Below, one piece after another: positions 1 through 64,000 of a stretch of DNA of 64,000 nt (within the stretch, counting starts at the first letter, position 1; each line of letters opens with the position of its first letter). Source of the stretch: Hydractinia symbiolongicarpus (lineage: Eukaryota; Cnidaria; Hydrozoa; Anthoathecata; Hydractiniidae); assembly GCF_029227915.1 (NCBI RefSeq), contig NC_079886.1, positions 18,016,501-18,080,500 of the forward strand, in the 5' to 3' direction. The translations under genes were made by a program, and so were the position numbers. Under the pieces are notes generated by a model. It had not been told where the DNA came from. It worked only from the letters and a program-made list of their open reading frames with translations, and ran no database searches.

Positions 1-1127
1 CTGGGCATTATATCCATTAAATATTTTTTGAGAAATCTAGCTAGCATTGTTTTTTTAGAGATAAGTCTCTGGAAATAAATTTTTCTTACATTCTGAAGAA
101 TCCCCATCTCTCTTGTACTGAAATGTCGACTTGTTGACATGCAGACAAATAACATCACTTCGGCAATTTTTTGCCGACATGGAAAAATTTGATTTAAAAT
201 AATTTAGGGTCAAACGATTTATTTCTAGAATGTGTCAAATAAATATGCGTGAAAATTTTAGCTAACTTTTTCTTTCTTTAGATTCTGCTACGAATGCTAC
301 CGAAGCAAAGTTTACGAATTAGCATATGCTGTACAGAAATACTTTACTCACGTCTGTGGTTCTTCGCCCTTTTCGCCTTGTGAGTTGATACGAACTTCTT
401 AGGGGCTTAGGCGCGAATTTCCTCATCGAAAGTTTCCCGCCAATGACTAGGAGGGATATTACATGCGACAAAGTAAAGGTTTAAATATGTGAAAGCGAAG
501 TAAATAAACAGTTATTATTGTATTATAAATTATAATTTGACAAAATGGATTGTATTTTAAATGTCTCACATCCATAATACAAGTTGAAATATTTGTTTCT
601 CTCAAAATACGAGGACAAAAAACCCCCTGATAAATATTACAAAAAATAAATCGAACGTTTGGTACGCTCTGTTGAAAAAAAATCCATTGAATGTTTTGTG
701 TACATTTCATGTTTGTGTTCATTCATTCTCTGATGTTATGTCACAAAAGTTTTAACATAGCATAAGAGAATGAATGCACATTCGGCTCTTATGTAAAAAA
801 GTACATAGATGCGGCTGTAAAGTTGCAAACAAATGGTAATATTTTGAAGTAGTAAAACTGCAGTAAAATTAGCGATATATATGAAAAACAACATAACGTC
901 GGCATTAATATATCCAATCGCTGACAAATTACAAAAAAATTAAGTAAAACGTGCGTTCTTTATTTCTAGTTTATGACGATCTTTAACAAACACCGAGTAC
1001 GCTTCGTTATTTTGTTGGACAGTTTGGAACACTTCTATGAACGTCTGTTTGAGATATAACTTTGCAGGCCAGTGTGAGACGAACTAAAACAAATAAGATT
1101 TGAACGGAACAGATTCTCGGTAAAAAG
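1..1127. other. No gene recognised
   Basis: AT-rich sequence. Short open frames on the minus strand (about 459-722 and 736-927) lack any recognisable domain and look like chance frames. I see no repeat or RNA gene here. Confidence 0.5.
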
Positions 1128-1136
1128 TTAATTTGG

Positions 1137-1622
1137 TGCAACGTTGAATAAACGTCGATAAGACGTCGGTTGAATCAACGTTGCAGTGCAACGTTGAATA
1201 AACGTCGATAAGACGTCGGTTGAATCAACGTTGCGGGTGCGACGTTGAATAGACGTCGGTTGAATCAACGTTGCGGGAGTGACGTTGAATAAACGTCGAT
1301 AAGACGTCGGTTGAATCAACGTTGCAGTACGACGTTGAATAAACGTCGGTTTTACGATCGTTGAAACAACGTCTTTTTTCGACGTTGTATCAACGTTGAT
1401 ATCACGTCGGTTGAAACAACGTTGTGGAAACGACGTTGAAAAGACGTCGATGATGCGACGTTGTATTCATGTCGGAGGGCAACGTTGAAAAGACGTTGAA
1501 TTTACGTCGGTTGCATCGACGTTGCAGACCCAACGTTGATTAGACGTTGAATGTTGGTTGCGACGTCGCGACCAGAATTCAACGTCTAATCAACGTTGAA
1601 AAGACGTCGTGTGCCCACTGGG
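1137..1622. repeat. ACGTTGA/ACGTCGG tandem repeat block
   Basis: The block consists of tandem, partly palindromic units of about 30-50 bp. They alternate CAACGTTGAATAAACGTCG with GACGTCGGTTGAATCAACG and similar variants. Both CAACGTTG and GACGTC are self-complementary, so the block can fold on either strand. Units near 1137-1320 are nearly identical; those near 1370-1560 are more diverged. It ends at GTGCCCACTGGGT (about 1609-1621), which then runs into transposase coding sequence. Such blocks often sit inside non-autonomous DNA transposons (MITEs), but I cannot see a matching left terminus, so the class is inferred. It has replaced the N-terminal coding part of the neighbouring transposase. 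Confidence 0.75.
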
Positions 1623-2491
1623 TATGTGGTTTGACATTAGAACAGTTTGATATTATACTACAATGTTCTCTACCCTATATTCACTTAATTCCTTACCCCG
1701 ACTGTGTTGGTAATAATTCAAGAAGAACAATAGATACTGCCACAGAACTTTTACTCATATTAACGATATGTCGTCATGGCATCCACCATGGAATAATGGG
1801 TTTTATGATTGGAAAATCTGCAGCGACTGTCCAAAGAATTTTTATTGGATGGGTGATTTTCTTATCGACACTTTTTAGCCAAATTAATTTAAAACCACCC
1901 TCTGGATTCCTTCTGCAAAAGATGCCTGATATCTTTGTAAAAACAGGGCATGGTTTAACAGATTTAATTATAGATGCTACAGAATTTAAATTCCAAAGTG
2001 CATCAAACTTCGAACTCAATTCACTTATGTTTTCAAACTATAAAAACACTCAAACAGGAAAAGCTCTTATTGGGATAGCTCCACATGGCGGTGGAATACT
2101 TTTCAGTGACATTTATCCTGGCTCTATATCTGACTCTGCAATTACTGAAAAATGTGGTGCATTGTTATTGGTGGATGAAGAACACGAAATAATGAGCGAT
2201 AGGGGATTTTCAATTCAAGAATTGTGTTCTGTTCGTGGTGTTACATTAAATAGGCCTAAACAAAAATCAAAAGACCAGTTTGACGAAATCGATGTGGCAA
2301 CTAATTTTGATATTGCAGCGACACGAATTCACGTTGAACGATATATCGGAAGAGTACGAAATTGGGGAATTTTGAATTCTATTTGGCCGATTAATCGTAT
2401 TGATATTCTTAGTTCAACATGGCAAATGATTTGTCATATTGTTAACTTAACAATGCCCCCTATAGGTCCTAAAGAAGCTAACAATCCTTAA
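1547..2491 (+). pseudogene. DDE_Tnp_4-type transposase, N-terminus lost
   Basis: The open frame is 314 codons, but the first ~25 residues come from the ACGTTGA repeat block; homologous protein begins near 1620 (GLTLEQFD). An HTH-like stretch follows (LLLILTICRHGI, then KSAATVQRIFIGW), then the DDE core: first Asp in LIIDATEF, second Asp in PGSISDSAIT, and Glu in RIHVERYIGRV. SDRGF lies between the last two. This pattern fits the DDE_Tnp_4 family with an HTH_4-like N-part, related to IS5/PIF-type cut-and-paste transposases. The expected N-terminal DNA-binding module (THAP or similar) is missing. The convergent minus-strand gene encodes a SWIM/YqaJ protein, a pairing I recall for the ISL2EU (IS4EU) eukaryotic transposons. 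The catalytic core looks intact, but the start is not native. Confidence 0.8.
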
Positions 2492-2540
2492 AGTTAAATA
2501 CATATATATATATAATATACATTAGAATTTGTTAAAATAT

Positions 2541-4525
2541 CTATTGCATAGCATGCTTTAATTCATCTATAAAATTTACTTTTGGTACAGCTTTGCAATT
2601 TTTTGTAATAAAGGTCCTCACAGGTCTTAGCATTTGAAAGTTTGGTATTTTTCCAACAATCGCCTTTCCAAATTGTTGTAGTTCTAAAATATCTACGTGA
2701 ACCCATTCTAATATTTGAACATCATCATAAATGCAATCTATTATCTGAACAACGATTTCCATAAGTGTATTGTTTCGTTTAATGAGAAAAAAATTTGAAG
2801 GGGCAGTTTCAGGATGGTATGACTGCAAGATACAAAACTCAGCATTAGTACAACTCATTTGTAGTTGGTATTGGATAAAGTACTGCGGAAACTTTGCAAT
2901 TGATGTTAATGGTCCAATGCTATTTTCTGCTTTTGTTTTTACTTCTAGTAATATACCAAGAGGTCCCAGAGCATCTGGGCTTGAACCATATCTTGAATTT
3001 ATTGGGTGATGATTATTTCCACACCTCTCTGTAGTACAATTGGCAACATGCTCAAAATGCTTAACTGCAATGTCTTCAAAATAATGGTCACGTTTTATAT
3101 TTCGAATATGATTTTGGTTTGGCTCGGTTTTTCCTGTTTTATCATATCCCATGTCACCTCATATTTTGAACTCCCGTATAGTCTTAAAAGAGCTGGCAGA
3201 CGGCTTTCAGTAACTTTGTATTTTCGCAGTTCTAACCAATCGTTTGTGTTTTGGGTCACATGTTGGTAGTTATCACCATGTGGTTTCGGTGCTGTCAAAA
3301 AGCACAAATCTATTTCGATTACTGATGCTTCACTTTCTATTTGAGTATTGATTTTATTATGAAGAGGAATATTTGAGAGGTCCTTGTATGTCATGATTGG
3401 ATTTACTATTTCTAATTCCAGTTCGTTTTGTTCAAGTATTTTATCTGTAGTTATTTTATTTATTTCACTGTTTGTGTTTTTTTCTGGCAAGAAGTCACTA
3501 ATATATTGTTTATCTATTGCTTTTTGGATTCCTTCTGATTTCTGTGGCTCGATGTCAATAACTTTTGAATCAAATAAAGGTGTTTTACAATAATCATAAT
3601 CAGCTAATGAATTTGCCAATGTCAAATGGTATTTATAGTTTAGCATGATTCCAACTAAGGAAGCTCTCCCTACTTTTGAATTATTAAGAACGTTTTGAAT
3701 ATGATCCTCAACTGATATTTCATTTTTTAGTTTATTTTGTAAATCTGTAATTATTTTAGGTACATTTCTTTTAAAATATGAACCACCAGGGTCAGCAGCA
3801 TTGATGTTTAATTTATTGTCCTTCAGCTTCATACTAGCAGACTTAGGTTTAATTTCAGCTAAGGGAACCATAGGTATTGACCCTTTTTGTGATCTCCTGT
3901 GCCACTTCTGAATTTGTTGAGTACATGTTAGCTCTAACAGTTTTTCTTTGGTATCGTAATAGTGTTTTAGGAACAGCAATAGGGCAAGTACATGGCAACA
4001 TAGCCCACTTAAACCAACTGGGCAAGAACAATGTGCTTTCTGGGGAACTGAATTTTCAAATAAAATGACTGCTGGTCTCATTTGAGTACCATAGGATTTT
4101 TTAATCATTCCTTTAACATAAATTTTATCGTTATCTTTTATTGTTTTAACGGAAACGATTTTCCTGCTTTGCAACATCCGCACTGCTTTTTCTTGCTGGC
4201 CTTTACTTCCCTGAGATTTATTTAAACAGTACGTTTTGAACACTTCTTCATTTATCGTTGGATAATTATGCTCATCGCTGTTTCATTTGGCAGTGACAGG
4301 GGGTATATGTAGTGGGTCTAAGCTACAGTTAAATTTGTATTGTCTTTTGCACTTCGCTTTCAGTCTTTCATAAAGTTTTGGATATAGGCAGAATTTTCTT
4401 AGTTTTATTTTCATGTCATCTGTAGTACCAGAGCAATGTTGGCCTATTTCTTTTAATTTTTCCATGCATTCCTCACGAGTCAACGAAGAAACGGTTTTTG
4501 GTTCATTTTTATAACAAAATTTCAA
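2541..4525 (-). pseudogene. SWIM zinc finger + YqaJ-like nuclease protein of the transposon
   Basis: Reading from 4525 down, the N-part (4525-4283) resembles a SAP-like helix-extended-loop region (REECMEKLKEIG, then DDMKIKLRKF). A TGA codon near 4283 interrupts it and the same frame resumes to 3095. A SWIM-type finger follows (HCSCPVGLSGLCCH, a CxC...CxH pattern). After a frame change near 3100-3150, the C-part (3152-2541) has the YqaJ/lambda-exonuclease-like core: SPDALGPLG, LEVKTKA (D and ExK of the nuclease site) and QYQLQM. The stop and the frameshift mark it as a pseudogene, though both could be recent. It converges on the transposase with only 49 bp between the two stop codons. The YqaJ and SWIM motifs are clear; assignment to an ISL2EU-type accessory nuclease is from recalled family knowledge. 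Confidence 0.75.
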
Positions 4526-4804
4526 ATTTTAAAGCACAAATAGTTGCATTTTAATTCACAAGTAAGCGAGGTAGTCAACTAGTTACAGTTGTTTACACTT
4601 AAAGCTACCATTTTGATTATTTTTTTCCCGACAACGCGGGAAATCACTGCCTGACCGCGTTACATGAATAAGGCTAATAAGACAGTGAAGAGTGAGGAAA
4701 CTCTAGGTTCACGGTAGACTGCTTGTGACAGAAACAGCCGGGCTAATACAAAACCGCTAGGGAAAGATAACCCTCCCCCTTTTATGTGAATGTTAATCAG
4801 ACAA
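4526..4804. other. Intergenic sequence between two element remnants
   Basis: No coding motif. It lies between the 5' side of the YqaJ-protein gene and the 3' side of non-LTR copy A. It may hold the right end of the ISL2EU-like element and the 3' UTR of copy A, but I cannot place either boundary. Confidence 0.4.
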
Positions 4805-6496
4805 TTTTTACATTTTCACAAAAAACAACACATACACAGAAGAGTTATTTAAATGGGATGGTGCAACTCTAACAACTGCTTTATCGTCACATCTTAGCCA
4901 TGAGCCACAGCTGCGATCTTTAATGAATAGTGACCTGCTCCTAGGGTGCCCGAATGATTAATAGTGGCAGCTAACGAATATTTGTTGTTAAATGATATGT
5001 CATCTGTTGGCTGAGAGCAAAGCACTGCGGGCAAAGCCACCTGTCATTTCCAGACAAATTTTTGGGCTGCACAAAACAATTAATTGAACCTGTAAAGCTG
5101 TTTGAGATAGGGAGTGGCACAATAGGCATACTTTCCTCCCTGCTAGTTGATAAGAAGCATGCATTACATGACGTCGTAGTGGTTATAATGTTGGTGGCAG
5201 ATATGGCAAATATTTGCGATAACCGAAGGGCCTGTTATTCCACCCAAGACAAGAAGCAGTATTTCTGGCACGTCCTGCTGGGCATTAATGTTGAATGGGG
5301 TCTTCCTAATGCTCGACGTCTCACGCTGCAAGCCTCTTAAGAAGGAAGGGTCAACAACTGTGGAAGACTGGGACAGCATGGACATACTCAGCATTACAGA
5401 CTTCAATAGAGGAGAAAAAAGAGAAGATTCCGAAGCACAATGTAACCAAAATGATGGGATTTCAGTTAATGCTTGCAGGATGGAATTGGCGTAACAGGTG
5501 TTTCCTTTATTTATTAATCCTGCGTGAATTACTTTACTTTGGGTAGGTGGGTCTGGGCCTGCTTTAATAGGTGTATTGGGTTTGGTGACTGTTGGTTGCT
5601 TGGCCTTTGGCATTAGAGGAGTGGGTATGGAGTAGTTGGTTGAAATAGGGATGTTGCTGTGTTCATTCCATACCTTTGTATTTCTAACGACCCAAATACA
5701 GAAAGAAGCTTTCATGCACATGTCACCAAGTTGACGAGCAGCTTAAAAAGTTTTTCTGCGATCTATATTTGGACATCTTAGTTAAAAGCCAAGTTTCCAT
5801 AGCTCTATCACAATCACATGCTTCCTGTTGTTGGAATAGATAACGAGATCTGGCCTAAGTGATGTTAAAGCAATATGCCCAGGGAAAACAAATCCGTCCT
5901 TTAAGTCAGACAAAATCATCCAATCGCAGGCGATATGTAAAAGACCTGTAAGTTTAGACTTTTTACCACGAGTGTGGGCACCAGCTTTAACAAACTTAAT
6001 GCTATTTAGCTGTTTTACAGGTGACGTGATTCACTTACAAAAAGTAGTGAGCAACTCCACAAGTTCTTTTAAAACAGAATCGTGGCGGAATGTAAATCTA
6101 ACCTGCGCAAGAGCAGTTTTGCAGGCACAAAGGATGTGAGCTGTGGTGTACAATTTTTTTTGGTGCACAATTTTTTTTCGTAACTCTACCTAATTGTTCT
6201 TCTTCTTCTATTTCCTTTGCAGTGTTTGATATTAGCTCCCTGTAAGAGTAACATTGTCGGGAAGCAGGCATTTGGTGCGAGCCCATCATTGCCCTCACTT
6301 TTACTTTTGCCTCTGCCGTCGTAACTGTGTCAGTTATACTCCACTTTCCGGCCTTTAATGTTGGTGGTGTCGCTGATACTAGGGGGTCCTTTGAATCCCT
6401 AAGCAGTAAGTGTCCGCTTATTTTAGAAGATTTAAGAATGGACGTTAGACTTTTTATTGGCGAAGAACATATTGAGCAGGCCGAGTATGATCAGAA
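4805..6496 (-). mobile_element. Non-LTR retrotransposon copy A (RLE + USP type), 5'-truncated
   Basis: In minus-strand order the copy holds a post-RT region (SGHLLLRDSKDP, then LKAGKWS), a zinc-knuckle region reduced by an internal deletion (TTAHILCACKTAL, then FRHDSVL), the restriction-like endonuclease (SLRPDLVIYSNN, then VIVIEL), and a full-length ubiquitin-specific protease domain running to about 4810. A short deletion removes the TCPCEE segment just after the catalytic Glu of the endonuclease. Its upstream end at about 6496 directly abuts the 3' terminus of copy B in the same orientation. Several frame changes show it is dead. The order RT - Zn - RLE is that of NeSL/R2-group elements; the USP tail is the unusual part. 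Confidence 0.8.
4810..5721 (-). pseudogene. USP-type deubiquitinase domain of non-LTR copy A
   Basis: All diagnostic boxes of a ubiquitin-specific protease (peptidase C19) are visible in order. These are the Cys box (LINKGNTCYANSILQAL, near 5510), the QQD box (NINAQQDVPEIL, near 5280), a zinc-ribbon pair (SCNAC near 5165 and WLCPQC near 5035), the His box (HSGTLGAGHYS, near 4945), and the closing SWLRCDDKAVV and VYVLFF (near 4890-4810). Frame changes occur near 5200 and 4920, so the reading frame is broken, but the catalytic Cys and His codons are still present. The domain lies directly downstream of the endonuclease of the same element, separated by a Pro/Lys-rich linker (5700-5560). USPs normally remove ubiquitin from proteins; the role in a retroelement is inference (protein stabilisation or polyprotein cleavage). 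Confidence 0.8.
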
Positions 6497-6834
6497 AATA
6501 ATTTACAAAGAGGTGGCAAGCTACCGCAATGATGAACTCAACCTGTTAGGTCTTTGGAAATAAGCTAGAGGTTGTACTCCTCTAGAGAAAATGCCTCTAA
6601 AAGCACAATTCTCCTTGTTAATTAAAAAGGACACAACACATTTGAAAAGATGAACAGAACTTTAACCAAGGGCAGGTAAGTTTCAACCCATATTTCTGAA
6701 CCTAAGTACCCTGGATGTCTAGCTGGGTCACCTCGAAGAGGTCCGCGGACGGTCATCAGGAGAAACTAGACACCCCTATCTTCCTAAGGCAAACTTTGAC
6801 CATTTTCTGTTCAACTGTGCTATTCCTTGTTTTT

Positions 6835-6965
6835 AACTCAGGTAATAAGTGGAGTCGTTACTCTCCAAAGACAAGATCATGTGTAATCAAACTCCCCTGC
6901 TAATACTTTTTTTTTTAACTGGGGTAACAAGTGGAGTCGTCACTCTCCAAAGACAAGATTTAGTG
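6835..6965 (-). repeat. 3'-UTR tandem repeat of the USP retrotransposon (copy B)
   Basis: Two units of about 42 bp read on the plus strand as GGTAATAAGTGGAGTCGT followed by ACTCTCCAAAGACAAGA, separated by an A/T-rich spacer. The same unit occurs three times in copy F and three times, inverted, in copy D. Confidence 0.8.
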
Positions 6966-7079
6966 TAGTCAAGCCCCCTTGCTGACTCATTCCAGTTAAA
7001 ATATTCTTATCTCAGCTCTTCTAAAAAGAAAACATATGACTCGTGACTGTTAATAAGGCGGTCATCACAGAAAATTACT

Positions 7080-7690
7080 GCTCTATCGTTGCAATGTATT
7101 CACCTGTGTTCCATTTGGTCGAAGGCTATGGTTGTGTAGTGACCATTATTTAAGTTTTCGCAATGGTAGATAATAGCCCTTAATTAAACATTTTTACTAA
7201 ATTTCACTTCTCCATCTACGGTAAAAGGTATGGAAAGGGTACCAGGGTAAGCAGTAATACGAGAGGCAATTTTCTATAAACAGCCAAACTTTGAAGAACA
7301 CCTACAAATGCTTCGCCTAACTTTGAGGTTGTTTTGCTGCCAGAAATGGCTTCTTTAACTTCTGGAAGGTTAGAAAAACATTGTAAGATTGAGTTTGCAT
7401 AACATGTGTTTCCCAAGTTTTTTAGACCGCTATTCCTAAAATCAGGGTAAGATGGCAATGCAACTGTTGTTTTGGAAGACCTTGTAGCAAGTTTTTTGGG
7501 TTTTTTGATTTTACAAGATTTTGTGTGACTTGGGGAAGATTTCTCAGGGGTTTTTGATTTCTTACATTCCATATTTGTAACAGAAGAAACTTCAGGAATG
7601 ATTGGGGCCTTTTCAGGCTCAACCCAAGTGGTAGAATTTCGAGACATCCAGATGTAAAAAGAAGCACTCATGGAGGTAAAAGTTAGGGAT
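7080..7690 (-). pseudogene. USP-type deubiquitinase domain of copy B, internally deleted
   Basis: A Lys/Ser/Pro-rich linker (7660-7450) leads into the USP Cys box (GLKNLGNTCYANSIL, near 7400-7445). The frame runs to 7216. Downstream the His box (GHYTTIAF, near 7145) and the terminal box (IHCNDRAV, near 7090) appear in other frames. The middle of the domain, including the QQD box and the zinc ribbon, has been lost by an internal deletion near 7215-7160. The same domain order at 5721-4810 and 23150-23790 supports the call. Confidence 0.7.
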
Positions 7691-9110
7691 TTTAATAGGG
7701 AACGTAAAGGCTTGTTAGGGAAGCCAAGGCGACGAAAACTGGTCCTTACTGATTCTGAACAGAAACCCCTTGCACCCACCTCAATGGCAAAGAGATTTTT
7801 TTTCATAGCATAACAAAGTGAAGAATATTTGTTAAGCTTTCGTTTGTGCCACACGTCTGGGCGTAGTTGTGTTATGGCAAGATATGGTGGAACAACTAAA
7901 ACGGAATCTAAATCTGACAGTAAAGTCCAATCGGAAGCAAGGTGAAGAAGGCCAGGACTTTGTATGCCTCTTCTTAGATGGTGATTGACCGGCCAGAATG
8001 AAATTAATTTTGATGCACTTGGAAACCTTGAGAGGTTCATATGATAATAAAAACTCTTTTAATGCCTTAACGAATACTATTAAAACCGAGTCGTGACGGT
8101 ATGTGTATCTACCCTGCGTAAGGGAGTTCCTACAGGCACCCAATATGTGAGAGACATTTGAAGATGGTTTCTTGCACAGAATGCAACTTTTGTCTTTCTC
8201 AATTCCCCATATCGCAAGATTGGTTGGAGAGGGAAGGGTGTCGTAGGTTGCCCCTATACAAAAGGAAGTTAGACATTGTGGCAGTGAAAGAATTGTTCTC
8301 CAAGATAAATCGTTTTTTACATAAGAGCACCATTTTGTCCAATTGCCTTGCAAATGCAACTGTACAGCTCTGGCATGGTAAATATCTTCTTCATTTTCTT
8401 CAATGATATTGGAAACAAGCTTTCGGTAAGCATAAGTGCCCTTTGGTGGTATATTTTTGTGGTCTAAGAGCCCTAAGCCAGCTCGACCAGTCTGATGCAA
8501 AGCTAAAATCCTTTTGAAATTGAGCTAACTATCCGCCGAAAGAACTGCCTCACTAACTTTACAATTTCCAGCTTTTAAATCTGGTACGCACTTAGACACA
8601 CAAGGTTCGACAGAATCTCTTAGTAACAGATATCCACTGATTTTGGCAGATTTGAGAACACATGCAAGACTTTTCAGGGGAAGAGAACAAGGCGATGTCG
8701 AGGAACATAAGGAAATGTTGGACATGAATGATGTAGTTTTAACCATTTCCTAATGAAAAAAGAAAATCTTTGCTCTAGTTTTGTGATAATTGATAGAGAA
8801 ACTTCATAAATTAATAATTGCCAGCGGATTCTTGGAATTAACAGATGGTGTAAAAACCAAACCTTATGGACCGCTTTATGAAAGGACCTGTCTATAGCTA
8901 TAAGTTTGTATTCAGCATCATTTAGAAATTCTTGTATTGCAGCAGAATCAGACAAGGATGAGTTAATGGTTCTGCCTAAAAACCTAATTGGATTAGAATG
9001 AATGGATGCTGCCAACTGTAAACGGTGAACTTTCGACGACTTTTCCCTTATCAATAACAAGCTGCGTGATTTTGAAGGCCTAAACGACATGCCTACCCAA
9101 TGAAGAGCTG
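7690..9110 (-). pseudogene. RT thumb - zinc finger - restriction-like endonuclease of copy B
   Basis: From 9090 downward the protein shows the RT thumb region typical of NeSL/R2-group elements in cnidarians. A CCHC-like knuckle follows (CILCKKPSSNVSHILGAC, near 8170), then GRYTYRHDSVL. After a frame change near 8040, endonuclease sequence follows: LLSDLDSVLVVPPYLA, then ITQLRPDV. The next motif WHKRKLNKYSS follows directly, whereas copies C, D and E carry about 20 extra residues between them including the catalytic ELTCPCEEN segment. That segment is deleted here, so the endonuclease must be inactive. The C-part (FAIEVGARGFCSESVR, RRLGFPNKPLRSLL) is preserved. Frameshifts near 8520-8700 and 8040 split the frame. 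Confidence 0.75.
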
Positions 9111-9337
9111 TTGTACACCTGTTTAATCAAACTCGTCCCCAGCGCCTTTTGTCTCTTTTTTTTTACTGAACGGCGAGACGAAAAGACACTGAAATCGTAG
9201 GCCGAAAATGGCCAAATTATGCGAAAAGATAATATAATGTATGCGTGACGTTCTGCATCGTCATATTATAAAGATGGTGCATTCAAGCGGGCTTCTTGTG
9301 TTCAGTCGGATTCAAGTTCAAGTAAAGTTAAGCGAAA

Positions 9338-10716
<1,379 letters not shown>

Positions 10717-12054
10717 AGCATGAAGTAGAGTAGAAATGTGTCTACACGCTCATCAACCAACAGCCAGGGCAATAAAACTCTCTTTGCATGAAATGTTTGC
10801 AAACATTTTTTTTCTTTCAGTGCTTTTAACTCCCATTAAAAGGTGTTGTATTAGAAATTTACCTAATTGCTTAATATTAGTTTTAAATTTATATTTAGTG
10901 ACATAATAATAATTATGGATAACGAAATTGTTGATGTAAGTATTTTCATAGTTTGCTTTTTACCTTTTCAATACTGAAATTGCATTTCTTCGATGCAAAA
11001 TTTTGCATTCATATAAAGCTTTTTGTATTAAAATTTAATACTGAGGAAGGTTTGAGACACATTTGTGTCCTATGTTTCCGTGTTATATCTTTACAGCAAT
11101 TGCTAAAAAATTTGCCACATAACGGCGATGTTACATAGACTAGCTGTTTCTATTTGGTTGGTCTCCTGACTGCCATAGATTGTCATCTCATTATACGTAA
11201 TAGATAAAATTGTAATTGAAACAGCAAATATATACTACCACTACTACTTTTAGCGTCCAAATGAGATAATATAAAACTTAGTTAGATTAGCATACGAGAA
11301 TTAGCATATGAAAGTACAGTATTAAATTAATTTGAGAGGAATCTTTATGTAGGAGTTAAAACAGCGAGTTGAAAGGCTTGAGGAGACAGTTGGAAGATTG
11401 GAAGAGAAGGTGAAAGTAAGTTATACACTAGAAATAATTGCTTTGAAGTGTAGAATGTGGTAAAACAGTAAATACAACTTAATGAATGATTAGAAAAATC
11501 GATCAACTTTGCATGTTTTGGAAGTTTAGAATGTAGCACAATTGGATCGTGTTTTTAGGAATTATCAGCTGAGAAAAAAGATTTATCTTGGGACACCTTC
11601 CGGGACGTTTGTTCCCTAAATAAATCTTTGGGAGCTTATATAATAGACGATGTGCGGGAGCGGATGAAGCTGAGGAGGAGCAGTGGAAGTGGAAGAGGAG
11701 AGTATCGGTGGTGAAAAAAATAAAAAAATGCTAAAACTTGCTGTTCTTAATTCATTCCTCTCAACCCATCCCCAGACTTTTCTTCTTATAAATTTTTTCT
11801 TTTGCACAACAGCATGCGGTTTTTATATTTAACGTAGTGTATAGTTATATAGTCAGTTAGCAAGCTTAACTTTAGGTTATAAAATTCTTGACTCGTTAAT
11901 TTCATGGAATAACGTAGTTTGTTTTGATAATAGTCGTTTCTTTACATGTTGGGAAAATTTTCAATAAACATACTTAATTAAGCCTGAAATACACAATCCT
12001 TTAAAACGAAAGGTCAAAACCTGATGGATAATAACAAAATTACATAATTATTAC
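10717..12054. other. No gene recognised
   Basis: AT-rich sequence without a recognisable domain. Short frames on either strand have no family features. A short lysine/glutamate-like stretch near 11350-11420 (GAGTTGAAAGGCTTGAGGAG...) could be coiled-coil coding but is too short to call. Confidence 0.4.
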
Positions 12055-12122
12055 GCCCTGTTGGTCTAATGGCTATGACACTCTTGCAAACGAGAGATCC
12101 AGGTTCGAATCCTGGACAGGGC
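12055..12122 (+). tRNA. tRNA-like sequence (probable pseudogene), anticodon unclear
   Basis: The acceptor stem GCCCTGT pairs perfectly with ACAGGGC. The T arm CCAGG-TTCGAAT-CCTGG is perfect, and box A (TGGTCTAATGG) and box B (GGTTCGAATCC) for RNA polymerase III are intact. The D arm has three pairs (GTC/GAC). The anticodon arm CTCTTGCAAACGAGAG folds only with a loop of four or six bases, and the whole is 68 nt instead of 71-73. A few bases are therefore missing around the anticodon or variable region, and no anticodon can be assigned safely. It could be a tRNA pseudogene or a tRNA-derived SINE head; I see no clear SINE body downstream. Confidence 0.6.
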
Positions 12123-12274
12123 ATGAAAAACAATTATCTTGCACCTACAACAACCAGGTTGTATTATATTGGCACATAATTCTGCTAATATGATTCACTG
12201 TATATTGACCTTATATAAATGTAATACCTTACATTGAGTACATCTTTGAGTTGTAGGGGGAGAAAGTTTCTATT

Positions 12275-12500
12275 AAGGTGCCTGCCCTGCCTTGCCGTCC
12301 CCTTGCCATTGCCTACCCTTCCTATGCCTTTTCTGTCGCCTGCCTTCTATGGTCTTGTCTTTGCCTACCATGCCTTGCCTACCCCTGCCTTGCTGATTCC
12401 TCCTTCTGTTTCCTTGTTCCTCCTCCTGTTTCCTTGCCTGCTTTGCTGTGCCTTGCCGTGCCCTTTCCTTGCCGTGCTTAATGCCTTTGCCTTAGCAACC
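12275..12500 (+). repeat. Pyrimidine-rich CCTTGCC low-complexity tract
   Basis: About 220 bp are built from variants of CCTTGCC, CCTGCC and TTCCTTG. Open frames across it encode only low-complexity Pro/Leu/Cys strings and are not credible genes. Confidence 0.8.
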
Positions 12501-12599
12501 TCTCCGCAACACTTTCTATACTGGTGCTTGCTACACGATTTCTTCTAAATTATATTTTCACGAGAATGAAAATTACAAAGTGCACGCACAATGATAAAC

Positions 12600-13372
12600 T
12601 TGACCAGTCAAGTCTAAAATTTAAATTTTAGAGGTTTTGCTCCTCTAAAGAATATGCTCATATAAAGAAACACAATTCTTCCTTTTTCCAAGGAGATAAT
12701 GGGCACAAAAATTGAACAAACAAACAGACATAGAGAGTAGGACAGGACTTCTGTAAAGGGTACAAGGGTTTCGACTCATATTCCTGAACCAAGGTACACA
12801 AAATGTCTATGCTGAGTCACCTCAAAAGAGCTCTGCTAACAGTCTTCAGCAGGAACTAGACAATTCTTTCATCCATAACTTTTAATCTGTCCTACTCTGT
12901 ACAATCTTGTGTGACTGGGGTAAGAAGTGAAGTCGTCACTCTCCAAAGATAAGACCAGTGTAGGCAAACTCCCTTGCTGACATAATTTTTATTTTTTTTT
13001 TGTTTTTTTTTTGACTGGGGTAATAAGTGGAGTCGTCACTCTCCAAAGATAGGACCTGGTGCAGTCAAACCTCCTTGCTGGCGTAATTTTTTTGTTTTTC
13101 GCTTTTATTTTGACTGGGGTAATAAGTGGAGTCGTCACTCTCCAAAGACAAGACAAGAAAAAAAAAATTATAAAAAAATAAAATAAAAAAAATAAGAATA
13201 GTCAAACCCCCTTGTCATAAGCCGGAAGTTGTGGTGCTGACTGCAATCTACATAAGCTTTTCAAGGAAAAGGATGTAAGGTTGTACACCATTAAGCAAGC
13301 TTTGTTTGCAAGTGGTCTACTGCTCTGTCGTTGCAATGAAACCACTTACAATGCACTTGGTTATAAGAAATT
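12600..13372 (-). mobile_element. Non-LTR retrotransposon copy F: 3' end only
   Basis: In minus order it starts with the last USP codons (matching the HCNDRAV box, near 13335). Three copies of the ~42-bp 3'-UTR unit follow (13155-12907), then a segment shared with copies B and D (GACTCAGC, CTCTTTTGAGG, near 12810-12850), and a terminal stem-loop (AGAGGAGCAAAACCTCT, near 12640-12612). Everything upstream of the USP end is absent, consistent with strong 5' truncation. Confidence 0.75.
12905..13160 (-). repeat. 3'-UTR tandem repeat of the USP retrotransposon (copy F)
   Basis: Three units read on the plus strand as GACTGGGGTAATAAGTGGAG followed by TCGTCACTCTCCAAAGA, separated by variable T-rich or A-rich spacers. 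Confidence 0.85.
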
Positions 13373-13636
13373 CCCACTTCAAAAAACGTCCGTCCTATTT
13401 TGTTTTTACTATGTTGAGAATTTGTAATTTAACAGTTATTAAGTAAAATTCGAATTATTAAAGCTTATATAAAGCCACATTTTTTTGTGTTTGCAGCATG
13501 CTTCCTTCTCGAAAGCCTCCATGTTGTGATAAAAACTTTTTTTGCATTAAACCCGGTTTGACGTCATCTCCCAGATGGCAAAGAAAAGCCCCCTGAACAT
13601 GTTGTCATAAATTAAGCGATTTAACAATACTCCCTT

Positions 13637-13751
13637 TGAGCAATTATGCCATTCATTGGTTAAGTATGTATCTCAATAATTGTTAGAACTAAAAGATACA
13701 AATAGGAACAAATGGTTAACTAATAATGTACAAGAATGTAGACACTCAACA
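13637..13751 (-). repeat. 3' LTR of the Gypsy element
   Basis: 115 bp from TGAGCAATTATG to GACACTCAACA. It nearly matches 16826-16940 and is preceded by the CCCTT target duplication. Confidence 0.9.
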
Positions 13752-13833
13752 TCCCCCCTCAGTCGGAGGTAGTACTGAAGGTTCGAAGTCATTGTCATGA
13801 AACTTCTACGAAAATCTTCATGGAATCGTAACT

Positions 13834-16791
13834 TCAAGTGTTCATTTCGTAATTTTTTTGCCGCCCTAGTGGTCGTCTCTCGCGTGTAGGTCTTGTGGGG
13901 GGTGTGTGCGAATGAGTTTGGGATGATGCAGCGGGATCAATTACGGGCTCCTGGACGTCACCATTATTCTCGACACCAGTGTTAATGGGTGTGGAGTTCT
14001 TTTCTGCCAACAATTGATTTGGTAAGGGGGCTGAACTGGTTGGTTCGTCAGGTGTAGTGAGAACATCAGGTGATATGGTGGCAGTGAAAAGGGATGTTGG
14101 CGGAGAAGCAGTGGTCGTTTCAGCCAGAGCTTGTGGAGTCGTGAAGTGATGTACTGGAATATCAACAACGGAAGCTGGGCCAACTCTTCGCAAATGTTTT
14201 CAGTTGCAAAGGGTCAGTCCGTTGGAACAGAATACCTTGATAACATACTGGTTGTTGTCAGAGGTCTGAATGACTGTCCCAGTTTTGATCCATCGGGTGG
14301 GGAATTGACCAGTCTGGTCATGTACTCTGCATGTGTAGCCTAGAGCAAGTGGGTCGATCTGATGTGATTTGCAGGTAAGCGTCTCCATTTGCTTCACAGA
14401 GCGAGTCAGTAATGCCCCCTCCCTAGGTCTCCACAGGTGTCTCCAGGATGGTTTTACGGAGGCACAGTCAAATATCTGCATTGGTGGCTTGACTGGTAAT
14501 ACATCTTGAATAGTGCGGGCAGACACAATTTCAGCAGGTGATAGCTTTGATGTCGGGTCTGGATTATTCCGAAATTGAAGAATGGCTCTGGTGAAGCTTT
14601 CAGAGTCTATCTCCCCATCCGATGAGACGTTATTCCGAAGTCATTTCATTGTCTTTACTGCTACCTCGGCACTGCTGAACACCCCATCTACGGATGAAAT
14701 CTGTTGTTTCTCTTGCCACAAACTCGGATCCTCGCTGCCTAATTCGTAAGGGACACCCAATAGTGAAGAACTTGGTGTCTTCGAGTGCCCAGGCGATTAC
14801 GAGTGCCTCCCCCTCGATTGGGGCGTAACGTTGCTCTGACGGTCGAAGAAAACATGGACCCGCCAAGGTGATTTTCCAGCCACCCTCACAGCAGTTGGGA
14901 GTGTCAGAAGCGCAGCCAATATCCGATCCCAGTCCTCGATTAATCAGGGCTCACATGTTTTTCATTGGGGCTCGGATATACGTACTCCTTCCTAACATTT
15001 TGTCGGTCAGCTTTCCATAATGCGATACTTGATTTACAAGTCCGAACCAAGCACGCACATCTGCAATCTGTTTTGGCATAGGGAATTGTGTTATAGAGTC
15101 TGGGCGGTGATGTAAAACCCCGCAAATTTAATGTCCTTCTGAGAGAATTGGAATTTTGTTCGGCTTAAAACAATTCCCTCTTTTCCCATCAGCTCCCGGT
15201 AGTCAAGCATTTTCCACCAATGCTCTCTTATGGTTCATCCCACAATGTAGTATCGCCCACACATTTGGTTTTGCTAGGGACATCCGCAATGACACGATCA
15301 TATCAACGTAAGTATCCGTCGCCACTCGCTAGATAGCCCTGTGCAGCCGCACGGTATCGATAGCGACCAAATTCTGTGATAAATGTTAGAAGATGTCTAT
15401 CACCTTTTGCAACCGAAACAGAATGATAACCGTTCCAGGTTTCTGTTACTGATAGATTTGTACCTGGTGGAATCATCCGTGCCTTCTGGAAGGGTGGGAC
15501 GGTGTGATGGGTGTCTCGGAGGCAGTGCTTGTTGAGGGATTGGAAATGAACCACACGTCATGGACCCCCGTCAGCTTTTCTTATCCAAATTGAAGTGACA
15601 CCAAGTGAAAGGCGTGTTTGATCCAACTTTCTCGATCACTCCAAGCCTCACATCTTCATCTAATTGTCGTTTGACTGCCTCGCGCCAGTGGAGTGGTATT
15701 GGGGCAGGGGTGTGGACAGCTATTGGTGGAGCACCTGGATCTATATGAATTCTGATTTGTGGACCAGACATCATTGGTAGAGGCTGGTGGGTACACTTAT
15801 TGAAGTTTAATGACGCGAATCTGTCAAACAACCACTGCTTCATTTTCTCGGTGTTCTCCTTGATTGCTTTGAAGGGTACAGTTGTTGGGCGAACCAGTTG
15901 TGGTTGCCTCCTTTGTCAGTCGCATGGAGGTGTTACGCCTCTTTGGTGATTGGTGGCTGAGTTAACTGTGGATCGAGCTGACGCACCAATGCTTGGGAAA
16001 TCTGGATTGATCATTTGTAGATTTTCCATAGAGTTTTTGGTATCATATGAACATCTTAAGGTTCCCAAGTGCAACAAAATTAATTTCATTCCGGCCGGTC
16101 AATCACCATTTAAGAAGAGGCATACAATGTGTGGAGGCCTTTCTTCACCTTGCTTCCGATTGGAAAATACTGTCAGATTTAGATTCTGTTTTAGTTGTTC
16201 CACCATACATTGCAATAACACAAATACGCCCAGACGTGTTTTAAATATCCAGTTCTTCCAAAACTGTAATTATGGTAGAACTGACTTGTCCATGTGAAGA
16301 GAACACGGAATATTGGCACAAACGAAAGCTTAACAAATATTCTTCACTTTGTTATGCTATGAAAAACAATGGATGGATCGTGCATTTCTTTGCCATTGAG
16401 GTGGGTGCAAGGGGTTTCTGTTCAGAATCAGTAAGGACCTGTTTTCGTCGCCTTGGTTTCCCTAACAAGCCTTTACGCTCCCTATTAAATTGTTTCCTAA
16501 TTTAATTACGTACTTCACCATTTCTTCAGTGTAATGGGTGGCCAATTGGGTGTTACGAATATCCGTACCTCTTTTGAAGAGGTCCCACTTCTTATGGAAT
16601 GTGTTCCGCTCCTCCTCAGATGTCTCTTTCCGAATGATGGGTCTGTCAATCTTTGGAGGTCTTAGCTTGACTGCTGCTCCAGCTGGTAATGTTGCATGTG
16701 TGTGACTTATCGCATGCAGGTTGAGTTGAGCCGCTGCCAAAACTGACCGTGTATCGTCAGTCGAGTAACCACATCCCGCCAGGGGGCGCAC
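13834..16791 (-). pseudogene. Gypsy pol relic (RT, RNase H, C-terminal integrase tail)
   Basis: Minus-strand fragments follow the order of Gypsy pol. At 16791-16462 there is a pre-RT segment. At 15843-15571 is the RT N-part (PLHWREAVKRQLDEDVRLGVIE). At 15554-15303 is the RT core continuation (FITEFGRYRYRAAAQGYL). At 15240-15130 is the RT C-part with several stops. At 14866-14630 is RNase H (SEQRYAPIEGEALVIAWAL), ending in a stub of integrase-like sequence. At 14526-14200 and 14193-13834 is the C-terminal tail ending in a Pro/Thr-rich region and RPTRERRPLGR, typical of Gypsy pol ends. The RT YxDD motif is not preserved in one frame. No gag was recognised. Confidence 0.75.
16036..16497 (+). mobile_element. 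Non-LTR retrotransposon copy C: internal RLE fragment inside the Gypsy element
   Basis: Sequence from about 16036 to 16497 is close to the endonuclease part of copy B. It shows LLSDLDSVLVV (wording close to copy B), ITQIRPDV, then after a frame change VELTCPCEENTEYWHKRKL, FAIEVGARGFCSESVR and RRLGFPNKPLRSLL. Neither the 5' part (RT) nor the USP, 3' UTR or stem-loop is present, so this is a captured internal piece rather than a normal 5'-truncated insertion. Gypsy coding sequence of the opposite strand flanks it on both sides. Confidence 0.8.
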
Positions 16792-16825
16792 GTGACTCCT
16801 TCCAGTAATTAGATACGTTCTAACA

Positions 16826-16940
16826 TGAGAAATTATGCCATTTATTGGTTAAGTATGTATCTCAATAATTTTTAGAACTAAAAGATACAAATAGGAACAA
16901 ATGGTTAACTAATAATGCACAAGAATGTGGACACTCTACA
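16826..16940 (-). repeat. 5' LTR of the Gypsy element
   Basis: 115 bp from TGAGAAATTATG to GACACTCTACA, followed by CCCTT. A canonical TGG-type primer-binding site is not obvious next to it on the minus strand. Confidence 0.9.
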
Positions 16941-16954
16941 CCCTTTATTAAAAA

Positions 16955-17255
16955 GAAATTGAAATAACGACCAACGATCAAAAGAAATATCTCCATACGC
17001 CCAGTGACCAACTACCAAAAAAAATATCTTGTAACGACCAACTATCAAAAAAAATATCCCGCAACGACTAACTACAAAAAGAAATATCCCTAACGGCCAA
17101 CTACCAAAAGAAATATCCCTTACGCCCAACGAACAACAACCAAAAAAATATCCCATTACAAACAACAACCAACTACCAAAAGAGATATCCTTTAACGACC
17201 AACTACCAAAAAATATATCCTGCAACGCACATGACCAACGCCCAACTATTTCAAA
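16955..17255. repeat. Degenerate minisatellite (GACCAACTACCAAAAGAAATAT)n-like
   Basis: About eight imperfect units of 30-45 bp are built around CCAACTACCAAAA and AAATATCCC. The minus frame across it encodes only a repetitive Phe/Ser/Trp/Gly string and is not credible. Confidence 0.75.
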
Positions 17256-17309
17256 ACAAGAAGAGAAGCCACAACTTTTTCTAACGCAGAAGTTTTTTAT
17301 ATGAATTAA

Positions 17310-17455
17310 CTTGGTTGTACAGACCATCCTTGTAAAAGGGAAATCTTGCGTTGCATAGAGATCTTTAGAGGGTTTAACCTCTACCACTTAAAATAAGAGT
17401 CATTAGACTAGTCGAATCACTACAGCTTGCTGTTTTGTTATATCGTAATCATCGT
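17310..17455 (+). repeat. Non-LTR family 3' tail (stem-loop), solo
   Basis: It contains CCTTGTAAAAGGGAAATCTTG, then the stem-loop TAGAGGGTTTAACCTCTA, then ATTAGACTAGTC and ACAGCTTGCTGTTTTGTTAT. The same order occurs after copy E (35485-35630), so this is probably a tail remnant of the same family or a sister subfamily. Confidence 0.6.
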
Positions 17456-17479
17456 CAAAACTTAAAATTGTAAAAAAAA

Positions 17480-18560
17480 ATTAGTCAGCAGTATATTTCT
17501 GATACAGCTCTAATAAATTTGATGAATTTGTCCTTGTCTTTGTTGGCATTTCTCCACATGAATTCGCCCAAAAGGTGGTAGTTTTGTTGGTGTTATTTTA
17601 CAAATTCTATCGAATGATTAACTTTTAAGTTATTGTAAATCCATTCCTTGCAAAATGTCGTATACCTTCCAACAATTGGAAATAATTATAGAGCCAGGTG
17701 AGATGTATTTTACAATAGTAATGTTTGTCTGTCTCGTTTATTAACAGCAACCATGAAATTTTTTCTGGAATTTTCCTCTATTCCACCGAAAACCCATTGT
17801 CCCTTCAACGTGATGTCCTAGTGTTATAAAGGCAACATGACGAATCTATGGGAAGAAAGTCAATGTCAGAAAACGCATTTAATTAAAGTGGTACGATAAC
17901 GGTGAAATAAATAACAAAATTAAATACCTATATGATATTTTCTTTTTCCAAATTTAGACTCGTCAATTTGTACTCTGATTCCTGGTCCAATAGTTGGTTT
18001 CGATTTTCGCATCATAATGTCATCACATATTTCTCGACAAAAATTAACCCAGTCAACAGCAGTTTTAGCTGAAATACTCGTTTCATGAATAATTTTTTTT
18101 GTTCAATTCCTAAATAAAAAAGTGAACAGCTGGTAAGTTATCGTTTTTTTGGGTCACCCTAACCCTAATCCTAACCCAAACAGGTTATAGTTTACCTTAA
18201 TTAATCTTGATTAATTAAAGCGAATTAAAAAATGTTTTTGGAAAAGTTTTCAGAATGTTTATAAAAATTTAGGGAAAATTATGGAAATTTTTACAGTCAA
18301 AAAGTTTTACCCTCACAAATATTAATAGTTAAAGGTAGTAGGGCAAGTGCTATAATAACCTGTTGTCCACCAATACGTTAATTCCAAAATTTCTTGGATG
18401 GTCAGATTGCTTTTTTCATACCATGTTCCTTTTCGTATTGAGACGTCTTTCGAGTGATCTTTTTTCTGACAACGCCATTTTAAACGATCTGAAGAGTAAG
18501 TTTTAGATATCTTCATAAACATAGCACAGCTAAAAATTGGACATGTAAGTTCTTTTTTTA
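17480..18560 (-). pseudogene. Merlin/IS1016-like transposase (DDE_Tnp_IS1595) relic
   Basis: In minus order there is an N-terminal zinc-ribbon-like segment (LTCPIFSC near 18545, then RLKWRCQKKDH). Then comes RKGTWYEKSNLTIQEIL (near 18430), an interruption, ISAKTAVDWVNFCREIC (near 18060), the first Asp in VQIDESKFGKRKYHIG (near 17975-17935), a likely intron, GQWVFGGIEENSR (near 17800-17765), and RDRQTLL. NHSIEFV lies near 17615. These are diagnostic of the ISXO2-like/Merlin family. Stops and frame changes are frequent. Minus-strand sequence up to 18780 may include an upstream exon, but it carries no recognisable motif. Confidence 0.75.
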
Positions 18561-18780
18561 AGATATTGTTATTAATTCACCAAGTAATAGCAGTATTTTT
18601 ATCGCAAAAAACATCTGTTATTAAAGACTTGATAGTAGTAAATTTACTAGTTTCGTTATTTTTGCGATAGTAACTGTCCATAGTTGAATTACCAATCTGT
18701 GTACATTTATTTTCCATTTCAATGAGCTTTGATGAATACATAATATTGGACTGAGTTCCTCGATCTCTTACTCTTTTCAT

Positions 18781-19239
18781 AATTTTATTTATTTTAGATA
18801 TTAAAGGAAATAAATGTTAGATTCGTCTGCATAAAACACGATACATTTGCAATAATACGTACACCAGAAAAAAATAATACCCGTATGGTTCTGTCTGTCT
18901 GTCACGCACAAAGGTGACAGCAGTAGTGAGACATACAAAATGCGATAAATAAAGAGCGGAAAGCGACTAGTCCCTGAAAAAACTATTACAAGGGAACGAA
19001 AAATTATAAGTAAAATAAAAAATTTGAAGCAGAGACAAAAAACGGGAATATAAATGATATACATGATTTTTTTATAATAATCAATTGAATATAATTACCT
19101 AGGAAAATAATAATAAAAATAAATGTGATTAAAAAAGATAATGGTGGAAAAAATTGAGGAGAAATTTTTGTCTTTATAAATGTTCATGTTGCATCACTCC
19201 CCGCCAAGGCAAAAATTTCTTTGAGGAGTTCCTTTGTAT
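18781..19239. other. No gene recognised
   Basis: AT-rich spacer between the Merlin relic and the BEL/Pao fragment. No domain or repeat was identified. Confidence 0.4.
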
Positions 19240-20480
19240 TTAATTGTACAACTCTTTGACAAAATAAGGATCATTGATCGCATGTACCAGAACCAGACTA
19301 CGCACCGAACGAAAAGTTTTGCGCTTGACGTTTTCATTTTGATTTTTGTATTCGACCAGCACACGCCTTACGTTACCATCATTACCAATCCCGACCGACT
19401 TACCCATTCCGTAGGTGTAGGTTTTGGAAATGGCTGAATCAACCTTTGTAAATAACACAACATCACCATTTTCAAGATTTCTATCTTGTGAAAACCAGTT
19501 GGTTTGTTGCATCAGTTTAGGAACTTGGCTTAGCAACCAATTTTCGAACCATGCGTCGTAAATTTTTTAATTGGTCTTCAGGAGCTTGGATGGATTGTCA
19601 GAAACAATTAGATTTTCAACAGGGCTTCTATTGTTATTTCGTCTAAGAATAAGCCTGTTAGGGGTGATGAGATCCATGTTCTCGACTTCCACAACGTTGC
19701 CAACAGCAAGCGGAAGGTTGTTGATTGTGTTTGCTATAGTCGATGCCAGTGTCTGCCACTGTAGGATGGAGAACCTCTGGTTGGTTACTGCTTTTTCTAA
19801 GGATTGATTGATATCCTTTATCTTCCTCTCTACTTTTCCATTAACGTTGTAGTCACCGACAGGGCATGTCTCGAACTCCACGCTTCGTTCTCGGAGCATT
19901 TCTATTTTTATATCTGTGAAACTCAGCTTCATGGTCTTTGATCCTTTAAAGAGTTGAAAACCTTCATCGCAGAACACTTTCTTCGGAAAGGCATATCTGG
20001 TAGAAAACCGGGTAAAGGATTGTATGAATGCTGTCGATGAGTAATCATCCATTACGATGATCAACACAGCTGAAGTTCAACAGCACCAGTACACAACAAG
20101 CCAGATCTTGACTGTGGTCCTCTTGTGAGCTGGTGAGAATGACTGATCCAAGTGAGTGTTATAGAACGCAGGTGCAATGGTCATGCTTGATGTAGGAATT
20201 GGGCCCATAATGGCTTATATTTGTTTCTTGTTGATCAGGCGACATTTGATGCACGACTTCTTGATCATCTTCACTAATGGACAATCATTGACATAGACTT
20301 TCTTTAAGACTTTCCTAATGGTTGTCTCAATCCCAGCATGTTTGGTTGATTTGCTGTTCCAGTGAACATCTTAGATGATGCGGAATGCAAGAGCCAAATT
20401 TTTTTCAACCAATGGAACACACAATGTTGATGCATTCAAGTCCAACTTAGCTTTAGTGAATCTTCCAACAATTGTTGCAT
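19240..20480 (-). pseudogene. BEL/Pao retrotransposon integrase and C-terminal domain, fragment
   Basis: In minus order there is an integrase zinc-binding region (KHAGIETTIRKVLKKVY, then CPLVKMIKKSCIKC, near 20340-20240). The integrase core follows, with Asp in VMDDYSS (20050), Asp in VFCDEGF (19970) and Glu in NGKVERKI (19830). Then comes LASTIANTINNLPLAVG, and a C-terminal DUF5641-like region (TNWFSQDRNLENGDVVLF, near 19500, then DGNVRRVLVEY). This order is that of the 3' half of BEL/Pao pol. Frame breaks near 20070 and 19560 and missing protease/RT show a truncated dead copy. No LTR was found nearby. Confidence 0.8.
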
Positions 20481-20529
20481 TGTTTTTTTGACAAGATACG
20501 ACCATTTTTATCATTTTGATCATAATGAT

Positions 20530-21260
20530 ATGGACCAATTACAGGTTACGTAGTTGACAACTAGGTACTTTATCGTAGAATGATGTTTGTAATTTGACCA
20601 ACACATAGCTAATACTATAATAGCTTCATGGTGTCTTAATAAACAACTCTGAACAGTCAATTACAATGCAGCAGCGTATCACACTTCTTTCAGGCCAAAT
20701 GATAGCCAATTAAGCTCTTTGGACAGCATTTTTACCCATGTAAAATACAACTAAGCAAATATTCTTGCTCTAAGCTTAATTTTCGCAGAACATTTTTTGT
20801 CCCTAGGTGAAGTTAGGTCTTTTGAAGTGTTACTCACACTTTCCACTTATGCATATCTTGTGCGCTTGGTAAAAGGTCCGAGTACATTATGCCAAATACT
20901 GTAGAATTTTCAAAACCAGTGAAAAAGTTTACATCTTAATTACGTGTAATATGTGACAAGGTTTAGGAAACTGCAAATGAACATTGGATTTCTTTGCTTG
21001 TAACGTGATCATGCAGTGTCTCTCTTTCCTCAACTAAAAATAACTTCAGCATTCGTTGTAGAACTTGAGCTGCTTGCATAGGTGAGTTTTCTCCCTGTTT
21101 TTTGGTGATTTGTCAAAGGTACAACCTGTCATATACAAGGTAGGAGTTGGCTGTGAATCCTGTTGTTTGTTGCTTCTAAGCCAACAAGTCCTTTCCTGAC
21201 TTCGCTATCCAAAGTTTTCCTTTTTGCTCATCTTTTGGAATAGCTTTGACTGATAATTTA
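20530..21260 (-). pseudogene. DDE_Tnp_4-type transposase relic
   Basis: Degenerate minus-strand similarity to the HTH_4/DDE_Tnp_4 transposases is visible. ENFTGFENSTVFGIMY (near 20915) is followed by a weak HTH region, LAIIWPERSVI (near 20690), CIVIDCSELFIK (near 20660-20630, first catalytic Asp) and WSNYKHHSTIKYLV (near 20600-20555) in shifted frames. The C-terminal half is lost; the BEL/Pao fragment begins just downstream. It is a different subfamily from the transposase at 1.6-2.5 kb. Confidence 0.6.
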
Positions 21261-22020
21261 CGTGCTTTTTGACAACATATCTATGTAGATATCTGGAGTA
21301 GTTGCTACACCCAGCCACATAGAGTCGATAATTTGGTATGTTCTTTTATTTGTTATTTAAAAAAAATTAACGCAATAAAGCTAAAAAACTCTTAAAAAAG
21401 ATTATAAACACAAATAAACATAGACAAAAAATCCAATGCTGTTGCCATATTTATTTTTGTTTGCCCTGATTACCCAGGATGCTTTGCGCAACCGTGAAAA
21501 TGTCTATGGGCTGAAAAAAGTGATTGGAATAGTGACGTATTTTTAGCAAACTTTTACTTTTGGAAAAGAGTAGTAATAGTGGCATAGGAAAATGAATACA
21601 GGGATGCGACTCAACCAAGAAAACCTGGAAATATACATTGAAAACATGGGTTTTCAGTAAAAACACGTGGAAATAATTTTGCTTAACCGTTTAAGGTTAC
21701 TTGTTTAACTAATTTATGTTCAATCAATTTTCCAAAAAAAGGGGGATTTTGCTTTTTTGAAAAATCTTTAGAGGGTTGCAACCTCTAACTATAGTAGAAC
21801 CAGCTGTCATTAGACAAGAAATATCATTACAGCTAGCTTTTTTGTTACCTCATCATTAATGCTGTTTTGTGTTAAGTATAATGTTGAAGCAATATTGTTA
21901 TAGATTTCTTCGGTTTGAATAAAACGCTTCTTACATAACTAGGTAGTTCTAGTGTATTTAGATTGTATAAACATTTGTTGTTGTTGTTGTTTATTCTAGT
22001 TAATATGGTATATGAAATGT
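21261..22020. other. Mostly featureless; contains a family tail near 21755-21865
   Basis: No coding motif. At 21755-21865 the sequence TTTAGAGGGTTGCAACCTCTA, then GTCATTAGACAAG and ACAGCTAGCTTTTTTGTTA, matches the stem-loop tails at 17.4 and 35.5 kb. Confidence 0.55.
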
Positions 22021-22079
22021 CAAGAAAAAAATCAAACATACTTTTAAGATAAGTGGCTGAAAGACGATAGGTATAGCAA

Positions 22080-22470
22080 GTCGGTTGCAAAGACTGTGAA
22101 ACAGACTTTATCACGACGTAATTTTTGCCAGAATGATATAGATATTTCAAGTATGGGAGTTGGTGCCCTTGTCAATCATAGTACAGGAAAGAAACACAAA
22201 GAAAAAGATTTTGGTATAAGGAATTTCTTTAATTCTAGTACTTCAGCAGACACCTCTAGCAATATAGAGAGCTATATAGTACCAGAAAATGCTACCAGAG
22301 CTGAGTTTCTTTAGGCGTTACGAGTTGTCTTGACCCATTCTTCACTTAGGACCTGTTGGGGCATAAATAGAGTTTTTCAAACCGTGTTTCCTGATAGTAA
22401 AATTTCTAGTTCATTTAAATTGTGCAAAACCAAATGTGGATATTTTATAAATCATAGTCGTTTGATTTTA
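22080..22470 (+). pseudogene. hAT-like transposase N-terminal fragment
   Basis: The plus frame shows a BED-like zinc-finger remnant (MGVGALVNHSTGKKHKEKD), then ATRAEFL, a stop, ALRVVLTHSSLRTC, VFQTVFPDSKIS and CKTKCGYFINH. This combination is typical of the N-terminal region of hAT-superfamily transposases frequent in cnidarians. It ends abruptly and copy D of the USP element starts about 120 bp downstream. The catalytic core and the dimerisation domain are absent. Confidence 0.6.
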
Positions 22471-23184
22471 ATATGCAACGTGCTGACGAGATTTTGAATT
22501 TTATGTTTTAAAATAAGACGCTTATTAAATAAAATCAAGGACACCACAATATAGTTTTATCTTCTCTCTTTAACTGAACAATTCTTCACCTGGCCTCTCA
22601 TTGCAGATTATTGCCAGACTTAGATTCAACCTTATAGTACCACCTTATCTTGCAGTAACTCAACTTCGTGTGGACATACTTTTAACTTCTGCCATAACCT
22701 AAACTGTAATTACTCTTGAATTAACTTGCCCATGCGAAGAGAGCATGGAAACTTGCATGGAGGTTAATAAATAATCGTCACTTTGTTCCGTCATGAGATC
22801 AAACAATAATTGGTCTATGCATTTTTTTGCTGTTGAAGTATGAGCTAGGGGTTTTGTTCTGAAACAGTTAGAATCTTCCTCCGTTGCTTCGGCTTTTCTA
22901 ACATGGCTTTGCGTTCCACTCTTAAATCTCTTAGTGAGTCATCTATGCGATCGTCGTTTTACATTTGGCTTTCTGGAGATTCTTTGTCTTGGATTCATCC
23001 TGGTAGGGATCCACAACATACGGCTCAATTGACACCAACTATTTCAAATAAATTATCTTAAGTCACATAGTAAAGCAACTTCTACCAGTAGCTTTAAGGA
23101 CACGAATCCCCAGGGCGTAAAAAGGAGCTTCACCACCTTGCATGCACAAGAATCACTAAGCAGCAACAGCGGATTGCTTAGTTT

Positions 23185-23790
23185 GGGCAACACTGTTACA
23201 TTAATTTCATTTTGCAACATTTTTATGTCTTAGCCCCAGTCGCCGCAGCCATCTCTGCAAATAATTCTAATATCCTCCAAGATACCAGTGAACCCTTTTT
23301 CATTTTTCTAAATGCATTGAAATGCCATGTTTCTAATGCAACGTGCGCTGTTTTTAATATGTTCACTCAGCAAAATGCCCTAGAGATTCTTGAGTATCTC
23401 ATACCAGAGTTGTCGTTAGCTTTTCCTTTTTTGGTAAATTATTTAACACTCGTGTGAAAATCCGTACTACTTGCAACGCTTGCAATAATATTAGCACCTC
23501 TGAGCAAGTAAGTCAATTTCTTCAGCTGCCCATGACATCGACTGTACAATCTTCGCTATATAACGTTTTGGAGAGCGAAGAATTATCAGGCGTTACTGCC
23601 ATCCACACTGCAACAGTTGAAAAAGAGGTCGCAGAGTGCAGTTCACTTTTGATTCTGCAATTAAAACGCTTTGCCTATAACAAAGGTCTTGTGCTCTAGA
23701 ATTTGAACAATAGCTGTTACACTACTGTTGCTTATACCCAAGTTCATGGTAAGTGGTTTCATTGCAACGACAGAGCAGTGGTCCCTTGCT
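23185..23790 (+). pseudogene. USP-type deubiquitinase domain of copy D
   Basis: It contains the Cys box with a frame change inside it (near 23190), a long frame from 23212 with the QQD box, a second frame from 23454 with the zinc-ribbon half and the LQLKRF box characteristic of peptidase C19, and a stop followed by the terminal CNDRAV box. The His box position reads SCYTT where copy B has GHYTT, so the catalytic His is lost here. Confidence 0.7.
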
Positions 23791-23864
23791 AAAAAAGATG
23801 GCTAAATGGTGTACAACCTTTCTTCCTTTTCCTTGAAGAGCTTAGGTCTTATTCTAATTTTTTT

Positions 23865-24065
23865 TGTAGTCTTGTCTTTGGAAAGTGACGACTCCACTTA
23901 TTACCCCAGTCAAATTAAAAGAGAAAAACGTAACGACTCCACTTATTACCCCAGTCGAGAGAAAACCAAAAACAAAAACAAAATAAAAATTATGTCAGCA
24001 AGGGGGGGTTGACTGCACTGGTCTTATCTTTGGAGAGTGACGACTCACTTTTTACCCAAGTCAAG
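23865..24065 (+). repeat. 3'-UTR tandem repeat of the USP retrotransposon (copy D)
   Basis: Three imperfect units read as CTTTGGAAAGTGACGACTCC followed by ACTTATTACCCCAGTC, inverted relative to copies B and F as expected from the opposite orientation. Confidence 0.85.
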
Positions 24066-24135
24066 AGTAGGACAAATAAAAAGTTATGGATGAAAAGAAT
24101 GTCTAGTTCCTGCTGAACACTTTCGCAGACCTCTT

Positions 24136-27100
24136 TTGAGGTGACTGAATGGCTCATCATTGTACTAGATAGGTAGAATACATTAAATTAACACATAAAG
24201 TGAAAAAGTTGTGAAAAGGAATGTAGTATGTATATCAAATTTTGTGTTTACGATACGCATCGTGCTATGTCCGCCAGATGAGCTGACATTTACTATCCTG
24301 CTTCAAAGAGCATAAACGTGCGGGAACGCCCGTAGCGAGTCATTTTCGGGTGTGTGGTAGTGACGTAACAATGGTTGACCTCAAAATACTTGGTTGTTTA
24401 AAGTCTGTTTCTAACTTAATGACTTCGAAAGCGTTGTTAATTGAGGCTATTAAGCTGAATCTGAACACAAAGGACGAGTATAGAAGCCGTACATTAACAA
24501 TAAAAATTTAATATTTATTTTTTGTGCCCCTTTGAGACTTTTTAATATGATACGTTTATGTGTAGGATTTTTGTGATATAGTGATAGTTTTTTACAACGG
24601 TTTTAACTGTTTTTATCATGTTTTTCGACCTGATGATAACAATTTAATTTTTGAAATATATTGTGTACAAAATAAATACATTATTGGTCCATTTTGTGTT
24701 AATATTAAGAATGCTTCTATCTTGACACAAATAAATAAAGCCTTTTAACGGAATCAGAAGATTTTGTTCTGTAAATACCAATAACAACGATACGATTTGC
24801 AGCTGCGACTTTTCTTTTTCCAAAGTTTAACAAAAGTTATTGGTTTTGGCGGACGGTGTCAATGAATGTGGCTGGTGTCTTGCAGGAGGCAGGGGATGCT
24901 TACTCAAGGGCCCGCACCAGATCCCAAGAACGACTGAATTTCACCAATCCTCGTGTTTCCACATTCATAGGTGTTTGTTTCAGTACAGTCGAAATCCATT
25001 AACTTTCCGATTATCCCTGTAAAGGGGAGAATGCAGAAGTTCTCCAGCAGCTTCTTATTCTTTGGAGAGAAACCTCCTTTTTTAATTAAACTTTCCGTCT
25101 TAAAAGACTAGTTTTATCTGCATTGCGATGTAGTTACTCCTATTCTGAAAAAGAATAAAGAAAGTGTACAAAATTTAGTTCCTGTAAGACAGAAAGTTTT
25201 AATGCCCTGACTGTTGGTTGAAAAGCATGTAGACAAAGTTCACATATTCTACTCAGTTTTATTGTTTCGCTTTTTTTCGTTAAATTCTATTTCACATATA
25301 CGTTTGTGAATTTTTGTAGTGAGCATAATTACACGTTTTTTTATAAGAAACCTAAATATTTGCTGAGTCATGTCATTTGTTAAAGTTTAATCTCAGAGAT
25401 TCCTGAACCTAATAAAGTTTCTTGAATGTTTCTTAAAACATGGACTGTCTAAGATGTTGGTTTCTTCTATAGACTTCTTTTTTATTACAAAAATATGTAT
25501 GCCTACATTTTATATTAAAAAAATACCACATTTTGGTGATGTAATCGCTTACTTCATGTTGCCTAACTTACAGTAATTGTGGTGTGATGCTGGTAGGTTG
25601 ATCATGATAAGTTTTACAGTATTGGTAGGGTACGGATGAGATATAGATGCAACTCAATGTCAAATTTCTTTGTAATTGTTAAAACCATATTGCTGTAATG
25701 TTAAAGCACCTTGTTTAGGTTGCATTTGGTGTGGTATGTTAAAAATGAGCATAATGCTGTAATAGTAATGCTCCTATTTCAGGTTTTGAATTTGAATGCG
25801 CATTTTTTTAAACAGCTCGTTTATAAGCAACTGAACTGGATACGAAAATTATTGAACAACTTTAGTTCTGTACAAATATAAGCACAAGCAAGAATTATTT
25901 TTTTTACAAAAATAGAAAGAGACATGCTTTTCAAACAATTGAAAAAAAAAAGATAAATCCAAAACATTTTTGTTCTACACTTCAGTTTATTTTTAAGATT
26001 TACAAAAATTAGTTGAATAAAATTAAGCAACCATTAAGAAACTTCAGACGTAGATATTGGCTAAAAATCATTTGAGATCTGACCAAAATCCAAGTTGCTT
26101 AGAAAAAAATTGTGTATAACCACACAGGTGATGGTAACATTACCATGGATACATTTGATATACAGTTGCATATCTATTTTATTCGTACGTACGATCATCA
26201 TACCACAATACCATACCGTTTTGACTTATCGCAATGAACTTATCGTCTCCACCCTACCGATCATCATATCACAATTACCATACCGTTTTATCTTTACTCA
26301 ATCAACATATGGAGTGTGTGGAGGAGGAGAAGCATGACTAAATGCAACTTGAACAAGGTGCACATGCAACCTGAACAAGGTGCATTAACATTACAGTATT
26401 GTGTTACTGTGAGCGATCCGGTGATTTACGAATAGAAAGGAAAAACATATTAGCCCGGCTAAATGTATCCAAACTCCACATTAAGGATGCGTCCCTATTG
26501 ATTTCAGTAGTTTAGAGATATATACAAAATGGAAAAAAATCATCCGCCACAAATATAGAGTTGTGTGTTTGTCCTTAGCTTATATACATTAGTACTGCTA
26601 ATATCATTTTTAGAAGTTCTTCTTTCAAATTAGATGGATACAGATTAGACAAAAAACTGTAGAAGGAATGGAGACTAGCGCTTTGTCGGTTCCAAATTAT
26701 TACTGTGAGAAATTATTAGAGATTCCTACCTGCAGAGACAGCAGGATGGGGTGATTTAAGACCGGGGTTGCAAGTCATTTGAATGTTATGGTGATATGAA
26801 ACTTGTAATGATAATTGAAGATTGTCGTTGAAACAGTCATAAATTATGTAAAAGAGTCTAAATTGTAAATATCTTTAATTTATATATAAATGTCTTTATC
26901 GTGAAATTAATTGAATAACATTACTTTAACAGCTTGTTGTAATTTACGTGCGAGATTAGTGATTCGGTTTAACTTTGTGCCTGCCCATGATACAGTATGA
27001 CATAAGTGACTGCAGAAAAATAATGTTAACTGCTCAAAAATGTTTGGCAGTCACTTCAGTTTTTCTTAATATTGGGAGTGGCCACGTCTAAAGAGGGTAA

Positions 27101-27740
27101 GACGTACTGCAACCTCGTCCCCAGGACTTGACTATTTCTTAATACAAATCAAAAGCCTGTACGAATCAAAGACAAGAATACATAACTTTTGATGCAATAG
27201 ACGTTGATACACATGCTTCGCAGTTTAATTTTTTTTAAAACGCATTGGCGAAAGTGGATAGACCAATAAGAACTCTGTGAAATGGTCTATGGATAGGCTT
27301 GGTTCCGCAACAAAGAAGATCTGACTTTAAAAATGTTTAATGGAGACAAATCAGGAGTGCTAAAGTAAGCAATAGGCAACTTCCCAGCACATTTTCACCC
27401 TTCAATGCGGCCATCGGCGAATGTTTGCTAAAAGGAAGAAGTGCAAGGGCGTGTAAATAGTCACTTTAAAAAAAAAAGAAGATGCACATTATTGGCAAGG
27501 GAACATTTTATCTCTTCTAATAAAAAATTTTCCAACATGTGCAAGAAGTTAGTTCTCGCGATATTGAAGTCGGTACATTCTGGTTAGTTTAATATAGAAA
27601 TAAGTTAATGGAAATGGAACAATAAACGCTGCCTTGTTTATTTTCATTTTTTGTACTGTTTTTATTCTAGTAATCTTTGACTATGGCTGCACCGTCTTCC
27701 GCAACAGTGATACTTGATCGGTGAAATTTTCTTTTGAAAA
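24136..27740. other. Long stretch without recognised genes
   Basis: No coding domain was seen on either strand. An imperfect direct duplication occurs near 26190-26300 (CGATCATCAT, CACAAT, ACCATACCGTTTT). Near 27105-27125 the string CAACCTCGTCCCCAGGACTT resembles a motif also partly present at 9128 (CTCGTCCCCAG). This is probably old non-coding and TE-derived DNA. Confidence 0.45.
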
Positions 27741-27800
27741 TGAATATTAATGATCAGACCTTCTCTTGTAAAAAGGGAGAATTGTGCTTTTAGAGGTATT
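27741..27800 (+). repeat. USP-family 3' tail, left half (copy G)
   Basis: CTCTTGTAAAAAGGGAGAATTGTGCTTTTAGAGGTATT resembles the tail of copy B up to the stem-loop; the Harbinger element interrupts it at 27801. The remaining half continues at 30419. Confidence 0.7.
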
Positions 27801-27888
27801 AGGGTGTTTTAGCAAAGCGACGCGAACGGCAAGACGACGCCATTTTTTGTCGTTGTGGCTCACCGTTAGCGTCCTCTCTCAATTCAAA

Positions 27889-28900
27889 ATGGCTACAAGC
27901 AGAAGTTTGAAATCGGCAAGAGATGCTCTTGTTCTCTGTTATGCTTCAAGTTTACTCGATGATATAGAATTTGCAGTTCTGTATGATATGAACGAATCAA
28001 GAGAAATCTTTCCGTACTGGAAATTTCAAGAATTTGATTTGGATACGTTAGACGAGGCAGAATGCCACACAGAATTGCGATTCTCATCACAACATATATA
28101 CGAACTTGCTAGATTACTAGGAATTCCAGCTAGGATAGTGACCCCGCAGAGAATAACATGTAGTGGAATATAAGCGCTATGCATCATGCTAAAACGATTA
28201 GCAACCCATGCAGATATAGTGATATGGTACCTTTTTTGGAAGAGATCAAACTGAGATATGCATAATATTCAATTATGTTCTCAACTTTCTGTATAATAAT
28301 CATCATCATAGATTAGAATCATGGAACCAGTGGTTTTTACAACCAAGAATGTTACAGCTTTATGCCCAGACCATCCATGACAAAGGTGCTCCCTTGCATA
28401 ACTGTTTTGGTTTTATAGATGGCACAGTTATACATATATGCCGACCTAAATTGAACCAAAGAGTTGTATACAATGGACATAAAAGGTTGCATGCGCTCAA
28501 ATTTCAAAGTATAGCCCTTCCTAATGGTCTCATTGGAAACTTGGCTGGCCCGTTTGAGGGAAGGAGACACGATAGTACAATGCTATATGAATCAAGTCTT
28601 CTTCAAAACCTTCAGAGAGTAGCATTCCACAATGGACAACCGCTATGTGTTTATGGAGACCCAGCTTATCCCTTGAACGTTCATTTGCAATGTCCTTTTC
28701 AAACAGCAAATCTAACTCTAGATCAACAAATGTATAACAAAGCCATGAGCAAAGTGAGGATAAGTGTTGAATGGCTTTTCGGAGATGTACGAAATTATTT
28801 CAAATTTGTAGATTATAAAAAGGGCTTGAAGCTTGGACTCTCGCCAATTGCAGAATGCACATACATGCTTATATGGAAATATTGTGTCAGAATATTTTGA
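27889..28900 (+). pseudogene. Harbinger transposase (DDE_Tnp_4)
   Basis: The likely start is ATG 27889 (MATSRSLKSARDAL), inside a frame open from 27784. The N-part (FDLDTLDEAECHTELRF, then IYELARLLGIPARI) is typical of Harbinger transposases. A TAA stop at about 28171 and a frame change separate it from the catalytic part (28349-28900): first Asp in CFGFIDGTVIHICRP, second Asp in CVYGDPAYPL, and Glu in VRISVEWLFGD. PFEGRRHDSTML lies between the first two. The C-terminal end is close to the family's usual one. One stop and at least one frameshift make it inactive, but the DDE residues remain. Confidence 0.88.
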
Positions 28901-29193
28901 TTTACGACCGCCAACCCTGCAGGAATACTTTCAATGAAAAATATTGTTCTTTCTTATAGCTTATGTATATCATGAATAAAACAATCTATAATATAAAACA
29001 TGTATGTCATGTACAAAGATGTGTAAAATATGCATAGTAATAACAGAATATGATGCATGAAAAGAAAAAAAAACTGTATAATGATATGTGTAAATAATAG
29101 GCTCTGTGTGTAAGACTATTTTAGGAATCATATAAACAAAATGACTCAACATAAATATATCTATATACAGTAAAACAAGTCTCTTGAATCACA

Positions 29194-29940
29194 TTACATA
29201 TCCTTCCTCACCAATGCTTGAATCAAAGCTAATGTTTGCTTTTGTTGTTGGGCCATCATGGTCTGAAACTGCTCAGACTGGCTCTGCGATTGCTTAGCGA
29301 ATAATTCCAACACATCATTAGTATACCGCTGCTGATGCAACAACATTTGCTGGAATTCGTTTCTTGCATTAGTATTTGACTCGATTTCACGTGTTTTCAG
29401 TTCTCGATCACTTTCGATTTTTTCTTTCAAAAACGATAATGTATCAATATTAGATCTTCTGGTCTTCTTTTCCTTTGCAGGTTCATCTTCATTTTTTCGC
29501 TTTTTGGTCTCCTTAAAAGTTTCCATAGCAGTTGAACGTATGTCAAGAGCCTTCTGTTTCTCTTGGTTTTCTATTTCATTTTTTGCAGATTTTTCTTCCT
29601 CTTTTCTCATCTCAGAGTCTGCACTCATATCCATTAAGTCTTGTAACAGTATTTCACTTTCAGTGGGTTCAGAACCAGCAATTCCAGTTGCTTTTTTTCT
29701 GCATTATTTTGTGCAGAAAATTTCTTCATAAGATTTGTTATTCTATCTCTGACAGCACGTGCGGTGACCATAAAACCATCAATTGCATTAAGATTTGTGG
29801 CAACAGCCTGCCAATCATTCGATCTCTCTCTAGAACCAGAATTTTGTGTGAATAAACCACTGGCCGCAACTTCTCTCATCATAAGTACATCTTTAGCTTC
29901 AGTCCACCGCATGAAATCTATATATGTAAAAATACAGAGA
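29194..29940 (-). pseudogene. Harbinger Myb/SANT-like accessory protein
   Basis: The minus strand encodes a SANT/Myb-like N-domain (FMRWTEAKDVLMMREV, then DWQAVATNLN, RAVRDRITNLMKKF; 29915-29710). After a frame change near 29640-29700, a Lys/Glu-rich coiled-coil region with a nuclear-localisation-like stretch (KKRKNEDEPAKEKKTRR) follows, then a Gln-rich helix ending at 29194. In Harbinger elements this second protein binds DNA and carries the transposase into the nucleus; that role is from family knowledge. The order and orientation relative to the transposase are the usual ones. Confidence 0.8.
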
Positions 29941-30418
29941 AATGATTGAAGAACATACAAGAAGCAATATTTTCATAGCTAGTCCTAGCTGGGTTATCTA
30001 TATGCCCTATGCCCTCAGGAAACTCAGGAATAGACATTATCAAGAACTTTCACTTTCCACAACGTTTTCCAGCAACAAATTTGACTTTCGTTTTCATCCT
30101 TCGATGAAAAAAGATTGTAAACATTCTTAAAGTTTCTCAACAAACATACAGAAAACTTGTTTGTACATTCAGTACATATACTGACTTAAAATTAATTGAA
30201 ATAAAGTCAATATACATTTTTTTACTTACTTTTTCTTGCCTAATGAAGAATTTTCCGCAGCCATTTTATCCAGGTTTCACCAGAACGCCAAAGCAACACT
30301 TTTGAGGTCGTGAACGCGACTCCACGATAGGGGACGCACAGATTTTTGTAGATACCAGTCCCTTTTTGCTCAGGTGATTCTCCCGATCGAAGTCCGCGTC
30401 CTCTTGCTAAAACAGCCT

Positions 30419-30525
30419 ATTGTCTCTAGAGGAGTACAACCTCTAGCTTATTTCCAAAGACCTAACAGGTTGAGTTCATCATTGCGGTGGCCTGCCACCT
30501 CTTTGTAAATTATTTTCTTATATAC
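30419..30525 (+). repeat. USP-family 3' tail, right half (copy G) with stem-loop
   Basis: CTCTAGAGGAGTACAACCTCTAG forms the terminal stem-loop, followed by CTTATTTCCAAAGACC and CACCTCTTTGTAAATTATTTTCT, matching the end of copy B (6590-6497) nearly base for base. Similarity to copy B stops at about 30525, which helps define the element's 3' end. Confidence 0.8.
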
Positions 30526-31127
30526 TTCACTATAGTCTGATTTCCGAATGTACCGGCAATTCCATTGCACCTTGCAGCTTCCCAGCTCCGCTTAAATCAA
30601 CGGTGCAAAACAGAATTGACAACAAGTTTTCCGTCATCGCAATTGTGAAGACCTTAATTGAGTCTTTAAACATGCCAATCATGAAATTAGTCTTAAGCTG
30701 TTGCAATTGCGACCACCAAGCTTTAAGTCAAAGTTTGTGGTGAGATGATCCTCGCATGTGCGGCACACTAGTATAATAATCGCGTGAAAATAACATTGAT
30801 AGGCGGCTAGTATATCATTCCGAACGGCTTCAACTAATCATTCCCATCAAAGTTCCATAAATAATTAGGCTCATTTGATTTATAGTGCCTTTTTTCAACC
30901 TCTATGCTTTGCGTGTGGATGAGCCTTCAGAATAAAAAAGATCTCTTATAGTTTTCATGACTAAAGCACATGGCGCGAAATTCTTTTTTGTGACTCAATC
31001 TATGCCACATAGTTCTGTAGGCAATAAAACTTGCTTTTTCGTCGATTTCATGCCAAACTGCATCAACAACACCTGCGAGATGTTCCTTTGCAAAAAAATT
31101 TTTTGGATTTTTTTCTTTAAAGTCGTT
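30526..31127. other. No gene recognised
   Basis: AT-rich sequence between the Harbinger insertion site and the Gypsy LTR. The short frames here show no domain. Confidence 0.4.
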
Positions 31128-31269
31128 TGTCATGAAAGTGATAACAGTAATGGACCAAAACAATGGCTTTATTCAGCATAAAGAACTTTAGTATATGTTA
31201 GTAGTACAGTATATAGATCTAAAGAAATAAAACAAAATATAAGTGAGGAAGCACAACAATTTCATAACA
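31128..31269 (-). repeat. 3' LTR of the truncated Gypsy element
   Basis: The termini TG...CA extend into a short inverted repeat (TGTYATGAAA). On the minus strand it contains AATAAAG as a possible poly(A) signal. No second copy was found, so the boundaries rest on termini and the polypurine tract only. Confidence 0.65.
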
Positions 31270-33530
31270 TTCTCCCACAGTTAAGGGTTCACTGATCGTC
31301 TTCGAAACCATACATCTGAGGTTTTCTGATCGTACGTTAGATCGTCTTAAATTGTTTTCGAGTTCTTTTTCAACTTCATCTGGCCGTATCTCTGTTACTT
31401 CTACAGTTTCTTTTTGAGCAGTTTTCTTTGGAGCAATGTCTACATCTTCGTTAATTTTTGGAATTTCAACGCTGTTCGTTTGGTCTTTCACTTCAGAATC
31501 CCTTAAACAGGGTGCTAAATCAGAAAGTGAAACAGTAGATTCTCGACCATCGTTGTGTCGAAAGTGAGCATGAGTTGGGTTGACGTGGGTCAGCTCTACC
31601 TCTTCAACCAGATCATCATGTTTGCTAGAACGTACAAACTTGCGCAGGTAGACAGGACCTGGAGATAACCATGAAGGCATTGAGGTTCCTTGTTTTGATT
31701 TTTGATTGAATTTAAAAAAAACGTTCATGTGGTGTTGCATTTGTTGCTGTTGATAACAAGGAACGAATTGAATGCAAAACATCAGGTAATACTTTTTCCC
31801 AATGTGTAATCGGTAAGTCGGCAGATGATAGGGCTAGTATAACTGCCTTCCAGATAACACCGTGATAACGTTCAACCTGACCATTAATGATGGAATGATA
31901 AGGTGTGCTGTGGTTTGTTGCGATCTTTCGACTAGTTAGGTACTTGGCAAGATCTGACGACATAAATGATTTTCCTCTATCTGATTGTGTATATCCTGGC
32001 ATTCCGCATAAGGTAAAGATTGAATTGAGACATTTAATGACAGTAGGAGTCGAAATATCTGGACAAGGCATCGCAAACGGAAAGCGAGAATACATCAATA
32101 ACAGTCAAAATATACTTGTTTCGAGTAATTCAAGGTAAAAAACCTTTGAAATCGCAAGTTCCATTCTCCATGTCTGTATCTTATTGGTCTTAATTTTGGT
32201 ACGCCTTCGGTTGTCAAAATATACTTGTTTCGGGTAATTCAAGGTAAAAAACCTTTGAAATTGCAAGTTCCATTCTCCATGTCTGTATCTTATTGGTCTT
32301 AATCTTGGTACGCCTTCGATTGTCAAACATTTAAGATACAGATCGTTGATCGGTTACTAAAGTAAAGTGTTGACGTGACAGTAGGTGATTCATTTTTCTG
32401 ACAGCTTCAATGATTGCGAGGGCTTCCTTCTCAGCAGTAGAATACCATTTTTCACTTTTAGATAACGTTTTGGACATGAAAGCAACTGGTCGACCATTTT
32501 GATTAAGCGATGCAGATATAGCAGTATCAGAAGCATTACACTCGACTTCAAATGGCGTATCTTCATCGATTAAGGCTAGTACTACTCTTCGAAGCTCTGT
32601 TTTGATAGCGTTAAAAGACTCAATAGCAGCTTTGTTTAATGAAAAAGTTTCGGTTTCTGCCAGTGGACAAACTTTGAGAAAATTGAGGTATCCACTTGGC
32701 ATAGTAAGCGAACATACCAAGGGCTCGACGAAGAGATGCAGTACTTGAAGGTGGTGGAAATTCCAATAATGGACGTAATCTTTCTGGGTCCGGCTGGATA
32801 CCTTTGTCACTAATTCTGTACCCAAGAATGTCTATTACTGGAGAATATTGAATAGTTTTTGGCCCATTAAGTGTTATGTTCCTCTTTTTAAACATTCAAC
32901 ATTAAACATTCGTATCATTAATTTGTTTACCAGTGATAACAAGATTTGGCTGTGTTCCACAGAATTCGAATATTACATTCTTATGCTGTTTTTGGAAACC
33001 GTATCCAAGGATAACATCACTGCACAGGTTCTGAAGTATATCTACTTTGACATTCTCGTAGACATGGTCATTTAACGATATGGTTAACGTACAGCTTCCA
33101 AGAACTGCATACTGCATCGAGGTTAGTGCCATGGACACCTTTTTTCCGAAGAAGTTATTGGGATGTTTAATGATTTAAAAGCTTTCTCGCTGATAAAATT
33201 ATCGGAACTACAAGAGTCGATTAGAGCGTCCAATGTGGTAGCATTAATAGTGACTTGTACTGAAGCATGACAAAGATTGGATGGGGAAGCAGCTGATATG
33301 GCACAAAGTATTGGAGAGTAGATAGCTGACAAGTTAAAATCCTTGGCTTTGTTTTTAGTTGACTGACAAGTGCTTGAGAAATGTCCGGTTTTGGAGCAAT
33401 TATAACAAGTGGCGTCTCGAGCTGGACATAATGATCGGTTTGCATGCACATTCTTAAAGTCCAAAATTTCGTCGTAGGTAAATCCTTTTCTGAAGTGCTG
33501 TATACAACATCTCAAAACTTTCCTTACCAC
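31219..33530 (-). pseudogene. Gypsy gag-end/protease/RNase H/integrase relic
   Basis: In minus order there is a CCHC knuckle (CYNCSKTGHFSSTC, near 33400) and an aspartic protease site (LDALIDSCSSDNFIS, near 33210) in which the usual DSG reads DSC. The protease C-part follows (SDVILGYGFQKQH, near 33010), then the RT thumb (ILGYRISDKGIQPDPERL, near 32820), RNase H (PFEVECNASDTAISASL and STAEKEALAIIEAV, near 32560-32400), the integrase core (SDRGKSFMSSDLAKYL and STPYHSIINGQVERYHG, near 31990-31860), and a C-terminal tail (31780-31220; PSWLSPGPVYLRKFVRS). A 109-bp tandem duplication lies between RNase H and integrase. Frame changes separate every block. Confidence 0.8.
32104..32321. repeat. 109-bp tandem duplication within the Gypsy relic
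   Basis: Two adjacent 109-bp units (32104-32212 and 32213-32321) differ at about four positions. The sequence lies between the RNase H and integrase codons. Confidence 0.9.
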
Positions 33531-34354
33531 ACATTAACCAGTACTTATTTTAAAATTACAACTCAAGAATTCCGTTAATTTTTTAAAATATAGCGCAGAG
33601 CATGTGTTGATAGAGCGGGTTAACATCTACGACGGTTTTTTTTAATAACTCCTTATTGCTTTGTTATATGGCTATGATACTTACTGAGTTTCAATATTTA
33701 TCTATTTGACACCTGCATGCTAAATTTTTAGGTCCCATACCTTTCAGAGGCTTTGATATTGGCCATTACTCGAAACTACCCCTAAAAATCTCTATGAAAT
33801 CCTTATAATGGCGAAAATATAATAACTCCTCTAAGGATTAACCTTAGAACTTAAAACTTGCAGCACAACTTTGTTTCATCAAGAAGAATCATTTTGAATC
33901 CGAAAATTGGCAAAACCGGATTTTCGGGCAATTTTTGGCAATTTTTCATCCGATCCATGTAAAAACCGGAAGATATGTTACATAACTTTTATTTAGCTTT
34001 CAGAAACTTCAAACAGAATGTAAAAATTCGCTCTAGAGCAAAAGTAATAAAATTTTAAACAGATAGTGGCATTTTTAACAATTTTCAAGCTTCTGATGAC
34101 GTCACAGAAAATGTGCCGACGCAAGCAAAAATTTATTGCCGCCATTTTGTTCCTTTTATGACGTACTATAAGTGTGCTAAGTTTGATTCAATTTAAACAA
34201 TCCTATGAAAAGTTATTGAGGGGGGGGGGGCGGAGGTATGTTCAAAAAAACCCCTGACCGAATAGGGTTAAAGAAAAAAAGCTAAAACAAACTTTTACAC
34301 TTTGCAGAGAGAGTTAAATCACTTTTATTAACATAACTCTAATATATAGAAAAT
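33531..34354. other. No gene recognised
   Basis: AT-rich non-coding sequence with a G-run near 34219-34230. It separates the truncated Gypsy relic from non-LTR copy E. Confidence 0.4.
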
Positions 34355-35478
34355 ATGGATATCGCAAATGCATATCCTTCAATTCCTCACCGTCTTATCT
34401 TCTTTGCTCTTCAGCGGTACAGTGTTCCACCACCTTGGATTGCTTTTATTAGAAACTACTACATTGGTATCTACAGTAAATCATTTTCTGAATACGCACC
34501 AAGTTCTTGGCATAAACACATGCGAGGCATATTTGCTATATTTAGTGGACACTTGCTCCTAAGGGATTCGAAGGATCCATTGGTTTCAGTAGGCTTGCCA
34601 ATATTAAAGGCGGGTAAATGGAGTGTATTGGGCACAGTTAGGACGGCTGAAGCTGAAATGACGGTTAAATCCATAATAGGTTCACCTCAACATGGTAAAA
34701 GTGGCCTAGGTATGCATCCCAACCCTAAAGTACCCACAGTCAAGGGATGTTACCCTTACAGAAGATTGGGAACAGAAACTGCTAGAGACATCGATACAGC
34801 AGACCATATAAGTAAAGCTATGCAGTTACAAGTGCAAGGGTACTGGACCAGATGGGAGAATTACATTAAAAACGATCTCTCCTGGAAATCCTTGCTGGGC
34901 ATGCCCCCAAACTTGCTTGCTTTTTGTTTAGGCTCTACCTACGATGTTCTCCCATCACCAAGTAATTTGAAGAGGTGGCGTTTGTGCACTGAAACCTCCT
35001 GTTTCTTATGCGGTAAGCAAGTGTGCACCACAGCCCACGTCTTAGGTGGTTGCAAAACTGCTCTTACACAGGGTCGGTTTACATTTCGCCACGATTCTGT
35101 TTTGCGTCTACTTTTAGAGCTTTTTACTGAGTTTACTACTTCTATCTCTTCCCCGGTAAAGCAACTAAACAACATCAATTCAAAGCATGTGCTCGTCCCC
35201 ATAGTAAAAAGTCTAATCCCATAGGTCTCTTACATCTCGCCTCCGATTGTTTGCTTCTTTCTGACTTAAAAGGTGGATTTGTTTTCCCTGGTCATATCGC
35301 AATAACATCGCTTAGACCAGATCTTGTCATGTACTCTAACAACAGTAAGCGTCTAATTTTAATAGAGCTTACCTGTCCATGTGAGGAAAATATGGAAATC
35401 TGGCATTCAAAGAAGCTTTCGAAGTATTCACCCTTAGTTAGTAATGTTTATAGAGGGTCTTTAGTTCAATTACCTTGA
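34355..35478 (+). pseudogene. RT/zinc-knuckle/RLE polyprotein fragment of copy E
   Basis: The first frame (34355-35224) carries RT motif A (DIANAYPSIPH), the region after the RT, the knuckle CFLCGKQVCTTAHVLGGC (near 34995-35055) and FTFRHDSVL. After a frame change near 35224, the RLE has the PD-(D/E)xK-like core SLRPDLVMYSNN, IELTCPCEENMEIWH and KKLSKYS. This is the best preserved RLE core in the window: the catalytic PD and ELT are both present. NeSL/R2-group elements use this enzyme to nick the target and prime reverse transcription. Confidence 0.8.
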
Positions 35479-35484
35479 TTCTGC

Positions 35485-35630
35485 AGACTATCCTTGTAAA
35501 AAGAGAGATCTTGCACTGAATATAGATCTCTAGAGGGTGTAACCTCTACAATTCAAAAATAAAAGAGTCAGTAGACTAGTTCCATTATTACAGCTTGCTG
35601 TTTTGTTATCTCATAATCAATAACGTAGCA
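35485..35630 (+). repeat. Non-LTR 3' tail with stem-loop (copy E type)
   Basis: The stem CTCTAGAGG/CCTCTA with loop GTGTAA is followed by AGTAGACTAGTTCC and a second small hairpin, ACAGC-TT-GCTGT. The same two-hairpin order occurs at 17310-17455 and, with changes, at 21755-21865. Confidence 0.7.
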
Positions 35631-35929
35631 GAAGAACCCTTATTTTTGATCAAGGGAGGATAGTACAACCTATCAAACTCGCCTCGACGTTTATCTAAAT
35701 AATGGTATTGATGTTAATAATGTGCCTATACCGGTTGAAAATCGAAGCTTCTCCACTGCCATAGGTAAATGTTAAAGTGAGTTTCAATGATGTAACATGA
35801 AAAAACAAACAAAATATACTCTGGATAAGAGTTTGTAAAGTATATGTTTATTACTATACGAACATAACAAACACGAATGTCCTTTGCTTTATAGCTTTAC
35901 ACAGCACGATACACAGAATTTCATACAGT

Positions 35930-36257
35930 GTTTAGTTTTTTAATCAAACAGATCAACACGTTTCTTTCATACTCGTCTTCTTGTGATCCCTCCCAAGTCG
36001 AGGAATCTGAATCTGAGTGAGTTTCAATCATAGTACCATCAGGCGAGTTACTTGGACAGACCATTGCAAGGTCTACTTGAGAAAGTTCTTCTGTAAACGT
36101 CTGTACAGCGGGTAATATATCATTATCACGAAAATAATCAAGGGAAGGAAGTTTAGAACTTCCTTACTTAATTCCATCAGTAATGCCTAAACGAAGCCAA
36201 CCATTTTGCACAACTTCTTGTCCTTCTGGAGATGACATCATGGTATAATACTCTATA
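35930..36257 (-). pseudogene. C-terminal end of pogo-like transposase 2 (left part of split gene)
   Basis: The minus strand continues the transposase that ends at 38574 on the other side of the inserted element. It reads EYYTMMSSPEGQEVVQNGWL, then LPSLDYFRDNDIL, then a Ser/Asp/Glu-rich tail (HSDSDSSTWEGSQED). Pogo-like transposases commonly end with an acidic tail like this. Confidence 0.7.
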
Positions 36258-36530
36258 CCTTAATGCCATTAATTTTCACGCAGGAAAAGGTGCGCGAAAA
36301 TAAAAGGCGCGCGGAAAAGGCCTATGTTCGCGCACTCGGCTGCGCCAAAATTAGAGGGTGCGCGAACTAGTGAAAATCACTTTTTAGCAATTTCTAAGCC
36401 TTTGATAACTTCAAGAGATGGTCATTTTTTCATTCAAGTACCTTTCCGGTCGAAAGGCTTCATTAAGAATAACAGTAAAAGAGAGCTACTGAGTTTAACT
36501 TTAATAAATTTCTTTCGTGAATATAAAGGT

Positions 36531-37125
36531 CTAATCATCAATGACAATAACATTTTGTGTTTCTGGAATTATTTGAGTATTTCCAATGTCTTGGGTTTCA
36601 GGTACAGTTTGGGTCTGTGTTTCTGGCACTACGTCAACGCTTGTCGGAGCACTTATCTCTTCTTTGCTCTCCTCTATTTCAAACTCAGGAACAAGTTCGA
36701 TATCAAGATCAATGTCGTCTCCTTCGCCTGCTTTGTCATCTTCTCCTTTCTCAGCAACTATCTGATCAGGCTCAATGTAATAGCTATTAACCAGATTCTC
36801 CATTTCCTCGAACACTTCATCCGTAGAAATTGCTTTAAGCACAATCAAGAGAATCGGAATCTGTAAACCTCCTGTTGGAATGGGGGACAGCCTATATCTA
36901 GCACAAGTAACACGAGTTTCCAATTTTCCACCATAATTCAAGAAGTAATGACAGAAACGACTGATTTCACGAGGGATATGTCCTACAATTTCTTTATCTG
37001 TCAGCTTTCCAGGTATTTTAGTCCCCAAGGAAATCGCAAAAGGATCATGGACATTATTAATTTCATGTTTGTAAGACGTAAATAACGTGACTTGATAAAC
37101 GCGAAAAAATCACAAACTACTACAC
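36531..37125 (-). CDS. HIRAN-like protein carried by pogo-like transposon 1
   Basis: The long frame runs from 37028 to 36531, but related residues extend upstream in the same frame to about 37125 (RVYQVTLFTSYKHEINN, then VHDPFAISL), with no clear ATG there. The pattern N-x-HDPFA...IVGHIPREISR...GGKLETRVT...GGLQIPILL resembles HIRAN-like domains (N-x-x-D-x-x-A...IGHIP) seen in SNF2/Rad5-group proteins and in uncharacterised cnidarian proteins. The C-terminal half is acidic with PETQ repeats and ends VIVIDD, which looks like a SUMO-interacting motif. HIRAN domains bind DNA 3' ends; a transposition role is inference. It is transcribed away from the transposase. Confidence 0.5.
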
Positions 37126-37199
37126 AATTCTATCAGCGGTCAGTCATGTCTTCTATCAAGAACTATTTTAGTAGTTCTGGCAAGTCTTCAGAGTCTTGA

Positions 37200-38280
37200 A
37201 AACTGCTGTTCAAATTGCAAGTACAAAATCAAGCATCACTTCTACCAAAGAAAGATCAAATCAATGAGAGAATCAGGCGCTGTGATCAACTACAGTATAA
37301 TGGAGGCCGTTGCACTTGGAATCATTACAGTTAATGACAGAACTTTGCTTGCCGCTAATGGTGGGCACATTAAACTTGGATTGAAATGGTGCGAGTCTAT
37401 CAAAAATAGGCTCAATTTTGTCAAAAGATAGGCTACCACGTTTAAGCCTTTAACAGCGCCAGATCTAATAAAGGAAGTCGGTCTTTCATTTTACAAAGAA
37501 ATCAATGAAATTGTTCATGCCCATAAAATTCCACCTGAATTGATCATCAACATCGACCAGACCCCTCTACCTTTTGTGATTATCATTAAATACACGCTCG
37601 AGATTAAAGGAACCTCTCGTGTTCCCGTTTTAGGCACCTCTGATTACCGTCAAATTACTGGCACGTTTGGGATAACAATGCCAGGTCATTTTTTACCGAT
37701 CCAGTTAATTTATGAAGGAAAGACCGATCGAAGTCAACCCAATTTCAAATTCCCTACAAAATTACACGTCACCCAAACTCCAAATCATTGGGCTAATGAG
37801 AATACAAGTATCGAAATGATGAAGAAGATTTTGATCCCCTACATTAAAGAAAAATGGAAAGAATTGAAGGCTCCGAAGAAACCGTGGCTATTGATTTGCG
37901 ATGTTTTCAAAGGGCAGTGGACAGACGCAGTCAAGAAAGTTGTGAAAGTATCAAATGGAAAGATGGTTTCTGTTCCAAACAATTGGACGAATTACTTCCA
38001 ACCGCTCAACCTCACCATGAACAAAAGTAGTAAGAATTTTTTGCGCGACGAAGCGCAAACCTGGTACTCGAACGAAATCGTGAAGCAAATGTCTAAAAGC
38101 AAGCGTACGATTCAAATTAAGGTAGATGTCCGACTCTCAGTCGTCAAACCATTACATGCTAAATGGATTACCAAATATTACGACTACGCCCGGAACCACC
38201 CAGAAATATTCATCAACGGCTGGAAAAAGTCTGGTGTTACCGAAAATCCTGAAAAGAAAATTAATTTAGACCCTTTTTAA
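37200..38280 (+). pseudogene. Pogo-like transposase 1 (DDE_1)
   Basis: Upstream codons from about 37200 (GGHIKLGLKWCESI, then RLNFVKR, a stop) lead into the catalytic region at 37540. The first Asp is in LIINIDQTPLPF, then ITGTFGITMPGHFLPIQ, and the second Asp is in LLICDVFKGQWTD. The expected third Asp reads Asn (FQPLNLTMNKS). It ends with HAKWITKYYDYARNHPE and NGWKKSGV, near the usual C-terminus. The N-terminal HTH region is not in frame. The missing third acidic residue and the upstream stop mean it is inactive. Confidence 0.8.
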
Positions 38281-38573
38281 ACAAAATATTTTTATTGTTT
38301 AGTATATCATGGTTATTTTGTATCAACGGGCTTACTTAAACCACAAGAAAAGACTCATTTGAAAGCTGAAAAACCGTCTATCAATTACTTTTAAAATTTT
38401 CTCACTTCAAAAAAAATTGTAAATTTGGAGTTGCGCGAAAATTAAAGGGTGCGCGAATCGGCGTTTTTGGAGGGTGCGCGAATCGGCGTTTTTGGAGGGT
38501 GCGCGAAAATTAAAGGCGCGAAAACAGTGTGCGCGAAAATAAAAGGCGCGCGAAAATTAATAGCATTAAAGTA

Positions 38574-39870
38574 AGCCATATCGCATGCAGAGGCTACATG
38601 ATTGTTAACTTAACATCAACTTTAACACTTTGAACATCAGCACCACCCTCAAGCTGTAATAAAATGTGCTTACTGTACCATTGAGACAATTTAATTCTCA
38701 TGAAAGTTTTAAAATGTCCCTGTCACTGTCGGGTCAAGCGGCTGATATAAGTGTGTCATATTAGCATGCACTCTAACCAGTAAAATGCTATTTTCCTTTA
38801 AAAGTTTTAAAACATCGTCCGTCATTTGTCCCCTGAAGACATCCGTAACCAGTAACGCTTGATGAGTTGGTAAATAATTTAAGGAACTGCGTTCCTTTTC
38901 TAAATATGGGTTTATGATTTTCTTTATCAAATTTTTGGATTCGGCTGTGTTGCTATAGTGTTTAGGGTTAGCATATAATGAAAAGGTATCAGGGAAGTCA
39001 ACTTTTGGATGGTTTTGAGACGTTTTACCGGCGTATATCAACTGCATTGCCAGGAATTTGCCTTCTAATGTAATAGTGAAGGTAGCTCTCATACTTCTTT
39101 TGTCAGTTGAGCCAGAAATCGGGACTGACTTGGTATTTTATCTGTCATTGTCGTGTTTCCGACTGTCACATACTTCGAATTTCTTTGAACCAGGTTTAAG
39201 ATCAGTGTTGGGGGGATTTCATACTTTTCCACTTTAGAAACAATGTCGTGTGTAGACGTTCACTCTGCTTCTTTTCGCGCACCCTCGGGTATTTTAACTT
39301 TACCCGATGTTATAACTCTTCTAACAAAATTCATACGTTTAAACAAACTCCTTGTCCAGGATCTGTTTTTATCAAAACATCTGAAACACCACCGCGCGAT
39401 CTTGTTGATTTTAAAAACTTTTGCACCATCGCATCAATATTTCCAACGTGCAAAGGTCTTCCTCGTCTTTTAGCTTTCAAAATCTTATTAGGCGATCGCC
39501 TTTGGATTCTTGACTCCTTCAGCTCTTCTTGGTACTGCTTTTTGAAAGTTCTAACAGTGCTTTCTTTTAGCCTAGCAAATTTGTTTTTGAAGTGAATAAT
39601 AGCTTTAGAGTTTCCGTTTTCACTTGTGTATTTTCCTATTTTGAATCGATCTTCTTCACTGTATAATTTATATTTTCCTCTTTTTTCTGACATTTTCGAA
39701 ATGTTTTGAACAGCTGCTTCGTAAAAACAGTTAACCTCTGGATCAATACCAGAAGCCTTTTTTTCATATGATTTTTTTCTAGCAAACTCTTTCAGGAGTT
39801 TGTTTAGATGATTTCTCAAAGATCTTTGATCAACCTTGAAAAATGGCTTTGCTATCCCATTCAACTGGCT
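38574..39870 (-). pseudogene. Pogo-like transposase 2 (DDE_1), N-terminal and core part
   Basis: The minus frame 39864-39331 gives the N-part: an HTH region (SEEDRFKIGKYTSENGN, then STVRTFKKQYQEEL) and RRGRPLHVGNIDAMV. After frame changes, ILNLVQRNSKYVTVGN (near 39200) carries Val where the first catalytic Asp is expected. ATFTITLEGKFLAMQLIY follows (39080), then LLVTDVFRGQMTDDV (second Asp, near 38850) and LYQPLDPTV (third Asp, near 38745). It runs to PLHAIWLT at 38574, where pogo-like element 1 interrupts it; the remainder is at 36257-35930. It is a distinct lineage from transposase 1. Confidence 0.78.
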
Positions 39871-39900
39871 TGCTATGCTGTTCCAACAACACTGGTCTAT

Positions 39901-40329
39901 TTCTCTAGATCCAGCCTTTTACTGAAATGGTTGGGTAACTATCAGTTCACGACAAAATAAAACATCGTGTTATTCACACCATGTCCTTTTGACACTAAAA
40001 TATACAAGAAAAATAATAATATTAGAGAAATTAAACAGCTAGCTAGCTAACTGCTGGTCTGAAGTTTGGTCTAAAGTTCAATCAAGCTCACAAAGCTTTA
40101 ATAAGAGAAAAAAAGATTTAAAAAAGAAATAAAAAACATATTTTTTAGCAGAAACGATTTACGAATAACGTTGTGATGCTGCAAAGTAAACTCTTTTCTT
40201 ATCCATGTTTTCTGCGTTGTGTTCACAACGTGAAACAGCCAACTCTTGGCTCTTCAAGGCGCAAACACACGTCGTGGAAAAAAGAAATCACCTTAGTTAC
40301 GCATCAGCATATTGTTTTTTGACGTCATG
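39901..40329. other. No gene recognised
   Basis: AT-rich sequence. It may include the 5' end of pogo-like element 2, but no terminal repeat was identified. Confidence 0.35.
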
Positions 40330-41660
40330 CGTCGTAGATCTCCACCGCGATTTCTTTGCTTAAGGTCTCTAATGTGTGTATACTACGTCCAAGATATATC
40401 TGTTATCGTCGAAAGCGTTTAAGGCCTTGTGTACAACCCATGGTTATACGCACGAATAGAATGTGTTGTGACATTTTTTACTATGTTTTCAAAAGTTTCA
40501 CTTTTATAATCACCATGGGTCATACGTTTTTTGATGACAACTTTTTGTATCCCTTTTCACATTTCTTTTCCTTGTTTTGGATTTTGAAGCTATACATCTT
40601 CATCTTTAGACTAACAAACTCCAACATAGGGGTACCAGACAATTCATCCTTCATTTTTCCATAGATTTTTTTATTAATATTAGAGAAGCATGGATGATTT
40701 TTATCATAGTCACTAAAGTCAAAAAGATGAGCATCGGCCTTCATATCATCGTAAATCCCGTGTAGATTGAGCGATTCAGATATAATTTAACTTTAACACT
40801 CTACAGGGGAGAGATCTTCGTTGAAGTTTGTCACTTGACTCCTAAGTTTTAAAGATATATGATAAATTGGATGAATTCCCCAAATATATGAAATATATGG
40901 TCGCTGGGAAGCCTCTTAATCTATATATATTTCATCAAAGTCGAAGGAGTTAAATCCCTTTTGACAGATGTAGCATTTTCTTGCGTAGGTATATTGTTCT
41001 TGTTGCTGTTGTGTTAGCTAACTCACCACTCCAATGATATGTTTAATAAATTTATCAGCAGCATCCTCGCCGGTATAAGTGTATGGTGATCGGGAAAATC
41101 TGTCATCAATGGACACAATGAATGTGCTGAAGCTACAAGCCACGTGTTTGTAATATTATTGTATTCTTTGTACTGTCAGCTGCTACTGTTTCTGGTCTAA
41201 GCAAACTCTCAAGACGGCATAAATCACAAAGGGTAGAAGTTGACTTTGGAAGTTTTTTAAATCTAATTCTATCTCTCCCCTTTTTATCATTTTTTTCTGG
41301 CATAAGGGTCATTTGCTCACCATGTAGCTTACATCTCTCTAGGTGTTTCTCTCAAAATAATTGAAGTGTTGCATGGATTGAGGCAGTATTCACAGATAGA
41401 ACCGAAACCTTGTGTTTTGTCAATGGAGACTTTAGCAGACAACTCATATTCTTGATGAGACAATAATGTGTCTTGTTCTCATGCGTATACATCAATAAGT
41501 TCCCCTAACTTTCCAATGTTTTTCCTCGGTTATACGCCATGGGAATACAAGTTCTTCATAACCCTCAAATTTCGTTATATATCTCAATTGAACGGGATAG
41601 TTCCACCAAGCATGTTCAGTTCATCTTCGTAGGCGTTGTAGTTCCATACCCGATGTGCGT
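40330..41660 (-). pseudogene. Type-B DNA polymerase relic (Maverick/Polinton-like)
   Basis: Minus-strand fragments follow the order of protein-primed-type family B polymerases common in cnidarian Mavericks and related elements. There is an N-terminal zinc-finger region (ERCKLH near 41330), FKKLPKST (near 41265) just before the exonuclease domain, a second Cys pair region (KCYICQKGF near 40970), FDFSDYDKNHP (near 40715), KKIYGKMKDELSG, and FDDNRYILDV (near 40400). Stops and frame changes are frequent throughout and the polymerase active site region is not visible, so it is an old dead copy. It may derive from a virus-like element; no capsid, integrase or ATPase gene was found next to it. Confidence 0.65.
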
Positions 41661-43429
41661 TGTTGGTTACGTTATGGATGTGAGGCAAGACACTCCAAAA
41701 GTAAGCATTTGTGGACTCTAATTTTTTCGGTAGTTCCACATATGACGAACCCTCGAGTGGATCATATTGGCCAAACCTGAAATGATTCGAAAAACAATGT
41801 AAAAATGTGAGACGTTGTGATAAAAAAAACTTTCATAGCAATGAACAAAAATTTAACGCTCTTTAGTACTTGAATGAATTAAAATAACTGAAACTTACCG
41901 AGATCTAACTGCTCTAGGCGATGGATAACCCAACCGGACCCATTGGCCTGATATCCCTGTTTGATCACTCACAAAGGTTGATAACAACCCAGAGTAAATC
42001 AGTTGTGTAATGAAAGTGCAGCAAAGTACACACATGTGTCACTTATTTTTCGCTTGTCAAAGTCAAAAACATCACAGAGAATATAAGTGACACAATGAAA
42101 TTAAAACAAAATCCACATGTGTAATCCATACACATTCATGGCCTTGACTCTCTTTAAAGGTAATGACGGAATTCCTACATTAGCAATCCATTCACGTGAA
42201 TGACATGCTAGTGTACGGATTACATCACACATCATATTGTTTTAGGGTCTTTCCAATCTTTAAACCTAATATCTGTATGATGCATGGATTGTGGTATATG
42301 GTGTATTATCCTGTTTGTATTAATTCTTGCTAAAAATGCTATAATATAAAAGATACTATCCCCGCACAACTTTTTTACTCCATATTCATTACGTTATCTA
42401 ATGGCAGCTGTTTTTCTACAGTTACAGGTACAGTTATAGGTTCCATCCATTCAAGGATTTGTCATAAAATGAACACTTTCAAAATAAATAGATTTTGTTT
42501 AAAATATTTTTTTTTTACCAGGAGTTTCCTCGCAAGAAGAAAATGAAGAAGAAAAAAAAAGAGGTAGAAGAACAAGATGAGGAAGAGCTGAAATCAGTTA
42601 AAAAAAACTGTCTGGATCCAGGCGTTTTTTGTTTTCTTCCTCTTCAAAATGGATCTGTATGTTCCTCTGTTCTTCTTTTGCCTCCTCTTCTGTTTCATCT
42701 TTAGGAGGATGATATTGAATAGTCACAATTTCTGGGAACAGTTCTTCGTCGCTGCCCAAGTCTTGTTCTAAAAAAGTAAAAACAACATTTTAAAGAGGGT
42801 ATCAAAAACCTCATCAAGTAATTTGTTCCGTCATAGCTGTTCGCATTTCACGCGCTAGTAAAAATCTGACTCTTGGAACCAATGATTTGTGTATCTATAT
42901 TTATTTAACGTCTCGAAACTCGAATGCTAATGTAATTTTTTAAAAGAGTAACTCTTTATCAGGGTTATTTCGTTTCGGAATAGGAACTGTTGTCGCTGTT
43001 GCGGAATCCTTACTGGAATAGACAGGTGAATCTCAGTGGCGGCTGGTGGCCAAGGAACCTTCACCTTTACCACTGTTACTACTCATTTTGTTATTTATTT
43101 TACATGCATCTACAAATGTAAAGATATGCTTAACAAACAAGATAACATTTCATGTGGCAAGTGTCAAGAGCAAGTATTATAATCTCAAACAGTATGTAAT
43201 TATTTTAGAATCATGTAATAATGTTACATCGAAAGCAAGTGCGTTATTTACCAAGTTTAATGTGAAAGACATAAATTGTGTTAGTGGCATGATGCTGTGT
43301 TTTCTAAACTAGCGCAACATCAAGTCTAAGCTACTATTTTTAGTTCAGCAAAGGGAGTACAGGGTGTTTCTTTTCTAAATGACGATAAAGTCACAACACA
43401 GATAGCTACAATCATATACGTGACTAATG
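41661..43429. other. No gene recognised
   Basis: AT-rich sequence. Near 42525-42585 a purine-rich stretch encodes a short Lys/Glu string (low complexity). The plus frame at 43046-43312 has no recognisable domain. Confidence 0.4.
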
Positions 43430-43490
43430 ACGGCTCGTTTTACTACTAGTTACAGGCTCCAACTCTGTAACTAGTAGTAAAACCAGCCGT
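43430..43490. repeat. Near-perfect palindrome, 26-bp arms
   Basis: The arms 43430-43455 and 43465-43490 are complementary with one mismatch, around a 9-base loop (GCTCCAACT). The inner arm sequence is TTTTACTACTAGTTACAG. It could be a small foldback element, or a hairpin RNA if transcribed. Confidence 0.9.
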
Positions 43491-44140
43491 TTTTGCCAGG
43501 ATTCTCATACACAACGCAAAAAAAGCAATTTATAGTGAAAGTTTAATCTTTATTTTTTTTTCCTTTTTTTATTTGGTGGCTCTAAAGTTTCTTCCGAATT
43601 GAAAGAAGATGCAGAGGAGCACTCGGCGAATACATCCTCCTCCGTTCTCTCTTCCTCTTTACACCACCTTGTCATCTCCATCATCACTACCCAAGTCTTA
43701 GTCTAAAACATGTTAAATCATGTGCATTAGAATTATATCTTTTTGTTTTTTGTGACATAGCGAAGCTATTTGCTTAGATTGTTGTATCGTTCTTTTACCA
43801 TAGATTTTTATGATTACATCGTTATTTTAGTATTACTTTATCTTTCAAGGGTAATTTAAACACATTTAAAGGCACTGCAATGCTAAAATGAAATACCAGA
43901 CTTGTGACACGATTTTTGTTATGGTCTTAAATTCTAGGAAAGGCTACAGTAGAGACTAAACAAGCTGTGTAATAACATTTTATCCAGTATTCTCCTTAAC
44001 AGGGTCTAAAATTTACATAATGTTCTAGCTATAACAATTAAGATCACCTTATATAGCCATAAAAAATGTGTGTGACTTATTGTATGAGTACACTAATAAA
44101 TTTAGAAGAGTCAAATGAAACTTAAAAAGGTTTCTTTTTA
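43491..44140. other. No gene recognised
   Basis: AT-rich sequence with a short Glu/Ser-coding stretch on the minus strand near 43590-43660; no domain. Confidence 0.35.
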
Positions 44141-44335
44141 CGGTGCCTGTAGGGACCTCCTTTAGGGAGTCATTAAGAGCACATTAAAGGAGTCAAAATA
44201 AGTGCTCAAATGACTCCTTTTAAGTTGTCATGATTAATGACTCCTTTTCGTTACTCATTTCGATCTATTCAAAATGATTCCTTTAAAGGAGTCAATTTTT
44301 CTATGACTCTTTTTATGTACTCCCCACAGGCACCC
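44141..44335. mobile_element. MITE-like element, 195 bp
   Basis: The left end CGGTGCCTGTAGGGA and the right end (reverse complement GGGTGCCTGTGGGGA) form a terminal inverted repeat of about 15 bp. The interior contains repeated and inverted GGAGTCATT / AATGACTCC motifs. No coding capacity and no clear target duplication were found. Confidence 0.6.
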
Positions 44336-44719
44336 AATCAATGAGTCCCTGAAGGGTTTCAATGAGTAATTATAGTTCCCGTTACTTGTTCATTGCGCAG
44401 AAAAAAACATCAGATATGTCATTGGAGTTTTTATTGCGTTGTTAATTCAGGCTAAAAAATGTACATAAAATTATTAATATATTGGGAACAAAAAAAATTA
44501 ATTATTATCAATAACGAAAAATAAATAAATATTAGCAAAAGAAAAATATTAATTATTATCAAGAACGAAAAATAAATACTACGACCGAAAAATATTCAAA
44601 TTGTATTACACCTATGGTCGTGCGTGGACAAACACTAACTCAGAGAACCTAAATTCGCACAAGCAAATTTCAATTACAAAAACAACACTCTAAAGATTTG
44701 AGGAAAAACGTTTTTGGGT

Positions 44720-45087
44720 GACCATTTTTAGAAATGTTTTGCTGCATAGGTAATCTTGATCCCTTCTTTTATAGGCTTTGGAACAGCGTCCACAAGCGAG
44801 TTGTACTATTTCCGCATCTTGGTCTCAACAATCGATCGATTTTCGACAGCTCCTGTTTCTCGAATACATCCATCTCAGATGGGGGCAATACCCTGTTGTA
44901 CCATTCCCTGATTTTACCTCTGATGGTTGGACGAAGACGTCCATATTCTCTGATGTTATAGGTCTGACCGGTTTCTGTGATAAATTCTCCAATGAGGCAG
45001 CCAATTCAGCTTTGCGTATTCTATAATGCCCGTTAATCCACGGGTTTTAGCAATATCACGTAATTGTTTGACAGTGTATGAATTCAT
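44720..45087 (-). pseudogene. SAP/Rho-N-like domain protein fragment
   Basis: The minus strand from 45087 reads MNSYTVKQLRDIAKTRGL. After a frame change, RIRKAELAASLENL continues the pattern of a SAP/Rho-N-like helix-loop-helix (YTVKxLRDIAKxRGLxG...RKAEL). Further sequence to 44720 carries short matches but also a stop. Such domains occur at the start of several cnidarian mobile-element proteins. The parent element is unknown. Confidence 0.45.
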
Positions 45088-45302
45088 TCTCTTTATTATA
45101 TACGATTTTTTGTTTTTTCAGAGGATTTTATTCTTCTCGACCTAGCGTGTCTTTACAGTGCATGCGTTGATTTTTGATATCATTAAAGAATAGAATTTTT
45201 TTACTCATTTGCTGCATTTTATGACGTCATTACTTAGTGGGTACTTTACCCTGCTAGGCATGGCTAGGCATAGGCTTGTGCTTCCAAAATTTTGACGTGG
45301 AA

Positions 45303-48300
45303 TCTTCTTCTTCTTCTTCTTCTTCTTCTTCTTCTTCTTCTTCTTCTTCTTCTTCTTCTTCTTCTTCTTCTTCTTCTTCTTCTTCTTCTTCTATAGCTTC
45401 TTCTTCTTCTATAGCTTCTTCTTCTTCTATAGCTTCTTCTTCTTCTATAGCTTCTTCTTCTTCTATAGCTTCTTCTATAGCTTCTTCTATAGCTTCTTCT
45501 ATAGCTTCTTCTATAGCTTCTTCTATAGCTTCTTCTATAGCTTCTTCTATAGCTTCTTCTATAGCTTCTTCTATAGCTTCTTCTATAGCTTCTTCTATAG
45601 CTTCTTCTATAGCTTCTTCTATAGCTTCTTCTTCTCTTCGATAGCTTCTTCTTCTCTTCTATAGCTTCTTCTTCTCTTCGATAGCTTCTTCTTCTCTTCT
45701 ATAGCTTCTTCTATAGCTTCTTCTATAGCTTCTTCTATAGCTTCTTCTATAGCTTCTTCTATAGCTTCTTCTATAGCTTCTTCTATAGCTTCTTCTATAG
45801 CTTCTTCTATAGCTTCTTCTATAGCTTCTTCTATAGCTTCTTCTATAGCTTCTTCTATAGCTTCTTCTATAGCTTCTTCTATAGCTTCTTCTATAGCTTC
45901 TTCTATAGCTTCTTCTATAGCTTCTTCTATAGCTTCTTCTTCTCTTCGATAGCTTCTTCTTCTCTTCTATAGCTTCTTCTTCTCTTCGATAGCTTCTTCT
46001 TCTCTTCTATAGCTTCTTCTATAGCTTCTTCTATAGCTTCTTCTATAGCTTCTTCTATAGCTTCTTCTATAGCTTCTTCTATAGCTTCTTCTATAGCTTC
46101 TTCTATAGCTTCTTCTATAGCTTCTTCTATAGCTTCTTCTATAGCTTCTTCTATAGCTTCTTCTATAGCTTCTTCTATAGCTTCTTCTATAGCTTCTTCT
46201 ATAGCTTCTTCTATAGCTTCTTCTATAGCTTCTTCTATAGCTTCTTCTATAGCTTCTTCTATAGCTTCTTCTATAGCTTCTTCTTCTCTTCGATAGCTTT
46301 TTCTTCTCTTCTATAGCTTCTTCTTCTCTTCGATAGCTTCTTCTTCTCTTCTATAGCTTCTTCTTCTCTTCGATAGCTTCTTCTTCTCTTCTATAGCTTC
46401 TTCTATAGCTTCTTCTATAGCTTCTTCTATAGCTTCTTCTATAGCTTCTTCTATAGCTTCTTCTATAGCTTCTTCTATAGCTTCTTCTATAGCTTCTTCT
46501 ATAGCTTCTTCTATAGCTTCTTCTATAGCTTCTTCTATAGCTTCTTCTATAGCTTCTTCTATAGCTTCTTCTATAGCTTCTTCTATAGCTTCTTCTATAG
46601 CTTCTTCTATAGCTTCTTCTATAGCTTCTTCTATAGCTTCTTCTATAGCTTCTTCTATAGCTTCTTCTATAGCTTCTTCTATAGCTTCTTCTATAGCTTC
46701 TTCTATAGCTTCTTCTATAGCTTCTTCTATAGCTTCTTCTATAGCTTCTTCTATAGCTTCTTCTATAGCTTCTTCTATAGCTTCTTCTATAGCTTCTTCT
46801 ATAGCTTCTTCTATAGCTTCTTCTATAGCTTCTTCTATAGCTTCTTCTATAGCTTCTTCTATAGCTTCTTCTATAGCTTCTTCTATAGCTTCTTCTATAG
46901 CTTCTTCTATAGCTTCTTCTATAGCTTCTTCTATAGCTTCTTCTATAGCTTCTTCTATAGCTTCTTCTATAGCTTCTTCTATAGCTTCTTCTATAGCTTC
47001 TTCTATAGCTTCTTCTATAGCTTCTTCTATAGCTTCTTCTATAGCTTCTTCTATAGCTTCTTCTATAGCTTCTTCTATAGCTTCTTCTATAGCTTCTTCT
47101 ATAGCTTCTTCTATAGCTTCTTCTATAGCTTCTTCTATAGCTTCTTCTATAGCTTCTTCTATAGCTTCTTCTATAGCTTCTTCTATAGCTTCTTCTATAG
47201 CTTCTTCTATAGCTTCTTCTATAGCTTCTTCTATAGCTTCTTCTATAGCTTCTTCTATAGCTTCTTCTATAGCTTCTTCTATAGCTTCTTCGATAGCTTC
47301 TTCTTCTCTTCGATAGCTTCTTCTATAGCTTCTTCTATAGCTTCTTCTATAGCTTCTTCTATAGCTTCTTCTATAGCTTCTTCTATAGCTTCTTCTATAG
47401 CTTCTTCTATAGCTTCTTCTATAGCTTCTTCTATAGCTTCTTCTATAGCTTCTTCTATAGCTTCTTCTATAGCTTCTTCTATAGCTTCTTCTTCTCTTCG
47501 ATAGCTTCTTCTTCTCTTCTATAGCTTCTTCTTCTCTTCGATAGCTTCTTCTTCTCTTCTATAGCTTCTTCTATAGCTTCTTCTATAGCTTCTTCTATAG
47601 CTTCTTCTATAGCTTCTTCTATAGCTTCTTCTATAGCTTCTTCTATAGCTTCTTCTATAGCTTCTTCTATAGCTTCTTCTATAGCTTCTTCTATAGCTTC
47701 TTCTATAGCTTCTTCTATAGCTTCTTCTATAGCTTCTTCTATAGCTTCTTCTATAGCTTCTTCTATAGCTTCTTCTATAGCTTCTTCTATAGCTTCTTCT
47801 ATAGCTTCTTCTATAGCTTCTTCTATAGCTTCTTCTATAGCTTCTTCTATAGCTTCTTCTATAGCTTCTTCTTCTCTTCGATAGCTTCTTCTTCTCTTCT
47901 ATAGCTTCTTCTTCTCTTCGATAGCTTCTTCTTCTCTTCTATAGCTTCTTCTATAGCTTCTTCTATAGCTTCTTCTATAGCTTCTTCTATAGCTTCTTCT
48001 ATAGCTTCTTCTATAGCTTCTTCTATAGCTTCTTCTATAGCTTCTTCTATAGCTTCTTCTATAGCTTCTTCTATAGCTTCTTCTATAGCTTCTTCTATAG
48101 CTTCTTCTATAGCTTCTTCTATAGCTTCTTCTATAGCTTCTTCTATAGCTTCTTCTATAGCTTCTTCTATAGCTTCTTCTATAGCTTCTTCTATAGCTTC
48201 TTCTATAGCTTCTTCTATAGCTTCTTCTATAGCTTCTTCTATAGCTTCTTCTATAGCTTCTTCTATAGCTTCTTCTATAGCTTCTTCTATAGCTTCTTCT

Positions 48301-48974
48301 ATAGCTTCTTCTATAGCTTCTTCTATAGCTTCTTCTATAGCTTCTTCTATAGCTTCTTCTATAGCTTCTTCTATAGCTTCTTCTATAGCTTCTTCTATAG
48401 CTTCTTCTATAGCTTCTTCTATAGCTTCTTCTATAGCTTCTTCTATAGCTTCTTCTATAGCTTCTTCTATAGCTTCTTCTATAGCTTCTTCTATAGCTTC
48501 TTCTATAGCTTCTTCTATAGCTTCTTCTATAGCTTCTTCTATAGCTTCTTCTATAGCTTCTTCTATAGCTTCTTCTATAGCTTCTTCTATAGCTTCTTCT
48601 ATAGCTTCTTCTATAGCTTCTTCTATAGCTTCTTCTATAGCTTCTTCTATAGCTTCTTCTATAGCTTCTTCTATAGCTTCTTCTATAGCTTCTTCTATAG
48701 CTTCTTCTATAGCTTCTTCTATAGCTTCTTCTATAGCTTCTTCTATAGCTTCTTCTATAGCTTCTTCTATAGCTTCTTCTATAGCTTCTTCTATAGCTTC
48801 TTCTATAGCTTCTTCTATAGCTTCTTCTATAGCTTCTTCTATAGCTTCTTCTATAGCTTCTTCTATAGCTTCTTCTTCTCTTCTATAGCTTCTTCTTCTC
48901 TTCGATAGCTTCTTCTTCTCTTCGATAGCTTCTTCTTCTCTTCGATAGCTTCTTCTTCTCTTCGATAGCTTCTT
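45303..48974. repeat. 3.7-kb compound satellite: (TTC)n then (TTCTATAGCTTC)n with 20-bp variant blocks
   Basis: The array starts with about 88 bp of pure TTC repeats (45303-45390), grading into a 12-bp unit, TTCTATAGCTTC, repeated for most of 3.6 kb. Blocks of a ~20-bp variant (TTCTTCTCTTCGATAGC / TTCTTCTCTTCTATAGC) interrupt it near 45631, 45940, 46282, 47290, 47487, 47868 and 48872. Unit-to-unit identity is extremely high, which implies recent expansion. The 45276-45644 frame encodes only Ser then SerSerIleAla repeats. Confidence 0.97.
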
Positions 48975-49170
48975 GAAAGTTTTCTTTAAATTGAATAAAC
49001 AATCGACTGAGTAGCCGCATGGTGGATCTTACTTTCTCTTCAACTTCGTTCTTTTTTTCCTCTTTACATTTTTCTCCGTTATACATTCTATGCGCAATCA
49101 TTAAAATGACAGGTTCAGTTTTAATCAAGGATGACACATCATCCATATTTATTTTGTTCACAACAGCCAT
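48883..49170 (-). CDS. Unrecognised protein N-terminus running into the satellite
   Basis: An ATG at 49170 on the minus strand opens about 66 residues of non-repetitive sequence (MAVVNKINMDDVSSLIKTEP, then EEKVRSTMRLLSRLFIQFKE). It then enters the repeat (EAIEEKKKL), where the 20-bp units rotate through all three frames before a stop. The unique part is helical and charged; I recognise a loose resemblance to helical segments in cnidarian mobile-element proteins but no family. If real, the gene is now truncated by satellite expansion; alternatively the repeat was an Glu/Lys-rich coding tract that outgrew the gene. Confidence 0.35.
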   Translation of the reverse strand: MAVVNKINMDDVSSLIKTEPVILMIAHRMYNGEKCKEEKKNEVEEKVRSTMRLLSRLFIQFKENFQEAIEEKKKLSKRRRSYRREEEAIEEKKKL

Positions 49171-51190
49171 ATAATCCCCTAGTGTAACTACCGTATATCT
49201 AGTATATAAGCCGCGGGTTATAAGTTAATTTTTATGACTTCCACTGTTGTTGCGGGTTATAATGTGGTGCAGGTTATGTAATAAGTTTTATATTTTTCTG
49301 TCATTTATTGTGAAATTTAAAGTTTATACATTCAATAAAGAAAATAGTACCAACGGGTTTCTTTAACTACGCGATTTGCTTCTGGTAATAGAGCAATATA
49401 GCAGGTATCATTTTTAGGTTTAATTGACGTGTATTTTACAACCTAGTGCCCAGGACTTAATTATTAATTCCTGGTAAAAATATTGAAAAAATGTTAAAAT
49501 TAAAGTATAGCTGATAATTTTCTTTTTGGAATGATTAGGATGAGCAAAACTACCAAGGGTTGATCCAGGTCAATTTGGACATCGGTATACCCATTTTGGG
49601 GACATCTAATTTGGACGCCCAAAATACAGACATGTAATTTGAGAATTGCTGTATTTCCTATTTTCTGGATATATTTAGAGTCCTTAATCACAGAGAAGAT
49701 ATATTTTCATGCAGAAACTATGTTCTATACTAAAAAAAAAGACGATGCATATGCTAAAGCCATGTATTTTGTTGTACCATTTTCGTAAATACTAACAATA
49801 CTCTACAGCTCAAAGTCATATCAGAAATAGAACAAACACGCGCGATTAAAACAACAACAACCACATACGTAGATACCATTATGTAGACCGTTTATTTTAC
49901 GGAACCCGGAACATTATAATTATTTATAGTATCGCCATTATTATTTGAATTAGTTACAGGTTTAAAATTTTTAGGTGGCTCATCCAGATAATATTTTCGC
50001 GTAGATGAGTATGTATTAGATCGTTTGTTGCGGCTTAGTCTCGTATTTTTAGGTCTACCACGGCCACACATTGTTGAAATGTATAAGTGATTGCCTATAA
50101 CAAAGATTTGATGTATCTATTGTCCGGAACAGATTCCTTCGTTAACAATAAAATACTACATACAAGATAATAATGGTAAACGCGTCCCGTAAGGGGATGA
50201 GCATATTGAAATGAACAAAAAGAAATATTTACCTTAAAAACAAATGATAATATTCGAATGTAACGCAACAAAACGGCAGCGTTATATTTATTTCCGATTA
50301 TTTAAAACTTTCTTGAACTATTCAAAACTTTCTTTAAAACCTTCTGCAATTATTTCAAAACGCAACTAAATTTTCATAAACCACATTTCAGTAAACAAAA
50401 GAACGGATGTCGTTGCATTGTTTAAATTCGAATACGAAATCGAATCACAAAAAGACCTGCTTAGAGCAAAAATATATTATAATTTTTAATGAACGAAACT
50501 TTTAACAAAACACGTGGATAAATAGAAGCATGGTAACATGGTTTACCTTTTATTGATTGATGAATTATTCAGTACAGAATTTTATTGGAAATTAAAATCA
50601 AAATGACAGATCTCTTTGATTGCTCGTCGGTGTATATTACTTGCGTTCGTATTAGTTTATGAGTTTGGTGAACTATATGATCGTTGACCTATAAGCGAGG
50701 TTTAGACAAAGCGTTTTTTACAGCAGACTCGACCTTGTGCCGCAATTTCAGGTGTCTGGCCAGGTCTTTTTGAAATGAGTGGCAGTAAGGGCATGGTTGT
50801 CAGTGTTTCTTCATTTTCTTTTTCTTGGTATTGTCTACTTCAGGTTGCTGGTCATGGTTACTGATTTTTCTTAATTAGTTTCTTCCCAAGAGGCGTCGAA
50901 AACTCGTTCTATTAAAACTCCTTTTCACTTCGTTCTTCGGCCAAATCCTCAAAGTCCATGTCGTCACTGGTCTTTACCACTTCGCCCGTTTTGTCCCCCA
51001 GACCAATCCCAGTATCATTCAGAATCATAACTTCATTGACATCATGTTCCTGAAAAAATATACGCCAATGAAACTACATATTTTCCCTGCGTTAAAAAAA
51101 TCCGCAACAAAAACAGTCTGAATTAAAAAGGTATCTACTCTTTGTAACAAATTGACTACAATAACTAAAATATAGTGTAGAATTAAATCT
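49171..51190. other. No gene recognised
   Basis: AT-rich sequence. Near 49190-49280 a repeated GGGTTATAA motif occurs (GCCGCGGGTTATAAG, TTGCGGGTTATAATG, GCAGGTTATG), probably an old repeat. Nothing else was recognised. Confidence 0.4.
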
Positions 51191-51194
51191 TGTA

Positions 51195-51470
51195 AGGGAT
51201 TTTATTACTCCCACCTATTCGGCAATGTACTGTTTTCAGTTCCTTCAAAAATGATTTGCTCAACTTCTGCCATCCTTGGAAATATTTTACCTTTTATGAA
51301 TTAACTAAAACTGCGCGTCAACAAGGTGACAATCAGTTTATAAGGTTACTAAACAATATAAGAGTTGGAACTTTTACTGAAGATTATTTGGTGTTACTCA
51401 AAACTCGGCAGGATAATAAACATGAACTTCCACCTGATATTGTTATTATTTTTGTTGAAATTCGTTGAAA
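51195..51470 (+). pseudogene. PIF1/Helitron-like helicase fragment
   Basis: Plus-strand sequence near 51210-51235 encodes LPPIRQC in one frame. After a shift, 51256-51468 encodes WKYFTFYELTKTARQQGDN, FIRLLNNIRVGTFTEDYL and PPDIVIIF. This corresponds to the PIF1-family region between the Q-L-P-P motif and the ELTExxRQ / LLNxIRxG segment. Only about 90 residues remain. The source may be a Helitron RepHel or a stand-alone PIF1 copy; no Rep domain was seen nearby. Confidence 0.65.
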
Positions 51471-52851
51471 GATGAATTGAATACTTCTCGGCGATATTAA
51501 GGTGTCATTTTCTAGCAGGTCTATTTTTCACTTGCCATTTTCAGATTATGGCGTAGGCGAGCTAATATTCTTGCCTGTTATTTGGTCATGAAAATATGGG
51601 CTCCGGTAACATTCACTCGCCCATGTTGAATCGCCGTCAAGATGAATCGAACCTAACCTAACTAGCTATAATCTTCAAGAATACAACACTGAACTTACGA
51701 AATATCAGCTATTACCTAGCTAGCTATGGCTATGGTCTTTAAAAATTTAGAGCCTTACTTATTTAATTATATACTTCAAAAATATTTAGCAGTCAGAAGT
51801 AAACAACTTCCCAAGCTAGCCGGGAGCTATGGCGGTCACACTACGGGACTGTATTTGGCTCATTTAAAACCGTATATGATTCAGTTCGAAGGGTTGGAAA
51901 TTTTAAATACATTAGTTATTCAAACGTTTTCATAATTTAAACTGTGTTTTTAAAACCTTACAATACTTCAAAATTTTCAAGCAACCGTCATATTTAATCT
52001 TATCGTCTAAATTCTTTGGCTTCAGACTAATAGAATTATTGTTCTGTTCCATAGCAGCTAATTCCAGCTTTCGAAGCTCTTCCCACTTTTCACTCTCAAC
52101 CAACTTTAGCTTAACTTCTACTTCAGCAAGACACACTTCATAACTTTCAACAAGCTTTTACTTTGACTTGCTTTCATCCTTTTACGTAGCTCATCGTAAC
52201 TTGTATTGTAAGTTGTATATTCGCAATAACATTCTCTAACATTTTAGAAGAGCTTGATAATGCTGTGCTTTCGTTTTTGATTTTTTTTGTTATCATTTTT
52301 TTTGTTATAATTTCTTCTTTTTTAAGGGTACTAGAAGTTACAGGGCTTTCAATAGGTTAAGGTGGTTCCCCAATAAAAATATTATATTCTCACATATACA
52401 TTTGCGTAAACAAAGTTTTGTGCAATCAATTTCCCCATATGAAAAAACGCAAAAAATAATTTTTAAAATTCAAAAATTAATTATGCACATAATTAATTAG
52501 CATTTTGTCTAAAAAACTGTCCTTTCTTTTGTCAAAAATAACTAATGAAGCTCAAACTTACGATGGAGATGGTTCACATCTGTATGCATGTACTGAAGCA
52601 AAAAAAATAAAATTATCAGCCATTTTTAAAATATCATTAAGGCAATATACTGAAATATTATGGCTACATTTCAAGAAATTATGTATAATAAAACCAAAAT
52701 TTTAAAAAGAAGTGTACTGATTTTTGGTTCAGTACATAGATTAAAATAAGAACTAACTTTGCTGAAAATTTGAAGCAAATAGCAAAAATATTTCACAAGA
52801 TATCTTTGTCAGAAGTAGAAAAAATGTAGTTTGTAGAAAAAAGCCGTAAAT
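51471..52851. other. No confidently recognised gene
   Basis: A plus frame at 51726-51935 (MAMVFKNLEPYLFNYIL...) and a minus frame at 52136-51930 (coiled-coil-like, VKLKLVESEKWEELRKLEL, then KYDGCLKIL) are open but unassigned. The latter could be the tail of a Myb/SANT-type transposon protein. The rest is AT-rich non-coding. Confidence 0.35.
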
Positions 52852-52982
52852 TTTATTTATTTATTTATTTCTTTATTTAAAGTTGGATCCAGTATAGTTA
52901 CAAAGTACTAATTTACACCAACTATCAAATTAAAACATGTAAATACTAAGTGATAAAAATACAAATAAAATACTAAAATAAA

Positions 52983-55892
52983 TCATCGATTGATCCCCGA
53001 ATGAGCAGCACAGAGTTGACATTGGCAGTATATTTCAACGTGCCTGATAACAGATTTGAATTCTTTTAGATCTGTCACATTTTTGACACACGCAGGTAGG
53101 TAATTCCAGGCTAGGCTAGCGCGAAATTGAAAAGAATTCTGCCCGATACTGCTTTTAGAAGGTGGAATGACCAGTACAGTACCACGCCTAAGACTGTAAG
53201 TAGTCTCCTTCTTTCGAAAAATATCCCACATTAGTTCAGGGTTCAATCTATGAAGACACTTATAAACTTCAGTTACAAGGCTTTTCAGATTTCTATCATG
53301 GATAGGCATCATACTAGATATTTCCAGTATTTCTGTATAGGTTTTCTGCACCAGACCAGTTTTTGCACACAACGCTCTTTTATGGGTTGCCGAAATGAGA
53401 TTGTGTGCCTGTTTGCTGCAGAACATCCATACAAGGGGGCAATAATTGAAACAAGGTAAATTAAATGAGTTAAATAATAAATCAATCTGATCCTGTTTGA
53501 GAAAATTTCGTATCCTCAGGAGTGCTTTTGTCTTTGAGGAAGCACTTTTGCACATCCCTTTTACGTGAGGGTAAAATGAAAGTTTTTCATCCAGAGTAAT
53601 ACCTAGTAACTTAACTTGTTTTGATGGAGCAATAGAAGATGAGCCAATCTGAATGCTGATATTGCCAACATCAGCTCCCAGAATTATCATCTGAAACTTG
53701 CACGGATTTGCAACCATACCATTTGAGTTGAACCAGTTTACCACTTTGACTATGTCAGAGTGCAAACTTTCTAGAACAGCAGTAATGCTACTCTTACAAC
53801 TAAAAATGGTGTTGTCGTCGGCAAAGTTGCAGATATCACCCTCTAATAACAGGAACAACAAATCATTAATAAACACATTGAATAATATCGGTCCTAGGAC
53901 AGAGCCTTGAGGAACTCCTAACAAAATTTCTAACCACTCACTAACCGAGGAGCCTAACCTCACTCGATGTTTCCTGTTTGATAGATAGCTCAGTACAAGC
54001 TTTAATGTATTATATCCAACGCCATATGCCTCCAGTTTTGCAATTAAAAGACCAAAAGGGAGACAATCAAACGCTTTGGATAAATCCATCAAAACGGCAC
54101 CGACTTTTCCAGATTTTGAGAGACATTTTTGCCACTTTTGAAGCATGTTTAAAATAGCATACTAACAGTTGTAACTCTTTCGAAATCCACAAAGATATTT
54201 AGACAAAAAGGTGTTGAAGAATGGTAACAGTTGTTTGGCTAAAATTCCCTCAAAAACTTTGGAAACAGTTGGTAACAAACTGACAGGTCTATAATTTACC
54301 TTATCTGTGGAGCTACCCTTTTTATATAAAGGGATTATCTCTGCCAAAGATAAAAGACTAGGAAAAACAGAACTGTCAATAATAGAACTGTTAAAACATT
54401 TTGTAAGTACTGGAACACAATATCTAGCAGCTAAATTAACCATCTTCGTTGGAATCAAACCACTGACTTTCTTGCTATCATCTAACGCAAGAATTTCCTT
54501 AAACATGACATCCTCACAAATTGGAGACAACTCAAAAGTATGTGTCTGTTTCTTCGATTTAATGAAGAGGACACTAGGGTGAGACGCATACTTCTCAACT
54601 GCAGCAAGAACAGCATCACACTCGGATGAAAGAGCTTGAGGAATGTGTGGCATGTTAAGGTTGTCAGTAATTTTATTAAAATATTCATTAAATATGTTTG
54701 CAATATCACTATCATTGTTATATAATATATCTTTGTCAACAAGAGTAATTCTTTCTTTACCATATTTGGCTTTTTCATTAAACAAAGGGTTTTACCGATT
54801 TCCAAAAACCTTTACTCATATTACTTCGGCCAAAGTTGGAAAAGAAAGTTTTCTTGTCTTGCCTATTTATATTGACTACCAAGTTTCTTTGTTTTTAAAT
54901 GCTCTCACATTATCGTCTTTCCCGGAAGTGTTAGCTACCCTTTTAAGACGCGAACGTTTCATAATCGCCTTTCTGAGAGTTTTAGAGACATGGGGCCTAT
55001 TATTTGCCCTGAGAAACTTGGTTTTCAATGGAGCATGCCTATCTAATAAAGATGTAAATATACTATGAAAATCATCATAATTTGAGATATTGGTCATAGA
55101 CCGAGATATATCCTCTAAAAAATAAGTTTCATCAAAATTCTTATAGCACCGGTAACTAATTTTAAGTGGTGGTAGTTTGACATATTGTGTTTTAAGCATT
55201 GTATAAACTAAGGAATGATAATCACTCAACCCAGTTACAGCCGCTCCTGTATGCATGAGAGAGTGTTTCCTGTTGGAAAGAATCAAATCAATGCAAGATC
55301 CCGAAGAGGACTTCCAACAGGTTTTCTCCTTTATGTGATTATAAAGGGACTGAGTTAGTAAAAACTCCCCTAAATCAGTATGAGCTGGATCTAGGTTGAA
55401 ATCACCATTTATCAACATATTATCATAATTATAGAAATCTAGAGCTTCTGAAAGTTGAGACAAACAATATTTGGAGTTTTGACTTGGTGGTCTATAAATA
55501 CTGCATACTAACCATTTTTGTTTTCGTAGTCTTAATTCAACAATTGTAACTTGAATATTAGGGTTTAAGATAAACTGCTCAAGACGACGTGATGGGATGT
55601 CACTCTTAACAAAAGTTAACAATCTACCTCTATTCGCGCTGATGTCTAAACGATATGGATTCGAGTAACCATCCATTACAAATTGACTTGAAGGAAATGA
55701 ACTATCCAGCTTTGTTTCTGCAACTGTTATGACGTCAAAGAGATCACCCATAACACACTTGAAACTCTCAAACTTATTACGAATTGAGTTGATGTTTATA
55801 TAACCAATAAAAACATTTTTTGGTTGGTCTCGACGTAAACGATGCATTTTATCAATATCATTCTCCAAATCTGGTTGCTCAGGAGCCATCAA
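52983..55892 (-). pseudogene. LINE ORF2: endonuclease + reverse transcriptase
   Basis: The EN domain (55892-54876) shows YININSIRNKFESF, VAETKLDSSFP, SIYRPPSQN, LINGDFNLDP and TGLSDYHSLVYT. The RT domain (54785-52983) shows IIPLYKKGSSTDKVNYRPVS, LMDLSKAFDCLP (motif A), GVPQGSVLGPILFNVFIND (motif B), FADDNTIF (motif C, FADD) and LLGITLDEKLSF. Two frame changes lie in the EN-RT linker (near 54890 and 54795), and one TAG stop lies at about 54165 where Gln is usual. Otherwise it is well preserved. Confidence 0.87.
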
Positions 55893-55913
55893 CTCAGTGT
55901 TGCTCGAAGGATA

Positions 55914-57275
55914 TCAATATTTGTGTATAACTTCAGCTAGATTTTTTGTTAATAATTTAGTACCATTTTTGTTCAGATGTAAGTTGCTACCATTAAGATG
56001 AATTTTGTTGATGTTGTTGACGATATAGCAAATATTTCTTTCTGAACACATCTGTTCCATTAAACTGTTCACCTTATTAGCTTTTTTCAGCCATTTATCT
56101 TCACGATGTGTAATGCTAGAAATTGCAACGCTTGTACTATTAGTGTTGGCAAATGAAGCTAGGTCTACTATCGACTGAGCAATCTGTTGTTCTGTAGCTT
56201 CCGTATTTAAGTCATTTGTTCCTACATGAATAATCAGTCGATCAGGTTTCTTTTCAAGTGATGTTTTAACATGTTGCTTTATCCGTGCTGTAGTTGTGCC
56301 TTTGTGACATTCCATTATTACTTTATGACTGTTTGTTAATTTGCTTTCAATTTTAGGTGCTTTTACGTCTTTCAAAATACTATCACCTATAATACAAGTG
56401 TACTGTATTTTCGGTCTTTTTGTTACGGTCTTGGTTTTTGTTGGATAATCTTCACTAACGTTGCTTTTTTGAAGCGAGCTTTTTCCATCATATTTTGTCA
56501 TATAATTATGGTAGTTTGCCATTTTTTCTAATCTGTATTTCAATGACGTTTTAACTGTTGATTTGTATTCTCTGTATTTATAATTTAACTCATTTCTCAC
56601 ATCTGCTAATTTCTCTTCATTACTATTTTGAATGAGACCATTTAATTTCATATATTTTATATACTCTAATCGTTTCTTTTTTCTGATCTCCTCAAGTTGA
56701 TGCTTCAAATGATCGTTTGTCTCCTTCTCAGGTGTTTCGTTAATGTGTTCATAATCGCCATGTTCATCCACAACCTCTGAAAATGATGGTGGAGCGTTTA
56801 ATGGTACGCAATCGGGAAATTCACTGCAATTTGTTCGATTAAAAAGAGACTTGCGAGAAGAAATATATCGGTTTTCATGCATCAGTGATTTCTTCGCTAG
56901 TAAAGTTTCAATACATGTATTTTTAAAACTCATCTCTTCTTTTAAAAATATTATCTCTTTTTCCAAGTTCCGTATAGTGGTTTTTAGGTTTGTTTTTGAG
57001 GCCACATCCTTCAAAACCTTTGATTTTAACGAATCCATTTCATCTGGCACAATACGTTTTATTTCCGTACACAAAACAGTTCTGGACTTTGACTTCACAA
57101 CTTCATCATATTTCTCGTCGATGAAAGTCTCTAATTTAAAACACTTTTCATCGTTACATTCCTCTTCTGTCGTGACACTTCTGATTGAAACATCATGATT
57201 TAGTTCAACCGGTAAAGTTGAGTTGATATCATTTAACAATAATTCATTAAGAGTTGTGCTAAACACGTCTGCCAT
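55914..57275 (-). CDS. LINE ORF1 with SGNH esterase-like domain
   Basis: The preferred start is the ATG at 57275 (MADVFSTTLNELLLND) in a good context (GAAGATGG), rather than the frame opening at 57347. Residues ~80-140 form a coiled coil (LKTTIRNLEKEIIFLKEEMS). The C-terminal ~150 residues show SGNH-hydrolase blocks: IIGDSILKDV (block I), IIHVGTNDLN (block III) and LHLNKNG (block V His). CR1/L2-group ORF1 proteins often carry such an esterase domain; they bind RNA and assemble the RNP. The frame is intact, about 454 residues. Confidence 0.82.
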   Translation of the reverse strand: MADVFSTTLNELLLNDINSTLPVELNHDVSIRSVTTEEECNDEKCFKLETFIDEKYDEVVKSKSRTVLCTEIKRIVPDEMDSLKSKVLKDVASKTNLKTTIRNLEKEIIFLKEEMSFKNTCIETLLAKKSLMHENRYISSRKSLFNRTNCSEFPDCVPLNAPPSFSEVVDEHGDYEHINETPEKETNDHLKHQLEEIRKKKRLEYIKYMKLNGLIQNSNEEKLADVRNELNYKYREYKSTVKTSLKYRLEKMANYHNYMTKYDGKSSLQKSNVSEDYPTKTKTVTKRPKIQYTCIIGDSILKDVKAPKIESKLTNSHKVIMECHKGTTTARIKQHVKTSLEKKPDRLIIHVGTNDLNTEATEQQIAQSIVDLASFANTNSTSVAISSITHREDKWLKKANKVNSLMEQMCSERNICYIVNNINKIHLNGSNLHLNKNGTKLLTKNLAEVIHKY

Positions 57276-57347
57276 CTTCCGTGCTTTTTCTCGCTTCGAA
57301 AAGTCAGAATATACTAAAAAAAATACAAAACAAGCCAAGAAAATCAA

Positions 57348-57734
57348 TTAAAATCCTCCTTTTAAATAGGTTTCACCTTCCTTTTCGAGGTTTTTATCCT
57401 GGTAACCTTTTCTCTTGGCATGAAGTACCTTTCGCCTGGATGTAACAGGTACTGATGACCGTTTGCTACTGGCTTTGATACGTGTAATATCGCTTTCTCG
57501 GAAGAAATTTTCGGCATAAGTTCCTGGCACTAATCCACTTCGTCGCATCACTTTCATCAAACCACTATACCCATCATTATAACTTATGATGGCTGAATAT
57601 ACTCCATTATTCAAAGCCATCTTTCCTACAAAAACATCCTTGGGAATCCTTTTCCAAATGATTTGGTTCAATGCCCCATTTACGTTCTGTGTTTCGCCAT
57701 CAACACACCGGGAAAGCAAATCCTCAGAGGCCAA
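57348..57734 (-). pseudogene. C-terminal part of a Mutator-like transposase-associated protein
   Basis: From 57734 the minus strand reads SEDLLSRCVDGETQNVNGAL, IIWKRIPKDVFVG, GVYSAIISYNDGYSGLMKV and a basic Arg/Lys-rich C-terminal region. It ends KGGF-stop at 57348. This pattern (CLxGxTQNxNExxNxxIW...K) is one I recall from a widespread invertebrate protein family annotated with a Mutator-like transposase domain. A possible splice acceptor (CATCAG) lies just upstream near 57760. The upstream catalytic part is not present. The LINE lies immediately downstream. Confidence 0.55.
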
Positions 57735-57759
57735 GTAAAGTGACTGATGGAATCTTGCT

Positions 57760-59396
57760 GGAGCTTGGTGTTACTTTTGTTACGGATGTATCCAGTATTA
57801 TTTCCATAGGTAACACACTTTCTTGTAAACTCTGGGATATGTTTTCATTAACATTATTTGTTTTCAAAGATAATAAGATAGGTGATGATTTTTGGAAATA
57901 TGTCAATGTGTTCACCAACACCATTTCTCCATTGGTCTCTATCTTTTCAGCAGGTACTAATCATTTATCCCGGCAACATATTTCCCACATCCTGTCGATA
58001 AAAAATGAAACAAGAGCCTTATGGCGCGAACACGGTTGCAGCACGCACATGATATTCTTTGGCCCGTTCAGCATTTGGTATAATTTTTCACCAAAATCGC
58101 AGTGTGTCGAAAAATTTTGAACTTATGTGCCTACGCAAGTGATGATGCATTGCACATATTCGCGAAAACGAATTTACGCAAACTTCCAAAATATCCCGAT
58201 CCGCCGAAATTTAATCTGAGCAAAACACGGCAAAAATTTAATTTGTGCATTTGCAAAAAGTTAGTGCACTTGTCCAGAAATGGTCATGCGCACAATAAGG
58301 CTGCAGAAGTGTTTATCGTGCGTGTGACCATTTTTGGACATTTGGATTAAATTTTGAAAAACGTCATAGATGACCTGGGTAAGATTTGCCCGAGCAATTG
58401 TGTGTGATAAATAAAAGCCCCGAGCGTGGCTATCAAATCCAGTTTTAAATTTACGGACCGACTTATGTTAGAGCCAGACCAGGACAACCAATTTTGTATA
58501 GGCGTTAGCATTGTGACATCTAAAAGCCCAGACGTGATTCAGAGGTTTTGCCGAACTATCAAAACCGGGAAAATCGGGTTTTAAATTTACAGACTGACTT
58601 GTTGGAGCTAGACTGGAACAGTCAAATTTGTATAGGGTTTAGAATTATGACTTCTAGTAAAAATATAGCTGTTTTGTCAAGAAAATGCTTTACAGCTGAA
58701 GGTTATATACAGAAAATATGCCAAAAAGATGGATGGCTTGAAATAACTGTTGATAATCAGTGAGGAGGAATTTCCAGCCAAATATGGAGGATAAAAATGC
58801 TTCGAAAAATCTCTCCCCAACAGTGATGATTGATGATTATTTCACTTATATAACTAGTATATATGTATAGAATAAAACAAATATATTCACGGCTTAATAC
58901 AAAGCAAGCCAAAAGCATGTCTTGTTACTTTGTTTGTTAGTTACTGCTCTACATTTACTACTTTAAATAAGCCTTGAAATAACTGTTAGACATCACTTGT
59001 GAGAGTGTATATTTTGCTTTAAGGCTGGAAACTATATACAGAAAAAGTACACTCAATCACAGGTGCAAGGAGTAAACAAAACAAAGCAAGTCGTGAAACT
59101 ATAGTTATATACATTATGAACAAGCCTTGAATATTCGTCAGACATCAACCATGAAGGACTGAACTTTCTGCAGGCTTGTTCATATGTATGAACAGAAACA
59201 AAAGTAACAAAATGCAATGCTAACCAGTAACATGCATATGCACTGCAAGACTTGAAATAACTGATCTTTCTGTGTATCTATAACTTCCAGTTCATATCTA
59301 GCAACTATACAGAATGTACTACATATGTGGTGTACAATAGTTAATTTCAAAGCTTGCAGTGCATCGAAATTTAAAAGCAATGTTTATATTTAAAGT
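57760..59396. other. No gene recognised; duplicated segments
   Basis: Two diverged tandem segments of about 100-125 bp share TTTTAAATTTACRGACYGACTT and TTTGTATAGG (near 58437-58527 and 58577-58660). A second pair shares AAGCCTTGAAWA and GTYAGACATCA (near 58970-58995 and 59125-59148). No coding motif; the plus frame at 57671-58120 has no domain features. Confidence 0.45.
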
Positions 59397-60790
59397 TTAG
59401 AAGTCAATGACAACATTACGGTGATTAACAGAAATCACAGATTTTTCATCCAACAGCAAAACCTTGCATACTTGGTCTTCATCGTCAACTTCAACACTTT
59501 CCCTTTTCGCTAGGAGATATTGGTTAAGCTGAGTGCTATACATAACCACTTCTTGTCCTTCATTCGTTATTAACTGGATCGTAACATTTGATGACAACGA
59601 AGAAAATTTTGTACTATTTTTACATTTGGCGCAACGAAAAAAATCTTGTCCAAGCGTAGATTCTTCAATTTGAGTAAAACACCGAGGACATTTATATACT
59701 CCCGTACGGAAAGATTTTGTAATTCATAGGTACCACTCGTGCTCAGCTGATTTGCGATTTCATTCCAAAAGGAAACCAAAACAATCCCACTGTCATCGTT
59801 AACGAATGTATCAGTTCTTTTTGCAGACGAATCCATAGTTGAAATAACCACATTATCAATGTCAATATATCCTATTATAGTAACCATCTGTTTATCATAA
59901 CCACTATCAAGCACAGTTTTGATTTTTTGACGTTTGGCAACATCCTTTTTGATGTTTTTGTGAGCGAAACCAGCTTTACACTCCTCCAATCTGGTGTTTC
60001 TATTGACTTCAATGTCCTGGAGGCTGTTATCTTTCCAGTTCGCTTTGCGTTTATAATTAACCAACTTTACGGGACTCTTCGATTCAGCTGCTTTTTCTAT
60101 CTTATCCCTCAAATCCATTCGAAATGACACACCACGGTGAACAGTTTCATCAGTTTGGACAGTAAAATTGTAATAACCAACACTGCTATTTCTTGCCTTT
60201 TTGACTGGACTGAGATCATGGAGGTAACATGTCAAGGCACCTGAATTTAAGAAGAAAAAGGTAACTGATTCACTGGTTCAAATTTGGGAAAAAGTCTAGC
60301 TGATTTTTACTAACACCTTTTATAATATACCTCATCCCAGGAAATTAACATCCTTAAACCCCCTTGTTAAAGTTTTTGTTTTTGCAAAGTTTTCTAAAAG
60401 CATATTCTTAGGAAAAAAAACAATCGAAGCAAGGTAAAAACTAAGCAGCTAAAATCTATCAGAAATAAACTAAAAAAGTAGTAATGACATACGTCATTTT
60501 TAAGAACTCGTGTGGAGGAACAAAACACGTGGGTGGTGGCGTGAGGTAATTTGAACAGGTTTTTTTTGGTAAAGACAATAGTCTTGTAATATGGGAAATT
60601 TATAATAAAATCAAAAAAGATTAAACGTACCGTCGCTCGAACTACTCGAGGAGGAGTCTTTACTACTGGAGGAGGAGTCTTTACTACTGGAGGAGGAGTC
60701 TTTACTACTGGAGGAGGAGTCTTTACTACTGGAGGAGGAGTCTTTTGCCCCTCTTTTCCCACTTTGACTGCTCTTCTTGCTGGAGTCCAT
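59397..60790 (-). pseudogene. RPA-like OB-fold protein, two exons, frame broken
   Basis: Exon 1 (60790-60631) starts MDSSKKSSQSGKRGAKD, then has five KDSSSSS-type repeats. The donor GTACGT (60630) and the acceptor TTCAG (60241) give an intron of 390 bp that joins in frame to exon 2 (60240): DG|ALTCYLHDLSPVKKARN. Exon 2 encodes OB-fold-like sequence (YYNFTVQTDETVHRGVSF, then TFVNDDSGIVLVSFWNEI and YELQNLSVREY). After a frame change near 59705, a zinc ribbon (YKCPRC, then FFRCAKC) and a further beta-rich part to 59397 follow. This matches the RPA1-like arrangement of tandem OB folds with a C-terminal zinc ribbon, which binds single-stranded DNA. The frame change makes it either a pseudogene or a misassembled/extra-exon gene. 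It could belong to a mobile element. Confidence 0.6.
60650..60745 (-). repeat. 21-bp coding minisatellite (KDSSSSS repeats)
   Basis: About 4-5 units of GGAGGAGGAGTCTTTACTACT (plus strand) lie in exon 1 of the RPA-like gene, encoding Lys-Asp-Ser5 on the minus strand. Confidence 0.9.
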
Positions 60791-60826
60791 TTTTGAAAGG
60801 GTAAAAACGTGGCACAGAGCCAGCAA

Positions 60827-63800
60827 TCTGGCTACTTCGTCGTGGGGGGTAGAGAATGCAATGAAGGGGCCAGTGTGAGAAAGTATGGAGAAATGTTTTT
60901 AAAAAAACGAATATCCATAGCCTGATTTTATAAAAATGGAATGAGAATTAAATAATAAAATAACTTTCTGATGACATTTTTTTGTAAAACAGTATTTTTT
61001 TTTCGTAAAGAATTGATCAGTGCAAATATCTAATTACATAAGTAACACCCTGTTATAGTTATGTGACTGCGGAACCACGCCCTGAGATGGCCCAGCGGAA
61101 AACAAGGGCGAGACTGTAGATAACGAATGAAATTTCGAGAGAAAAAGCCCTGGGGAAGAGGTTGGTCTTTAATGGGATAAAACTTCGCAGATGAACTCTT
61201 CTGCGAAATTTAAATATTTCGCGGGGATTTAATTTCGCGGATAAATTATCCATAAATATTTCGCGGGGATTTAATTTTGCATTTTATGAAGTTTTACTTT
61301 AGTAGCATTTTTTCTCATTCGAAAAGCCCTGTTTGTTGTGAAATAACGCTATCTTTTTAGATCGTACAGCAAATTAAAACTTTGGTGACGCTAAATTTCG
61401 CAGATGGTCCCTTCTTCTTGAATTTTCGAAAGGATAAAATTTAGCGTAATTTGCCGAATAAAGCCAAAATCTCAATGAAATTGAATTACCGCGAAATTTG
61501 ATCTCATTAAAGTATTATTAAACCTGCCTCTAGCTCCCAGGATTTTTTTGTCTGGCGCGAAGAACCAGCTTTATATCCATGCGTATGGGAGAGACGGAAA
61601 TCTTTGACTAGGAATATTATTGTATTGTGTCTGAAATCAATCCATTGCGAGGCATCCCGTTTCATAATAGCTTTCCAGAGTTCTTTAGTGACATGAGTAT
61701 TATTATCTTATCTTAAGGGCATAAGTTTTAGCGGACATTAAATTGTTCCGGTTTTTGCCCCCAAATCGCTGAAATAAGATCCGTAAAGTACAGTCTGGAA
61801 TGGCTGGCAGTCGCAAATATAAATTCGCCACTAAATTAATCCCGAAAATTAATAATTTTAAAATAAGCCAATCAAAATTTTCCTCAATAAAGCCAGAACA
61901 AAAACACCCTCCAACGTTCTGACTTTGAGCAGCTATTTTATGATCTTTTTACAAGTTACTCAACACTTAGCCTTTTTATGGAAAAAGAATATTAGTAATC
62001 GCAAGGCAAGGCTAAATTATTGTTTTGAATGTATAGAGTAGAATCGATTATTCGTGAATATAAACGCTCTAATATATTAATCTTACAAGTGAATTCTAAT
62101 TCTAATTCCAAACGCCTTATCCGCATACAGACACTGGTCTATCCATGATTCTAGGGTATTTATGGCAACTGTCATTATCTACATGAAATCAGGTGAAGGG
62201 ATCAAAACACGCGTTGTGCGGATTTTAGCTTTCATAGATTTAACAAAAGAAAACGCAATTACAATTGTTCATAGATTTTCGTAAGAATAAAATTAAACAT
62301 GAAAATAAAACAGTGAGGACAGACTCCTTGCCGATTCCTTTCTCTTGCATTTCCTTGAGCTTTAATTGAATTTGGCATAGGAAAAATTGCCGGACAAAAC
62401 AGTCTGATTTCCAGTAAATAGATTATATGGAAGTAGTGTATGCTTTATATTTTACTCCCGAGTACGCTTATTTTGTATAAAATTGCTGCGGTAAATTTCT
62501 CTTTTCATCAACTCACGAAATAAAACGAAGCGTCGTCGTCTTAATGACATCTTCTACTATAATAAATATCACATAGACCTTCTTCACCAGGTATCAATGA
62601 AACAATACACAAACCACTTGGCAGGTAGAATTATGAAGATGGTGGCTTCGTTTAGCTATCACACAGAGCTGGAATACTTGTTTTTGTATTATTGATTAAT
62701 CATATCATTAACTCTAAAAAAGTAAAAGCAATCGTTTTTAAACTTGTTTTGATAAATTATTCAACAGACGAGAAAAAGAGAATATATACGCATATACGCA
62801 TATCCGGGGGTGAGATATAAACAAAAGAAGCAAATAATAAAGATTTGAGGGATTCCAAATTGAAAACAATGGGTTCATATAGGCTTTTGAAAAAGCTGTT
62901 TTTGTTCCCAAGTTCTCTGGGCTGACAGGGCTATAACTTCTGATTGAAACATCGTAATCTGCCGAAATTTTATATAATTCGTTCACTAGCTTTTTGTCTT
63001 GGCCTTATAATAATTTATTAAGAAAATGGGTGTCATTACAAATTTTTTATAACCTATACAAAACACAAACCTGTATTTTGCAAACTACATAAACTTTAAA
63101 CTAAGCTATATTAAGAGCGGAAACAGCTTTTTCAAAATTTTCATTGTTTTCAAAGCCATTTCATTAAAAGTATTTTCCAAAATCAACTTTTTGACAAAAA
63201 TGTGGTATTTTAAAGGAATAAATTGTTGGGAGAAAAAATTTTGTGAATCGAAATTTTGAGATTTTTTATATTTCGCGAAATGGTGAAGTATATGGTATAC
63301 TTACAGGAAACATTGCTTTGTGTAAGGTATGGTTATCCAATGACAACATTGTGTAGGTATATCCATATAACAAAACCTTTTAATTCGAAACAGCACTTTC
63401 AATTTGACAATTTCAACAGTTTCAATTTGAAAACCAGCAACATTTATTTCAAAGTGGATTTCAGTTTTAAGTTTTGTTATCCAATTCTTTGAGATACGTG
63501 AGTTAAAAGTCTATTGCCATTTCGAAGTGAATGTTATTATTATTTCAATTGTCTATTAGATTTGTATATCGTTGGAGAATTTCTACAAACTAATCTAATA
63601 ACATTCAAATACATATACTAAAAAGTAATTTAATATAAGGAGCATCCACAAAGTATATACGCAAAAAAAAGCCCCCCCCCATAGTACGCAGAAAATAATA
63701 GAAGTGATGTTATTCAAACAATAGATGTACGCATTTATCAGATCCCCTCCCCACTTAGATGCGTACGTACTAAATGGATGGTCCCACAGTGCAACTCCCT

Positions 63801-64000
63801 CTCAATAACCCAAATACTCCTTCAGAGTTCTAGTTATCGAGTGTTTTATAAACGAATAATACATAATTATTGTAAAAACAATTAGAAGGCTTATTACTTA
63901 CTTTAAATTAGAAAGAGAATAAACATTACAATGAACTATACAGTATCACAAAATAAAATCAACATTAGCATTATTTTTATCAATGCCATGCATATCTCTA
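60827..64000. other. No gene recognised
   Basis: AT-rich sequence. At 61211-61280 a ~27-bp segment (AAATATTTCGCGGGGATTTA...) is directly repeated with a 41-bp period, and related TTTCGC-containing pieces recur to about 61510, suggesting an old MITE or satellite. A C-run lies near 63670-63680. No RNA gene or domain was recognised to the window end. Confidence 0.45.

Follow-up and report, generated by a model that had tools for sequence, protein, structure and literature searches.

In Hydractinia symbiolongicarpus the copying machinery of a family of non-LTR retrotransposons is fused to a ubiquitin-specific protease (USP), an arrangement suggesting that the host protein-tagging system is used for the element's own spread. 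The window, the whole 64,000-nucleotide stretch of DNA that was analysed, almost certainly holds fossils of an R2-group clade that bears a restriction-like endonuclease (RLE) and to which HERO-like elements are nearest. There can be hardly any doubt that the single protein of this clade runs, from N- to C-terminus, from an N-terminal region through a reverse transcriptase (RT), a CCHC knuckle and the RLE to the USP. This architecture is conserved, is restricted within the sampled rows to a single clade, and occurs in Hydractinia in near-identical intact copies. The whole is probably best explained by an RLE/USP element with a host-facing, predicted deubiquitinase that guards the element protein or acts at target chromatin. 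With slightly more reserve, it probably represents an old and broadly spread LINE clade, recently mobile in Hydractinia, in which a predicted-active USP is inherited within the retrotransposition protein and either works against restriction by the host's ubiquitin system or alters ubiquitination where the element inserts. A literature search conducted outside Repbase, Dfam, bioRxiv and most subscription papers found no publication that could be recognised as describing a USP in a non-LTR element.

Degenerate copies in the window

Six copies (A to F) are present in the window, in which motifs were placed by translation and domain remnants by tblastn with full-length relatives. Stops, frameshifts or deletions disrupt all six; USP remnants persist in four (A, B, C and D), and RLE and USP occur together in three (A, B and D).

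4811..6487, minus: copy A, linker, RLE remnant and USP, broken (tblastn with full-length relatives; motifs)
5167..5742, minus: copy A, single open frame from the C-terminal helices of the RLE through the linker to the USP Cys and QQD boxes (ORF of 192 aa; Pfam UCH 40.3 bits)
5022..5186, minus: copy A, zinc-ribbon Cys pairs of the USP (tblastn)
4811..5013, minus: copy A, C-terminal part of the USP with His and Asp boxes (tblastn)
5842-5856, minus: copy A, RPDLV
5473-5505, minus: copy A, GNTCYANSILQ
5257-5280, minus: copy A, QQDVPEIL
4927-4956, minus: copy A, HSGTLGAGHY
4874-4891, minus: copy A, CDDKAV
7019..9126, minus: copy B, RT C-terminal part, linker, zinc knuckle, RLE, and USP with its middle deleted (tblastn)
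8725..9126, minus: copy B, RT C-terminal part, equivalent to P0039 residues 559-704 (tblastn)
7946..8722, minus: copy B, post-RT linker and CCHC zinc knuckle (tblastn; zf-RVT 23.9 bits, below the 27.5 cut-off)
7219..8058, minus: copy B, single open frame from the RLE to the USP Cys box (ORF of 280 aa; Pfam UCH 33.0 bits)
7019..7237, minus: copy B, C-terminal part of the USP with GHY and CNDRAV (motifs; tblastn)
6825..6990, minus: copy B, conserved unit of about 45 nt in tandem, 3' UTR, downstream of the USP
8132-8152, minus: copy B, SHILGAC
7381-7413, minus: copy B, GNTCYANSILQ
7121-7144, minus: copy B, GHYTTIAF
7076-7093, minus: copy B, CNDRAV
13250..13370, minus: copy C, USP C-terminal remnant with CNDRAV (motifs)
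12890..13165, minus: copy C, 3' UTR repeat as in copy B (unit of about 45 nt)
22607..22912, plus: copy D, RLE remnant (tblastn)
23182..23840, plus: copy D, USP remnant from a degenerate Cys box to CNDRAV (Pfam; tblastn)
23858..24090, plus: copy D, 3' UTR repeat as in copy B (unit of about 45 nt)
22718-22732, plus: copy D, ELTCP (as LELTCPCEE)
23655-23672, plus: copy D, LQLKRF
23763-23780, plus: copy D, CNDRAV
16068..16493, plus: copy E, RLE remnant; no USP found (tblastn)
34355..34537, plus: copy F, fragment of the RT surrounding motif A (tblastn)
34541..35179, plus: copy F, post-RT linker and zinc knuckle (tblastn)
35182..35451, plus: copy F, RLE with RPDLV...IELTCPCEEN intact (motifs; tblastn)
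35314-35391, plus: copy F, RPDLV...IELTCPCEEN

An earlier note had placed a USP after the RLE in copies A, B and D, and this is borne out, with one frame running from RLE into USP in both A and B; the USP motifs that it named were also found by translation. The Pfam UCH scores of copies A (40.3 bits, E 3.5e-10) and B (33.0 bits, E 6.3e-8) exceed the cut-off of 23.9 and thus place the USP well above chance in both, while in copy D the match falls into two pieces of 19.1 and 15.7 bits, both below that cut-off. In the same genome six intact copies also have the two domains in one open reading frame. Chance juxtaposition, against which the note had argued, is rejected. Its assignment of RPDLV...IELTCPCEEN to the USP-bearing copies does not hold: copy A keeps RPDLV and has lost ELTCPCEEN, copy B has a deletion at that site, and the motif is intact only in copy F, in which no USP was found. 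The RT claimed upstream of RLE and USP stands for the homologues, 101 of the 250 collected having all three domains together, but the RT motif with the catalytic DD is absent from all six window copies, only a C-terminal RT part being left in B and a motif-A piece in F. A structured 3' UTR element is rejected, since six repeat-unit stretches showed no folding advantage, or no clear one, over shuffled sequences (z -1.2 to 1.1).

Intact copies and homologues

The intact Hydractinia copies include near-identical ones, and two intact families are represented. A host gene, or a fragment of one, that merely adjoins the repeats, a refuting case named in the earlier note, would suit the NCBI labelling of P0002 and P0050 as host-type ubiquitin carboxyl-terminal hydrolases, but such an origin of the USP is exceedingly improbable given the single open frame in the six intact copies and in 101 of 250 proteins, which also disposes of the case that RLE and USP never share an ORF. 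It is further opposed by the UCH matches in the genome, of which 40 were sampled and 30 (counted by hand; 14 among the top 20 and 16 among the middle 20) have an RLE directly upstream. The sampled loci are rows 1-20 and 61-80 of a genome match list of 150 rows. An automatic order test gave 26 of 40, and L036, L041, L047 and L050 were added by hand, each having an RLE directly upstream of a strong USP match that the test missed because it was misled by a split match or by a second, weaker stretch of USP. Two loci have no RLE directly upstream and are probably host USP genes, the element USP profile giving them at best 62 and 32 bits where most element loci reach 221-358; a host USP neighbour is thus excluded for the family as a whole.

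The left flanks of seven insertions and the right flanks of six differ, which points to no single fixed target, and the longest words common to both sides are 0-7 nt in the six insertions with both ends. Between L017 and L019, 11 nonsynonymous and 3 synonymous changes (ratio 1.04) lean against selection on the USP; the within-family dN/dS comparisons hold too few changes to show such selection, and a comparison of one intact family with the other finds synonymous sites saturated everywhere but in the linker.

The linker that joins RLE and USP in the 101 proteins varies in sequence and in length, from 29 to 313 aa with a median of 51. RVT_1 matches of 59-69 bits in L010, L017 and P0039 indicate a non-LTR-type RT. 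The knuckle before the endonuclease (CX2-3CX7-8HX4C) has its C, C, H and C invariant in all 46 proteins of at least 1000 aa, and its spacing matches that given in the text of PMC5678591. The RLE, of the PD-(D/E)XK type and C-terminal to the RT, keeps P, D, E, K and Y in 68 of 68 proteins; the R2 RLE aligns weakly with it (10 bits), and among viral fold matches a PD-(D/E)XK protein comes in at rank 47 (E 0.0035), for a query in which the RLE was not alone. Neither an APE endonuclease (Pfam endonuclease/exonuclease/phosphatase) nor Ulp1 was matched in the 13 long proteins scanned. No relative was found in viral contigs, and GTDB genome contigs yielded one distant RT-RLE contig (L001), in which no USP was seen and which, under its bacterial MAG name, is probably eukaryotic contamination.

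The Cys, His and Asp of the USP triad and the Asp of the QQD box are present in 68 of 68 proteins, and the zinc-ribbon cysteines in 66-68. Structure searches support the USP fold, on which, and not on the RLE fold, the best 50 PDB rows each of Foldseek and VIA-align 2 bear, all of them USP-type chains. By triad, QQD box, zinc-ribbon CxxC pairs and fold the domain is a peptidase C19, with ubiquitin cleavage as its predicted activity. It is the fastest-evolving of the three domains compared, with a mean identity of 0.29 against 0.45 for the RLE and 0.51 for the RT.

Distribution of the USP and closest known systems

In the RT-RLE tree the USP is confined to one clade of 101 rows, 75 of which carry it; an apparent loss marks two subclades nested within the clade (19 rows), and all 44 rows outside the clade, which include fish and lancelet HERO-like elements, are without it (the USP-less sister sample being the best 120 of 160 matches). 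The USP seems to have been gained once, with its triad kept invariant, and lost twice, on a tree with three changes of USP state whose unsure root leaves gains and losses not told apart. Repeated independent capture by RLE elements would accord with these three changes, and also with the fit of giant-virus USPs to the model, which is about as good as that of cellular USPs (best 1.8e-25 versus 6.0e-26). It is nonetheless improbable, since all 75 USP rows lie in one clade, RT-USP distances correlate as well as RT-RLE distances (0.81 and 0.80), and holding USP rows apart from the nested USP-less rows is rejected (p-AU 0.0008; 58 chosen rows, the group named after the tree was seen). The element RTs group with fish and lancelet proteins when set against R2 only, in a tree without labelled HERO, NeSL, R4 or CRE sequences.

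The best solved RT relatives of P0039 are the R2 structures 9nl3 and 9nl2 and R2Tg 9dou (E 4e-28 to 4e-27). R2 shares the order RT-linker-RLE but has an rDNA target and no protease. Cellular USPs (USP2, USP35, USP36 and USP15) share the fold and catalytic motifs, but are only 18-29% identical to the element USP in structural alignments among the matches listed. The HERO clade (R2 group; HEROTn of Tetraodon and others) likewise has RT, CCHC knuckle and RLE in one protein, and among the best 120 of 160 matches the nearest named USP-less relatives are fish and Branchiostoma proteins; in that sample the Tetraodon polyprotein Q7T1J8, which we infer to be a HERO element, is 37-40% identical to P0153 over RT-RLE. 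The available text of PMC3636483 reports no fixed target for HEROTn, HEROFr and HERODr, and the Hydractinia insertions are likewise without one, whereas the C-terminal USP occurs in 0 of 44 rows of the HERO-like group in the same sample.

Proteases of the ubiquitin/SUMO world recur in unrelated mobile elements. NeSL and Utopia are also RLE-bearing elements with such a cysteine protease, but theirs is Ulp1-like, N-terminal and reported for nematode families (PMC4640811, in the text available), whereas here a C-terminal USP of family C19 spans a broad clade. In the available text of PMC2836005, Ginger1 DNA transposons carry a C-terminal OTU or Ulp1 domain and a Trichomonas protein combines transposase_11 with a peptidase C19. 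These too join a mobile-element protein to a deubiquitinase-type domain, in Trichomonas likewise C19, but involve DNA transposases in place of a reverse transcriptase. The remark on Trichomonas is the nearest literature precedent (PMC2836005).

Predicted role of the protease

The RT/RLE part would insert by target-primed reverse transcription, like R2, and the USP would be a working deubiquitinase. Its substrate may be the protein or RNP of the element itself, which, once freed of ubiquitin in cis or in trans, would escape ubiquitin-dependent turnover or host restriction; the chances that the predicted deubiquitinase protects the element in this way are put at about even.

The earlier note had also raised polyprotein processing, in which the USP frees itself from the RLE, and a linker variable in length and sequence would allow for it. 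USPs cut after the ubiquitin tail, and no such tail stands in the linker ([LIV][RK]GG in 0 of 101 proteins), so that this reading is very unlikely and is rejected as the main role. L[RK]GG occurs anywhere in just one of the 101, as LKGG upstream of the RLE in P0119, and a weak ubiquitin-like match in L010 (APG12, 14.7 bits, below the 22.8 cut-off), which is regarded as a chance match, covers residues 676-730, ahead of the RLE.

A possible but distinctly less probable role than self-protection is action at the insertion site, where deubiquitination of histones, PCNA or repair factors by the USP would allow the nick, the cDNA and second-strand synthesis to be tolerated. The linker tethers the USP to the endonuclease, and DNA repair is raised for transposon-borne Ulp1 and OTU domains in the available text of the Ginger paper (PMC2836005), but USP-less sister elements with the same RT and RLE exist in fish and lancelets. 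Between self-protection and action at the target site, the choice is one that we infer. Counting against the best explanation are the fast evolution of the USP, the L017/L019 ratio and the apparent losses, by which the USP is not always kept.

Since near-identical intact copies reside in the genome of a regenerating cnidarian, changing one Cys could test what a transposon gains from its deubiquitinase. For annotators there is a warning in that element proteins have been filed as host 'USP35-like' and 'USP51-like' genes, the NCBI names being 'ubiquitin carboxyl-terminal hydrolase 35-like' for P0002 and '51-like' for P0050.

Remnants in the window and intact genomic copies

The six copies of the element in the window (A-F) were located by motifs, self-comparison and tblastn with full-length relatives; all six are broken and the catalytic RT motif is absent from every one of them. 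The earlier note had placed a ubiquitin-specific protease (USP) directly after the restriction-like endonuclease (RLE) in copies A, B and D, and this order is confirmed in all three. A single open frame runs from the RLE into the USP in copies A and B, which match the Pfam UCH profile with 40.3 and 33.0 bits respectively (cut-off 23.9); two pieces of copy D match it below this cut-off. Copy C consists of the USP end alone, and the same mapping found no USP in copies E and F. The H. symbiolongicarpus proteins P0001-P0003 are relatives at 86-90% identity. The window also contains the following features:

1544-2491 (+), 28223-28900 (+) and 37432-38280 (+): DDE transposase frames (PF13359, 115 and 85 bits; PF03184, 28 bits)
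9332-10716 (+): remnant of a DEAD-box helicase (60 bits; RecQ-like on visual inspection) with a (TA)77 repeat after it
12055-12123 (+): tRNA match (51.9 bits)
45457-48974: 12-bp tandem repeat CTTCTTCTATAG, about 302 copies
52983-57347 (-): another LINE (RT, 70 bits), which we take to be of the CR1/L2 type, with an upstream ORF whose GDSL-esterase-like match of 32.0 bits lies just below the 32.9 cut-off

A profile search of the 480.9-Mb assembly (76 contigs), in which the window occupies 18016501-18080500 of contig C12, returned at least 150 UCH matches. Fifteen stretches were picked from these because they had a long open frame or a neighbour in tandem. The proposal that RLE and USP share one ORF holds in full-length intact copies: at six loci (L010, L011, L013-L016) RT, RLE and USP lie in a single unbroken frame of 1426 aa, L018 carries one of 1423 aa, and L017 represents a second family with a 1422-aa frame and 55% protein identity to the L010 family. 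Over the element, L011, L013-L016 and L018 are 99.4-99.8% identical to L010, which suggests that this family has been mobile recently. In a hand count of 40 of the UCH matches (rows 1-20 and 61-80), the RLE lies directly upstream of the USP at 30. L025 and L026, which have no upstream RLE and score low with the element USP profile, are probably host USP genes. Eight loci (L027, L034, L037, L044, L046, L048, L049 and L056) encode an element-type USP with no RLE in the 2 kb upstream and would be products of 5' truncation or deletion; RT sequence is still present at L046.

At eight L010-family loci (L010, L011, L013-L016, L018 and L022) a 3'-terminal piece precedes the unit head to tail, and at L011 it is followed by two units. 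The pieces measure 112 to 2450 bp and are 5'-truncated versions of the unit of about 5.37 kb, which they match at an offset of 5358-5387 bp with 98.2-100% identity. This arrangement was not seen at L020, L023, L024 or the second-family locus L017. The flanks compared, left of seven insertions and right of six, are unlike one another and display no clear target-site duplication. A tandem arrangement has reportedly been described for the Tetraodon element Zebulon too.

Distribution of the USP in the wider family

Three protein searches supplied 250 proteins (33, the best 120 of 148, and 97 new among the best 120 of 160), with named sources in Hydractinia, fish, lancelets and two 'Pseudomonadales' MAG proteins that are probably contamination. 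Profiles built here detect RT, RLE and USP in 101 of them, in the same order in 101/101, RT and RLE without USP in 79, RLE and USP without RT in 53, and the USP only in 15. Residues were counted in the 68 proteins whose RT and USP are both full-length; the other 33 of the 101 were excluded for short domains. The USP Cys, His and Asp, the QQD Asp and the RLE P, D, E, T, K and Y are each present in 68/68, and the four zinc cysteines in 66, 68, 68 and 68. Distances over these 68 proteins correlate at 0.81 (RT-USP), 0.80 (RT-RLE) and 0.75 (RLE-USP). The tree set includes 51 proteins of at least 1340 aa with a complete USP.

In a FastTree phylogeny of RT-RLE (145 proteins, an R2 pair and L001), all USPs fall into one 101-row clade with support 99 (75 with and 26 without USP), and none occurs in the 44 rows outside it. 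Two entirely USP-less subclades of 15 and 4 rows account for 19 of the 26; 17 of these 19 stop 4-46 aa past the RLE match, and P0151 and P0193 stop at or in it. With protein ends taken as annotated, the subclades may be read as two USP losses. The other seven are singles scattered among USP-bearing rows: four end no more than 2 aa from the RLE match, in P0195 a long repeat linker precedes the Cys box of the USP, and P0160 and P0194 are hard to assign. A second tree of 58 hand-chosen rows gives the USP clade support 100 with three state changes; a constraint that keeps the USP rows and the nested USP-less rows apart is rejected (p-AU 0.0008; the group was defined with the tree already in view). 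The direction, gain or loss, depends on an inferred root because the R2 outgroup is distant. L001, a 4403-bp contig titled Rhodospirillales MAG, holds a distant RT-RLE element in which no USP was seen, and its ends overlap as a tandem or circular assembly would.

Constraint, possible role and precedents

Comparison of these proteins shows that the USP is inherited as part of the element protein and that its catalytic residues are conserved. Synonymous sites have reached saturation in USP, RT and RLE between the two intact families (linker 2.02), and dN rises from 0.23 in the RT through 0.36 in the RLE and 0.52 in the USP to 1.06 in the linker between RLE and USP. This comparison, together with the invariant triad, indicates constraint on USP catalysis; within families the changes are too few to show selection, and for one pair, L017 and L019, the ratio in the USP is 1.04.

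The USP appears to lie outside the core insertion chemistry, because the sister elements and the two nested lineages manage without it. Polyprotein processing, one of the roles suggested in the earlier note, is unlikely since a ubiquitin-like cleavage site occurs in the RLE-USP linker of 0 of 101 proteins. Ranking second, as a tentative suggestion, is that the USP would work at the nick, on chromatin or repair proteins that carry ubiquitin. The likeliest role, with about an even chance of being right, is that the USP would shield the element's own protein from ubiquitin-dependent control.

The nearest precedents are the Ulp1 protease of NeSL and Utopia (PMC4640811) and the OTU/Ulp1 domains of Ginger1 and C19 domain of a Trichomonas DNA transposase (PMC2836005); as far as the relevant parts of these papers go, none of them involves a USP carried by a retroelement. 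Nor was such a USP found in the searches, which covered a library of papers. In the USP-less RT-RLE sister group, P0235 (residues 1208-1359) and P0240 (residues 1168-1311) carry a C-terminal NADAR domain (PF08719; 109 and 92 bits), another enzyme at the same appended position.
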